Positions 1 to 64,000 of a stretch of 64,000 nt of DNA are shown piece by piece. The first letter of the stretch is position 1. Every line of letters begins with the position of its first letter. The stretch is from Heliocidaris erythrogramma (Eukaryota; Echinodermata; Echinoidea; Camarodonta; Echinometridae). A program made the position numbers and the translations under genes. The stretch spans positions 28,447,371-28,511,370 of the forward strand of contig CM046859.1 of the NCBI GenBank assembly GCA_025617745.1, written 5' to 3'. The notes beneath the pieces were generated by a model, which had not been told where the DNA came from, did not search any database, and was given only the letters and a program-made list of their open reading frames with translations.

Positions 1-239
1 ACAAAGTGTTCATTGATGGTTGGTATTTGACAGTCTGCCAAATGATAGCCAACTTGCAAACAATGCGCTTTCCCAAGTGTTCATTGACGTGCTATTCTAG
101 TCACCTGGTCTACGATGTCTTTCTTTCATAGAGTTTAAATTCTTTAGGTTGCTATGTCGGGCAAGCTTACGTATTATCTTTCTTTGAAAAGATGCCTATC
201 CTAATGAAAAAGGGAAAGGTCATTTGCGAAAAGTTGCTC

Positions 240-490
240 ATGGGCCAATAGACCTGTTTACTCAGTGATTCAAATTTATGGATGTTTCTTTCCTGGGGAC
301 CTAGTAACGAGGTATCCATTAACATGTTATTAATGAATGAACTACAATACTTGGAATCGAGTTTGCATACATTGCTTGTTGCTATGTCTGACAAGCCTCT
401 GGCAAGCTTTCAGGTTGTCAAGAACAACCTTTGTTTCAAAAGTATGTATAAAATTTGAATCACTTATTAGTAAACAGGTCTATTACGAAA
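240..490. repeat. Dispersed foldback repeat, copy 1
   Basis: The ends are inverted copies of each other: AATAGACCTGTTTACT near 250 and AGTAAACAGGTCTATT near 470, each next to a TTGAATCA-like block. A related copy lies at 56340-56545 and shares the words CAAATTTATGGAT and TTGTTGCTAT. It looks like a non-autonomous element; no transposase is visible. Bases 1-239 show nothing recognisable. Confidence 0.5.
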
Positions 491-555
491 TCGCTTATTA
501 CGCAACTGTAGTGCAAGAGCCATCATCTGCTGCACAGGCATGGCGTGGTAAGTAA

Positions 556-1487
556 AACTTTAAGACATTAAATTTAGAACTTCTTTATGCCAATAAAGGT
601 ATCAAATAATATGATAATTACATTAATTTTTGTGGTGGTGGATATGAAACATGATGAAAAGCAATGAAGTGGAAATGCCATGTTTCAGCGTGTGGCCAAC
701 CGTCTACGGTACGCGTTGTCGTTGACATGAAAATTGTTGATCAGCCAGGCATGGGCCCCGATCGACCGCACGGGCCGGGCCGGGCCTGGGAAGTTTGGAA
801 GGCAGTGTGTGTGCTTTTTTCGTCACGATTGTGGATTGCCGAAAGGAACAATTAAACCTCTGAAATTGCTACTTCTTGGTCTAAAGTAATTCTCAGATGA
901 TTAAATCCACATGCCATGGTTTCAGTCGATATCTATGTATATAACCAGTTCATATCAATCTAAAAACAAAATCTAGACCTTAGTGTAGGGCTGTTTAACA
1001 GACTATAGAAGAGTGAGTTTTCAGCACTACAGGTGTGATTTTGTGCATACTGTTTGTGTGTGTTCTTTAGCACTATATTGGGTGTAAAAGTGTTAGCACT
1101 AGTAGTTCCGTTTGGGGGCTCTAAAATGAGTTATTTAATGCACTATAAGTGTTGTTTTTGCGAGCTACATGCGTCTAATAGCACCAGAAGTGTAAAAGGC
1201 TTACACTTAAAGTGTTTAAAGTAGCACTTGGACTGGTGTTGAATTATAGCACTTGTACAAGTGCTACTTTAGCACAATTTGTGCAGTCCCTATGCATGCC
1301 CTTACGGGTGCTTCCTCCAAATCTTGAGGTGCCATGGGCGCCAATCCTCACAGGAATTCTATTCAAGTGGGGGGGGGGGGGACACCCCATTGTTGCATCC
1401 AGGTGTGTCCCTCCCACTTGAATAGAATTCCTATGAGGATTGACGCCCATGTGAGGTGCTAATAATAGCACTTTATTTTTTAGAGTG
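556..1487 (-). repeat. Dispersed repeat unit H1, copy A (CACTC-ended)
   Basis: Nearly the whole stretch reappears in the opposite orientation at 16873-17669. One end, read on the minus strand, is CACTCTAAAAA next to a TA dinucleotide. The same end is used by several short MITEs here (13433, 20173, 31576). Copy A carries an extra 119-bp insertion at 1333-1451. The body contains many GTGCTA/TAGCAC words and no convincing gene. The CACT end and 2-bp flanks suggest a CACTA/EnSpm-like non-autonomous element, which is an inference. Confidence 0.6.
1333..1451. mobile_element. Small hAT-like MITE inside repeat H1 copy A
   Basis: This is a foldback of about 119 bp. Its ends CATGGGCG and CGCCCATG are inverted, and the inversion continues through CAATCCTCA and GAATTCTATTCAAGTGGG to a central G run. 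It is flanked by the 8-bp direct repeat TGAGGTGC (1325-1332 and 1452-1459). The sister copy of the host repeat has that 8-mer only once (GCACCTCA, 16901-16908), so the empty site is preserved. An 8-bp duplication and a CAnnG end are typical of hAT transposons. Confidence 0.75.
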
Positions 1488-2245
1488 TAGGAACACCTAT
1501 GATGATCATGTTTATTTTTCATGCACGACAAGACATTTTTCTCTAAATAATCTTCATATATTGGTAAGTTGTTGTCACGTGATTAATAATTCCTTCGCTT
1601 TTTGGCTTTCATAAAATATGAGTCATACTGACCATAGAGTACCGAAGTGATGACGTCACAAAAAGCTATTTTTTCATTCTGACATTTTTTATACCATATC
1701 TCAAAGGAACATGGTGAAAAACATCCAGAGCCCAAATTTTATGGCAATTGGCTCATTGGGCCCCGAGATATGGCCGCATGAATACCTCCTTAGCCCCATT
1801 GAAGTCAGTGTTAAATTGGCCTGGTTCTAAACTGTTAAGAACCAGGCCAATTTACACTGACTTCAGTGGGGCTAATTAGATATTCATATAGCCATACCTT
1901 GGGCCACCATGAACTGATTCATGTCAAATTTGATGTGTGAACGATTTCCATCATGCTCTACCTAAATATGGTCATAAAAATACTGAAATACAAAAATGAC
2001 GTCACACTTCGGTACTCTATTGTGAAATACAGTAACCAACTAGGATTAGAGCAGTAATCGCATGGAATATTCCAAGTGGCCTATTCTACTTTCTAGGAAT
2101 CTAGGGTCGGTGTTGTGAGACTTCATGTAGGATATTGCATTTTATTCCCCTGATAGTAAAGATATGCTATTTTAAAAGGAAAATGTTGTTTATCTGGTTG
2201 CAAGTGTTATTAAGCCGGGGAATACGCTTTAGGCTGAGAAGTTCC
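1488..2245 (+). repeat. Dispersed repeat unit H2, copy A
   Basis: This matches 16080-16423 in the same orientation, and more weakly 15790-15905. Shared words include GATGATCATGTTTATTT, CCAACTAGGATTAGAGCAG and TTATTAAGCCGGGGAAT. Copy A is interrupted by a 383-bp MITE at 1636-2018 that both other copies lack. No gene is seen. Bases 2246-2686 hold nothing recognisable. Confidence 0.65.
1636..2018. mobile_element. 383-bp foldback MITE with AT target duplication
   Basis: The terminal inverted repeats are AGAGTACCGAAGTG and CACTTCGGTACTCT, each followed inward by TGACGTCA. The element is flanked by AT on both sides. The two sister copies of the surrounding repeat read GACCATTGTGAAAT with no insert (16217 and about 15888), which proves insertion with a 2-bp duplication. 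A second internal palindrome (GGCCTGGTTCT and AGAACCAGGCC, about 1820-1850) sits at the centre. No coding capacity. Confidence 0.8.
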
Positions 2246-2686
2246 TCCCCTAGTTTTAAAATACTGTGAATTGTTGAGTTAGATGTAGGCTACATCATCT
2301 CTCATTTATCGGTTGGTCTTTTGTGGGCTTTATTGCGTCTTTAAGGTAGAGGTATGATAACCTTTGTTATTATCCTTCCAAAATTACATAAGGGATTATC
2401 TAAATGAGCTAGATGAACTTTATACAATGGTATCCACATGTGAACACTTCTATTTGCTGATAGACCCGTCTCTGAAAATAACGCAATCTTGTTTTTGATC
2501 GAGACACAGCTGTCTGGATCCGACTTTCCAATATTAATTTTTGCGTTGTAGATAAATTATGTAAGTGAGGCGAAAGCAATTTCTTAATTTACCCCCAAAC
2601 ACAAGAGTCGCATTTTACCATACTCATGCATGACTTTGAAAGGGAATCCGCTTCATTTAGTGTTCATCCATTCAAAAAAATTATTG

Positions 2687-3355
2687 GAGTCAAAAGGGGC
2701 CTGAGCTTTCGATCCTTGCAGAATCTTCGTCAGAGGCAAAAGACAAACGTAAAAAGGAAGACAAGCATATATATATAGACTACAGACACAAAACAGTATA
2801 CATGTAACAGGAACTGTAAGGGAGGGGCTGGGGACACAAAACAATGGAAACAAAAGGGGAGTGTGGGGAGTCAAAAGCAAGGAGTCAAGTAGGTGTGGAG
2901 GGGGATTAAAGCAAACACAAAGGCGTGGAGATGCCAGGACAGTAATGAGCCCCAAGCTCAAGTGTGGGTAACCTGTGGAAGCAAAGGATAAATGGGGAGG
3001 CAACTTCAAGCAGGATAAGGAACAATGCAAAGACAAGGGGTAAGAGAAAGGAATAAGTACTGTACAAGTCCAGTACAGTGGAGTGGTAGGGCAGAAAATA
3101 AAGAGGGAGTCGAGTTGTCAGACACCATGTGCATAATATATGGCATATAGAGTAAAGTGTAGTGCAAAAATATATATTTTTGCTGTTTACTGTATACAAG
3201 ACTATAAGATGTAAGGCATACTATATACTGAAAAATACATACATGTGCATATAAAGTCTGTAAAATGGAGATAAAATATATGTATATATATATATATCGA
3301 AAACAAGCTGCTGAAAACTGCTTATCCAATAATAGCGAGCCAATGGAGTAAAATG
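2687..3355 (-). repeat. Penelope-like element 3' region, extra copy
   Basis: The stretch lies between two same-strand copies of the 39-nt hammerhead-like motif. Like the 3' UTR of the neighbouring Penelope element it is A/G rich on the plus strand with GGGAGG words. Open frames here (2653-3362, minus) look like low-complexity shadows. It may be the untranslated part of a tandem or partly duplicated Penelope copy, since such elements often occur as partial tandems. Confidence 0.4.
2699..2737 (-). ncRNA. Hammerhead-ribozyme-like motif, copy 1
   Basis: Read on the minus strand, the 39 nt divide exactly into GCCT (stem I), CTGACGA (core), one A, GATTC-loop-GGATC (stem II), GAAA (core), GC (minimal stem III), TC (cleavage site) and AGGC (stem I). 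This copy has loop TGCAA. Ultra-short stem III type I hammerheads are known from terminal repeats of Penelope-like elements. Activity is inferred, not shown. Confidence 0.6.
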
Positions 3356-3367
3356 GAGTCAAAAGGG

Positions 3368-3406
3368 GCCTGAGCTTTCGATCCTAGCAGAATCTTCGTC
3401 AGAGGC
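3368..3406 (-). ncRNA. Hammerhead-ribozyme-like motif, copy 2
   Basis: Same 39-nt layout as the copy at 2699, with stem II loop TGCTA. It lies downstream of the Penelope-like coding region on the same strand, where a pseudo-LTR would be expected. It forms one arm of the palindrome at 3355-3487. Confidence 0.6.
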
Positions 3407-3434
3407 AAAAAGACCAGAGGCAAAAAGTCTTTTT

Positions 3435-3473
3435 GCCTCTGACGAAGATTCTGCTAGGATCGAAAGCTCAGGC
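3435..3473 (+). ncRNA. Hammerhead-ribozyme-like motif, copy 3 (inverted)
   Basis: Identical in layout to copy 2 but on the plus strand, 28 nt away from it. The two copies face each other in a near-perfect inverted repeat spanning 3355-3487. Confidence 0.6.
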
Positions 3474-3486
3474 CCCTTTGACTCCA

Positions 3487-3487
<1 letters not shown>

Positions 3488-3528
<41 letters not shown>
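3488..3528. repeat. (TA)n microsatellite
   Basis: About 20 TA units lie directly beside the inverted hammerhead pair and the 3' UTR of the Penelope-like element. The smaller AT tracts at 2767-2780 and 3281-3298 are similar. Confidence 0.9.
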
Positions 3529-3529
<1 letters not shown>

Positions 3530-3665
3530 GGGAGGTGTAAGGGTGCATACAGTGAGAAATATGTAATAAAAATTGGGCACGGGGCCTGCATGGGAGATGG
3601 GAGGAGTAAAATAAACTAAGTGGGAGTGGAAAGTATAATGTAAGGAAGGGGAGTAAAAAGATGTA

Positions 3666-5490
3666 TTAATCATTTCCCTCCTGGATGTTGAGGCCATAAG
3701 GTTGGATAGTGCGAAGTCGTGTCATCCAGTACTTCTCCCTGCTGGTTCGGACTGTGTCGGGACGGGTACCTAAAGATTCAATGCCCTGTAGAATCATATC
3801 GGTGATGGAATGGTTAGGAAGGTTAAAATGGTGGCCCACTGGAGTGTCAAGCTTGGCTGTGTTGACAGTGGATCTGTGCCCATAGAAGCGTCTCTTGAGT
3901 GTGGTCTTGGTTTCCCCTACGTACTGGGTCCTGCAGACTCTGCAAGTGATGAGATATACAACATTAGTGGTGGTGCAAGTGATATTGCCCTTGGTTTGGT
4001 GAGGGAGGTTGGTAGAGTTGTTGGTGAAAGTGTCGCCCTCGTGGATGTGTATAGCACATACGGTGCATTTGAAGGTGCCGTGCTGAATGGGAGAAGAATG
4101 GCCAGTTAGAGGGGGGACTTCAGCACGAACGATGAGATCCTTGAGGTTGCGGGGGCGTCGGTAAGACAGGATTGGGGTACTGGGTACAGCCTGTATGACA
4201 CGATCAGAAGTGTTGAGAATACGGTGGTTGTCATGAAGGATACATGCGGAGAGGAGGGAGATTGGGGTGGAAGGTGGTCACGAGAGGTATTCTGTCATTG
4301 GTATCCTGGCTGTCAGTTTTCTGTTTGAGAACTTCAGATCTGGGGAAGGAAAGAACTTTGTTGATGGCTTGTTGGGCTGTCCTGCCGCTATGGCCCCTGG
4401 CTACGAGATGTCTCTTCAGGTTCCTGGCATTCCTAGTCGGAATCCTCAGAGCAGATACGGCGAAGTCTGAGGGCCTGACTGTAAGGGATGCCGGTTTTGC
4501 AGTGACGGTGGTGGCAGCTGGATGAGTGGAGGTACTGGTGGGTATCTGTGGGTTTGGTGTAGAGAGTGGTGGTGAGACGGTTAGACTCCTTCTTGACTGT
4601 GACATCGAGGAAGTTGGTCTTCTGTTGGGAGAAATCAGAAGTGAATTTGATGGTCCTGTGGAAGGAATTGATGTGGGCAATGAATGTTTGGAGGCTGTCT
4701 TCCTCCCTGGTCCAGATGAAGAAGATGTCGATGTAGCGCCACCAGATCCATGGGCGACAGAGGGCTGAATCCAACAGCTGCTGCTCCAGCTCGGCCATGA
4801 AGAGACAAGCCTAGGAAGGAGCCACCCGTATGCCCATCGCTGTGCCGAATGCCTGTAGGTAGTGCTTGTCCATGAATGTGAAGTTGTTTTTTGTTAGTAC
4901 ATGTGACATGAGAGATTTGATGTCGGATACTGGGGGACTCGAGTGACCGCTGTTAGCCAATGCTGCACATGAGGCTGGAATACCTTCGTCATGGGGGATG
5001 TTGGTGTAGAGGGATGAAACATCAAAAGTGCCGATGATTGCAGTCTCGGGAATCTGGTCCTTGATGTCATTGAGTTTCCTGAGAAAGTCTGGTGTGTCAT
5101 GGATGTAGGAGGGTGCAGTTGAGACAAGGGGTTTAATGTGGTGATCAACAAAGAGGGAGATGTTCTCTGTAGGGGAACCATTTCCCGAGAGGATGGGTCG
5201 ACCAGGGTTGCCAGGTTTGTGGATCTTGGGGAGGAGATAGAAACGAGCAGGTTTGGCATTAGTGGGGGAGAGAAATTTGTGGGCCTTCTTGGAGAGGTGT
5301 CCACGTTCCTTCATGTCATTAAGTGTCGACTGGATCTGTTGAGAGAAATCACAAGTGGGGTCGGAATCAAGGGGTGTGTAGTGGGATCGGTTGTTGAGAT
5401 GTTTCATGGCTTCGTCGATGTACTGCTGGCGGTCCATAACTACGACGGCTGATCCTTTGTCTGCGGGCTTGATGATAATAACAAATTATT
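3666..5490 (-). mobile_element. Penelope-like retroelement (RT plus GIY-YIG), 5'-truncated and broken
   Basis: The minus strand encodes reverse transcriptase followed by a GIY-YIG endonuclease, the layout of Penelope-like elements. Recognisable RT blocks, in order, are KPADKGSAVVVMD (near 5460), FYLLPKIHKPGNPGRPI, FDVSSLYTNIPH (motif A), GTAMGI (motif B) and an FFIW palm block. A linker with CTVC follows, then VVYLITC...YVGET and HFNLPNH...REKYWM, which are the GIY-YIG core and its helix. The coding region ends at 3666. Upstream of about 5490 similarity stops, so the N-terminal part is missing, as is usual for these elements. A few breaks interrupt the frame, so it is dead. Hammerhead-like motifs follow it. 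Bases 5491-5800 hold nothing recognisable. Confidence 0.85.
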
Positions 5491-5809
5491 GTCAGTATTC
5501 ATATGATATCCAACATGATTACAGTCTTTGTTTCATGCACATTGTAATTCGAGATCCGTTACAATGGGAAAATGTATTCAAAGTATCTGAATGTGACAGA
5601 AAGAAAGAGGGGGATCAATTTTACCTTCTTTCTCAACTTACTCACTGTCGGTTTCCGACCATAAATACCGTTTTCTTCAATTTTGATTGAAGAGCGAGCG
5701 GCCGAAAAGAACATGTTGAAATAGATGAAGCAAAGTTTGTAGGTTCATGAATAAGTGTATAGTCCGGCTCACATGAGGCGTCATTTCCCAACATACTATA
5801 GTATCACAT

Positions 5810-5995
5810 TGGCGGATCTACGGGGGGGGGGGGGGGAGGAATTTAACCCCCCCCCCCCCCCCCCCCCCTTTGGGCTGCCAAGTAAAAATTATGGTCTCCA
5901 ATGCGTTAGTAAATGCCAGGAAAACATCACTTACGGGGGTTCAAAATAGAAAAAAAAAATCGGCTCGCCGCTTCGCTAGATCTGCCCTTGTATCA
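5810..5995. repeat. Poly-G/poly-C foldback repeat
   Basis: GGCGGATCTACGGGG at the left and CGCTAGATCTGCCC at the right are inverted. In between lie a 14-nt G run and a 23-nt C run. This class of G-run repeat occurs many times in the window. Bases 5996-6155 show nothing further. Confidence 0.5.
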
Positions 5996-6159
5996 CATCT
6001 TTGACTGGTACACTCTCATGAAAAACGTGATATCGTTTAAAACGTGACTGCAAAAGGAATAGTGCAAACTATATTATAAGTTAATTGCCATAACAGGCTC
6101 GATTAGCGCAGGTACTGACGCAATCGAAATTACGTCTCGTGTGAGCTGCATGGGCTTAA

Positions 6160-7072
6160 AGTAGCTATTCAAAGAAAATCACAAATATGGCAATTAATGT
6201 ATCACTAGAAACTGGGAAGCTTACAGATGGCAATCGTATAAGTGTTATGTCAACTGCGTATCTGATGATTATAAAAACAACACAAATAAAAGCGCTTCTC
6301 AGCATCTGGAATATCCGAGGATTCGCCAGAAATATAGCGATGTTTTGATGTCGTCACACTCGGGATCGATCCTGCTTAAGCAGACGACGTCCTATAATGA
6401 ATGAACGTAATTGCAATGCAATTATTTATCAAATTATAAAGAGTTTGGTGTATTTAAACATGACCTTATTTCACACCATTATAAAGGGAAAGTGAAACTG
6501 ATTCTGATAGCTAAAACCGTTTGATTGTAAATACACAGGAGAAGGGTCAATGATCAATGAAATAAACCCCACTTTCAAATTGAAAAGCCCTTCGAATAAT
6601 AGCAGGATGGTATTCGTTCCCTCTTGAAACGCCGAACATGCCACGGTGCAAGCAGCTGAAAATACAATGGCGTCTTATTTTGTTTACAAGTGACTGATTC
6701 CTTTATTTTTTTTAACGCTGCATTTTTCATCAAAATAATACCATACACGAAGTTAAGAGTGAGGCAACATACTAACATTAAGACTGACACTAGTGAAGGA
6801 AGAGAAATAAGTGAAGAGGAGATGACAAAATAGACTCTGAAAAATGTGTAAGATGTTATGGGACATCGTCTGCTTAGACAGGACTGGTCCATGGTGTGTC
6901 GTCACATATCTCATCAGCGTTCGAGGAGCTCTTCAGCTGCTATATCGGGGGCTGTATTTTACCGTTTTATTCAAATGTTTCCAAGCGTTGAATTTGGATA
7001 ACCTTGTTTAATTTATGCCATCTATGCAATAATAAGTATTAAGCCAATATTTAAAATCATTAAAGTCCCACT
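6160..7072. mobile_element. TTAA-flanked DNA transposon, non-autonomous, copy 1
   Basis: TTAA flanks both ends (6156-6159 and 7073-7076). The body matches, inverted, the better preserved copy at 62967-63913 over almost its full length, including GGAATATCCGAGGATTCGCC and AGCAGCTGAAAATACAATGG. TTAA duplications fit piggyBac or Kolobok superfamilies. The open frame at 6575-6892 (minus) is not similar to any transposase I know. Confidence 0.7.
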
Positions 7073-7259
7073 TTAAGACATCAAATTGTAAACTTAAAAT
7101 GTTCATAATTGTGAAATCTGATCATCGCTACACAACAGATACAGGTGTAAACTGGCTTACTCCTTACTATTCCACAAGATGAATGTCATCATCTATTTCT
7201 CTTGAGTACTGAGAAAGCACGTAGGATATAGTAATGCCTTAAGGGCACAGGCGCAGCCA

Positions 7260-7345
7260 GGATTTTTTCACTAGGGGGGGGGGGGGCAGACTTGAAGGAT
7301 CCAACCGCATAGCCAGGATTTCATTTTAGGGGGGGGGAGGCGGTT
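7260..7345. repeat. G-run repeat fragments
   Basis: Two tandem copies of CGCAGCCAGGATTT / CGCATAGCCAGGATTT are each followed by a run of 8-13 G. Confidence 0.5.
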
Positions 7346-7401
7346 GTGGGGCACGCGAAGAGTGCGAAATTGGTGAGGAGCACGCAAAGGGTGCTCCCCA
7401 G

Positions 7402-8135
7402 GGGTGGGTGCAGGGAGGGGGTGTTTCCCCCCTACCGCGCGAAAGCTCTTACGTTCAAGTTGCAGCAAATTTGAGAGAATGATAACGGCTCGTAACACTT
7501 TCTTAAGGCGGAAAGTTAGTTCAACGCCCTGACTGCTTTTCAGTTATTTGGACGCAATACTGCACTGTATGTAACAGGAGTGGGTGCAGGGAGGGGGAGT
7601 TCCCCCCCCCCCCCCCCCCCCATTCCCGCGCGAAGCGCGAAAGCTCTGACGTTTTAGCATCTTTTTTTAGGCGGAATGTTAGTTACCGCCCTGGCTGCTA
7701 TTCAGTTATTTTGGACGCAATTAATACTGCACTGTATGTAACAGGGGTGGGGGCAGGGAGGGAGAGTTTCCCCCCTTCCCGCGCGAAGCGCGAAAGCTCT
7801 GACGTTTTAGCATATTAATTTTGAGGGAAAGATAACGGCTTGTAGCAAACAACTTTTTAGGCGGAAAGTTATAGCTCGACTCCCCGACTGCTTATTAATT
7901 ACTTGGACGCAATATTGCACTTTTTGTAACATGGGTGGGCACAGGGAAGGGGAGTTTCTCCGTTCCCGCCCGAAGCGCGAAAGCTTTGACGTGCAAAGTT
8001 GAGAGAAAGATAAACGGCTCCTAGCAAACAACTTTTTTAGGCGGAAAGTTATAGTTCGACTCCCCGATTGCTTATTAATTACTTGGACACAATATTGCAC
8101 TATTTGTAACATGGATGGGCGCAGGGAAGATGAAC
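7402..8135 (+). repeat. Tandem array, unit about 170-190 bp
   Basis: Four or more units share GGGTGCAGGGAGG, CCCGCGCGAAGCGCGAAAGC, AACGGCTCGTAGCAAAC, AGGCGGAAAGTTA and TGGACGCAATA. Unit starts at GTAACA lie near 7571, 7738, 7928 and 8106. The array resumes at 10107 after a foldback insertion. The frames here do not look like a gene. Confidence 0.85.
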
Positions 8136-8143
8136 GGCTCGTA

Positions 8144-10098
8144 TGGCAAGCCTTATTAGGCTACTATTTAAAGTGATTTTTTGATATCACGAATTCGAAT
8201 TTGTGATATCACAAATTTCCATTGGTTTATCACATTAACCCAATTTTTGATATCAAGAAATCGAATTTGTGATATCACAAATTCGAATTTGTGATATCAC
8301 GAATTCCATTTAATGATATCACTTATTCCAATTTGTGATAGGCCTATCACAAAATTCTAGCACTCATGTTGTGCAAAAAATCACTTTGATTTCGAGCATT
8401 AGTTTTGTGCAGAAATTCAGCTGTGTATTCGAGCGTTAGTTTAGTGCTCGAATTCACTTGGTATTCGAGCTTTAGTTTAGTGCAGAAATTCAGCTGTGTA
8501 TTCGAGCGTTAGTTTAGTGCTCGAATTCACTTGGTATTCGAGCTTTAGTTTAGTGCAGAATGTAGTATAAGTTTGAATAAAAATAGCAACAGAGTTTTCG
8601 CATCCATATCCTTCACTGGAAACGATTTTAAAATAATTTTAGATGAATTGATACATGTAAATTGATTGGCAACATATCAAGAATTCAATTAATGATATGT
8701 TGTCAATTTATATGTAACCCGTCAATCTGTTCCATATATTTTCCATTTTTCAATGCTTAGCATACATATTTGTTTTTAGATAAGATAACACATAAAAAGA
8801 ATTTATGATTTCATTTGGATTCTTTATATTTTAAGCAAAAAATAGTCTCAAAATCAACTTGTTTTGTACAAAGATTGGCAACATATCAGTAATTCATTTT
8901 ATGATATGTTGCCAATTTGTTGTTAGTCGGATTGGAGTACCGTATCAGTTGCCCACGAGCAATACCCTGGCGTGCAGGCATAGCCACGTGGCCACGAGGC
9001 ATAACCACGAGGCATAACCACGTGGTCACCATACAGCTACAAAAGGTTACAGTACAGATGGAGAACTCGAGCTCCACACGTGTGCTTCTATACTGTGCAA
9101 GTGCTAGCATAACGCAATGCAACACGTGCATGCAGGGCATGGAACGTACCATTCATAGACAGGATCTCTATGGCTAGTATACAGTACATGAAATTGGCAA
9201 CATATCACGAAATGAATTACTGATATGTTGCCAATCTACGTAAAAATAAGTTGATTTTGAGACTATTTACTTGCTTTAAATATAAATCTAAGGAATGCAA
9301 GTGAAATCATAAATTCTTTTTACGTGATATTTTTAATAAAAACAAATATATATACATTAAACAATGAAAACTCGAAAATATATGAAACAGCTTGGCGGGT
9401 TTCATTTAAATTGACAACATATCATTAATTGAATTCTTGATATGTTGCCAATCAATTTACATGTATCAATTCGTCTAAAATTATTTTAAAATCGTTTCCA
9501 GTGAAGGATATGGATGCGAAAACTCTGTTGCTATTTTTATTCAAACTTATACTACATTCTGCACTAAACTAAAGCTCGAATACCAAGTGAATTCGAGCAC
9601 TAAACTAACGCTCGAATACACAGCTGAATTTCTGCACTAAACTAAAGCTCGAATACCAAGTGAATTCGAGCACTAAACTAACGCTCGAATACACAGCTGA
9701 ATTTCTGCACTAAATTAATGCTCGAATAACCTGTGAATTCGTGATATCACAAATTCGATTTCTTGATATCACAAAATCAAATTTGTGATATCATGAATTC
9801 GAATTAGTGATATCACAAAATGGAATTTGTGATATCAAGAATTCGAATTTGTGATATCACGAATTCGAATTTGTGATATCACAAAATCAATTTGTGATAT
9901 CACGAATTTAATTTTTGATATCACAAATTCCCATTGGTTTATCACATAAACCCAATTTTTGATATCAAGAAATCGAATTCGTGATATCACAAAATCGAAT
10001 TTGTGATATCACGAATTTAATTTTTGATATCACAAAATCGAATTTTTGATATCACGAATTCGAATTTGTGATATCACAAAATCACTTTAAATAGTATA
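8144..10098. mobile_element. Large foldback element with modular tandem-repeat arms
   Basis: Arms of about 750-900 bp are inverted copies of each other. From outside inwards each arm has: TACTATTTAAAGTGATTT; an array of palindromic GATATCAC/GAATTCGAATTTGT words; a period of about 72 bp made of GCTCGAATTCACTTGG and TTCGAGC...TAGTTTAGTGC; a unique segment; and two small hairpins with arms TTGGCAACATATCA. The centre (about 8930-9190) is unique and holds CACGTGGCCACGAGGCATA repeats. The 8-mer GGCTCGTA flanks it (8136-8143 and 10099-10106), and the tandem array continues on both sides, so it inserted into that array. The design recalls the long-inverted-repeat TU elements of sea urchins. No coding region. 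Confidence 0.8.
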
Positions 10099-10106
10099 GG
10101 CTCGTA

Positions 10107-10345
10107 GCAAACAATTTTTTAAGCGGAAAGTTATAGTTCGACGCCCAGACTGCTTTTCAGTTATTTTAGCGTAATAATGCACTGTATGTAACATGGGTGG
10201 GTGCAGGGAGGGGGGAGTTTCCCCCTTCCCGCGCGAAGCGCGAAAGCTCTGTCGTTTTATCAAATTTGAGCAAACAATTTTTTTAGGCGGAAAGTTATAG
10301 TTCGAAGCCCGGACTGCTTTTCAATTATTTGGACGCAACATTTAA
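10107..10345 (+). repeat. Tandem array, continuation
   Basis: This is the remaining part of the 170-190-bp array beyond the foldback insertion, with the same CCCGCGCGAAGCGCGAAAGC and AGGCGGAAAGTTATAG words. Confidence 0.8.
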
Positions 10346-10354
10346 CCTGCGAGG

Positions 10355-10421
10355 GAACGAAGCCAGTGGCGTATCTAGGGATTATGGCGCCCGGGGCAAA
10401 CAATGAAATTAGGCGTCCACA

Positions 10422-10452
<31 letters not shown>

Positions 10453-11035
10453 TTTCTAGTGCATTTTACCCAGGAAATTTTGCATTTGACCACCGCAGTT
10501 GAGCGGTAGAGAAGCTCGAATCTTATACATTGATAAACGGTTTTCTATTCACTCACTTCTACAATCTGGAGCAGAACTAACAAAAACCCTATAGGCTTGA
10601 GAAAGAGCCGAGAAATTCAGCAAGGCGACCCGAAGTTGAGATTTCTTTAAAAAGTTGAACCTTTACAAATGCTGTTTTATACACTTTACCCTATATTGGA
10701 AGCACAATCTATAGCAGGAGTCATATGAATCTTACATGATATAGCTAGCAAAGCAATTACATCTTTAGTTTTTTCAAAAGTTTTGAACCCTTTAAGCTAT
10801 TTAAGAACTAGATTTTTAGTGCATTACCCTGCAGATGTGGGGGCGTGTGATCCGTAAAGATTATGATTTTTCTTCATTTCCCCCTATTTTTCTTTCTCTC
10901 CCTTGCGTTTTTTTTTTTGCGTTTTTTAGGCCTTTTTCTCTCACTTCCCCCGCTCTTTCGCTCTCACTTTTTTTTAGTGGCTGGATAGGGGGGCATGGTC
11001 CCCCGGTGCCCCCTGCCTATGCCAGTACTTAAAAG
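10355..11035. repeat. G/C-run repeat, two-armed, copy 1
   Basis: It begins AGTGGCGTATCTAGGGATTATGGCGCCCGGGGC and has a 26-nt C run. The part at 10580-10690 matches 50525-50640 in inverse orientation, while 10715-10990 matches 50085-50335 directly. The two copies are therefore rearranged relative to each other. It ends just before the TRIM 5' splice acceptor. Confidence 0.6.
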
Positions 11036-11062
11036 CATACGGCTTTTATTCCAAAGAGGTGT

Positions 11063-11097
11063 GCTAACCCTTTTCCTGTTTTTTCATTCTCTCCTAG
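11063..11097 (+). other. Splice acceptor in front of the TRIM coding exon
   Basis: A CTAAC branch-point-like word (11063) and a pyrimidine tract lead to TCTCCTAG ending at 11097, ten bases before the start codon. The TRIM gene therefore probably has an upstream non-coding exon that I could not locate. Confidence 0.6.
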
Positions 11098-11107
11098 ATT
11101 TCTAAAG

Positions 11108-12934
11108 ATGGAAGGTGAATTCAAGAATGTCAGTGCCCAAAGCTTGGAGTGTCCTGTGTGTCTTAATATCTTCAGCGAACCAAAGCTCCTGTCATGTGCT
11201 CATACCTTTTGCATGGCTTGTATAGAACGTCTCATGGAATGCCATGATGATGACCAGAAGCTACTGTGTCCAGTTTGTAGAGAGCCAACACAGGTCCCCA
11301 ATCGAGATGTCAAGCAGCTACATACCAATCTGGCTTTAAGATCTCTTGTGGAGGACGTTAAGAATCAATATCAATGTTGCACCCATTGTAAATCTAAGGA
11401 GAAGCCTCAAGCTGTTGTCTACTGCCAAGACTGTGGCAAGTATCTTTGTTCCACTTGCCAAACCAAGCACTCGCAGTGGGAGGACTTCAACGACCATGTG
11501 GTCTTAGCCATGGGTGAGATCACATCAGGGAAGGTAGCAGTACGAAGATATCGAAAATGCAGGAAACACCCGAAAGAGGACGAGGAGTGCTTCTGCTCTG
11601 ACTGCAAGATGTTTGTCTGCTTTAGGTGTGGCATGATAGAACATGTCCACGAAGGACATCGTATTATCGAGGCATCGGTATATGAAGGGAACCACACGGC
11701 AATCCTCGAGGAACTGAAATCCAATGCCTACAGTAAACATACTTCCATTCAGAAATACATAGATTTCATCGATAAGCAGAAGGAGCGTGTCAGCAATTTG
11801 AAGAACCAGTGCATAGATGATATTAATAAAGCCCATGAAGAATCAGTTCGACAGTTGACCGAAAAGAAAGACCTTCTCGTTAGTGATGTCAAGACCAGGA
11901 CAAACGAAGTGGATGCAGAACTAGACAAGATGAAGGAATCAGCTCAACAGCAGCTAAACCACGTGACTACTATAACTGATATTTTAGTCAATGGGACGAA
12001 GATACCGTTAGAGATGGATTCTCTGGCTGCACACAACACGCTTTGTCAAGAATTACAAGAGGCCTTGAGGCAAGAGGATCCTGACTACAAGCAGGTGAGG
12101 ATATCCAGCAAGAAAGGAAAATGCGTTGCTTTTGAGAAAAATGTGGGAACCAATGAGCTGGGTCTTGGTAAGATTGTTGATTCAGTGGGAAAGGATATTG
12201 CCTTGTCGACCAAGAATATCATGAATGTCATGGTTCATACGCCAGACGGTAGAATGGCTATAGGATGCTGGGCAGGAGGAATCGAGATCTTATCTGCTGA
12301 TGGTCAGCTACAGCAGACAGTGCTTAAGGATGTGTCCATCTTTGGAGCAGGAATCCTTTCCAACGGTCGGTATGTTGTACTAGATCACACAAACAACATC
12401 ACACTGTACACAACAGAGTGTAAAAACATGGGTGCAAAGTTTGAGACTCTTAAAAAAGATGAAGGTGGGTATGGTAACCTCACCGTAGACAATAATGATC
12501 AGATATATGTCAGCTACAAGAAAGCTGAGAAGATCCAGGTATTCTCATCAGCAGGTGGGAAAGCGATCAGGGAGATACCATGCGATGGATACGAACTTCA
12601 TCAGATCATTAGCTACAATGATTTCTTGATCGTTGCATATGGTAGTTCAGTAATAATCATTGATCAAGAAGGTAAGGTCAAACACAGGGTAAAGAAATCT
12701 AATTTTTTCCCAGCTCCTTGTTTGACTCACGATAATTCAGTCCTGATCGCCTGGGTCAACCATGACGATGGGTTAGTCAGTATCGATGAGTACACTACCG
12801 AACTAACGCATGTCAAGACTCTCATCTCTGATTACAATATTGAGAAACCTGAGAGATGTTGGTACTATCTGCGGGAGTTCCGATCAGGCGAGATTGCCTT
12901 CTGCACTCCTGATAGATTCTACATCTTCAACTGA
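11108..12934 (+). CDS. TRIM-family RING/B-box E3 ubiquitin ligase, single coding exon
   Basis: A complete 608-residue protein. The C3HC4 RING is formed by C15, C18, C30, H32, C35, C38, C54 and C57. B-box 1 spans about 90-130, and B-box 2 about 150-185 (C151, H154, C163, C166, C171, C174, H181, H184). A charged helical coiled-coil region runs from about 195 to 330. The C-terminal 250 residues have repeated blade-like strands (TPDGRMAIG, LTVDNNDQIYVSY, NGRYVVLDH), suggesting a beta-propeller as in TRIM56- or NHL-type TRIMs rather than B30.2. The start codon has a good context (AAGATGG). Intronless TRIM genes are greatly expanded in sea urchins and amphioxus, often tied to immunity. Ubiquitin ligase activity is inferred from the intact RING. 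The exact orthologue is not assignable. Confidence 0.92.
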   Translation: MEGEFKNVSAQSLECPVCLNIFSEPKLLSCAHTFCMACIERLMECHDDDQKLLCPVCREPTQVPNRDVKQLHTNLALRSLVEDVKNQYQCCTHCKSKEKPQAVVYCQDCGKYLCSTCQTKHSQWEDFNDHVVLAMGEITSGKVAVRRYRKCRKHPKEDEECFCSDCKMFVCFRCGMIEHVHEGHRIIEASVYEGNHTAILEELKSNAYSKHTSIQKYIDFIDKQKERVSNLKNQCIDDINKAHEESVRQLTEKKDLLVSDVKTRTNEVDAELDKMKESAQQQLNHVTTITDILVNGTKIPLEMDSLAAHNTLCQELQEALRQEDPDYKQVRISSKKGKCVAFEKNVGTNELGLGKIVDSVGKDIALSTKNIMNVMVHTPDGRMAIGCWAGGIEILSADGQLQQTVLKDVSIFGAGILSNGRYVVLDHTNNITLYTTECKNMGAKFETLKKDEGGYGNLTVDNNDQIYVSYKKAEKIQVFSSAGGKAIREIPCDGYELHQIISYNDFLIVAYGSSVIIIDQEGKVKHRVKKSNFFPAPCLTHDNSVLIAWVNHDDGLVSIDEYTTELTHVKTLISDYNIEKPERCWYYLREFRSGEIAFCTPDRFYIFN

Positions 12935-13109
12935 CAGGATAATGAGAAAGTTGCTCATGTTGGCATGATTGGAATCAAACCCGGTTCTCCAGCTTAGAAC
13001 ACTAAGGAAGATTAAACTATTAGACAATAACCATGTAACGGCAAGCGATGTGTGATAGTTGTATTCCAAATCATTGTCTCTAACTGGTATTTAAAAAAAA
13101 TAAAACTTC
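12935..13109 (+). other. TRIM 3' untranslated region with AATAAA signal
   Basis: AATAAA lies at 13099-13104, 165 bp after the stop codon, in an A-rich tract. It is a plausible polyadenylation signal for the TRIM transcript. Confidence 0.55.
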
Positions 13110-13212
13110 AAAATAGGAAGACTTTCAGTCTAACAATATGAGAGAGATACCATGGATAGGTATCAAAATAGGTACACCTTCAGTCTAACAATATGAGAGA
13201 GATACCATGGTT
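13110..13212 (+). repeat. Short tandem duplication
   Basis: Two adjacent copies of about 54 bp contain TCAGTCTAACAATATGAGAG and GATACCATGG. Bases 13213-13430 show nothing recognisable. Confidence 0.8.
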
Positions 13213-13432
13213 AAAGTGTATATGAATCTTAAATGAATATATTTTTGATTGGCTAGTTGTTTTTTTTCAGTATGATTTTGTGATTTTCTGGATTGCCTTT
13301 GAACGTTCTTTCTAATAGTACTTATCATCATTTTATGATATCATGTTTTCAGTACTATTCCATCATGTCCATGTTAAAATTATTCTAGCATGTTCATGAA
13401 CATTATGATTTTTTTTAACTTAACGTTTACTA

Positions 13433-13641
13433 CACTCTAAAAACTCAAATGTTAAATCTACATTTAAAAGGTTGGAGGAGTGACAACATTTTCAAAATGG
13501 TAAATGAACACTTTTAACATGCTGCATCCAACCTTTAAACTATTAGATCCAGCATGTTAAAAGTGTTAATTTACCATTTAAAAAATGTTGTCACTCCTGC
13601 AACCTTTTAAATGTAGATCTAACATTTGAGTTTTTAGAGAG
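13433..13641. mobile_element. 209-bp CACTC-ended MITE
   Basis: The end CACTCTAAAAACTCAAATG is inverted at the other end (CATTTGAGTTTTTAGAG). The inversion extends about 70 bp per arm, and TA flanks both sides. It has the same end as repeat H1 and the MITEs at 20173 and 31576, and fits a CACTA/EnSpm-like derivative. Confidence 0.75.
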
Positions 13642-13643
13642 TA

Positions 13644-14246
13644 CATGTACTATTAAAAATCGATGAACAAGAATCGAAACATGAAATCCAAGAAAAAAAA
13701 AAAGAATTTCTGTTGGCAAAACAGGACATTCGATATGTCATTATTATACTTTCATGATTATCATTTACCTCAGGCATTTAGGTTTAAAGGTTATTCAGAG
13801 CGATTTTCAAATCAATCAAGAAAATGTAAATAACCGTTCCAGAATGATTACAAATTAATTCCACTACCATAAAAGTGTCATACGCAGTTGTAATTAATCT
13901 ACTATATTTCATTACGGGTGATTGGTTTAATATGTTATAACTGGAGTGGATTGGAATCGAAATTTGAGAGGTATAAGAATAATTAATTTTCCATATATTG
14001 TGGGAATTAAGAGAAAAAATACTAACATTAATAACAGTATAAGTAGCGCTCAATGAAAATGTTTACGTTTTGTGTATGACTACTGCCCTGTGAAAATTTG
14101 GTTTTAAGTAAACAGTGTTACAAAGTATCACCTAGAATTGTTTTCTATGCACATTTTATTCCTTCAGACTAGTTCGTGAAGTTAGTAGGTAGAATTCGGT
14201 TGCATATAATTTAGGCCGAAGATGGAGTGTAATTAACTTAATCACA

Positions 14247-14247
<1 letters not shown>
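13644..14247. other. Unassigned A/T-rich spacer
   Basis: I see no gene, repeat or promoter that I can support. The small minus-strand frame at 13784-14053 has no recognisable domain. Confidence 0.4.

Positions 14248-14289
<42 letters not shown>
14248..14289. repeat. (AT)n microsatellite
   Basis: About 20 AT units. Confidence 0.9.
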
Positions 14290-14290
<1 letters not shown>

Positions 14291-14293
14291 CAC

Positions 14294-14391
14294 GGGCGTA
14301 GACGCGCATAATTATCCATTGTTAGTGGGGGGATGATCTATTCATCACCCCCCGCCCCACTAACAATAGAAAGTGTGTTCGTATCTACGCC
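14294..14391. repeat. Short hairpin repeat
   Basis: GGGCGTAGACG and CGTATCTACGCC at the ends are inverted, as are CCATTGTTAGTGGGG and CCCCACTAACAATAG further in. It is probably a MITE remnant inserted next to the AT tract. Confidence 0.55.
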
Positions 14392-14399
14392 ATAAATAG

Positions 14400-15255
14400 T
14401 GCATGGTCTATCATGCATTATACTGGATCTGTGCACGACAAATACTACATTATCCCGAGTGCAGTCGACCTAGGTGAAATAGACCGCACGAGGGATAATT
14501 TTGTATTTGGAGTTCTTATAGTCCGGTAATGGTGCATTAATAGAACATGCACTAATTGTTAATAGTAAATACACCCCTAGATCTATCCTTATTCATTTAA
14601 CACGGGATTCCCCGTGCAAAAAAAAAATGCACGTCACGTGATGCGAATCTAGCCAATCACAGCTCGTATTATACATACACTGGTGTTTATAACCTTGAAA
14701 ATCATATCTATTATAGCATTTAATGATGGAAAACAAATATTACTTGTATCAAGCTGTTTACACATAAATACCATCCCATTTGACAGGATACTGATGAATA
14801 TGAATATCGTGACTGAATAACAAAATAATGATGGTATCAAACAATTTTTCATCCTTGACGCAAAAAGTAATTCCACATTGTTATGGAGAGCAAAAAAAAA
14901 TAAGATTGCCACAGGCATTGAGTGGAATATTCCTCATAAATATGAAATATGTGTATACTAATAATAGTTACCATTTTCGTATACCCTGCAGAATCTGATG
15001 TCCAGCAAGCGTTACAAAACAAAGAACCAAATAGTCAAAATAGTACCTCTATTATAAGTTCATTGAATATATTTTCTGATGAAACCTTCCCAGTAGAATT
15101 ATTTACATGTACATCATGCAAATTCTTTCCTGTTCATTTAACTAATTTGGATAGCCCTAGCTGTGATTTTCTCAAGAATGATAAAAAAAACATAAATTCG
15201 TGCTTGTGTTTAGAAGTCCTTATTTTTTTTCAATTTCAGGCCATATTGTTTTAAG
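14400..15255. other. Unassigned spacer with one weak exon-like stretch
   Basis: A frame at 14949-15254 (+) contains a splice-acceptor-like TACCCTGCAG ending near 14991. No domain or downstream partner supports a gene. The rest shows nothing. Confidence 0.3.
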
Positions 15256-15259
15256 GAAT

Positions 15260-15560
15260 ATATCATTATCAAGAGAAAGAGAAAGAGAGGATAGCGAGAG
15301 GCAGATGGGAGGGGTAACTAGAGAAGCAAAGTCAGTGAGAAAGAGAGACACAGCTGACAGACCAAGGAAGATGAAAGGGAGAGAGAGGGGGTGGCAGAGA
15401 TCACGACTGAGCGAAAGAGAGGAGAGAAACAGATATATTAAGAAGTAGAGAGAGAGAGATGGGGGGGGGGGGGTAGATAGACAGTTTATTCAAACCAAAT
15501 CAAACATAAAAAGTACAAGGAATAACTGGGAGAAAGAGAGGGGAGAACCAAAGAAAGAAA
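15260..15560. repeat. Purine-rich low-complexity tract
   Basis: GA-rich sequence with AGAGAGAG and a 12-nt G run. The overlapping frame at 15200-15448 is a composition artefact. Confidence 0.8.
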
Positions 15561-15686
15561 GAGAGAAGAAGATGGCGAGGAAGCATATAAATCAGTGGCT
15601 CATCTCGCCTGAATCTCTACGAAATAAACTGAGATCATGTTATGTTTGATAATGACGTAGCGATAAAACACATAATACCCGCCTTC

Positions 15687-16260
15687 TGCTGATCAGTGTG
15701 AACGGTCTGTGGGAATAGCCAGCGTCTATAAATATCATTATGTTATCACGTATTTTGATATACTTGATCGTGAACTCGTAAGTAGATGTGGTATGTAGTA
15801 TAGGAACACCCATAACGATCATGTTTATTTGTCAAGTACGACAAGATTGTTTTTTCTTCTTATATTGGTAAGTTGTTGTTGACCATTGTGAAATTACCAA
15901 CTAGAATATATAATCGTATATGTTAAGATTCCATGTGCCAACGCTTCATCCGCTTCTGTTGATCTGTGTGAGCGATCTGTGGGAATACCAAGCATCTGTA
16001 AATAGCATCATGTCACCACGTACTAGTATTTGACGTGTCTACTTGATCGTGAACTCGGAAGTAGAAGATGTAGTAAACCATAGGAACACCAATGATGATC
16101 ATGTTTATTTGTCATGCACGACAAGATTGTTTTTCTCTAAATATCTTCATTATATTGGTAAGCTCTTGTTGTTGTCACCTGATTTAATTTTAGCTTTCAT
16201 AAATGAGAGTCATCCTGACCATTGTGAAATAACCAACTAGGATTAGAGCAGTAATCGTAT
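15687..16260 (+). repeat. Tandem duplication, unit about 267 bp
   Basis: Unit 1 starts TGATCAGTGTGAACGGTC and unit 2 (15954) TGATCTGTGTGAGCGATC. Both continue through ATCATGTTTATTTGTCA and end in repeat H2 sequence. Both units carry the uninterrupted GACCATTGTGAAAT site that is filled by a MITE at 1636-2018. Confidence 0.75.
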
Positions 16261-16423
16261 ATATGTGAGACTCCAAGTGGCCTATTCTACTAGGGTCGGT
16301 GTTATGAGGCTCCATGTAGGATACTGCATTTTATTCCCCTGAAAGTAAAGATATGCCATTTGAAAAGGAAAAAAAAAAATTCGGTCGTAACTGTTATTAA
16401 GCCGGGGAATTACGCTTTAGGCT
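16080..16423 (+). repeat. Dispersed repeat unit H2, copy B
   Basis: Direct match to 1488-2245 without the MITE. It stops exactly where an LTR begins (16424). Confidence 0.7.
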
Positions 16424-16870
16424 TGTAGTGATAACTATTGAGAATTATACACTGACTAATCAGTGGCCCCCTTGGCAGTCCATATATCGATACTCCACTA
16501 TCAAGACCAAGGTTGACCTCCAAGGTCACAGTAGGAATGTCTTACAATAACACATCTACAGGCTGCAGCTAATATTAGAGTTGGGAAGTGATACACTCCC
16601 TGATATGCATTGGCACTATCATATCAAGTTGTCATCGGATTAACACTGAATAAAGAATCGGAGATCGAACTGCAACAGCAAGTCTCACTGTACTTTATTG
16701 TACTATCATCAATAAGAGAACTAGTAATCTCTACATGGTGGCAGCCATGCAACTATCGACGATGGCAGAACAGTACCTCAAATGGACTGGGGAACCTCGA
16801 ATCCAGCAGAGAGTTTCCGTATTTTCAAACAGCGGCTCCAGCTGTATTTCACTGTCAAGCATGTGACATG
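16424..16870 (+). mobile_element. LTR retrotransposon fossil (one LTR plus start of internal region), Gypsy-like
   Basis: An LTR of about 312 bp begins TGTAGTG and ends TCTCTACA at 16735, with an AATAAA signal inside. A primer-binding-site-like TGGTGGCAG follows, and then the opening of a gag-like region to 16870, where a different repeat takes over. Most of the element is absent. It is a broken remnant inserted into repeat H2. The Gypsy assignment is tentative. Confidence 0.6.
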
Positions 16871-16872
16871 TA

Positions 16873-17669
16873 CACTCTAAAAACTCAAGTGCTATTTTTA
16901 GCACCTCAAGATTTTGAGGCAGCACCTGTAAGGGCACGCATAGGGACTGCACAAATTGTGCTAAAGTAGCACTTGTGCAAGTGCTATAATTCAACACCAG
17001 TCCAAGTGCTACTTTAACACTTTAAGCGTAAGCCTTTTTACACTTCTGGTGCTATTAGACGCATGCAGCTCGCAAAAACCACACTTCTAGTGCATTAAAT
17101 AACCCATTTTAGAGCCCCCAAAACGGCACTACTAGTGCTAACACTTTTGCACCCAATATAGTGCTAAAGAACACACACAAACAGTATGCACAAAATTACA
17201 CCTGTAGTGCTGAAAACTCACCCTTCTATAGTCTGTTAAACAGCCCTACACTAAGGTCTAGATTTTATTTTTAGATTGATATGAACTGGTTGTATACATA
17301 GATGATGTGGACTAAAACCATGGCATGTGGATTTAATCATCTGAGAATTACTTCAGACCAAGAAGTGGAGATTTAATTGTTCCATTTCGGCAATCCACAA
17401 TCGTGACGAAAAAAAGCACAAACACCGGCCGGCGCGGTCGATCGCGCCCCATGCCTGGTTGACCCCGCATGATCAACAATTTTCATGTCAACGACAACGC
17501 GAACCGTAGACGGTTGGCCACACCACACATGCTGAAACATGGCATTTCCACTTCATTGCTTTTCATCATGTTTCATATCCACCACCACAAAAATTAATGT
17601 AAATATCATATTATTTGATACCTTTATTCGCATAAAATTACAGACGTTCTAAATTTAATGGTTAAAGTT
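16873..17669 (+). repeat. Dispersed repeat unit H1, copy B (inverted to copy A)
   Basis: It starts CACTCTAAAAACTCAAGTGC after TA and matches 556-1487 in reverse. It lacks the 119-bp hAT-like insertion of copy A. Bases 17670-18060 show nothing recognisable. Confidence 0.65.
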
Positions 17670-18059
17670 GTGGGAGTATGCGATAAATTACAAACTAATC
17701 ATAATTTGAAAACTTGTGCGGATGTGAAAAGGATTGTAATTTGCTTTTAAGTACGTAATAAAAATTAGGTAACACTTTATTTTTTCGACTTGAAAAAAAT
17801 CGCGTTATTTAAAAAATTATTTTTGACCGATACTTGCGTTGATTTCTGAATAAGATTTTCATTTCTTACAAACCTGTTATAGAATTTGTGACTTTGAAAT
17901 TTCAAAGGCAGTGTCTACAGGACGTCTACTAAACCTGTGCAAAGTTTCGCGGAATTTGTGTAAGTCTGTAAAAGGGATGAAGCACCTATAACGAATGGAA
18001 ATATTTCCAATGTTTCACATCTAACTAGCTATGTTTATCCAAGTGATATTTCACTTTCT

Positions 18060-18240
18060 GAATCCAGGATAACTATACCACTTGCGTACCCAAGCGCCCC
18101 CCCCCCCGACTGGGGGAAAAAATAGTTTCCTTTAACGGGATAGTAGTCTGGGAGGTAGTGAGTTGTTCGGCCTAACTGTCCTAGAGGGGAGTTGTCCCAG
18201 GGGAGTCGTGAGGGGGGGGGGGGGGTAGTTTTTCTGATTC
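18060..18240. repeat. Poly-G/poly-C repeat fragment
   Basis: Contains GCGTACCCAAGCG followed by a C run, GTTGTCCCAGGGG words and a 14-nt G run, in the style of other foldback remnants here. Confidence 0.4.
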
Positions 18241-18298
18241 GTTTTACTGACTTATAAAATCACATATATTTTTCTTCTTTCAACTATCCGGCCACAAG

Positions 18299-18368
18299 GC
18301 ACATCTCATCTGCTAGTGCGCATTAACAACAAGATTGAAATGATCATCACAGATGCTGAAAAAACGAG
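18299..18368 (+). CDS. DEG/ENaC gene 2, tentative exon (third from last)
   Basis: A pyrimidine-rich acceptor (TTTTTCTTCTTTCAAC...AAG) precedes 70 nt that end at a GAG|GTATGA donor. The encoded TSHLLVRINNKIEMIITDAE aligns with the exon at 34619-34701 of the minus-strand paralogue (LAQINN...VIADGDKL), and the end phase (2) matches the next exon. The acceptor phase differs from the paralogue, so the 5' edge is uncertain. Upstream exons were not found. Confidence 0.6.
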
Positions 18369-18376
18369 GTATGATC

Positions 18377-18675
18377 ATAGGCGTACGGAGGGGAGAGGGT
18401 GGGGGGGGCTGAATGGCTGCACCCCCATACATAACACGATAAGTTGAATTTACCAGTATTTGGGCAACCGCCAAATCTTATTTAGGCAACGAGGGGTCTA
18501 TTATTTGTTTTGTAATTTTGTATATTTCGATGACGAAATTACATTGCTAATAGAATAAAGCATACGAAATTTTGCTCGCTTGCCTCGCTCGCTCGCAAGA
18601 TATTGAAAATGACAAGTAGATATTCCGGCAAATGACGTCAGTTCTGGACCTGAAAAACTGGGCCCGTACGCCTAT
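18377..18675. mobile_element. Foldback MITE in DEG/ENaC gene 2 intron
   Basis: The ends ATAGGCGTACGG and CCGTACGCCTAT are inverted. It lies 8 bp downstream of the exon ending at 18368 and contains a G run and TCGCTCGCTCGC. Confidence 0.6.
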
Positions 18676-18975
18676 TAGTATTACACAGGTGTGGGTAACT
18701 GTGGGTGGGTGTGTATTGGTTGTAAACTCTTAACGCAAGGCTTTTCTGTTCTTACGATATACTGATCGGATCAGAAAAAAAATCCTATGAAAAAGATCTT
18801 TGTCTTCTATATATTCGTGCAGGGCGTACTGTTAAAGAAGATCTTCCTGACCAAATCTTCCCGAAGTAAAACTGGAATAAGATTTGAATGATTAAATAAT
18901 ACAAATAATAAGTAACCACGTTTTGATAAAAAGGAGTACGGTCATAATATCACATTTTCTCTGTCTCCATTGCAG

Positions 18976-19051
18976 GCAGAATGTCGTGAACCTGGTGGTA
19001 TTTTTCGAGCAGCTCAACTATGAATTGAATCGACAGTTGGCCGTTTACACT
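18976..19051 (+). CDS. DEG/ENaC gene 2, penultimate exon
   Basis: The acceptor CTCCATTGCAG and donor ACT|GTAAGA bound 76 nt encoding QNVVNLVVFFEQLNYELNRQ LAVYT. This is the conserved beta-strand/pre-TM2 block of the DEG/ENaC family. Length (76 nt), entry phase 2 and exit phase 0 are identical to the paralogous exon at 34010-34085. Confidence 0.9.
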
Positions 19052-20172
19052 GTAAGAATCGAAATTTGAATCCATATCAGATTCATTGATATGTAAAATC
19101 TGAAAGTCATACATTGTAAATTTCATCAAGTGTATGGGAGAAGTCGCCGTGGCTTGCACTTTTATATCCCACTTTTAAATCGTTGCTTGTTTAGACACGG
19201 AATTATTATGAGAGTCAAATTCTTAATTTAACATCTCCTATTTGATAATAAACATGTAACAGCAGGCACAAATGACACTCAACGAAGTCATTACGAGGTT
19301 TATGAGGTATTTTTATTTTTATTTGAGGGTGGATCAACCCTTAATAAAAAAAACCAAAAAGAAACAGGCAAACAAATTATTTTTTTTACATTCAATCAGC
19401 AACAATAAGAAAGGCATCTGTCACAATTCAAAACAGTAGTCTGTGCTTTAAATCTATGTATATGTAAGTGTTTCAACAAGGTAATAACGTATTATTATTC
19501 GTAGAAATAAATACACCAATAAATGAGTCCCACTGTGTCTAAATATCAAATAGAACATTCCTAACATGAATAAGCAATGTTTATGACCTTACATTTCTGG
19601 TCACCTCTGATATATGCATAACAATCATCCTTCAATATAACTGTTGCCCTACTTGGCATTTCCCCACACTGTACAAATACTGTACAAGTACTTGGATACT
19701 TTTCCAGATAAGTTTTACAGTTAACTTCCAAAAAGCAATAAGCAAGTTATAGAAACAAATATGCACAAAAAAGCATGATTAATCATTAATACAGAAATAT
19801 AAATTGCCTTTTTTCTAAAGTCCTCTTTAATCATTAATACAGAAATATAAATTGCCTTTTTCCTAAAGTTCTTTTCATTTATTACATTGACTCACCCCTC
19901 TTGAGCTCTCGAGGAGAGACTCCTAAGCGAGACACCGAAACTAGACTTGAACCAACTAGTGCACCATAAGCTCCAACCAAATGATGAAGTTAGACTTCTG
20001 TAACATGAATGATGACTTCTATGACTTTCGAAGTGACATGCCAACTTTTTATATAAAACAAATATTTAAAATTCCCAACCTTTTCAACTCAAGCTCGACA
20101 AGTTTTACTTTGACATCAAAATATCCAATACTAATTATCTCTTTACCTATAGCTATTACTGTTTATCTCTTA

Positions 20173-20383
20173 CACTCTTAGAAATGTTGGGTAAATGCCA
20201 CTGGGTAAATGAAGATTGGGCATAGGTTGGTTAAATCTTGCTCAACTTTTACATGCATTTACCCAACATTGGTCAAAAATAAGAATGAAATTGGTAAAGT
20301 TTACCCAAAAGTTGGTCGGACTCATAAGGACCCTCATGTTGGGTAAAATTTGGGTAAAATTTTGCCCAATATTTCTAAGAGTG
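20173..20383. mobile_element. 211-bp CACTC-ended MITE, copy 1
   Basis: The termini CACTCTTAGAAATGTTGGG and its inverted partner enclose repeated TTGGGTAAA words. TA flanks both sides. It is nearly identical to the copy at 31576-31786, so it moved recently. Confidence 0.85.
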
Positions 20384-20934
20384 TAGTGGGCTCTTTTTTT
20401 CATGAATTCTGTAATCTGATTTGTCAGTGAGAGATAATTCCGTATTCTTGACCAATAAATTATATGTGTACACTTTAAGGGATAAAACCGTTGCACCCTG
20501 CTTGTTCTCACGGAATACGGGAAATATCTACGTTCTGGTTCCATATTCCATTCGGCCTCCGGCCTTTTGTATTGCTAATAAAATGAGATATTCCATCTCA
20601 AATATTCATACACGATTTCTTATTCCGAACGGGTGTAGCCAATAGGTTTCTGTATACCAACTCATTATGAAAAGAAGTTAATGATAGGCCTCCAAATATT
20701 TACATAGATACACATCTGGGTACACTACGGTACACAGTGTTTCTCTGTAAATTCTTCTATAGTATCATTGTCACATAATAACAGCAGGAATGTGAAAACA
20801 CAACTCACAACACTCCTTGAATAAGACACACCAGAATTGTCCACTACACATGAAATCAAATGATCTTTGAAGGTAGAGGTTTGCATAGTGGTACTGATAA
20901 CGTGGAGGTTTACGGTTCACAATGTGGTTAGTCC

Positions 20935-21455
20935 TGAAAAGGACTATTTATTTATTTTATTTATTTATTTATTATGGTATATGATGATTGACCAGCAGCA
21001 CAGGGGCTGAAGGGGTCAATTTACAATCAGATATATATGTGCATATATACAATAGAATCGCATCAAATATATAAAAAGATACATAATTGGAAGCAAAACG
21101 AAAATACTAAGATTTACGCTACACAAATAATAAGATAACAAGTGTGAAAAGTGAGAGAAAGAAAGAAAAAGTAAAGAATAGGAAAGAAAAGGGAAGAGAA
21201 AGAAGGAAGGAGATAGATAGAAAGGAGAAGATTTGGGAGCAATACATAAATATAACCAAGTTAGAAAGCCATAACCATGTAAAATGAGTCATACATCTAG
21301 GTATGGAATCTGAGAAGTGAAAATGTTTGGGATGCAAAGCGTGGGGGGGGGGGGGGGTTATTTCAAGATTCTGGCAAGGTGAGGGATGGTGGATTTTCGA
21401 TATCGTTCTGTATTGCATTTAATTGTAGGGAAGCCAGTCATGTTACGAAGCTGTC
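20935..21455 (-). repeat. LINE-like 3' region with (TAAA)-type tail
   Basis: TTTATTTATTTATTTATTAT followed by A-rich non-coding sequence resembles the reversed 3' UTR and tail of a non-LTR element. It continues beyond the transposon at 21460-22353 (to about 22540). The word AGTCCTGAAAAGGACT lies at both edges (about 20931 and 22510). No RT is visible. Confidence 0.35.
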
Positions 21456-21459
21456 TTAA

Positions 21460-22353
21460 AGGAGAATTAACCTCAAACAATAAAGACGATAGTGTTGAAA
21501 GGTGTTATTTATTCCTACTTGTTAGACTATATGGCTTCGCGTCAAAATATACGAGATCGATACGAATCAAGATTTTCTGAGCAAAATTTATCATCTGCTA
21601 GCAATATGTATCGTCTGCTAGCAATACATGGGGGCTGCCATTTTTTTATGTGTACAAGAAGATTTTCTTAATCCAAATGCCCAATTGCCTTTTTCAAAAT
21701 TAAAAACCATTTGAGATTAAAAATATAGAATAGATATGTCAATTTATTTTTTTAAACTGAAGATTTCCTTATATATTTCTGTTGAAAATCGATATTCGCT
21801 TAATATAAATCTATTTTCTAGATACTGTGACGCAATGGACGGAGCAAATTAATTCAAATTTTATGGATGCTTCTTCCCTGAGCATCTATAGCAGCAAACT
21901 ATGCATTCACCTGCTTTCGGATAATGGGACTTGAAAAGTCAGAATGCATGCTGCATACTGCTCTGTTTGGCAAACCAAGAAAATAGATTTTTGTTAAGCA
22001 AAACCAGACAATTTAAAAGTATCATTATAAAGATTTAATTTTTATAAATCATGTAAACACCCACTTTATATTTTTCGTCACATATGGGATTTTAGGTAAT
22101 GAAGAAAAGCAATTTAGGTCTTGGATTCAAAATATCTTCCTGACCGGAACATTTCTCAATGGTTCATGTACAAATCCAAATCAGCAAGAAAATGGCAACC
22201 CCATGTAAATGAGTAGGAGACGATACCGGGTGTTGGAATATCTTTATTTATACCCTTTTCTGATATCTTATTAGAAAATGATTTAGGCCAATAAGTAGGA
22301 ATATATTACACCTTTCAATATAAGTAAATTTGTACTCAGGGGTTAATTCTCCT
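21460..22353. mobile_element. TTAA-flanked non-autonomous DNA transposon (AGGAGAATTAA ends)
   Basis: The terminal repeats AGGAGAATTAACC and GGTTAATTCTCCT lie exactly between TTAA at 21456-21459 and 22354-22357, with inverted sub-terminal blocks (GAAAGGTGT...). It is the same family as 32295-32843 and a partial copy near 25092. piggyBac/Kolobok-like by its TTAA target. No transposase. Confidence 0.8.
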
Positions 22354-22989
22354 TTAAATTTGAATTACATCTAGGGAGGGGAAGAAGGTGTTTGTGGTTA
22401 TCAGATTTTTTGATTTTGAGTAAGAAGAAGAAAGTGGAGAAAAGTTGAGAGGAGAAGAAAAGGAGATAGAAATTCAGAGAGTGTAGAAGTAATCTTTCTT
22501 GAAAGTGTGAAGTCCTGAAAAGGACTGTAAACCAGATGAGAAGGCTGAGAGTGAATCAAGTTTCCTCTTTGAGGTTTCAATCTAATGATGCATGTCAAAT
22601 ACAATATATAATTTCACTAAGAACTTACCACAGATTCTGCAGTAACACTTTTTCTGTCAAATCACCTCCATTTGCCTAAGCGGTGAGTGGATGTTCTATG
22701 TTCATCCCTCTCACTCTATGAATGTGGCAAAAAAAGTCCTTGCTCTCTACCCTTTTTGATCCAAGGTCAAAGTTGACTTCCCCTTTTAGGGATCTTCTCA
22801 GAAGCACGCTAAAAGGATCTCTTGTTCAGAGATCTAGATCCCTTCATTCAGGGACCTCCTCCACAAACAAAATTAAGAAACATGTTCTATTATGTACCCT
22901 TTATAAACATTTTGATCTGTCACAAACATAATGACATTGAAGAAGCGAGGGAAACAACGGGGGGTAACGTCTTGATCGATTTTTTCAAA

Positions 22990-23023
22990 ATTGTTTCCAG
23001 TACAGTATAGAAAGATAGGGGGG

Positions 23024-23055
<32 letters not shown>

Positions 23056-23075
23056 GAGGAAGATCTTTTTATTTT
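22990..23075. repeat. (GA)n/(GACA)n simple repeat
   Basis: GAGAGAGAGACAGACAGACA tract in the intron, about 200 bp before the last exon of DEG/ENaC gene 2. Confidence 0.85.
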
Positions 23076-23276
23076 GTTGAACACTTCATAGGCCAAACGA
23101 AACATCACTGTTAGTGCCGTTTTGTTTTTTTCTTAAACGTTCGAGAATTCGGAGTAGGTAAGATTTTTGTTTAATATCGATATTTCCCGCCAATGATAAT
23201 TCTTTTAACATTATTATTCTATCTGAAACCCCCCCCCCCCCCCCTCCCGCCCCCGCAATTTTCTCGTTTAACACAG

Positions 23277-23624
23277 GTGGAGAGTCTTCTAGGTAGCGTA
23301 GGAGGTCTTTTAGGTCTCTACCTCGGAATATCATTCATGTCTATCGGTGAGATTATAATCCTCCTTCTCGGCTTCCTCAAATTTTTTAGCGGGAAAGTTC
23401 TTTGCTCGTCGTGCAGATCTACAAGGGAAGCAGACGACGGTAGACAGAAATCGAAATTTACTCAGACGTCACCAGATATGGACGAGTACAATGAAGGAAC
23501 GCGTCGACCTCCATGGTACCGTCGTTTGGTGGCGTTAGCTACACTGTTTGTGTTTTCTTCGATGATGGCGGTTGTCGCTCTCGTGGTACTGGTCGAACTT
23601 GGAATCATAAGTATTAATTTGTGA
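23277..23624 (+). CDS. DEG/ENaC gene 2, last exon with extra C-terminal hydrophobic segment
   Basis: The acceptor TTTAACACAG precedes 115 codons and a TGA. Residues 1-34 are the DEG/ENaC pore and TM2: VESLLGSVGGLLGLYLGISF with the selectivity-filter triad GIS, then GEIIILLLGF. A polar cytoplasmic stretch follows. Residues 84-112 (LVALATLFVF...VVLVELGIIS) form a further strongly hydrophobic helix preceded by RRPPWYRR. DEG/ENaC subunits normally have only two membrane segments, and the paralogue at 31894 ends without this one. Function as a cation channel is inferred from the family. Confidence 0.88.
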   Translation: MESLLGSVGGLLGLYLGISFMSIGEIIILLLGFLKFFSGKVLCSSCRSTREADDGRQKSKFTQTSPDMDEYNEGTRRPPWYRRLVALATLFVFSSMMAVVALVVLVELGIISINL

Positions 23625-23790
23625 TAATGTACAAAGCAGTAAATAAGTATTTATGACATGTGTTAAATGACCCCTGCCATCAAAATGCAAGTTGATACGT
23701 GTTGGTGTGTAGTCCTACATACATCTCATATTTTGATATATGAACTTCTAAATATGTTCTAAATACACGGAAATATGTAGAAAACACTAT

Positions 23791-23993
23791 GGCCCGAATT
23801 CACAAAGGAGGTTTGGTACCATGGTTTAAACCCCCTCCTGGGGTTTTTAAGCGTACGCGTGCACGGAATCCGATCCAATCCTATATTTTCTTTGAGCGCG
23901 CGCATGGGCAATGTGCGCTTATTTACGCCTATTTCAGTACGCTTGAGGTTTAAACCATGCTTTAGGTTTAAACCTCCTTCGTGAATTCGGGCC
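23791..23993. mobile_element. Harbinger-type MITE
   Basis: The terminal repeats GGCCCGAATTCACAAAGGAG and CTTCGTGAATTCGGGCC are flanked by TAT on both sides (3-bp duplication). Inner GGTTTAAACC blocks are also inverted. Size 203 bp. The G-rich start and 3-bp target fit PIF/Harbinger derivatives. Confidence 0.75.
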
Positions 23994-23999
23994 TATGTC

Positions 24000-24770
24000 C
24001 TTGATAATGCAAGTGTAATTAAATTCTTTTGCAACTCTGAACTTTGCAAAATAGGACTTCATAACTGTTTTTTTTTATTATTGATAATTTTATTTTTATT
24101 CTAATGTGAAAAACGAAGGACAATATAATTTATGAAATATCACTTAGTCAGTTTTGAAGATTGTTAACAACGCCCCCCCCCCCCCTTGAAAAAAAAGGAA
24201 GATAATCTCATGTAACTCTCGTTCCCCGTGTATAGGTTTTGTTTATTTCAAATATGCAAAATAAAACCTATATGATAATAAAAACCAACAAAATTAACAA
24301 AATTTCATTGTAAAAACCTGTTTTTCTTGTTTATAATTATTTGCATCTATATTTTCTGTTTTTATTATTTATTTTCTTGTAAATTAAATTCTTTGTAATG
24401 CTGCTGGAAAGCAAATGTCTACGTTTGTGTACAATAATCAAATACACCTGGCACTGAGAGGCTCCAGTTGAAATTATGGATTCTCTGAGGTGACCGGCAT
24501 AGCACTATGTTTTGAGGGGCGCAGCCCCGAAAAAAAATAACTGTGCTAGTTACCGAAAAATCCATAATTTCCGTTGGTGCCTCGAAAAGAGTGTTAGAGC
24601 AATCAATTGCGTAGCTTCTTTTCATGACGGATATGATTATTATCTGTTATCTGTTATCTTACATTACGGTCTGCCTTCGACTAAATTTGTATTTCTAATT
24701 TCTTAGGACCGATAACTTTTACTTTGAGAAAACTGGGTCCCCAGCAACAGGGATAGGGTGCTGAGAAAAA
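24000..24770. other. Unassigned A/T-rich spacer
   Basis: Contains a 13-nt C run near 24173 and poly-T/poly-A stretches. I see no gene. The frames at 24419-24706 have no recognisable domain. Confidence 0.4.
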
Positions 24771-24772
24771 GG

Positions 24773-24774
<2 letters not shown>

Positions 24775-24808
<34 letters not shown>

Positions 24809-25010
24809 AAGCAAGAGTGTGTGTGTGTGTGTGTGCCGGGGGGGGTAGAAATGTAGGTAGTGACACTTCAGGAGCAGGACGAGGGAGGTGTTGAGAAAAA
24901 AAGGAGGAGAAAGATATATGTAGAGAGAGAGAGAGAGGGTGGGGAGGGAGAGTGTGAGAGAGGTGGTAGAAATAGCGAGGCAAAACCTAGAGAAAGAGAG
25001 AGGGATTGGA
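24775..25010. repeat. (GA)n and (GT)n simple-repeat tract
   Basis: Long AGAGAGAG and GTGTGTGT runs with interspersed purines. The overlapping frames (serine/leucine-rich on the minus strand) are artefacts of this composition. Confidence 0.85.
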
Positions 25011-25091
25011 GGGAGCAATGTCAATATAATTGTCAGTGCCTACAATGCTCCTTTAGGATAACATCAAGAGAAGCCTTTATGGGTTATAGGA

Positions 25092-25310
25092 GAATGGTAC
25101 CCTGGGGAAATATCCATTTTAATGAAAGGAGAGGATAGATAGAAGCAATTTTTTAAAAAGTTCCATCAAAATCGGTTACGAAATGAAAAAGTTATGAAAG
25201 TTTGAAAAGTCTCAAGTTACTTTCTATGGCAATGCTCAAATTGGGAATGTTGCTTCAAAATGGGAGGTTTAGCAGTATAACTCTCAATATGTTTTATACA
25301 CAAAATTTCA
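25092..25310. mobile_element. Partial copy of the AGGAGAAT (TTAA) transposon family
   Basis: AGGAGAATGGTACCCTGGGG and AAAATCGGTTACGAAATG match the left half of the element at 32295-32843 closely, through TGTTGCTTCAAAATGG. The right end is not found. Bases 25311-26127 show only A/T-rich sequence and a GT-rich patch near 25985. Confidence 0.65.
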
Positions 25311-26127
25311 TATTTATCATATTTATCACGTCTGTAACATGACACTTTAGCTTGGATAAGGGTGGCCCATTATTTTCATTTACCACACAATGTGGGGATA
25401 AATATAAAGAATTCTATCGAATTCATACATGATAAGATGTAAAGTCTGTCCATGAACAAAAACCGGGTTCAGAACTTTGTAAATGTTCGGATTTTTAAAA
25501 CAAATAAGAATACTGTTGATATCATATCGCAGAGTCAGCGTAACATAGGAATATTTTTCAATGGCTTATTTAACTCTTGGGGGCTGTGACAGGAACAAAA
25601 TCAAAAGCTTTCACGACAGCCAACGCAGAAAAAGAAAATTGGATTAATTTTATTTTATCAGACAAAATGGTAGGCAGTACATTCTACATTTATTTTAAGC
25701 ACATTTACTTCAACTTATACAAATTTTAGTCACTTTCATTTTCATCTCAAAGTATTAGATAACACTAGTAAACTCTTGTTCAATAATTATGTTAATGGAG
25801 GTTCTAAATTATCTTTATTTATGCTAATTACTGGACGAAGTATAAGTTAGTTCAGCTTATTAATCTATAATTTTACGCTTAAATATTATGTAGGCTCAAT
25901 TGGGAAGCCCAAAATCTATTAAAAGTATATCGAAGTATCCAATAGCTTTGATATGGTATACATAAAAAAACGGTTGTTCTTATGTATGTGTGTGTGTGTT
26001 TGTGGGTGTGTTTGCGTGTGTGCGTGGTCGTACATGCGTGTGTACATCTGGTCCTGGAACATTTGTGTCTTTGAATAGGACCGTACACTGTAGGTAATAA
26101 CATTATCTCAGTAATACCCCCTTAAAG

Positions 26128-26712
26128 CTCCCTTTACACTAGCCTTTTGACAAGGCCCTCGTGACTTGGCTATTTTTCTCGGCAAGTAAGCTAGTAGTGG
26201 CTGCATAACAAGACTAGCCGCCCAGCCCGGTGAATGCGCGATCGAGCGACGTGAGTCCGAGGGCCTTTTGGAACCTGGCCTGTATTTCTTATGCTATCCT
26301 TTGTTCCTAGCGAGGATCTGCTACCTTATAGGTAGGAGCCAATCAGCGAACGTATCTTCGCTTGACGTCAGCATAAATTTGGTATGCAAATTCGCCTTCA
26401 TCTCGAGCTAGCTAGCTTGCTCGGCACCCGGCGCTGCGGCCCGTGCAAGCTACATCAATCATGGAAAGCAAGCCCCGCAGATACCGTTGTGATTGGTCGA
26501 TAATCCTCGGTAGGCGTGTTTTAGCATACGAATGTCAACTCGTGAATAATTCATATCGGACTATGGAAACCCAGGTTCCAAAAGGCCTCGCGACTAAAGT
26601 CGCTCGATAGCGCGTTCACCAGGGCCGTGTTGATTCTTTTCGTCGCCGGCTAATCTCATCTCAGGCACAGCATGACGAGGAAAATAGCCAAGTCAAAAGG
26701 CTACCTTTACAC
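26128..26712. mobile_element. Foldback element, arms about 150 bp
   Basis: The left arm CTTTACACTAGCCTTTTGAC...GGCCTTTTGGAACCTGG is inverted at the right as CCAGGTTCCAAAAGGCC...GTCAAAAGGCTACCTTTACAC. Short blocks such as GATCGAGCGAC are conserved. No coding potential. Confidence 0.7.
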
Positions 26713-27480
26713 CGGAGGAAGTTTCCGCTACGTCCTTGAAATTAAAAAAAAATGCCTAGGACGTAGCGCCAACTTCGTTGTTTTCGAAAAATGTGAAATC
26801 GTCCCATGCATGCTACGTTCGCGCCACGTCCTTACTAAGTTCATGTTGCGTTGGTGGTGTTATTGTGCGCGCAGACGCGGTCCGTGTGGCGTCGAACGGT
26901 TCTCGCTACGTCCGAGCAGATTGCGACTCGTTGTACCTACGTCTCCGTCACGTGAGTCTTGTGTCTGTTGATTGCAGCCATTTGATGGAGAAGAAGCACA
27001 TTGTGCCTATGCATATCCATGACTTGAATATAACTGATAGCAATTGGGACTTGGACTCGGCATGTATACCCTTTTCCCAGCCATGGACGTGCCTTGGACT
27101 TGCCATGAAAATGTACAGCGCAGTAATAACGTAGCAAGCACTTCTGTAACGTAGAGTTGACGTAACGCGGGCATAAAAGAGGACGTAGCGACAATTACAT
27201 ATGCGTATTGGCCACGCAGTAGACATGGACGGAGTTGTTGCTACGTTCTTTACGTGTCCGCTACGTCTATGCTACGTCGATGGAGCTGTTAGTAGGTCCT
27301 AAGAAGGTCCTTACTGCGTCATTACTACGCACTGTTCAGACGGCGCTCCCGCTACGTGGAATTTGGACTTGTTCGAAGTCCACGTAGCGGAAAATCGGTC
27401 TCCGGAGACCATGGACTATGCCACGTCAATAACAGTTCTCGCTACGCCCTCAGTACGCTGTAGCAGTTCCCACTGCGTCA
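26713..27480. repeat. CpG-rich block with scattered CTACGTC/ACGTAG motifs
   Basis: About twenty copies of CTACG(T) or its complement occur irregularly on both strands, e.g. CCGCTACGTCC, GGACGTAGCG and ATGCTACGTCGATG. The base composition differs sharply from the A/T-rich flanks. It could be the sub-terminal motif region of a DNA transposon whose far end I cannot define. Frames inside are not convincing. Confidence 0.45.
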
Positions 27481-28382
27481 TGGCCATTTATGCACTGCAT
27501 TCATGGCCAAAATATCTGTGAAGCACTCTTGAGGGAATAATAGCCAGGATAAGGATAACTTGGACTCCACAGGGCTTACTCTACTCACGGCTGGTACAAC
27601 GGAAGATGCCGGAACAAAGAAGTTCGTAAAATATATTGAAAATGGCGTGGAAATCAAATATATTTTCAGGGAGAGCACTCTGAAATAAAATCGACATTCA
27701 CGATAAGACTCGATTATTATTTTAATTATTGTTTGTTTATTTGACAAAATTTAACGTGCAACAAAATGCATACGGCATGTCTATATAAAACATATTACAG
27801 TCAAGAGTAATGTAGTTTAGTAGGAAGGTCCATACACACAAAGGATAGCCTTAAAGCTTACCTTGCTGAAATTCTCGGATTATCAAAGATTCCACTCATG
27901 TAAAATTCATGGGACCCGTCACCTACAAGCAAGCATGAGATGTTATTTCTATAGACAAAACACTTACAGAAATGAAGATATCATAAGTGCAAGAAGAAAA
28001 TAGGCATAAAAAATAATATTACAGTTTCTAAATACAGGTGGTAAGTCATCTACATGTACTATATGCAAAAATGGAATTTCAGCATAAAAATAGGCATATT
28101 AATTTGGATATTAGACGATGAAAAACAGCGTTACTGTGCAATTTTAAATTCTCTGCTGTATTTTGAATATACCTCGGTTTTACTTTCCCCGCCCCACCCC
28201 ACGATACCGTTGCTGACTATACCATTTCTTCTATTACTACTGTCACAACTATTATTTCTACGACGACGACGACTACTACTACTGCTACTACTACTATAAC
28301 TATAGTAGTTATAAATAATACTAATGTATGAATCTCCAATTCAAATAGTAATAGTAGTAGTATACTACTATTTTTACTATCT
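27481..28382. other. Unassigned spacer
   Basis: No supported gene. A minus-strand frame at 27478-27747 has no recognisable domain. A CTACTACTAC trinucleotide tract lies at 28260-28300. Confidence 0.4.
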
Positions 28383-28583
28383 ATCACTACTATAGTTATA
28401 TTGCGCCTCTCCTGCGGTTCAACTGTTCAAAGCGCTTCCGCAGTGCTTTATTACCCATATTATGAGTATCTTAGCGCCACAGATATGTAACGCTTTAGCA
28501 TAACAGGTACCCATGTATATCTGAGTGAGGAATGACAAAATGTAGTTTTAATATATTGCCGGGATTCGAACCCTTAGCCTTTG
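28383..28583 (-). repeat. SINE-like repeat with tRNA B-box
   Basis: On the minus strand GGGTTCGAATCCCGGC (28559-28577) is a strong RNA polymerase III B-box. It is followed by about 180 bp including GGGTACCTGTTATG, AAGCGCTTTGAAC and GGCGCAATATAAC, words typical of tRNA-derived SINE bodies. The tRNA head is cut by the MITE at 28584. Confidence 0.45.
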
Positions 28584-28718
28584 GCTTTTGCTAAACAGTC
28601 GGGTAACGTCGCGTCGCGTTGGTAGAAATTTTCGAACATTTTTCAGGAAGGTGTCTTGAAGGGGACAAATTGAAAAAGAGTCCATCTCAGTATGATTTTG
28701 CCCGTTTAGCAAAAGCCC
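28584..28718. mobile_element. Short MITE, copy 1
   Basis: The ends GGCTTTTGCTAAAC and GTTTAGCAAAAGCC are inverted. The body (ACGTCGCGTCGCGTTGGTAG, GGAAGGTGTCTTGAAGGGGA) matches 31174-31300 in opposite orientation. Confidence 0.7.
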
Positions 28719-28828
28719 AACATGACAGGCCGTCTTGGTTAGATATATCAAGTAAATCAATGGTCAAGAAAGTCTTGGCCTATTTTATTCATATATATCT
28801 ATGCGTGTGTATGTGTGTGTGTGTAAGT

Positions 28829-29006
28829 TCGTACGCAGCGGGGGGGGGGGGGGGCAGGGGGGGCAGTTGCCCCCCCAGAAATTTCAAAATCATACTTTTT
28901 TTAAATAGGGTTTTAGACTTTTAAATGATCCAATAATAAAAAGCGATCATCTTGCCCCCCCCCCCCCCCCCCCCCCCCCCAGGAAAAAAATTCTGCGTAC
29001 GGCCTT
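28829..29006. repeat. Poly-G/poly-C foldback repeat
   Basis: The ends GTACGCAGC and CTGCGTAC are inverted around 14-nt G and 27-nt C runs. (GT)n lies on both sides. Bases 29010-29905 show nothing supported. Confidence 0.55.
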
Positions 29007-29908
29007 GTGTGTGTGTGTGTATTTATACACACCAGATGGTGGGATTCACCATGTGTGACGATGTCAAGAGGATATTCCCTACATTGGTAATCTTAACTTT
29101 CAGACATTCATAACTTTCTTTTTTGTTTGACTTGTTTACTCGTACCATTCTGCTTCTCTGATTTTCATGCTTCAACTCAGTTGCTTCAATATTGTTTCCC
29201 CTGTAAGTTTTGTGGCAGTGACAACTCCAACATTTCCTTCAATATTGAACTTATTCTGCAGTCCATGAAGTAGCCGAGTCGAGTCCAGTCGATGTACAAT
29301 ATGTGTATTAGGAAGTTACCAAAACTAGTTACTGCCATACTTGTCTCTCTTGCCTGTGTGCCACAAGCTGCTTATGTATCTTCATATTTTATCCTGAGGT
29401 ATTTAAAAAGAGTTATAATGTTAAAAAATTATAGACAAAAAGAAAACTTTCTTTGTATTCTTTTTCTTGTTTTGTGAATGATGAGCGTCCAATCTGTGTG
29501 CGGATGTAGCTCTATTTCTAAATCTTTATCATTCTATCATATCTTTGTCTTTTCTCATCTGATTTTGTTTGCTTTATATTAACTAGGATATTTTTTTAGT
29601 ACAAAATCCCCCCCGTAAAAAAAAGCCTTTTCTCTTTCATTTCATTTCTTTAAATTTCGTTTGTTTTATCCAGTAGAGCTAAGTGATATACATAGAAATT
29701 CTACACTGGATTTTGGAACTCTGTCTCAAACATTAATTATGATGATTTCTGCAATTTTTTTGCTTTCCGTCTTTACTTTCGTTATGTTATTCTGTGATTC
29801 CTTTTATCTGTTCTTCCTTTTATCTGTTCTTCCATCTTTTATGTTACTCTTTATATTCATCCATCTATCATTCCTTATAGTCTATCTTTCGTAGTGTTAT
29901 TCTTTTTT

Positions 29909-30426
29909 GTCCCCGCCGAACGAAGTTCGCGAGGGGACTATGAAACGAACTCCGTTCGTGTGTGCGTGTGTGTGTCCGTCCGTCCGTCCGTCCGTCCGTG
30001 TGTGCTCAAAAAGTTAGAAAATGCTACTTCTCCGTCATTTCTTGGCCGATTTTGATTCTGATTGTTTTATCTGATAGGGCTGAGTGGGGGCTTCCAAACT
30101 TCTACACAAAATCATGAAATTCATCAATTATGCAAATTTATTCAAAATCGACCAAAAATGCTACTTCTCCTCTATTTCACACCGTATTTTGAATCTGATT
30201 GTTTTATCTGATAGGGCTGGGTAGGGGCTGTCAAACCTCTACACAGAATTTTGAAATTCATTAATTATGCAAATTTATTGTAATTTATTCAAAATCAATA
30301 GAAAATGCATTTATAATCATAAAACATTAATTTGATAATTCATTTCTCACATTTATCTTCAAGGTTCTATCAGAAATTCCATAAATTAACAGCCATTCCA
30401 CAGATCTATACACTTCTGGCGGGGAC
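29909..30426. mobile_element. GTCCCCGCC-ended DNA transposon, non-autonomous
   Basis: The ends GTCCCCGCC and GGCGGGGAC are inverted. The left end continues GAACGAAGTTCGCGAGGGGA and a (CCGT)n run. Inside, a block of about 125 bp beginning AAAATGCTACTTCTCC and ending TTATGCAAATTTAT is tandemly duplicated. This repeat type is widespread in marine invertebrates. Confidence 0.7.
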
Positions 30427-30469
30427 ATATATACTAATTCAGTTATTTTTAATCCTTTTATTAATTTTT

Positions 30470-31173
30470 CTTTCCACCTTTCCTTTCATTACGTTATTCT
30501 TTTATTGCTTTTATCATTTTGTTTTCCATCTTTCATAATGTTACTGTTTATATTTATTCTTTTTATCCTCTTTTTTTTATTGCTTTCCATCTTCACTTTG
30601 TTATTTTTTGTTCCCTTTTATCATCTTCTCTTCCACCTTTCTTCATGTTTATATTTATCTTTTTATCATTTTTCTCTCTATCTCTCGCTTTGTCATTTCT
30701 TGCTTTTATCCTTCTATCAATTATCTTTCCATCCTTCCTCTCGTTATGATATTCTTTGTTTCCTGTTATCATTTTCTCCCCCGCCTTCCTCACGTTAATC
30801 TTTATCCTTCTATCATTTCTCTCTGTCTTTCTTTATATAAGTTAAACTTTTTTTATCCTATCATTTTGTTTTCCTTTCATCTTTTCTTTCGTTATGTTAT
30901 TCCTTTATTCAAATTATCATCTTCTCTTCTATCTTTCCTTATGTTACTCTTAATATCTTTATCCTTCTATCATTTATGTCTCTATCTTTCTTTATGTTAT
31001 TCTTTGTTTTTATCCACTTATTTTTACTTTCCAACTTTCCTTTTGTTGTATTCTTTGTTTCCTTTCATCATATTTTCTTCCATCCCTCCTACCCTTCTAT
31101 TCTCTCTTCATAGTTCATGTTTTTCTTTGCATTATCCTTCTATTATTTTCTTTATTCCCTTGTTTGTCGTTTT
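30470..31173 (+). repeat. Pyrimidine-rich minisatellite
   Basis: Diverged tandem units of roughly 60-70 bp follow the pattern TTATCATCTTCTCTTCCATC, TTTC(A/G)TTATGTTATTC and TTTGTTTCCTTT. The long hydrophobic-looking frames here (30608-31246) come from the TTT/CTT composition, not from a gene. Confidence 0.75.
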
Positions 31174-31300
31174 TAGCCTGAAAACGGGAAAAATCATACT
31201 GAGATGGACTCTTTTTCAATTTGTCCCCTTGAAGACACCTTCCTGAAAAATGTTCGAAAATTTCTACCAACGCGACGCGACGTTACCCGACTGTTTAGCA
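31174..31300. mobile_element. Short MITE, copy 2 (inverted to 28584)
   Basis: Reverse-complement match to 28584-28718 over about 115 bp, including CGCGACGCGACGTTACCCGA. Its left end is degraded. Confidence 0.7.
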
Positions 31301-31575
31301 AAAGCCTAGCCTTTCACTTGAGAGTCAAGTTGAATGAACCACTACATCCTGACATTTCAATACCAATATTATTTTTTTTGTAAAAATCATTTTTAGACCT
31401 AATCAGTACGAGAAAAATAACTCACTGAATGTCAAGCATTATATCCAGACTAAACATCAATTGAATTCATATCTTATTCCTACGTGCTTACACTTTTTTC
31501 TACAATACAGCCATGTATGAATCTCGAATTCATTTTTTTCTCAGAACCTATACCCAGGCGAGACCTCTTTCCCTC

Positions 31576-31786
31576 CACTCTTAGAAATGTTGGGTAAATG
31601 CCACTGGGTAAATGAAGATTGGACATAGGTTGGTTAAATCTTGCTCAACTTTTACATGCATTTACCCAACATTGGTCAAAAATAACAATGAAATTGGTAA
31701 AGTTTACCCAAAAGTTGGTCGGACTCATAAGGACCCTCATGTTGGGTTAAATTTGGGTAAAATTTTGCCCAATATTTCTAAGAGTG
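31576..31786. mobile_element. 211-bp CACTC-ended MITE, copy 2
   Basis: Nearly identical to 20173-20383. It is flanked by TC on both sides here, whereas copy 1 has TA, which shows a 2-bp target duplication of free sequence. Confidence 0.85.
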
Positions 31787-31893
31787 TCTAACGAGTTTGT
31801 TTCTGCCAATTAACTCAATCCCCCTTAAAAATGCAATTCATATGTAAGCATGTTGTGAAGAAACACTTCCAAAATCCATCATAATGGTTCAGA

Positions 31894-32073
31894 CTAAAGT
31901 GTTGTTGTACTGGGACTTCTTGCATTATCATGACGGCGCAATCGAGAAACTACTTTTTTGCGACAGATTCTGATGACGCCGGTGATTAGGGTACAAAGTT
32001 CACCAAATGACAAGAATGACATGCCGAGGTAAAGGCCCAACAATCCTCCGAGGCTTCCAAAAAGACTCTCCAC
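31894..32073 (-). CDS. DEG/ENaC gene 1, last exon (pore and TM2)
   Basis: 59 codons and a TAG. It encodes VESLFGSLGGLLGLYLGMSF, then LSFGELCTLITGV and a basic tail ending SPSTTTL. The acceptor is CATCCTACAG. No third membrane segment follows, unlike gene 2. Confidence 0.93.
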   Translation of the reverse strand: MESLFGSLGGLLGLYLGMSFLSFGELCTLITGVIRICRKKVVSRLRRHDNARSPSTTTL

Positions 32074-32184
32074 CTGTAGGATGTCCAAAAAAAATTATTT
32101 AAAATTAATAATAACCACCGCCACCACCACAACAAAATAATGATGATAATGATAACAACAGAGTAATAATAGTAATAGTAACAA

Positions 32185-32217
<33 letters not shown>

Positions 32218-35200
32218 AGTGAAAGTTGTCAATATGGGAGACAAGAAAAGCGGTCTTTATGAGCAGGTGGTCTTTATGTACAGGTCCCTTTTGAAGGAGA
32301 ATGAAACCCTGGGGAAATATCAATTTCAATGACAAGAGAGGATAGAGAGAAGCAATTTGTTCCATCAAAATCGGTTACGAAATGAAAAAGTTATGAAAGT
32401 TTGAAAAGTCTCAATTTACTTTCTATGGCGATCTTCAAATTGGCAATGTTGCTTCAAAATGGCAGGTTTATATATATGTTCTGTACACAAACATTCACAT
32501 TTTCTCCATTATCTCTAAAGATGCTGCTTGTCTTTTTGTGAACTCACATATGTTACGTCAAATACATTTTCCCATGATATATCTTGAGCTAAGGAGACAA
32601 GCTGCACCTTAAGAGATAATGTACAAAACATATGGACAGTTGTACCACTGAACCTGTCACTATGAAACAAATTTGCTAATTTGAGGATCGCCATAGAAAG
32701 TAAATTGAGACTTTTCAAACTTATTTAACTTTCTCATGTTATAACCGATTTTGATAGAACTGTTTTTAAATTGCTTCTCTCTATACTCTCTTTTGTTGAG
32801 ATATTGATATTGATATTGATATTTTCCCGGGCTTAATTCTCCTTTAATACATGTTTCAATGAGAAACCGAAAATATGATCTTTATAGACAGGTGGTCTTT
32901 CTATACAGGTGGTCGCTAAAGCAGGTTTGACTGTACTACTTCTACTACAACTGTGACTACTAGAACTACTACTACTGTGACTACTAGAACTACTACTACT
33001 ACTACTAATATTATTACTACTACTACTACCACTACTACTACTGCTACGACCTATCTAAAAATAATTTTATGTTGCGCTGAATACACAATGTATCTAAGCA
33101 CATTATACATTTTATACCGTAAAATTTCAACCAAATTATACAGAACAGCATAAGCAATCAACATAATAATGACCCCCCAAAAATAAATAAATAACAAGGA
33201 CAGATCTGAATTACACAGTATAATGAATATACATGCAGTGTACAGTGATATTCTATAAATAAAAGTTGCTTATTAATTATCCAGCAAAGAGTGGAGCCGA
33301 TGTAGCCTCCCGCCCCCATAATGGGTCTCCGTCACACGGGGCTGCCCTCGGCCTATAGGATAACATCCGCCCCCTGCGTTTATTGATTTCTGAATGATAA
33401 CACTTAGTTATAGCTGCAAGTCAGTTGATAATACATAATTTCTGCTTTTCATAATTTATAAAGGAGTTTTGCGTTATGTGTCCAAAAGCTATTGAATTCT
33501 TAAATCATGATAATCATTGAGATTTGAAATTGAAATTAATATTTATTTCCTTCTCATCAGTACAATGTTGTATACAAAGGATATATCTGTAGCAATGTGG
33601 TGAGCATAAAGTGCAATACATTACATAATTCAGAAAATAGAAGGAGGTGAAAAACTGGAAAGCAAAGCTTGTGTTGGGAACGCCATTAACAATTAAACAC
33701 AAATACTGAAAGAAGATTATTCTAATTATGAGTACCAGTTTTGCATATGGGCACCTGTTGGAAGTTTCTCCCGTATGAAAGTCACTTGTTGACTGACTTA
33801 ATAAATCATTTTTTTATATCATATATCATGATATCATATTCGTATGGTATGATTCTGATAGCATACTGAATAGATTATTTTGACATTGATGTATTAATAA
33901 CCTCATATCAATACTTCATCTATTATTCATTACATAAAAATACAGCCCATTTATTCAAATTCTGCGTCTACTGGTACAAAACGAGCTTAAATTTCCTTTC
34001 AATACATACCGTGTAGACTGGAATCTGTTGATTTAGTTCATAGTTCAGTTGCTCGTAGTATACAACCAGCTTTAAGACGTTCTCTCTGTCAACACAACAA
34101 TGGTAAAATAGCATTAATTGTGTGTCTCATCTATGAGCATAAAATACACCAGTTATAAGGTGAATACACATATACATGCGCTCTAACATGAGTTGTGTAA
34201 AACTTTTACCAAATATTATGTACATTTTACCCAACTTATTCCGATGGTGACAATGAAACTGATTGAATACAAACTGCAGATTTTAGAAGTCATTCATGCT
34301 TTTACACATTTTACATGTGGTATATAGTAAGTGCATTTGCGCAAGTCAACTGTTTCCAGATTTGCTTTATACTCAAAAGAAAGATAGATGTTTTACCCTT
34401 TAGAATTATTATAAAGAAGAAAAAGTAAACAGCGAATGATTCAGTTTTAGTACAATTTACATCCCGAATTGTATTTTTGCTACAAGAACATGACGTACTT
34501 CGTTAAATAATGGGTATTTTTGAAGAGTTTTATCATTGTTCAAGTAAATAAATACAAAGTGATTAATGACGAGCAATATTATACTAAGATTATGAAATAC
34601 ATATCTGGTATATTTTACCTCAGCTTGTCGCCATCCGCAATGACTTTTTTTATCCCACTGTCATGATTGTTGATCTGGGCTAGCTGTTTGGCAAGGAAAG
34701 GCTTCCAAATAAAAAGAACCATAGAAAAAAATGTTGGAAACAATTATTTAAAGTGAGCTGAATTAATTTTTTCTAAACTATAAAAAAAAATAGCAGGCAG
34801 TTAAAAGAAAGAATACATAGATCATTCAGAATCAATGACTTTGAAGGTACTGTCTTAGCTTTGGTCGGTGGTGATCTTTAAATCTTCAAATTTCCTGAAC
34901 AATTTTGATACACTTTTCAGTAGCAAAAACAAAGTCCGAAATATTGCCCGGCTTTTAATTAAAGAAAATATTCATTATTAAACTGATAGCTCTAGCTGCA
35001 GCTTGAATAACCCTTTTCTACGTTTATTTCCCTATCATCATGATCATACTCTGTTAATACTGATCAAATGTGTTATTCAGTAAAGCAATAAAAATACAAT
35101 ATTCAAACACTATCATGATTATAACTTTCCATGGTAAGGAAAACTATTTCCACAAAAGTAAAACTAGAGGCAGAAGGGAAATGGCCCTATGTCACCAAAA

Positions 35201-38200
35201 CTACGATTTCTCAAAAACGTAGGACATTTCCACCACTCTAATCGACGTAGAATTACCTCGTATCCAGCGGATGGCCAAAATGATGTTGAAATGGTTCGTT
35301 GGTATGTCTCCTCCCTTTGAATACAAGCAAATAACTTAAAGTCATTTCAATATCAATACTCTTTATTGTGATGAGATTAAAAGTGATACCATTATAAAGC
35401 TCTTCCATTAACATAACCAATATATTTGAGTTTTTGGTTTCTACATCTTCTTTTAGATCATACTATATTTATCATGAACATAAATTAGATACAAACTTTC
35501 AGACTTATAATTTCTTCAACATATATAAATAACAGACATTAATTCTAATTAGTTATTTGAGCATTTACAGGGATTTACGCATGACCATAGATCATCATAA
35601 CCAGAAGAGTAATTTCATAGGATTCCCCTACCATTCTAGCCACATAAGCTTGCTTTCTGTCGAATTTTGGTCTGTTTTCAGACCAATATTAAAGTTAAGT
35701 AGTACTTTTAAACGAAGGCTAACGAGCGCGAAAGAATAAGAAGGATTTGAGGAAAAGCCCCACAAGACCGAACGTCCATGAAACAGACATTCCACGAACT
35801 GTTAGCCTCCTGTTTCTGTCTCGTAGACTTTCTGACGATCTGTAAGAAGTCCCACGAGATCGAATATTTCGCGGACCTTTAAGGTGTCCTGAAACCACAG
35901 AAATCACCTTAGACTGATGCTTTCGCTCTTGCGTTCCTGCGGTCTCCGTGACCTGTAGACAATAGTCTAATAATACCGGGATTTATACGCTGTGTAAAGT
36001 TCTTTGGCCACCTACTTGTAACTTGTAACTAGTAAGGGGTTAAATAAAAGTGATGATGTGATTATCATAGCGATTGATATACACTCGAAAGACGCTGGCT
36101 TCCATTTTACCCAATTTATCATGTATATGGTAAAAAGGGAACATGCATTTGTATTGAGTAAGATTTTACTTAATATTGGGTAAAATATGCCCAGAATTTA
36201 GTGAAATTAACATTATTTGGGGTAGCATTTCATTCTTCTACACAGCATAAATGCATGTTCCCCTTTTACTCAACATTTGGTAAAAGTTTGCCCAACTTGT
36301 TTTGGATCGTAAGTATTGGAACATGCGTTTGTTAATATGCATTGATATCTCTTATTTCCATAATTATGCTATACCTGCATGGTATCGGACAAGCACACTC
36401 CAGATCATTTATGTGGTACAGATATTCTACCAACTGTCGACACTTGTCTGTGGTAAAAGACCAAAAATTGCAGTTAGATGAGTGACAATACGCCACTTAA
36501 TATCATTCTTTCCAATTTGTAATCAGAGTGAATATGAAAACGTTTACAAGCAAACAATCCGTTTGGACGTGCGCACGTCTTTCGAAATGTTTCAAAGCAT
36601 TTGAATAAAAGTGTTTAATATTTGGCTGGGTCATGTTGGTCAGATGAAAATCCAAGCCCTAACCCTGATAACTTTTTCCCAAACTAATCCTAAACCTAAC
36701 CATTACTCCTAAAGCCCTTTGAAATATTTCAGGAACGTAGGTAGCCCAAATGGGATGTTGGACCAATGTGACTAAATAAGGTTAACATTGATGAGATGAA
36801 GACTTATCAATCATGTCAATTAGAAGATCAATTGGACTTAATTACAACCTTATAATTCCCAGGAAATATCAACTGGCTAGGTTGTTACATAACTTGATTA
36901 TTACAATTTTTAAAACGTTTTATCATTGTTTAAGGTGCCCATATAGTACTTTCTAAAAATTTTGAAGCCCCCTGTAACTGCAAGGAAAAGGGCGCTATAG
37001 GGCCTCCAAAACTTTGTGGATTTGGTGGGGTAGTCAAGTCATATACATTGTACCTTGGGTTGCATTAAGAGAGGTGCACTGCCTATAGTTGCTAAACCTG
37101 ATGTCTGTGATACAATCACACTTCTCAAGCAGTTCATCTTGCAGACACTGCTTCAGGCAGGCGTTGACAGTGTAGGAGAATATCTCTGACTTAAAGTCGG
37201 TGCCTTCTCCATTCCAGGAGCATTGCTCACCATAACGTCCACCTAACCGCGTGATGTTTACCTGAATGCAGAGACAAATGAAAATATCTAAGGCCATGTC
37301 AAGTCATGATGACAGTCACAATGATTGAAAATACAGTGTCGTTATGATAATATTTTGGATGTAGAAAAACTAAGAGTCAACACGAAATGCTACATTTTAA
37401 AAGAAATAACAAGGGACGTACGTCACTATAGGTGGGTGTGTGTGTGTGGGGGGGGGGGGGCTGAGGTATATGAGGTGTTTTTGGTGAGACCCCTCCCCCT
37501 AACACGTTCCCTTCGGCAGAATTCGTATGTGTGAACCTTTTGGAAAACTTCAAAGATCGTGTATATTGTTGTTTCTGTTTTTCCGATGTACTGTTTATGG
37601 TATTGTGAACAGGTTATGAGGTAGAAACAACAATATACACGACATTTAATAACACGTGATCAGAAATCCGAAACCAACATAAAACATTACCATACACAGT
37701 CCATTTCAATCTCCCCTCACACACAGTAGAAAACGCTAAAATAATCGGGGTAGAACTCATCAACAACAAATCACATGACACAATCTTACACAGAGAATCA
37801 TACTGGATCAACAAGACTCAAGACACTCCACCTGCATGGCATTAATGTCGACCAATAAATGAATGACCATCGATATAGGTCATATAAGAAGGCACCCATA
37901 TTACTATATATACCCCCTCCCAATAATTACTACCCGCTATTTACAACATTGATTGAGTCTCATAGCAATGTGTATGTTGCATACATAGCTTTATATAAAA
38001 TGTATTGCCATAGTTACTTGTGTGTATCATTGCCCTCTCGGTGAATCATTTTTTTTTTTTTTTTTTAAATATTCGTCATTACCTGATGAGCCCTTACTGT
38101 GTACTAAACTTATGATTATGTACCAAACTTATAGGTTTACATTTATGTACTTTACCAATATCATTTCATTCGAGTAAAACTACAACTATTTCTTTGCACT

Positions 38201-41200
38201 GACTCTACTCATGCACATGGGTTGTCATGAATGAAGGTGGCGCCACAATGACACGCATCAGTTAACTTCCTTTTGCGGTGGATCTGGTCACGTGATCCAT
38301 CGCACAAGCAAGCAGAACCACAAACAACCTAACAGGTAATGATACGTATGTATATATAGGTATACCTTTCTCCACCCAGGTGTTAAATGGGTACCCGGTA
38401 GGATGGCGAAAGTTAATGCCCTTTGCTTAGCATGTGCGCGCTTGGAAACAGGCGACTGGCTGGAATGCTCCCCAGGGAGTGGAGAATGTACATACATTGT
38501 GTGCGGGCGTGCCAGAATCCAACGACCGGGGTAATAATATATATCTAGCGCTTTGAGCCAGTTTGGGTAAGGCGCTTTATAAATGCCAGGTATTATTATT
38601 ATTAATCTATTAAAACACAACTTATAATTGAGTCCCGGGCTGTAATAGACCACATAAGAGACCACTAGCCAAGTCGGACCACTTGACCAGTCATTTTTTC
38701 TAAAGAGTCACCCACCTTTCTAAGACCGATGGTTGTCTTCTGACCAGTGGAGGCAGTAAGTCCCTCATCCTCTGGGAAGGGTTGTTCAGTGGGGCTGTGG
38801 ATTGATACCTTTATGCCAGACTCAGCTGCTAGTAGTCCCACATGCTCAGGCTGATCCACGAACAGAGTCAACTGCAGACCTGAAAGGGATTTCACTCACT
38901 TGAGTCATGGGCGCATCCACAAATTGAGCATAATCAGTGTTTTTCTGAAAAAAGGTAACCCAACTTTTCCCATCAATTACTAGAATAAAACTATTACGTC
39001 CTGATCAATTCTTATTATTCATGTCAAAGTTCATTTCATCCTCTTTCATATGATTCCAAATGTGTTATGATATTGTCATGCATGAAAGACTTGGAAAGAT
39101 TTTAGTGAGGGATGTCAAAAGTAGTTTGTGCAGAGAGCTGATGCAAAGTGTAATTCCATTGAGCAAGGAAACAAAACAAGTGATAAAGACACCATGGAAA
39201 GATAAGTGATATTTGACGATGTTTCCTTATTCATCTTTCAACATGTAGGCAACTTTTAATGACATATGAGTAAAGAAAGTAGCCCCAATGCCCTTCCAAA
39301 AGACCACCTTGTCTGTCCAAAAAAATGTGTAATCGAGTCAAGACAAAAATAAATGAAAGCAGAGTGAGGTTCAATGATTAGCCATCCATTGAATAGATCT
39401 CACCCTCGTGCGCAAATAAATTTTTACAATGCTGGTTTAAAATTGTTTTAGTTCAATGAATCCAGGCACTGTCATCGCAAATGTGGTAGCATACGCAAGG
39501 GGATAAAGTTCTCTTTTCATGATGCATTGCAATAAATCACGTTATGTTTATTCGACGAGATGTTGCTGGAGAAGGTTGGTTTTCCTATTTTAAGAAACAC
39601 ACTGTATATCTAGGCAGCCCTGCGCGCTCTTTACACGTTCTATGTATTTTGATTTTTTTTTCCACTGGACCAAATGGGGGAGGGGGAAGGGTTACAGCCC
39701 TATAGCTAGAAGGTCCGAAAGTTAGCGGGTCCGATAGACCGACACCCAATAGATAGAAGGTTCGATAGACCGAATGTATGAGAGGGTCCAATAGACAGAC
39801 GGTTCTTTAGACCGAATCGGCGGAGGGTCCGATAGTCCGAAGGTTCTATAGATCGAATGTTCAACGGGGTCCGATAGTCAGAAGGTCCGATAGACAGAAG
39901 GTTCTATAGACTGAATCGGCGAAAGGGTCCAATAGTCCGAAGGTTCAGTAGGGGTCCGATAGTTAGAAGGTCCGATAGACCGACAATAACGTAAAAAAAG
40001 TAAAATAAGTGGATACAATAAGTTTTTAATAGTTTTATCTCATAAAAGGAAAAGGGTAATGCTTATCTTCTTCTATGTGTATTGTAATAAACCGATGCGT
40101 TATGTCTGTAGGCCCACACTCCCCTCTAAAAAGGAAAAAAAAAGGAACTTATTTTAAAGTTTTGTTTTATACATTTTCAACATGTTAAAAGTATTTTAAT
40201 CAGAGCATCATCATCATCACCGTGGGGCGGGGGTGGTCCACCCATGCAGCTCAGCCCCCCCCCCCCCCCCCCCCCCCCGCGGTTAATTTTGCCACTAAAC
40301 CGATGCATTGGCAGTGGGGAACGCTGACCATTTTTTTAAACATGGAAATCTAATTATATGGTCACACTAAAGCCCCGAGGCCCATCATGCCCGAAGCATT
40401 TTTTTCTAGTGGAGCAAGCTGAGGAAAGGGCGTCCCCTTCTAACACAAGTGTTATATTTTAAACAAAGAAATCTTATGGGGTGCACACTTTATAGTTGAA
40501 TTTTCATTCAAAGTAACAAAAGATAAGATTCTGACAACAAAAGATTCTGACCGATAAACATGAATTTCAATTAGGCCCTACCACCTTCTTGGGAGGGGAC
40601 AACTTGCCGCTCGATTCCTTTCAGTTATGTTGCTAACATTCTTTGAGTAGCAAAATAGCATAACATTAGCTAGAGATTCAAGATGCAAACCAAATAACTT
40701 CCATAAGAATATGACTTATTAATATAATTGGCATTGGTTTATATACATAAATATGGCGATTATATTAATAACTAATATTGTGCTGCACGCGATTAATTCT
40801 AACCTTGACATTCGGCTTTCCATAGTCAGGGGCAGATGGCGCACTTCTCGAGTGAATGGTCATTTATTTTTCTCAAGCCAATTTGTAAATTATGCCTATT
40901 ATGTCTTGGGATGAAACTGCATCTTGAAGGTTTAGGATCGAGTTCTACATTCTGATGGTTTTAATTATGGGATACAAGTGACAGAGATTCATGTGTCACA
41001 ATTTCAATTCAATTCAATTCAATTTCAAAACATTTATTTCCAACTTTTCAATATAAGTGTACAAAGTAATAATGTTTTTTAACAAAAAATACGACTTAAT
41101 ACACATTCATACGGTACATACATAGTTGGAGGACACACCTCTAAAAGCAAAAGCTTGTGGCGAGGGTGCCCTTAATAACATAATACATAATATTACATAA

Positions 41201-44200
41201 TAAATATATAAAAAGACAATAACTACATACAAAAAAAGAAAAAAAGATAACATTCCTTAACCGCTGAGCTTAATTGGAGGGAAAAAAAGATAAAAGGAAA
41301 GAGAGAGAAAAAAGAGGGAAAAGGGGGAAGGATGAAGGTGCAACATACAATGAGTACGGATAAAAGATGTATTCACAAAAAAGCAGAGAGAGGAGAAGGA
41401 GAAAAATAGACCCAATGGAGGGTTAGGAAGAATCTTAAACCATATTATTTGTAAGATGAAGTTAAATGTTTTTTTATCCTTCTTGAGAAGCTGGCGAGAG
41501 ATGCGGAGAATTTTATTGTGTCAGGGATAGCATTCCACAGCTTAGGTCCCGAGTACCGGATGTTATGTTGGAATAGTAAGGTTCTGTGCTTGGGTAGATG
41601 GATGTGATTTGCGTGTCTGGTTTCGTATTTATGAATAGTAGAATTTAATTGAAAGATGTTACAAAATTCGTCAGGAAATAAATTGTTTGTACATCTGTAC
41701 ATAAAAATGCTTTGTTGATGTTTATTTATATCGGTAAATTTTAGTATGTTAAATTGTTTGAACAAATGGTCAACGTGACACCGGGGGGCAGTACCTGTAG
41801 TTATACGAATTATTTTCTTTTGTAGGGTGATTAATTTGTGTAATTTGGATATTGTAGAGTTCCCCCAGGCAAGGTTGCAATATGATAGATATGGTAGGAT
41901 GAGAGAATTGTAAAGCATACGGAGGATGTTGTTTGGTAAAATGTGCCGCAGTCTAGCAATAATGCCAATGTTTTTAGAGACTTTGCTTTCTGTTTCAAGG
42001 ATATGTTTCTTCCAAGACATAGAACTATCAATGTGTACACCTAAAAATTGTGTGTTTTCAACTCTAGGTAGTAGTACGTTGTCGAGATATATGGAAATGC
42101 TGTCTAAATCAGTGTTTTTATTGTTGTGAAAGATCATATAGTTACATTTTTTTAAATTGACAGACAATTTGTTGGCCTTAAACCACTCGCATACAAAGGT
42201 TAACTGTTGATTAACATTACTGCATAGTGAGGTAAGATTAGATCCGCTACATAAAATATTCGTGTCGTCGGCATAAAGAACAAAAGTTAATGTTGCTGTT
42301 GATTTGAAAATGTCGTTTATATAAAGAATAAAAAGTAACGGACCAAGCAACGAACCTTGAGGTACACCACATGTGATATTACTCATGTTAGAGACGACCG
42401 AGTCAAATTTAGTGCACTGGAGGCGATTGCTAAGATAACTGGCAAACCAATCGTGCGCTATGCCACGGATTCCATACATATAACATTTTTTAAATAAAAT
42501 TGAGTGATTAATGGTATCGAAGGCGTTCGATAAGTCTATAAAAATTCCAATTGAATATTGATTTTTTTCAAAGGAGTCAATTATATCGTTTGTTAGTTTA
42601 GATAATGCCATAGCTGTAGAAAAATTTTGGCGGAATCCAAATTGGTTTTTGTAAATAATGTCGTGTTTAACAAGAAATTCGTAAGTCCTGGTGTATACAA
42701 TGCGTTCAAGAATTTTAGAAAAAACCGATAGAACAGATATTGGTCTATAGTTGGTAAGCTGTCTTTTGTCACCAGTTTTAAATATGGGTGTGACTCTAGC
42801 GATTTTCAGTAGGTCTGGAAAAATCCCTTTATTAAGTGATAAATTGAAAATATGACATAGCGGTTTAGATATATACCGAATCGCACTTTTAATTACCCTG
42901 GGACTGAATTCGTCTAAACCTGCAGATTTATTATTTTCAAACGAGTTGACAATATTACTTATTTCATTTTCATCTGTAGGATATAGAAATAGAGAATCAT
43001 CAGGCGGAATGTTCATGTATGTTCGAAAGTCAGTATTACACCGTGGTATTTTATTAGCAAGAGTCGGACCAATGTTTATAAAGAAATCGTTAAATGAGTT
43101 ACTTATGGTTAAAGGATCAGTCACAATTTTATCATCAATACTGAAGGCAGTTTCTGGGCTTTCATGAACTTTCTTTTTTATAAGGCTGTTTATGGTATCC
43201 CATGTACGTTTAATATTTGATTTATTACGCATGAATTTGTGTGAAAAATATGTGATCTTTCTCTCCCTGAGGAGTGTCGTCAGTTTATTTCGATATTGTT
43301 TAAATTGCAACTCGTTTTGACGAGTCGGATTTTTTAAGAACCACTTGTATAGCTTGTTTTTATGTTTTATAGATTGTAATAAACCGTTTGTCATCCAACA
43401 TTGTATTTTTTTGTCTTTGTTTCTCTTTTGTATTAGGGGAAAATTTAAATCATACAGTCTATGTATTTTTGTTGAGAATGAGTTATATGCTAAATTAGGA
43501 TCTTCATCCATTATGACGTCACTCCAATCTATATCCTGGATATCTTTATTAAAATTCTCGATGTTTTCTTGGTTTACAACAATCTGATTACGTCAGATAG
43601 ATAGCTTGGAGTTGCACAAGTCTGTAAGTTGAATTTGTTAAATAGACATGTAAAAAATGATACAGATTTAAATGTACATAATTTTAAGCAAGGAAAACTG
43701 CCTTGATATGAATGTTATATGATATATACAGTGCTATGTTTCGAAGTATGGCAAGCTCTTTGCAATCTACATGTAAATTAAAAACTGACGATTGATTGTT
43801 GAAAAATATTGTGATCAGTTGACTAGGGATTGAAGAGCAGACCACTAAAATGTTTTTACAGGTTTTTCTATACGTACCTTTGTGACAAATATTGGTGCAG
43901 TATTTTTATTATACTCTGAGTACTATTCCAAGTTCTGAACCTAAGAATCATTTGTTTCTAAGTGATTCTAAGATGTATTTGGTAGAAACTTTGAATATAA
44001 AGCGACTGAAAGGATACAGTCATTTTCTTTTTAATGGATTCAATGATTCAATGATTCATTTATTGTCATGCAACAAGCATACAAATTGGGTTACAGTCTG
44101 ATTTCCAAATGTCAAGCATAAAACTACATATCAGAAAATTGCAAGTGATGGATAAGAATGAATACAGAAAATTTATGTTTGAATTTATTGGATTATGGTC

Positions 44201-47200
44201 GATTCATAAGCTTTAAACCTGCCTAGTTAGATTGTCGAGAACCTATGAATATGTTTGGTTCATTTTTCATGATCTTGTAATATGTACATGTATGATTGAC
44301 ACACTGTTATCATTCATTGCAATTTACAGTTTTACCGCATACGCAACATCCTGAAGTAAGGCTTGAATAAAGACTAGAGTACAACCTTTCAACTCAATCG
44401 TCTTCAAGTTTACTGTTTCTGTTGTGAGGTTAGCTACTGGATAGGAGTGTGTGTTAGAGCACCCCGAGGCCAGCATAAATATCAATAATGAAAATATAAT
44501 GGGCAGTGGTAAAATAATGGTAAATAACCCTAATAATGCTAGTGAGTGAAGTTTTTAAATTTTTGTTTTCTTCTCTTTCGTTTCTGATTTCTTCTTTTCT
44601 TTACCCTTTTTGTGTATTTGATGTCGGTCTATCGGACCTTCTAACTATCGGACCCCTACTGAACCTTCGGACTATCGGACCCTTTTGCCGATTCGGTCTA
44701 TAGAACCTTCTATCTATCGGACCTTCTGACTATCGGACCCGTTGGTCATTCGATCTATAGAACCTTCGGACTATTGGACCCTCCTGCCGATTCGGTCTAT
44801 AGAACCTTCTGTCTACTGGACCCTCTCGTACATTCGGTCTATCGAACCTTCTATCTATTGGGTGTCGGTCTATCGGACCCGCTAACTATCGGACCTTCTA
44901 GCTATAGGGATGACCCCAGGGGGAAGCACGCTAACTTCAATCTAAGGTGGATATGTCATGACTGCCTAGAACAACAATTACAAGATACCATCAACCAAAT
45001 TGCATCAACATGTAGACCTGCGTATTAATCCAGCGTTCATACTGTGAATATATGTTTCTAAATTTAAACTGTATGCTTACTCAATGCATTTAAGCAAAGT
45101 ATTATTAGAATAACATTTCCCATGATAAACATTTAAATACAGACTTATCTGTATCTACATTCAACTACGCACGCGCTTCTGTTATTCATTAATAAAATGA
45201 CCAAAGCGATTGACAGTATGTCGCACACTGCAGGTATTTTCCTGGACTTCTCCAAGGCCTTCGATACTATAAATCATGATATATTGTTGCATAAGTTGTC
45301 CCACTATGGTATTCGGGGGAAGGCCTTGGAGTGGTTCAGGAACTACCTTATTGATAGAAAACAATATGTATACATAAATGGTTTCAAATCTTGTGGTGTC
45401 CCTAAAGGCTCTTTATTAGGCCCGCTCCTGTTTATCTTATACATTAACGATCTTCAAAACTCATCTGCAGTCTTATCATTTATCCTTTTTGCCGATGACT
45501 CCAATATTTTTTGCTCTCACCAGAACCCCAATACACTTCTGAACATCGTAAACACTGAATTAAAATGCGTTTCTGACTGGATTCAAGCTAACAAATTGTC
45601 GCTCAATATAAATAAAACAAATTTCATGCTATTTAGTAATTCTATATCATCCTTACCAGGTAATATACAAATAAACAATAAAAATATCGCCCAGGTTGAA
45701 TCTACCAAATTTCTGGGTGTTTTTATAGACAGTAGACTAACATGGAAGGTTCAAATTGATTGCCTATGTAAACTGTTATCACGTAATTCAGGTGTAATGA
45801 ACAAGTTGAAACCTTTTGTACCTCCTCATGTTATGCTTATACTCTATTCTGCCCTGATCTTGCCTTATCTTAACTATTGTATACTTGCATGGGGAAATTG
45901 CTCCATAACCATAATTGACAAAATTAAAGTTGTACAAAAACGGGTTATTAGAATAGTAAATAATGTTGGATTTCGTGCACATACAAATGAACTTTTCTAT
46001 AATTGTAATATCCTTAAGATATCTGACTTGTACTTGTACAATCTTGGAATATTTATGTACGAACTCTCGAAAGGTAATTTACCAGATGCTTTCGTCCCTA
46101 TTTTTCAACGCAATAATGCTGTACATTCCTATCCAACTAGACAAACAAACCATTTCCACCTCCCCCGAACTCGAACCGTTTTCGCAAACAAAGCAAGCAC
46201 CTTTACTGGACCCAAATTCTGGAACAGCCTGAATAACGAACTAGTTGATAGCTCCTCCAACAATTCATTTAAACGGAAGCTAAGGTGTTACCTCTTAAGT
46301 AAGTACATGTATGTATGAATATTCATATCATGTTGGATCGTACAGGTGGTCACATAGACTTTGCTTGTGTAACACTGTCATGTCTTTACAATTTTTTTCT
46401 TCTCCTTCTTCTTCTTCTTCTGCTTTTCTTCATTTTCTCTTTTTCTTTTCTTCATCTTCTTTTCTTTTTTTCTTTCTTTCTTCTTCTTCTCTTTCGTCTT
46501 TTCGTTTCTTTACTCCATATTCTGAGCTTTGCTCTCCTTGTACGTTTTATAAATCTGATACTTCTAGTCCGTCCCCCCTTTTCATCGCATCCCAATCAGA
46601 ATTACTCTATACGGGAGCCTAATCATTTACAAGCAATGCTTTTTATTTAGGCTCCCCACATTTTACATATTTCTTCTTTTGCCAGTCGTTTATACATTTC
46701 TTAAACTTTCTACCTATTTACTGTACATTATACTTGATCTGAGTTCTTTTGAAATTGACAATTATGCTTGTAAAATAACTTCTGAAAAATTGTTTTGATG
46801 TAAATGTGGAATGTGGAACAAATAAACTTCAAACTTCAAACTTCAAACTACATAGCTTGTTGTATGCTGGAAATTTTTACTGTACATTTGCCACTCTCAA
46901 CCCAGGTGTTGACCTGTAACTAAAATGCATTTTGCGTTCATAACGGTTACCTGAGCTGAAAGTCAGGATAATAATTTTCATTATAGCAGTTTTGAAGCGC
47001 GTAGTGACAGTATAATTATCACAATGTGATAAGTGCTTATAAAGACGGATTATTGTCATTATCAAAAATTGGTTTCAGTTAGACGTTTTGAGAACAGCCA
47101 GAGCCGTTGAAACAAATTTACGAGACATTTCTACTTACCATGAAGTGATCCAGTCTGACCAGTTTCAATAGTTTGGTTGGTGGGTTCATCCACTCTTCTT

Positions 47201-50200
47201 GCATTGAATGTAAAACAGTTTCCGTAAGCCTTATGCTGAAACATTGAGAAATTCCTGCAAAGAGACACACCCAACCAAAAAAAAAATAATCATTTCATCC
47301 CATACTAACGCAATTAAATAATAATAATAATAATAGTTGCGATTTATATAATGCCGTAGTCAGCGTTGGAGATAAAATACATACAAATTACCTAGAAGTG
47401 ACAGTATGAGTTCAATGAATGCATAATGTTTCAGAACACATTCATTAGTACATGGATGTCTAATTGACCGAGAACTCTCAAACAAGGCTTGCTCGTTTAA
47501 GGGTTAATCCTGACTAATGAATACTATTAGTATTATTAGTCTAGGATTGACAATATTACACTCACATCTCCTCTAATCGTCCCTGGGTTTGGGAGAGATT
47601 AAAATGTTGTAAGTGCCCAATTCGTAAATCAGTGACCCCCATTCCCCCCCCCCCCCAAACGGGGCAAAACAAACCACCAAAACAAAACGAACAAAAATAA
47701 ATAAAAATCCGTCGTCAAACCACGGATAGTAAATGGAGGGGCAGTCACCACCTTCGCACGTTCTGCCTGGCGTCCACCAGAGCGCTGACAAGATTAGGAA
47801 GGGTTGCGGAATGCCATTTCGGCATTCTTTCCGCACCAGACGCGGAAAAAATGCGTGGATCATCGTTTCTTGGGACATTACTACGAATATCTACGTGTTG
47901 ACTGCAGTCATACCTGGGAGTGTCCTATAGGAATCAATCGGGAAGGTCGCGAAATGCCGCGGAAAATGCTGATCGTAGCAGGACAGTGCGGACACATCTA
48001 GGATCACACCTGGAGTGATAAAATCACGGACTAGGACAATCAGGAAGATTTTTCGACAACCATTTAGATATGCGGACAATAGCAGGAAATAATGCAAGGT
48101 TATAAATTCGGCACCGACTTTGTATTTTTCTCATATGCCGTCACTCGCGAAGATGCCCGCGATTCTAGGACAACTACCCCTTGGACAACTATCCCCGGAC
48201 AACTACCCCGCGAACAACTACCCCTGGACAACTACCCCCGCCCCCAGGACAATTACCCCAGGACAATTACCCCAGGACATTTACCCCAGGAACATCCCCA
48301 GGAATAATCCCCCCCAAAGCAATGACGATTACCCCCAAAGGATGATACCCTGACGTTTGATCCCCAGGACAACTACCCCCCCCCCCCCCCCCCCCCATCG
48401 AACAACTACCCCCAGAATGATTGTCAGGGGGTACTTTTCCAGGGGGTAGTTGTCCGGGGGTAGTTGTCGGGGGGGGGGGTATGTCCTGGGGGTTACTGTC
48501 CGGGGGTAATTGTCCTGGGGAAAATTGTCCTAGGGGTAGTGTTCCGGGGGGGGGGGGGGGAGGTAATTGGCCAGGAGGTAGTCGTCCGAATACGGCTGCC
48601 CGCACCGCGAAGGCTTTCAGGAGCGTTTGCGGAGGAGGCGGAAGTGTTAATGAAAGGCGGGATGTCCTCACGATGTCCGCATGACAATGCAGACAAGTTC
48701 CTGAAGGTGTCAGGAAGTTCATTTCCGCGTCCAAATTTTGGATAGGTTGGTGAATGAATGTGGATTTACTAATTTTGCATTCCGCTTCTTGTCCGCGCCC
48801 CGTGGATGCCAGGTTCAGAGGACCAACTGCACTATTCGTAGAAGAGTAGGGGAAATCCTGGTGTAGTGGTACACCTGCACATTCCAATCAGTTATACCGG
48901 AATGAGAGACCCGAGTGTCACAGTGATTTTTCGCTTTTCCCTTGGAGCCTCATTCTGGAGCCTGGAAAAGGTGAGCGTAAACACACTCTTGGAGGTCACA
49001 ATGAGGCTTTTGTTACGCGTTTAGTTCAAAACACGGATGCGTCCTTTCAGTAATCATGGGGTTACCGGAAAACTGTTTATCAACTTCTCCCTTGTCGAAA
49101 AATATTACGAAGGTGTTTAGTTGCTAGAATTGTTTTTACCTGCAGCTGCAGGGACGTTGGTCAAAGCTACACTGAAGGATGAAGTCTTCGGCTTGGTGTC
49201 CATACTCCTGGAGCTCCTCTCTTGTCGTGTTAAGGAGAGCTTTGAGGTCAGAGAAGTCCGATGACCGAGACTGATTGTAGATAGCCTCCCAATCATCATA
49301 ATCTAAGTGTGGGGAAAGTGAAATTGCACTGAATTGTGAACTGAACTGAAATAGTGTTCTCACAGAAATGCACAATATTTACACCGGAGGTCAAAGATTA
49401 CACTACAAATGAATAATATCTACCTTACGAATTTGAAAGAAAATATATGATAGTTAAAGCTATAAGTCAATGAAGAGGAGAAATCGAACTGCCGTCCCCA
49501 CCAATACAATATGAAGTCCCATATGGGTACGTGTGTATGATGGTGATTTTCAGCTTATACGAATATCAGCAAAGTATGCTGCTCTAAATTTTTACTGCAT
49601 GATAAAAATAATACTAATGTAAGCCAGTTATTTTCAAACAGCAGTTTCATCAATCAAACTCATGTAAGAAATCTAAGTGTGGGGAAAGTGAAATTGCACT
49701 GAATTGTATATTAATGGGAAATAGTATCTCTCTGATATCACTGGAAACGAAGACGGGTTCATTGTTAACCCCTATAAGGAACATGGTGAAATTATGGAAT
49801 AATACCATGGGTGACGATCCCGGGGGGGGGGGTATATATCCCCCCAAAAGAATTATGATATATTAACTTAAAACTAATAATTATCCAAACTCATTATGTT
49901 TGATCTTGAAATACCATCACATTCTTTAATGATTACAAGTAAGGAAATAAGAAATGCCATAAATTCAATGCTAAAATGTGGAAGAAAATTTGTTCGCTCT
50001 CATTGTTATTCTCAATTAAGGGGTTCCGCCCACTGGCGTAGATCCGTGCATTACTTCTTTTCATTAATGGGGACGCAATATTTAGCAGGGGTCATATGAA
50101 CCTTACACCATATAGCGAGCAAAGCAATTACATCTTTATTTTTTTCAAATTTTGAACCCTATAAGCTATTTAAGAACTATATACGAGATCCTGAAAGAAG

Positions 50201-52681
50201 AAAAAAATATGCGAGGGCCCAAAGCGACCGAGATTTCTAGTGCATTTACCCTGCTTATTAATTTTGGGGGCGCATAATCCGTAAGGATTATGCTATTTCT
50301 TCATTTCCCATTTTTTTCTTTCTCTCCTCGTTTTTTGCGCCCCCTCCAAGTGCCCCCGCCCCTAGATACGCCACTGAGCGAAGTGACTGAGCGGGGGAGG
50401 GTGTGGGAGGGGGGGGGGGGGGGTAATCCCCCTCCCACATCAGGAACTTTTTTAAAAATCTGTCTATAAAATTTGCATTTCAGAGCATCCCAAAATGGTT
50501 TTTAAAGGATAGAGTGTATAAAACAGCATTTGCAAACGTTTAACTTTTGAAATTTAATCTCAACTTCAGGTAGCCTTGCTGAATTTCTCGACTCTTTCTC
50601 AAGCCTTAGGGTTTTCGTTAGTTTTGCTCCCGATTGTAGTGAGTGAGTGAGTGAATAGAAAACCGTGTATCATTGTATAAAATTCGAGCTTCTCTACCGC
50701 TCAATTGCGGTGGTCAATTGCAAAAAATTTTTACGCAATTTTTTAAGGGTTAAAATTGAAAAATTTCCGCTCGGTCACTTTGCTCCCTTGTTTGTACAAT
50801 AACGTAGATAGGTTTGGGCACTCTGCAGGGGGGGGGGCCTAACTTCGTTGTTTGCCCTGGGCGCCATAATCCCTCGATACGCCACTGGCTTCGCTCCCTC
50901 GCTGGTCACTCCCCCCCCCCCCCCCCCCCCCCAAATCATGAACACGGATTGACACCTCTGAATAATACGTTTCCTAGATATAATCTAGACAACTTTCTAA
51001 ACGTCGATCCTCTCCGTATCATTGATAACCATTCTTATAGTCCTCAAGCCTCACTCTAAACTGTATTATCGTTTATATGCCTGATAATAACAACATGAAT
51101 AAACCAGATTTGCATTATCAGTATGATCGAGAATATAATGTTTGTTTAAATGAATTAAAACTTTGCATTTAACTGAAGTAATTATCTAGGCCCATATTTT
51201 GACGGTAGTTTGGCTTAGAGTGCCGATATCCATCGTAACGCTAATTTTGTCCTTGCCAAAGCTTCTCACCTGTACTTTCTCCCCATGTGTATTCAAAGAA
51301 GAGGTCAGAGAAATCAAAAGATCTGTCAAACCAGCTGCTCTCAAAAAAGTCAAAATTCCCCATCATGTTCGTGCGATACTGATAAGAAGGCCGTGATTGT
51401 GACGAATCAGAATCGGATGACGAATCAGTTGATGTATCAGAAGTTTTCCAATCAGACTCTGGATTTTTTAACCGATAAAAGAGAACAGAAATGAATGTTT
51501 GCACGGGACTCCGATATCGGTCTATGATCTAACGTAGTAATATCAGTAAACTGTCAAATATGCCTACAGGGCTCTGTTAATATCCTATTTTCAATCCTAT
51601 TTGGAATGAATTTTTGAGAACGACTTTATAATTCCAGAATGTTTCCTTGACTGTATCACAATTAGAAATTATATCTTCTTTCGATAACCACTGGAAAAAG
51701 AAGTTCATAACCACTGAAAAAAGAACTTCATATCTTTGAAAATCATTCAGAAATAAAAGAAAAAACAAAAATACCTGGAAACACTTTTCCGAAAAAGATA
51801 CGCCCATTGATACCAATGACATGTTTTGAATGTCGGTAGGGATGTTCGATATATTAAATAGAATACCTCCAAAGAGCGAAACTTTTATGAAATTTGGCGG
51901 TAGTTAGCCTGCAGATTGTGGCCGACAAAAGTTAGTAATGGTAATGGGATATTACACCCAATCCATCCCCTTTGGTTACACCATCAAAAATGAAAATCTT
52001 GCTATAATTTCAGCAGACTCAGCAGACTCAAAGTATATTATGTAATGAAAATCATTGCAGAATTGAGAGTGGAATTAAAAGGGGGACTAATCAACTAAAC
52101 CCAATCGTGTCCATTTATTATGTCTACTCGAAAACAAAAGGTAACCGGCATTTAACAAGTTATTGGTTAAGAAGCATGAAGAAAATGAAGGATGGCATGA
52201 AGAAAACCCTCCCACGGAACTTCAGTGGGACTTGGGCGCATATGGAAATTCAAGGAAAGCGTAGGACCAACGCAGACCGTTTTTGAAAGTGGGGAGGGGT
52301 GGGGGGGCTGATTTGATTTCACTCACTAATGACAATTTTCGAACCCTTTTTCCATGAAACGTGTCTACTCAAAAAAGTGGGGGGGGGGGGGGGGGGCTGC
52401 AGCCTCACTTCCTGTGTTAAAACTCGACTTTTAGACACAGGGGCGGGTTTCAATTTGAGCAGAATTACGGGCCATGGCGTGCAAACCCCGTCTTTGAACC
52501 AAATTACCTATGTCAGCAGTAACAGCGAGCAGTCCTTGGAACCTGGTGCCGTTGATTTTTGATCGCCTCATCCTGTTCACGTTACAGATGGTGACTGCAG
52601 GAAAGTCCGTGAGGGTTTGAGTGATGATGTCATTCTTTGACGTGTAAGGATAGGAATTGAATTCCTTGGTGATTTTCACAC
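31894..52681 (-). CDS. DEG/ENaC (ASIC-like) sodium channel gene 1, eleven exons, N-terminus missing
   Basis: Exons in order are 52681-52508, 51458-51270, 49302-49140, 47254-47139, 38879-38716, 37261-37054, 36447-36375, 35314-35257, 34701-34619, 34085-34010 and 32073-31894. All have GT/AG borders and compatible phases. They join to about 493 residues. Family landmarks are FPAVTICN after TM1; the finger region; YGNCFTFN; GLQLTLFVDQ...ESGIKVSIHSP; the cysteine-rich domain (ACLKQCLQDELLEKCDC, CACPIPC); SFWPS; EQLNYELNQQ; and the pore/TM2 block GLYLGMSFLSFGEL with filter triad GMS. The first exon with TM1 was not found in the window. Subunits of this family form trimeric cation channels gated by acid, peptides or force; the stimulus is unknown here. 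The introns hold most of the transposons between 32 and 52 kb. Confidence 0.93.
32165..32217. repeat. (ACT)n microsatellite
   Basis: About twelve ACT units in the last intron of gene 1. A second, longer but interrupted ACT tract lies at 32936-33045. Confidence 0.9.
32295..32843. mobile_element. TTAA-type transposon, AGGAGAAT family, copy 2
   Basis: It starts AGGAGAATG and ends AATTCTCCT with TTAA at 32844-32847 and a decayed TTGA at 32291-32294. The arms are inverted over about 150 bp (AAAGTTATGAAAGTTTG, TTTACTTTCTATGGCGATC). Same family as 21460-22353 and 25092. It lies in the last intron of DEG/ENaC gene 1. Confidence 0.8.
32936..33045. repeat. Interrupted (ACT)n tract
   Basis: ACTACTACT units broken by GTGACTACTAGAACT. 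The threonine-rich frame over it is an artefact. Bases 33050-34009 are intron without recognisable features. Confidence 0.85.
34010..34085 (-). CDS. DEG/ENaC gene 1, penultimate exon
   Basis: 76 nt (phase 2 to 0) encoding ENVLKLVVYYEQLNYELNQQ IPVYT. Same length and phases as 18976-19051. Confidence 0.93.
34619..34701 (-). CDS. DEG/ENaC gene 1, thumb exon
   Basis: 83 nt (phase 0 to 2) encoding PFLAKQLAQINNHDSGIKKV and IADGDKL. Paralogous to 18299-18368. Confidence 0.88.
35257..35314 (-). CDS. DEG/ENaC gene 1, SFWPS exon
   Basis: 58 nt (phase 2 to 0) encoding EETYQRTISTSFWPSAGYE, matching the family's Y...S..WPS block. The acceptor is TATTCAAAG and the donor GAG|GTAATT. Confidence 0.88.
36120..36300. 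repeat. Degenerate TACCCAA inverted repeat
   Basis: AAAAGGGAACATGCATTT (36133) and AAATGCATGTTCCCCTTTT (about 36250) are inverted, with TTGGGTAAAA and TTTACCCAA words around them. It is probably an old relative of the GGGTAAA MITEs at 20173 and 31576. It lies in an intron of gene 1. Confidence 0.45.
36375..36447 (-). CDS. DEG/ENaC gene 1, CxCPxPC exon
   Basis: 73 nt (phase 1 to 2) encoding KCRQLVEYLYHIND and LECACPIPC. Too short to show as an open frame on its own, but fixed by both splice sites and neighbouring phases. Confidence 0.9.
37054..37261 (-). CDS. DEG/ENaC gene 1, cysteine-rich exon
   Basis: 208 nt (phase 0 to 1) encoding VNITRLGGRYGEQCSW...SYTVNACLKQCLQDELLEKC, then DCITDIRFSNYRQCTSLNAT. 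These are the disulphide-rich thumb cysteines of the family. Confidence 0.93.
37669..37845 (+). mobile_element. Penelope-like element GIY-YIG fragment
   Basis: An open stretch encodes VHFNLPSHTVENAKIIGVEL...HRESYWINKTQDTP, matching the C-terminal half of the GIY-YIG domain seen at 3666-3960 (HFNLPNHS, REKYWM). Only the tail of the element is present. A 28-bp inverted repeat (ACAACAATATACACGA) lies just upstream. It sits in an intron of gene 1. Confidence 0.6.
38356..38603 (+). repeat. SINE-like repeat with (TAT)n tail
   Basis: TCCACCCAGGTGTTAAATGG and GTACCCGGTAGGATG lead to GCGCTTTGAGCC, AAGGCGCTTTATAAATGCC and an ATTATTATTATT tail. This 3' end is characteristic of tRNA-derived SINEs of echinoderms and other invertebrates. 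A similar reversed tail occurs at 47318-47360. Confidence 0.6.
38716..38879 (-). CDS. DEG/ENaC gene 1, beta-ball exon
   Basis: 164 nt (phase 1 to 0) encoding GLQLTLFVDQPEHVGLLAAE, then SGIKVSIHSPTEQPFPEDEG and GQKTTIGLRK. It is a very typical DEG/ENaC segment. Acceptor TTTCAG, donor AAAG|GTGGGT. Confidence 0.93.
39698..44909. mobile_element. 5.2-kb foldback with short-tandem-repeat arms, carrying a LINE
   Basis: The arms 39698-39984 and 44622-44909 are near-perfect inverted copies, starting CCCTATAGCTAGAAGGTCCG. Each arm is itself an array of diverged 20-21-bp units (GGTCCGATAGTCCGAAGGTT). The inner sequence (39985-41020 and 43600-44621) is non-coding with a 24-nt C run near 40255. A LINE fills 41022-43600. 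The whole element lies inside the 8.3-kb intron of DEG/ENaC gene 1. Flanking target duplication could not be identified. Confidence 0.75.
41022..43600 (-). mobile_element. CR1/jockey-group LINE, 5'-truncated, RT frame open
   Basis: A 688-codon open frame (43511-41445), extendable upstream to about 43590, encodes a non-LTR reverse transcriptase. Blocks present are TPIFKTGDKRQLTNYRPISV, FIDLSNAFDTINH (motif A), GVPQGSLLGPLLFILYINDI (motif B), LYADDTNIL (catalytic), FLGVHID, LPYLSYCNLAWGN and a typical C terminus PKLWNAIP. The endonuclease part is missing. The 3' UTR ends in a (GAATT)n tail at 41022-41045. The frame is uninterrupted, so it is young, but it is dead by truncation. Confidence 0.9.
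45170..46849 (+). mobile_element. CR1/jockey-group LINE, truncated within RT
   Basis: The open frame 45197-46318 (373 codons) starts inside RT motif A (FLDFSKAFDTINH) and includes GVPKGSLLGPLLFILYINDL, FADDSNIF, FLGVFIDS, LPYLNYCILAWGN and PKFWNSLN. The fingers and endonuclease are missing. The 3' UTR has a pyrimidine-rich stretch (46390-46560) and ends with AATAAA and (CTTCAAA)n at 46821-46849. It differs from the neighbouring LINE, so it is a second family. It lies in the same intron of gene 1. Confidence 0.88.
47139..47254 (-). CDS. DEG/ENaC gene 1, YGNCFTFN exon
   Basis: 116 nt (phase 2 to 1) encoding NFSMFQHKAYGNCFTFNARR...TGQTGSLH, a conserved extracellular block. The donor is CATG|GTAAGT. 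The next intron is 8.3 kb and carries a foldback and two LINEs. Confidence 0.92.
47318..47370 (-). repeat. SINE 3'-tail fragment
   Basis: (AAT)n followed by AGTTGCGATTTATATAATGCC is the reversed 3' end of the SINE type at 38356. Confidence 0.4.
47730..48890. repeat. CpG-rich element with sub-terminal GCGGA motifs
   Basis: Both flanks of the palindromic array (47730-48165 and 48590-48890) are rich in GCGGA/TCCGC and ATGCCG words. CTGGCGTCCACC near 47768 and GTGGATGCCAG near 48803 are inverted. It may be one DNA element with a foldback array at its centre. Boundaries are uncertain. Open frames here are shadows of the repeats. Confidence 0.4.
48166..48575. repeat. Foldback minisatellite of GGACAACTACCCC units
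   Basis: The left half has about ten units of CAGGACAA(C/T)TACCCC. After a C run near 48379-48396 the right half has the same units reversed (GGGGTAGTTGTCC...). Several G runs of 9-14 bases lie in the right half. It lies in an intron of gene 1. Confidence 0.85.
49140..49302 (-). CDS. DEG/ENaC gene 1, exon with LxCxFD motif
   Basis: 163 nt (phase 1 to 2) encoding YDDWEAIYNQ...HQAEDFILQCSFDQRPCSC, the family block that precedes YGxCYTFN. The acceptor is CCCACACTTAG. Part of this intron/exon border is duplicated at about 49672-49709. Confidence 0.9.
49672..49709 (-). repeat. Duplicated splice-acceptor segment
   Basis: About 38 bp (ATCTAAGTGTGGGGAAAGTG and GAAATTGCACTGAATTGT) repeat the 49301-49338 acceptor region of the gene 1 exon, 370 bp upstream of it in transcription order. 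Only two exon bases are included, so it is a decoy acceptor at most. Confidence 0.75.
50020..50935. repeat. G/C-run repeat, two-armed, copy 2
   Basis: Bounded by CCCACTGGCGTAGATC and GATACGCCACTGGC. It contains the same blocks as 10355-11035 (AGCAAAGCAATTACATCTTT, GCTATTTAAGAACTA) in rearranged order, plus 17-nt G and 23-nt C runs. It lies in an intron of gene 1. Confidence 0.6.
51270..51458 (-). CDS. DEG/ENaC gene 1, finger-region exon
   Basis: 189 nt (phase 1 to 1) with a serine/aspartate-rich run SDTSTDSSSDSDSSQSRPS, then aromatic-rich NFDFFESSWFDRSFDF. It joins in frame to both neighbours. The acidic insert is not a usual family feature. Confidence 0.85.
51459..52507 (-). other. Intron of DEG/ENaC gene 1
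   Basis: No gene or repeat recognised except a 17-nt G run near 52380 and a short ACTCAGCAG tandem. The minus-strand frame 51577-51822 has no splice context or domain. Confidence 0.5.
52508..52681 (-). CDS. DEG/ENaC gene 1, first visible exon (post-TM1)
   Basis: 174 nt, entry phase 1, exit phase 1. It encodes VKITKEFNSYPYTSKND..., the hallmark FPAVTICNVN, and NGTRFQGLLAVTADI. The acceptor is AATTAACAG and the donor ATAG|GTAATT. This is the start of the extracellular domain just after TM1. Confidence 0.9.
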
Positions 52682-52859
52682 CTGTTAATTTTGACGATGA
52701 AGATAGTAATAATAGTATTATTTATACAACCTAGAGGTTCTAGAGGAAATGTCAGTTTTTCTCAATTTTTGTTATTTCGGGGTTTTTTCAGAGAAAATGT
52801 CAGAAACTCTTCATGGTTTTGATTGTCAGAGAAAAATGGGAGCGAATCATACAGCGCGC

Positions 52860-52901
52860 AGTAAATGCGAGGACTTTTTCTTTCTTTCTTTCTTACCCCC
52901 C

Positions 52902-52932
<31 letters not shown>

Positions 52933-52935
52933 GTT
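52860..52935. repeat. Homopyrimidine tract
   Basis: (TTTC)n, a 14-nt C run and a 23-nt T run. The neighbouring sequence 52700-53248, where the missing TM1 exon might have been expected, holds no recognisable exon. Confidence 0.85.
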
Positions 52936-53248
52936 GCTTGTTATACAATTTTGGAATGAAAAAGTCGCTCACAGGTGTCTTGGGGGACCCACTAAAAAGC
53001 CTGTAAGGGTATGTAGTACAATTAAGAGTGGGTAGGAGTCACATGAAATTCTATCATAATAACAATTATATTCATAGACGGATTCAGTGGTGCACAAAGG
53101 GGACAGCCTCCCTCCCTTCTGGAAGAAAAAAAAAGACTGGGGGAAAAGTGAAAAGTGGAGAAAAAGCAGAAGAGATGACAAAAAGATGATGTCGGGGAAT
53201 TCATGTTAAACCCGTCCCTTTAATGAGCGAGTCTGGAAGGGCCGGGGA

Positions 53249-53870
53249 TCAATTCAATTCAATTCAATTCAATTCAATTTCGGTTTATTAATATAAAATA
53301 CACAATGCAGTAGTCTAAGGACTAATAGTGTAATGTTTATATAAAATGTGCATCAGAAATAGGAATAATTTATATACTATAGAAATCAGTAAATAATCAA
53401 AATTATTATAAAAGTACATACATGAAACTATATTCATATTGTAATAACTGATAATGATAAAGAAATGACCGTCCGGTTGCGAAGGTATTGAGTAAAAGAG
53501 GTGATTTTTCAAACCCACTTTTAAAACAAAATATGTAAATAAAATCTTAGCTCGAATATTATGTGGTAAAATTGCTTGATAATGCTATATAAGGTAAAAT
53601 ATCAAGTTAAGTCAAAAGAATTATTTTAAGAAGCAAAGTGAATCTGTGTGTAATATTCAATTACATCAAAATGAGACAGAAATTATGCATCTGTATAATA
53701 CACTTATAAAAGTAAGTTCAAATGTTCGACCAATTGCTATAAGAGAGTGGAAATTATCAAAGTACAAATGTCACGATGTGAGACATAAACTAAGAAATGT
53801 ACGTGTATGTACATCTGTTAATTGTTATGTTACTGTATTGCACAAATTCTAGATAGCTCTCAAATATATA
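53249..53870 (-). mobile_element. LINE 3' UTR fragment with (GAATT)n tail
   Basis: ATTCAATTCAATTCAATTC at 53251-53280 is the same microsatellite tail as on the LINE at 41022, here followed by A/T-rich non-coding sequence (TTTATTAATATAAAATACAC). No RT is left. The upstream extent is uncertain. Confidence 0.45.
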
Positions 53871-54022
53871 TTAGTGGAAATTATTACATTATAAATATCT
53901 CATTGAAAACTATTGCACAAATGCTATTATTGATTTTTCACAATAGATTGTATACTGATGGTGAGTTTATACAAGTTATAATATTAGTAGAATAAGACAA
54001 TAATTAAGAACATTAAGTAAAG

Positions 54023-54124
54023 GATAACACACGAGTAACTGTCCGTTCGTGTGTGAGAATGGGTTGAGGGCGTAGCCCGAAGCCCATTCTCACCCACGAA
54101 CGGACAGTTACGAGTTGTGTTATA
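54023..54124. repeat. 102-bp hairpin palindrome
   Basis: ATAACACACGAGTAACTGTC and CGTTCGTGTGTGAGAATGGG are followed by a GTAGCCC turn and the inverted copy (CCCATTCTCACCCACGAACG, GACAGTTACGAGTTGTGTTA). Arms are about 48 bp with few mismatches. Confidence 0.8.
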
Positions 54125-55569
54125 TGATTTAACACCCAGCTCTGACGTCTGTCTATTGTAATTTCACTACATTATTTTCCACGAATGGAGTGATAACTTG
54201 TGTTTATTAGTGTCAGGGTTTTTCTAGGATACAACAAATACACAAGGCGACTCTTTTATATCAATGTTCAATGACAATTTAATTTAGAAATAAATCTGTA
54301 TACCTCAAATACAGGTAGGATCTTTGGTTACTTTCAAGTGATTTAACTTGAAGAAATAAAAGTGCACATATATATATATATTTATAATAGAATATCAGTA
54401 AGTGTACACACACAATATTTATATCGTAGAGTAATGGGATCTTATTTAATTATTGATTTAAGTTCCAGTTTCAAGTTCAGATGTAATCTCACTAAGTAAT
54501 AGTCATTTTTATTTATTATTCGCTATGATTTGCTGCTACTAAATGATCAAAATACCGACGTAGGTTTTTGCGTGAATCGATCCTTGCTATGTCGATCGTC
54601 GAAGAACAAAAGTCGGAAAGATGATGCCTGCCACGTCCTCACTGCTTCCAGTCACGTGACCTTACTTGATTGACCCAGATAGTCCTCGGTTGATCAAAAC
54701 ACAAAGAAGCTCAGCGTACCACTCGGGTGTCATGAAGAATGGACAATCTTGTCCCTGGTAAATGGAGTTCTCTCCTCCCTGGTAAACGGCTAGGAATAAA
54801 ATCACCAATACATCCCTCAAAATACATGCAATTATGTCCAAAATTTACAGTTATATCTTTAGGATGTATTTCCCTTATAAAATACAGAATAAGGGTTTTT
54901 CACCGATCTTCATTAAAGGAAACTAGGGTCAGTAATATAAATTCCGTTATGCATTTAAATACTGGTTAAAGAAAATAAAGTCCCTTCTAGCACAACATGT
55001 TCCAGATTTCTAATATGTTTAACAACCTCATTACTAATGTACTATACATACATCATTATTACACAAATATAATTTACTTTGAATAGAAATCAGAATTTGT
55101 GTATGAAACTTTAAAGCATTTGCATGAATAAACGCAACATTATCTCTATCGATCGACAATCGATTATGCACGAACCTCTTGAGTATGGGTTCATAATTAA
55201 TTCCAATACATATAAGTAATTTACAATAACACTTTCTCCTTGAAAAAGAAAATGTTTTCTTTCTACCAAAATAATATTAATGTTAATCCTAAAATTTATG
55301 GCATTTATAATAGTATGATCAATTACTTCAATGCCAAATAACGTTAAATTATAGCCATAATCGTTTTAACATCATTACCAAGCTAACCAAATTGCAGTAA
55401 ATTGTTGCTTACAGTTATCTCGACAAATTTGGGTTTATGGCAGGAAAATGAGGTTTCTGGCATGAAGGATGCTGCAGTACCGGTGTCGTCTGTAGAATTT
55501 CTGCTGGCGCCGAATCAAAATCAAGGCTCTGGTAGCAATTCCACGACACACAATTTAGGATACTGGCTC

Positions 55570-55660
55570 TCACTCACGCCCGACTCGAACCTCGGTCTTT
55601 CATTCAACTGCACTCAGTCAAGGTCACACGTACACACATTCACTTTCACTCGACCACACC
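55570..55660 (-). repeat. tRNA-like SINE head (tentative)
   Basis: On the minus strand TGACTGAGTGCAGTTG (A-box-like) is followed 30 bp later by GGTTCGAGTCG (B-box). No matching 3' tail was seen. Confidence 0.3.
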
Positions 55661-56051
55661 CTATCATGTGATTTACAGAAACACGCTAAATATTTTCTAA
55701 GACGCCCTCTCTCGTATATACGACCCGACTGAAATAAATAGAAAAAAAAATAGTATATTTTCCATTTGGTTCTGACAATTAGTAACCACATACTGTATTG
55801 TTGGAAAGTCAAGCGTAACAGTGTTATGAACCACGACCAAAATGATCACATTCCAAACACAGTACACTTGAATTTAATCACTGCTGCATTATACACTTGA
55901 CCAGCGATTAACAATAACACGCCGTTCGTACAAAATAGTTAAATAATACCAATAAATCAAATGTGAATGGGTTGCATGTATCACGGATCAACTGTTTCAT
56001 TCATTCTCTCATTGGTCAGCGATCAGTTACGTTGTCAAAATTTGAATCAAG

Positions 56052-56228
56052 ATGTTCAGCAGCGACAGTGAAAGCGAACTGTTCCAAACGCAAAATACAT
56101 TCAGGGACTCTGAAATCGATGTTAGTTCAGATGCTATCGTTGAAGATATCTTAAATATGGAGGAGTCAAAGCCATCAACATCAGGTTCCTTTCAACATAT
56201 ACAACATGACGCTGAAATGAGACATAGG
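56052..56228 (+). CDS. Possible first exon of an unknown gene, perhaps of the TTAA element
   Basis: The start codon (CAAGATGTTC) opens 59 codons, MFSSDSESELFQTQNTFRDS...VEDILNMEESKPSTSGSFQH..., ending at a good donor ACATAG|GTATGT. The acidic, serine-rich N-terminus resembles transposase or regulatory protein leaders. No family match is claimed and no second exon was identified. Confidence 0.35.
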
Positions 56229-56339
56229 TATGTGTTACTTTCATTTATTTTTTTATTATGTTCCATTTGATCCTGTAAACAGACCCCGAAACCGCTAGAC
56301 AAGAATAAGTTGTACCACATCAATGACTCCTTTAATTAA

Positions 56340-56545
56340 TAGACCTTTTCACAAATGGATTCAAATTTATGGATATTTCTACCAGAAAACCTAGTGACAA
56401 GCAATGTCATTCACCTGTTCAAAGTTATTGTGTTTCTTTTATTATTTCCATTGTGCATACATTAGTTGTTGCTATATCAGGCAAGCTTTGCCCAGACCTC
56501 GGGCAAGCCATAAAATCTGAATACATTTGTGAAATGGTCTATTGG
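56340..56545. repeat. Dispersed foldback repeat, copy 2
   Basis: AGACC at the left and GGTCT at the right, with TTCACAAATGGATTCAAATT and TACATTTGTGAAATGG inverted. Related to 240-490. Confidence 0.5.
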
Positions 56546-56689
56546 GTCGATAACCAAGATAAGATTAAAGTTTCAACTAACTTGAATTACGATTTGTCAG
56601 CCATCTATGATTATAATAGTGATAAAATTGTAGTATTAATTTTTTCAGCTATATGTACTCTCCTTTTCATGCCCAACATTGTTTTCTAC

Positions 56690-56790
56690 GAATGGAGCGA
56701 TGATATTCATAACACGCCATTCGTACTACTCAGTATAACAATTGTTGCGAATGGCGTGTTATAGCATCACTCCATTCGTTGAAAATACAA
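56690..56790. repeat. 100-bp palindrome near the right end of the TTAA element
   Basis: ACGAATGGAGCGATGATATT and CATAACACGCCATTCGT are mirrored by CGAATGGCGTGTTATAGC and ATCACTCCATTCGT around a CAATTG centre. Confidence 0.75.
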
Positions 56791-56834
56791 ATGTCGTGAA
56801 AGTACAACAGACAGACGTCAGAGCTGGGTGTTAA

Positions 56835-57380
56835 AAAGAGAGAAATCCCAGCTACATTATTAAAACATGTAAAACACTGAATTACATATGCACAATATTT
56901 CAATTTTGAAATCAATTAAAGTAGTCACTCGAAGAAAAATCACGACAACTGAAAATTAGTGACAAATTATATATGGATGGAAAGATTACAACTTGAAAAA
57001 CACAAATGATGTGCTGAAAAGTCATATAAATATCCTGGAAAGGCTTAAAATGTAATTTCTAGAGACCCTTCTCAGACCCCCAAACCAAGCCAAACAACGG
57101 TCGTAGCGAGGTCTGAAACGTGACGTCACACCCTGGACAGATATGATCTATAGGTTGCGCACGAACGCTGTACTCTGGTTTGTTTACTACACTACAGTAC
57201 GTTTGTTTTCTTGTGCTATTTATTGTCGCTCTTTCAGTTAATTATTCGATATCATTCGAAATATCACTCAGGAGTGTGTCATCTTGAAACATTATAGAAT
57301 ATATCTGCGTGATTATTTCAACTTTTATGAAGCAATAATTGGCTATAAACCAATTTCGCGAGTTTGACAACTTCAGCTAA
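56835..57380. other. Unassigned spacer
   Basis: No gene recognised. A CRE-like GTGACGTCAC lies at about 57120 and a TATTTATTG word further on, but there is no downstream coding region to pair them with. Confidence 0.35.
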
Positions 57381-58114
57381 AGGCCCGGTCCCACTGGCCG
57401 ATGGACACAAAACGTATGCAAAAAGGACACAGCGGACGAGCAAAAATTCGGGGGTGGCTCCATCCGTTTTCATCCGCTCCAGAAATGGACAAAATTGGCG
57501 AAAATTGGCGAAAACAGAACGGAAAAGAACGGACGTGGGTAGTATGTAGCGGGGATGTTAAACGGATGTTCATCGGAAGCCTAGCGGATGAAAGCGGATG
57601 GAAGTGGATGACATCCTAAATATACGAGATACATCCCAGATACAAACGCTTTGTCCGTTTTGAATACTTTATATACGAGATGCATACGCTTACATCCTTT
57701 CTATTTCCGTGCTACTAACGATGTATAGACGTTCCATGTACCTTATCTTTCCTCCCTCTTTCCGTTTTCAGCTGCAGCGGATGTGAGTTGCGAGGATGCC
57801 CAGAGGATGCAGAGAGGATACAGCGGACGTTTAACGGATGATAACGGACATAGAACGTTTGTTGCTCGTATATGTCGCGGATTTACATCGTACACGGCGT
57901 AAAGTTCATCCGTCATGTCCGTTCTAAAAGTTTTGTGCAGCTCAAAACTTTTTGCGCGGATGAAATCACAGTGGACGGATGCTCGATGGATAGAGCGTAT
58001 GAAACACGTATGCAATGAGTACACAACGGATGCATAGCGTTTTCCAAACGGATGGCAAGATTTTTTTACGTTTTACATCCTCTTTGCATCCGTAAGTGTA
58101 GTGGGACCGGGCCT
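57381..58114. mobile_element. 734-bp DNA transposon with dense GGATG motifs
   Basis: Perfect 15-bp ends AGGCCCGGTCCCACT and AGTGGGACCGGGCCT. The interior carries about twenty (A/G)CGGATG, GCGGAC or CATCC words: plus-sense clusters at 57425-57610 and 57775-57850, then both senses to 58095. CpG-rich against an A/T-rich background. No coding region; target duplication unresolved. The class is not certain (Harbinger/ISL2EU-like G-rich ends). Confidence 0.7.
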
Positions 58115-59160
58115 ATAGTAATTGGCTTTGGCGGCTTGTGCAGTTAGATTCAGGGCCTGTATGTCCGGGGAGCGTCCGGAGCTGGTGTTGCACGTTTCGT
58201 TGCCTAATAGTTACTGTGAATGTGGCTGATTTCTTCGCTTTCGTATTTTTGGAGAGAATAATCAGACCACTCAGACTGTGAGACAGCCGAAGGGATTGTT
58301 AAAAAGTTGTCATATTTTCTATGTCAGATTTAGACTTTCGGTACCAAATCCAAATGTTACTCTTATAGCGTTTTTAGAGTGATTTTTGGATAATACTAAC
58401 TAAGTTAGATATCTTCTTTCTGTCAGACTTCACAAGCTTCATCAGCGGTTTTGTATGCAGTCCTTCTAAATAGCGAGCAAACCATACACAAATAACCTCT
58501 CTATTCATAAGGACCTCCATTCAACGCATGCTAAATGAATAGCTGGTCTTTATGAATAGCGAGCGGACCCCCAAATATGTTCAGTTCCTCTTCATTAGCA
58601 TTGAAAACATCAACAGTATCTCCAATGAATCATCTTAATCATCAACCATTAAATCACATCATTGACTCTGCAACCCCTGATCTCTATCATCATTGCTGAT
58701 ATCGCCTTGGCTGCGTCATCACCATCACCACATCCCCACTTGCTCTGCCCTCTCTGTCATTATTGACACAACAACAAGCATCTACATGTAATATACCCAA
58801 CCAACCTCAACATTTGTCATCATCAAATCAACAACATATTCCCTGTCATCACCACCATCTACAATGCCCAATAATGAGTAAATTGCGTCACTTGCGTGTG
58901 TTTTCAATGTATGTGGCGCGTCTAGCCAGCATAGCTCTCATTATGTTGTCCAGCTTGTGACGTCACTCATCGCGACACTCCACGGAGGACTGCTGAAGGC
59001 AGAAAATCTGGATCTCACAAATACCATTTTTGAAAGATGATTACTGCCGTCCCAAAACATACCTTGACCTGGGAAGTTGTTATACCTGATCAGTAAAGCT
59101 TCTCCTTCGATGTATGAATTTTGCAGCAATTCAAAACACTTTAGACTCTTCGAGTGACTA
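58115..59160. other. Unassigned spacer
   Basis: Contains a repeated ATAGCGAGC(A/G) word (58470, 58555) and ATCATC-rich stretches. No gene is supported. Confidence 0.4.
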
Positions 59161-60087
59161 CTTTAAGCAAAACAAACAACAACAAAAAAAACAACAGAAA
59201 AACAAACAAACAAACAAACTTCAATATATTTGAAAAAAGAGCATAGCATACATTAAGATAGATGACCTACAACTGGGCATTAACTAGTCTGACGAGTGTG
59301 AGGACACTTGATTTTTTGTATCGTTCAGTTCTTGCATGAGGTATGTGTAAGTGGTTAGAGTTTCTAAGTCCAGATCGCAAGAGTTGTTGCCGTTCAGCTG
59401 GAAGCAGATCACGATGTCGCGAGGAGACAAGGATTGATTTGGCAAAGTTGGTATGTATGTCATTTCTTCGCGTAGCAAGAGAGGGAATATCGAAACTGCT
59501 AAGGAGTTCTTCATGGTGATGCTGATCAGGGTATGATATCATCCTGAGTGCCCTACGCTGTACCCGCTCAATATCTGACTGATGTGTTGTCAGGCTACCG
59601 CTCCAGACCGGTGCGCAAACTTCAATCAATGGTCGGACATACACTGTGTATATGACCCAAGATCACTGGTTGGAACTCCATTCCTCTTACAGAGACGTCT
59701 GGATGCACGTTTAATGACCTGTTCTACTTGTAAATCCCACTTAAGGTTTGATTGAATGCTAACACCAAGCAGGCGAAGTGACGTTACAGACTCCAAAACT
59801 TCATTTCCAATAGTAATCAAAGGTGAAGGTGGACCATAACAGGAAACTTACATGCATCACCTTACATTTTCAGCCTTTGGTTTCATTGAATTGAACTCGC
59901 AGAGGGGGGGGGGGGGGGGGGGGAGGGGCACTCAACCTTTTTTAGTATGTGGGTGTGCCTCTGCCAATCGCAAAACAGGGGGCTAAGGAGCTGAATGGTT
60001 GAGGGTCTAAGGAGTGAAAGGGCTCATGGGCAGAGCTAATTTTGAGGGTCTGAAGAGCTAAAAATTAGTTGGGAAATCCCATTTTGG

Positions 60088-60545
60088 AGGGTCTTGGGAG
60101 CTAATTTTATTAAAGTAGTGTATTAATTGACTGTTTTAATTGACTAAAATAATATGTTTTGGTTTGATTTGGTAAATGTTAAGGTGTATTTCTTGCACCA
60201 AGATCAAAAATAGAAAATTTGATCTGAGTTATTTAGAACATACACAATTTACATTCAAGTCATAAAAGAATCACACTGGAACCAAAGCTTGTTTTAAAAC
60301 TCAAATAAAACTCAAATAAAAGGTTTATGGTCAGAGCGAATTTGGAGGGTCTAAGGAGCTAATTTTATTACAGTAGTGTATTAATTGACTGTTTTAATTG
60401 ACTAAAATAATATGTTTAGGTTTGATTTGGTAAATGTTAAGGTGTATTTCTTGCACCAAGATCAAAGCTAGAAAATTTGATCTGAATTATTTAGAAAATA
60501 AATTTACATTCAAGTCATAAAAGAATCACACTGGAACCAAAGCCC
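60088..60545 (+). repeat. Tandem duplication, unit about 250 bp
   Basis: GAGCTAATTTTATTA(A/C)AGTAGTG to CACTGGAACCAAAG occurs twice (from 60088 and 60343). The continuation CTTGTTTTAAAACTCAAAT after unit 1 (60291) reappears at 61372, after the nested block. Confidence 0.85.
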
Positions 60546-60996
60546 GGGGGGCCACTCAGATATATGGGTGTACACCTGGGGGCGTTTCATGAAAGGACTT
60601 GTCAGATATTTTATCCGACAAATTTGCTCTCAGCCAATCAGATGCAAGGATTTCAGTAGCTTATAACCCGACAACTTCCTTTCATGAAACGCTCCCCTGG
60701 TGTACACATGCGCGTCCAATAAAACGTGTAAAAGGGGTCCCTTTTCAGGTGGAACGCGTAACGCGCGTTACGCGTTAAGGGGTCCAAAAACGCTGATTTT
60801 CAACAAAAAGGGGTGCTTTTGACTAATCTGGCCGAAGTCAAACCTGTTTAGGGGGGTTGGATGATTAAAAACCGCGCAAAAATCCTCGTTTAGGGGTCTT
60901 TTTTCATCCAAGTATAAAACCTTAGGGGGTATTTTGAAAACCCATGGACACGCATGTGTACACCCATATATCTGAGTGACGCCCGCCCCCCCCGGG
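60543..60996. mobile_element. Nested element with CCCGGGGG...CACTCAGATATATGG ends
   Basis: The ends CACTCAGATATATGGGTGTA and TACACCCATATATCTGAGTG are inverted next to G and C runs. Its ends resemble those of the outer element. It contains a 24-bp CpG palindrome, AACGCGTAACGCG/CGCGTTACGCGTT (about 60752-60777), and repeated AGGGGTC/GGGGTG words. Confidence 0.75.
60578..60697. mobile_element. 120-bp MITE nested in the CACTCA element
   Basis: GGGGGCGTTTCATGAAAGGA and CCTTTCATGAAACGCTCCCC are inverted, with GACTTGTC/GACAACTT following. It lies between two halves of a GTGTACAC word, so it is younger than its host. Harbinger-type ends. Confidence 0.7.
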
Positions 60997-61363
60997 AAGC
61001 GAACTTTTTTTCCCACGAACTTTTTGTCACTATCGTCCTTGACGCATGCGCAACTTTGAAATAGCCCTACAATGCTTGGAGTTGGATGGGGTTTCAAAGT
61101 TTCATCCTACTTTAGTAAAAATAAAAATACAAGACGTTATTTTTGTAATGTCCAAACTGAGAGTCGAACCCACATACCTCAGGTTAAATGTCCGAGGACT
61201 AACGCATCTCGCCACAGCAAGACGCCGGGAGCAACCGTCATTATATCGCTTAAGGAATAGACCCTATGATTGCGAAATTGATTTAGATCGGAAAGGATCA
61301 GGTGCGCATGCGCCAGGGAGGACGGGACAAAAAGTTCGTGGGAAAAAAAATTTAGCCCCCGGG
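60991..61363. mobile_element. 373-bp element with CCCACGAACTTTTTGTC ends
   Basis: CCCGGG at both ends, then TTTTTTTCCCACGAACTTTT and its inverted partner near 61327-61350. Together with the CACTCA element it forms one block (60543-61363) flanked by AACCAAAG and AACCAAGG (8 bp, one mismatch). It encloses a tRNA-like sequence. Confidence 0.65.
61151..61230 (-). repeat. tRNA-derived sequence (tRNA pseudogene or SINE head)
   Basis: On the minus strand GCTGTGGCGAGATGCGTTAG resembles a D-arm/A-box, CGGACATTTAACCTGAGG an anticodon arm, and GTGGGTTCGACTCTCAG a T-arm with B-box. Acceptor-stem pairing is poor, so it is not a functional tRNA. Confidence 0.5.
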
Positions 61364-61389
61364 AACCAAGGCTTGTTTTAAAACTCAAA

Positions 61390-61860
61390 TGGTGTATGAT
61401 CACTTCACCTAATACCGGCCATGTCATAATACCGATCATTAAGCGTATCATGGCATCTAGCGCGCGTCTTGCAAATCAACCCATGGGACTACGCGTAGAA
61501 TGCCTAGCAACGTTGAGAACAGCCAAAGTAGAGCAAGATGAGGAATAAAAACGTAATTATAATCAATTTTTTGTTAATTTTTCATATTTTCATTAAAATA
61601 ATCTCTTTTCATAAATTGCCATTGACTATGTGCAGGGGTCGGTATTACGCACTTCTCCCTCTATGCGTAAAATGAGATGACTCTATTGCAACGTCATTTC
61701 TACAAGAACGCGCAAGTATTATCGCTCGTTAGTACCTGGATCTTGTTCCCCAGTATTTGGGTAATAGTCTGATGAATTTTCATTACGTTTCATGAAGAAT
61801 CTTTGCCGTAGTCGTTGGAAACATCGTTAAGAGGCCGGTATTAGGTAAAGGCATCATACT
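61390..61860. mobile_element. 471-bp MITE
   Basis: The ends GTATGATCACTTCACCTAAT (followed by ACCGGCC) and GGCCGGTATTAGGTAAAGGC (followed by ATCATAC) are inverted. No coding. Confidence 0.65.
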
Positions 61861-62966
61861 GTATATCACCAAGATATGTGCACGCGCACATATGCAGTTC
61901 TAATTTTAGCTGCTCCCGATCTCACTACTCTGGTACCCATGCGGTGCATGTGCTGAGCTGAGTCCAGTGGTAAGAATAGTTCAGTGGTATGCACTGAACT
62001 CGATGTCGCATGTAGATTGATCTCGCTGAGCTTGCCGCTAGCACTAGGCCGCCCAGCTCCCCCCGCTGCGCTGGCCTGGGAGGCTAGGGGGCGACCGTTC
62101 CCGGACAATGGGCTGTGCGCATTGTTTTCTAGGGAGCGAGTCGGAAGCCAATCGAGGTGCGGTTAGTGAAAATCGCATATCATGGGAGCTGCCCGAGAAG
62201 GTTGAAAATGGGGGACGTCACAGCGGCACATATATGTGTGACATTATATATGAGTGCCCCCCCCCCCCCCGGGCTCGCCCCATGCTGATAAAGCATCCAC
62301 ATGATACTGTAGATGACTTGACTCTGATTTATGGACAACTTCAGCAATAGTCAAGTCATCAACATACTTCCATCTCTTTGTAGTAGTCCCGACAGCGTCG
62401 TTGATCATAATCAGGAAGATTACCGGGCCAAGTTTGGTTCCTTGTGGAACCCCACATGATAGCTATTGGTCGGATGATGATGCACCACAGTATCGAGTTG
62501 TATGCGTACGTTTCGTGAGAAAACTAGCTATCACTGGGATGATGGCCGAGTTGACATCCATTTGAATCAGCTTCTGTAGAGCCTTTGTATGGTCGATGAG
62601 GTCAAAGGCCTTCATGAAGTCGATTGTGCAAATGATCGTGGCATGATGACTTGGCTTATCTAGGCCCCGTTGAAGGAGGCTAACTAGGTAATGTGACACA
62701 GAGCTGCCTTTCATGTTACCAAATTGCTTTGGATCATTTTGGTCTTTGATATCAGCCATCACTCATTCTGCCAGGAAGCCTTCGAAGACACGCGCTATAA
62801 TTGGGGTGATTGAAATTGGTCGGAGCTGATTGTATTCGGTGACTGGTGATGTATTCGGAACGGGACACACTGCAGTTTTCCAAGAGCTTGGGAAATGACC
62901 GCTGCTAAGACAGTTATTGAAGATGTTGGTCAGTAGTAATGAGAATTCATACGCAAATTCCTTTAA

Positions 62967-63913
62967 AGATCACATTACAAGAAAATTCCATCAAAGTAAA
63001 TATTGGCTTAATACTTTTTATTGCATATATGGCATAAATTAAACAAGGTTATCCAAATTTAACGCTTGGAAACATTTGAAGTAATGATTATTATCAATTA
63101 TAAAACGGTAAAATACAGCCCCCGATATAGCAGCTGAAGAGCTCCTCGAACGCTGCTGAGATGTGTGACGACGCACCAGGGGCCAGTCCTGTCTAAGCAG
63201 ACGATGTCCCATAACATCTTACACATTTTTCAGTGCCTGTTTTGTCATCTCCTCTTCACTTTATTTCTCTTACTTGACTAGCGTCAGTCTTAATGTTAGT
63301 ATGTTGCCTCACTCTTAACTTCGTGTATGGTATTATTTTTAAGGAAATATGCAGCGTTAAAAAAAATAAAGGAATCAGTTACTTGTAAACAAAATAAGAC
63401 GCCATTGTATTTTCAGCTGCTTGCACCGGGGCATGTTCGGCGTTTCAAGAGGGAACTAATACCATCCATGCTATTATTCGGAGGGCTTTTCAATTTGAAA
63501 ATGGGGTTTATTTCATTGATCATTGACCCTTCTCCTGTGTATTTACAATCAAACGGTTTTAGTTATCAGAATCAGTTTCACTTTCCCTTTTAGAATCGTG
63601 TGAAATAAGGTCATGTTAAATATACCAAACTCTTTATAATTTGATAAATAATTGCATTGCAATTACGTTCATTCATTATAGGACGTCGTCTGCTTAAGCA
63701 GGATCGATCCCTTGTGTGACGACATCAAAACATCGCTATATTTCTGGCGAATCCTCGGATATTCCAGATGCTTAGAAGAGCTTTTATTTATGTTGTTTTT
63801 ATAATCATCAGATACGCAGTTGACATAAAACTTATACGATTGCCATCTGTAAGCTTCCCAGTTTCTAGTGATACATTAATTGCCATATTTGTGATTTTCT
63901 TGTAATGTGATCT
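62967..63913. mobile_element. TTAA-flanked DNA transposon, copy 2, inside the LINE
   Basis: AGATCACATTACAAGAAAAT and ATTTTCTTGTAATGTGATCT are inverted and lie exactly between TTAA at 62963-62966 and 63914-63917. The LINE frame continues across the site (IPIRL then LKEFAYE). Reverse-complement sister of 6160-7072. No transposase. Confidence 0.85.
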
Positions 63914-64000
63914 TTAAGAGTCGGATGGGGATATCAGTGGGATGTCCAGCCTTTGATGCATTCAACCTCCTGAGTCGTTTGTAGACTTCCTCCCTATCTA

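Follow-up and report, generated by a model that had tools for sequence, protein, structure and literature searches.

A truncated DEG/ENaC gene copy and a predicted third hydrophobic segment in its intact parent

The plus-strand DEG/ENaC exons of the window (the whole analysed stretch of 64,000 nucleotides, C7:28447371-28511370 of its own 1.06-Gb assembly) are best explained as a truncated copy of a gene that lies intact farther to the left on C7, and this parent is predicted to encode a three-segment subunit whose additional segment would re-enter the membrane (probability of this overall reading about 0.75). The sequence-only reading had proposed that the window encodes a DEG/ENaC subunit whose C-terminus bears an additional, third hydrophobic segment. 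That description applies to the parent, where a 525-residue frame matches the ASC family, and does not apply to the window copy. For the parent, a predicted product of this kind is well supported by sequence. If true, a three-pass subunit would be a membrane architecture unseen in the matched solved DEG/ENaC members. The case also illustrates that duplication can leave a last exon that looks convincing yet is no gene.

The window copy and its parent gene

Two plus-strand channel exons are found in the window (exons A and B; Table 1). Exon B follows an AG acceptor at 23275-23276 and its frame is open to the TGA. No further convincing plus-strand channel exon was found in the window with an ASIC probe, the exons of the minus-strand gene, motif patterns or splice-site enumeration, the Pfam scan for upstream exons covering part of the region; nor was a TM1, an ectodomain or a start for this copy found there. 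The 10 kb flanking the window on its left likewise showed no channel exon. Of a complete channel exon set, the last two exons are all that these searches recovered for the copy, where a plus-strand channel gene had been proposed from the sequence alone. Because no TM1, ectodomain and start were found, the copy should make no channel alone, and it is almost certainly a 5'-truncated duplicate of a DEG/ENaC gene. The upstream exon had been thought to begin at 18976; since the exon before it in the parent has a phase-0 end, the start moves to 18980. The parent counterpart of exon A lies at C7:28360537-28360608. A cysteine-rich piece at 17705-17755 was considered as an upstream exon and dropped, as its frame stops at once and it corresponds to an intron in the parent.

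Table 1. Channel-related features of the window, in window coordinates
Feature	Position	Strand	Remarks
Segmental duplication, window part	17657..60426	.	Collinear, insertions and gaps aside, with G000:C7:28358270-28386200
Exon A, 24 codons (NVVNLVVFFEQLNYELNRQLAVYT)	18980..19051	+	Phase 0-0; AG/GT sites; parent protein identical
Exon B, last exon of the truncated DEG/ENaC copy	23277..23624	+	115 codons and TGA; phase-0 start
Pore, selectivity filter and TM2, exon residues 1-42	23277..23402	+	Pfam ASC; model helix 2-43
Polar linker, exon residues 43-83	23403..23525	+	Low model confidence; CSSC, RRPPWYRR
Third hydrophobic segment, exon residues 84-115	23526..23621	+	KD19 peak 2.58; model helix 79-114
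Minus paralogue, last exon	31897..32073	-	59 residues, without third segment
Minus paralogue, exon matching exon A (NVLKLVVYYEQLNYELNQQIPVYT)	34010..34081	-	
Minus paralogue, exon region EETYQRTISTSFWPSAGYE	35236..35313	-	
Minus paralogue, exon region with CACPIPC	36374..36448	-	
Minus paralogue, cysteine-rich exon region	37055..37261	-	
Minus paralogue, palm exon region	38716..38883	-	
Minus paralogue, exon region YGNCFTFN	47140..47253	-	
Minus paralogue, exon region HQAEDFILQCSF	49139..49318	-	
Minus paralogue, exon region with DFPAVTICN	52434..52688	-	

A family search of the assembly gave 46 ASC matches, including further ones on the same chromosome. The intact plus-strand parent gene (G000:C7:28322140-28363312) lies ~107 kb to the left of the window copy, which is the offset between the two copies, and its ten exons are joined across nine AG/GT introns into a single frame; its start-codon exon was not found in the fetched C7 stretches. 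The predicted product matches Pfam ASC (PF00858) over positions 1-454 of 455 (E 3.9e-84) and shares with DEG/ENaC channels a TM1, a cysteine-rich ectodomain, FPAVTICN, LNYE and a GG.LGL pore followed by TM2. Its hydrophobic peaks fall at 45-63, at 426-444 and within 493-525, the first two, resembling TM1 and TM2, flanking an ectodomain with 14 cysteines. The selectivity-filter stretch GGLLGLYLGIS fits the DEG/ENaC motif GG.LGL..G.S with its G-x-S type filter. The nearest solved relative by sequence is ASIC2 (6l6p, E 8e-44), and in each of the 32 hits of the PDB search the best stretch ends at or before residue 463. The C-terminal ~87 residues (439-525), which extend past the Pfam match and hold the third hydrophobic segment, are where the parent differs from DEG/ENaC channels. 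At its other end, the parent has TTFYG (C7:28322140-28322339) where five relatives have TTAHG, TTMHG or TTHG, so that Tyr-Gly replaces the His-Gly motif preceding TM1, a gating motif.

Comparison of the parent with the minus-strand paralogue over 370 codons gave dN 0.18 and dS 0.81 by NG86 (0.18 and 0.70 by maximum likelihood), which indicates purifying selection on the body of the parent gene. The window exons alone (exon A and residues 1-28 of exon B) gave dN 0.18 and dS 1.40, and since the parent body is constrained, this purifying signal can be inherited from the parent.

The most likely origin of the window copy is duplication of a block of DNA that carried along the last two exons of the parent. 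The left edge of the duplication, at ~17657, is sharp, with unrelated sequence further left, and it corresponds to a point 0.4 kb past the parent's eighth listed exon, so that only the last two exons were copied; the block reaches at least window position 60426 and at least C7:28386200, its right edge lying beyond both. The parent's last exon (G000:C7:28362965-28363312) encodes 109 of 115 residues identically to exon B, and within the third segment V92A is the sole difference. Over the aligned part that was counted, substitutions between the copies number 6/420 in exons (exon A 0/72, residues 1-42 of exon B 2/126, tail 4/222) against 156/7545 in noncoding sequence, a count to which a 216-base dispersed repeat, aligned out of line, adds sites but no differences (Fisher p = 0.48). 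All six exonic substitutions change the amino acid. Because the exonic rate is about the noncoding one, no constraint on the tail since copying is visible; with one copy presumably dead and one live, this test has little power.

Two other accounts of the window copy were weighed against duplication. Exons A and B would be part of a complete gene of their own if its upstream exons lay beyond the left end of the window: the genes concerned do have introns as long as 8 and 22 kb, and C7:28386201-28437399 was covered by the family search only, which listed no plus-strand family match there and had missed several exons of the parent. The position of the left edge, beyond which the earlier exons were not copied along, and the empty 10 kb next to the window make such a gene very improbable. 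Alternatively, the window copy may represent the second haplotype, or a structural variant of that haplotype, which the assembly placed beside the first. The ~2% of substitutions between the copies lies within the heterozygosity of broadcast-spawning marine animals, and the minus-gene exons are nearly identical in both copies; however, neither the window nor the fetched C7 stretches contain any N, and the abrupt end of similarity at the left edge is unexpected for a simple second haplotype, so that this account appears unlikely.

The third hydrophobic segment

The GLYLGISF pore and TM2 recognized in exon B by the sequence-only reading are borne out by a Pfam match (ASC profile 428-454 against residues 2-28, E 6e-4), which as a short piece falls under the curated cut-off. 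Against solved DEG/ENaC channels, the pore and TM2 of this exon gave weak matches, the best being to FaNaC1 (E 0.016). Translation of the exon also agrees with the proposed polar stretch and RRPPWYRR ahead of a hydrophobic C-terminus. The claim that residues 84-112 are hydrophobic without interruption has to be corrected, as T89, S94, S95, E107 and S112 lie inside; the charge-free core is residues 84-106 (23 residues). A single viral-contig match to part of the linker is regarded as chance.

By the Kyte-Doolittle measure (KD, 19-residue window) the third segment exceeds TM2, with maxima of 2.58 and 2.25; summed without weighting, the biological insertion scale gives -2.06 for the segment as against 0.09 for TM2. 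An AlphaFold2 model of exon B, made from the single sequence and with a mean pLDDT of 67, contains the two helices given in Table 1; residues 81-115 have block pLDDT values of 81-85, and most of residues 42-68, in the linker with its two cysteines, lie below 50. Residues 42-83 carry nine K/R and seven acidic residues and no basic residue occurs past 106, a pattern that fits a helix running outward; an inserted third segment with an outward C-terminus is consistent with it.

How easily such a tail arises by chance was judged by simulating local noncoding DNA from its dinucleotides: out of 200000 tails of 73 codons 1791 were open, and 11 of these 1791 reached KD>=2.4 in the last 36 residues. In the actual sequence of the window, 145 frames of 73 aa or more run to a stop, and five of them, exon B included, pass the same threshold; both counts concern a tail picked for being striking and are not corrected probabilities. 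To the eye the other four frames look F/S/L-rich, and the third segment is V/A/M-rich.

Synonymous codon use of residues 84-115 leans toward noncoding: a score as low came up in 0.55% of coding resamples, and one as high in 56% of noncoding resamples. This test is weak, because one of the 12 control pieces assumed to be coding scores likewise, namely the minus-strand gene's last exon (0.35% and 23%). Another control, the TRIM frame of the window, is low against coding and far above noncoding.

Related last exons and the status of the tail

The minus strand of the window carries most of a convergent DEG/ENaC paralogue in nine exon regions (31897-52688), but no TM1 exon for this gene turned up there. 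As far as found, it has the same exon plan as the parent, and 261 of 370 aligned residues are identical. It differs from the parent in ending in a short basic tail without a third segment; that the neighbouring paralogue stops in this way had been noted correctly beforehand.

When the entire last exon was searched against the genome, at least 12 matches came up, and among those listed the tail was covered only in the two C7 copies, apart from a weak match at C6:11896787 (36%, two stops, E 0.3) that is put down to chance. A third segment was present in 0/12 other distinct loci, namely the minus-strand gene (counted as one with its C7 copy), nine on C8 (36.460, 36.437, 33.769, 25.887, 11.621, 11.593, 11.576, 28.865 and 28.812 Mb), one on C3 (11.691 Mb) and one on C16 (two copies counted as one). 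The 11 loci on C8, C3 and C16 have the same pore exon as the parent, but their tails are short or polar: in those long enough for a 19-residue window beyond residue ~36-40, KD reaches 0.6 at most, and the tail at C8:11.593 Mb was assessed by eye. With the segment in one of 13 distinct last exons, gain of the tail is confined to the parent gene among the last exons read. The two DEG/ENaC pore stretches on C16 (C16:5456000 and C16:6366100), ~910 kb apart, have identical printed translations and in-frame stops upstream, and may be pseudogene copies.

It is very probable that the tail is translated in the parent, and insertion of the third segment into the membrane is favoured, if less firmly. Whether selection has kept the segment is a more evenly balanced matter, and retention is a tentative proposal. 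The tail may be a former 3' UTR, read through after loss of the ancestral stop, in which case the hydrophobic C-terminus would be functionless and perhaps a liability. The occurrence of the segment in one of the 13 last exons accords with such an event, as do its T content (0.39, against 0.31-0.34 nearby), its noncoding-like codon use and the divergence of the two copies at about the noncoding rate. There is a precedent in yeast, where, according to PMC7005711, transmembrane domains are readily encoded by thymine-rich intergenic DNA. Against read-through stand the rarity of comparable length and hydrophobicity under the local noncoding model and a composition unlike that of the other four hydrophobic frames. 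The balance leaves read-through a serious candidate, with roughly equal odds for a neutral tail of this origin and for one kept by selection. A translated segment may also be cut off, re-entrant or flat on the membrane, with the C-terminus staying cytoplasmic. E107 within the 29-residue stretch would suit this, and channel tails can have membrane-surface helices. Both hydrophobicity scales, on the other hand, give stronger values than for the accepted TM2, and the lack of basic residues past 106 favours a helix running outward; a cytoplasmic C-terminus is therefore the less likely outcome.

Two transmembrane domains or helices are stated in PMC9822975 and PMC9949801. Among the open-access titles and abstract openings listed, a set outside which most subscription papers fall, none described a degenerin/ENaC protein with a transmembrane segment beyond these two. 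The predicted third, strongly hydrophobic segment of the parent would depart from the family's two-helix plan with both ends in the cytoplasm. By analogy with the DEG/ENaC family, TM2 would bring the chain into the cytoplasm; a linker of ~40 residues would follow, and a third helix would then re-enter the membrane, with only the final few residues protruding on the outer side. In this way the tail, polar in the relatives read, would become membrane-anchored. One may speculate that the helix serves as an extra anchor beside the pore, fixing the juxtamembrane tail and affecting assembly or trafficking; an effect of the segment on trafficking or gating is likewise conjecture. The full form of the proposal, a selectively maintained three-pass subunit whose C-terminus faces outward, with three extra helices per trimer around the two-helix pore, is rather doubtful. 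Insertion of the third helix, if it occurs, would break the two-helix plan of a well-studied channel family, and the parent would offer a natural way to probe the purpose of the cytosolic tail, with relatives of the same exon plan but without the segment, the minus-strand paralogue above all, as clean comparisons.

Neighbouring elements

To the left of the duplication edge, window 11033-12934 (+) holds an intronless TRIM-type frame of 633 codons with RING and B-box (Pfam). A ~900-base repeat occurs at 6156-7077 and 62997-63901 of the window, ~94-96% identical, and also at C7:28319963, 28354122, 28359462 and 28363538, in or beside the parent gene; one of these C7 copies lies in the 3' flank directly past the parent's last exon. 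The ~212-base elements at window 20171-20386 and 31576-31787 are 98.6% identical to each other. The first of them is 100% identical to an element at C7:28366047, which occupies a different place in the duplicated block, and this suggests that the element has been recently mobile. Right after exon B, a ~200-base stretch (window 23791-23993) with the inverted ends GGCCCGAATTC...GAATTCGGGCC resembles, by eye, a small inverted-repeat transposon, and the parent copy has another repeat inside it. On the minus strand, an open frame of 715 codons at window 41445-43592 looks, by eye, like a LINE reverse transcriptase.
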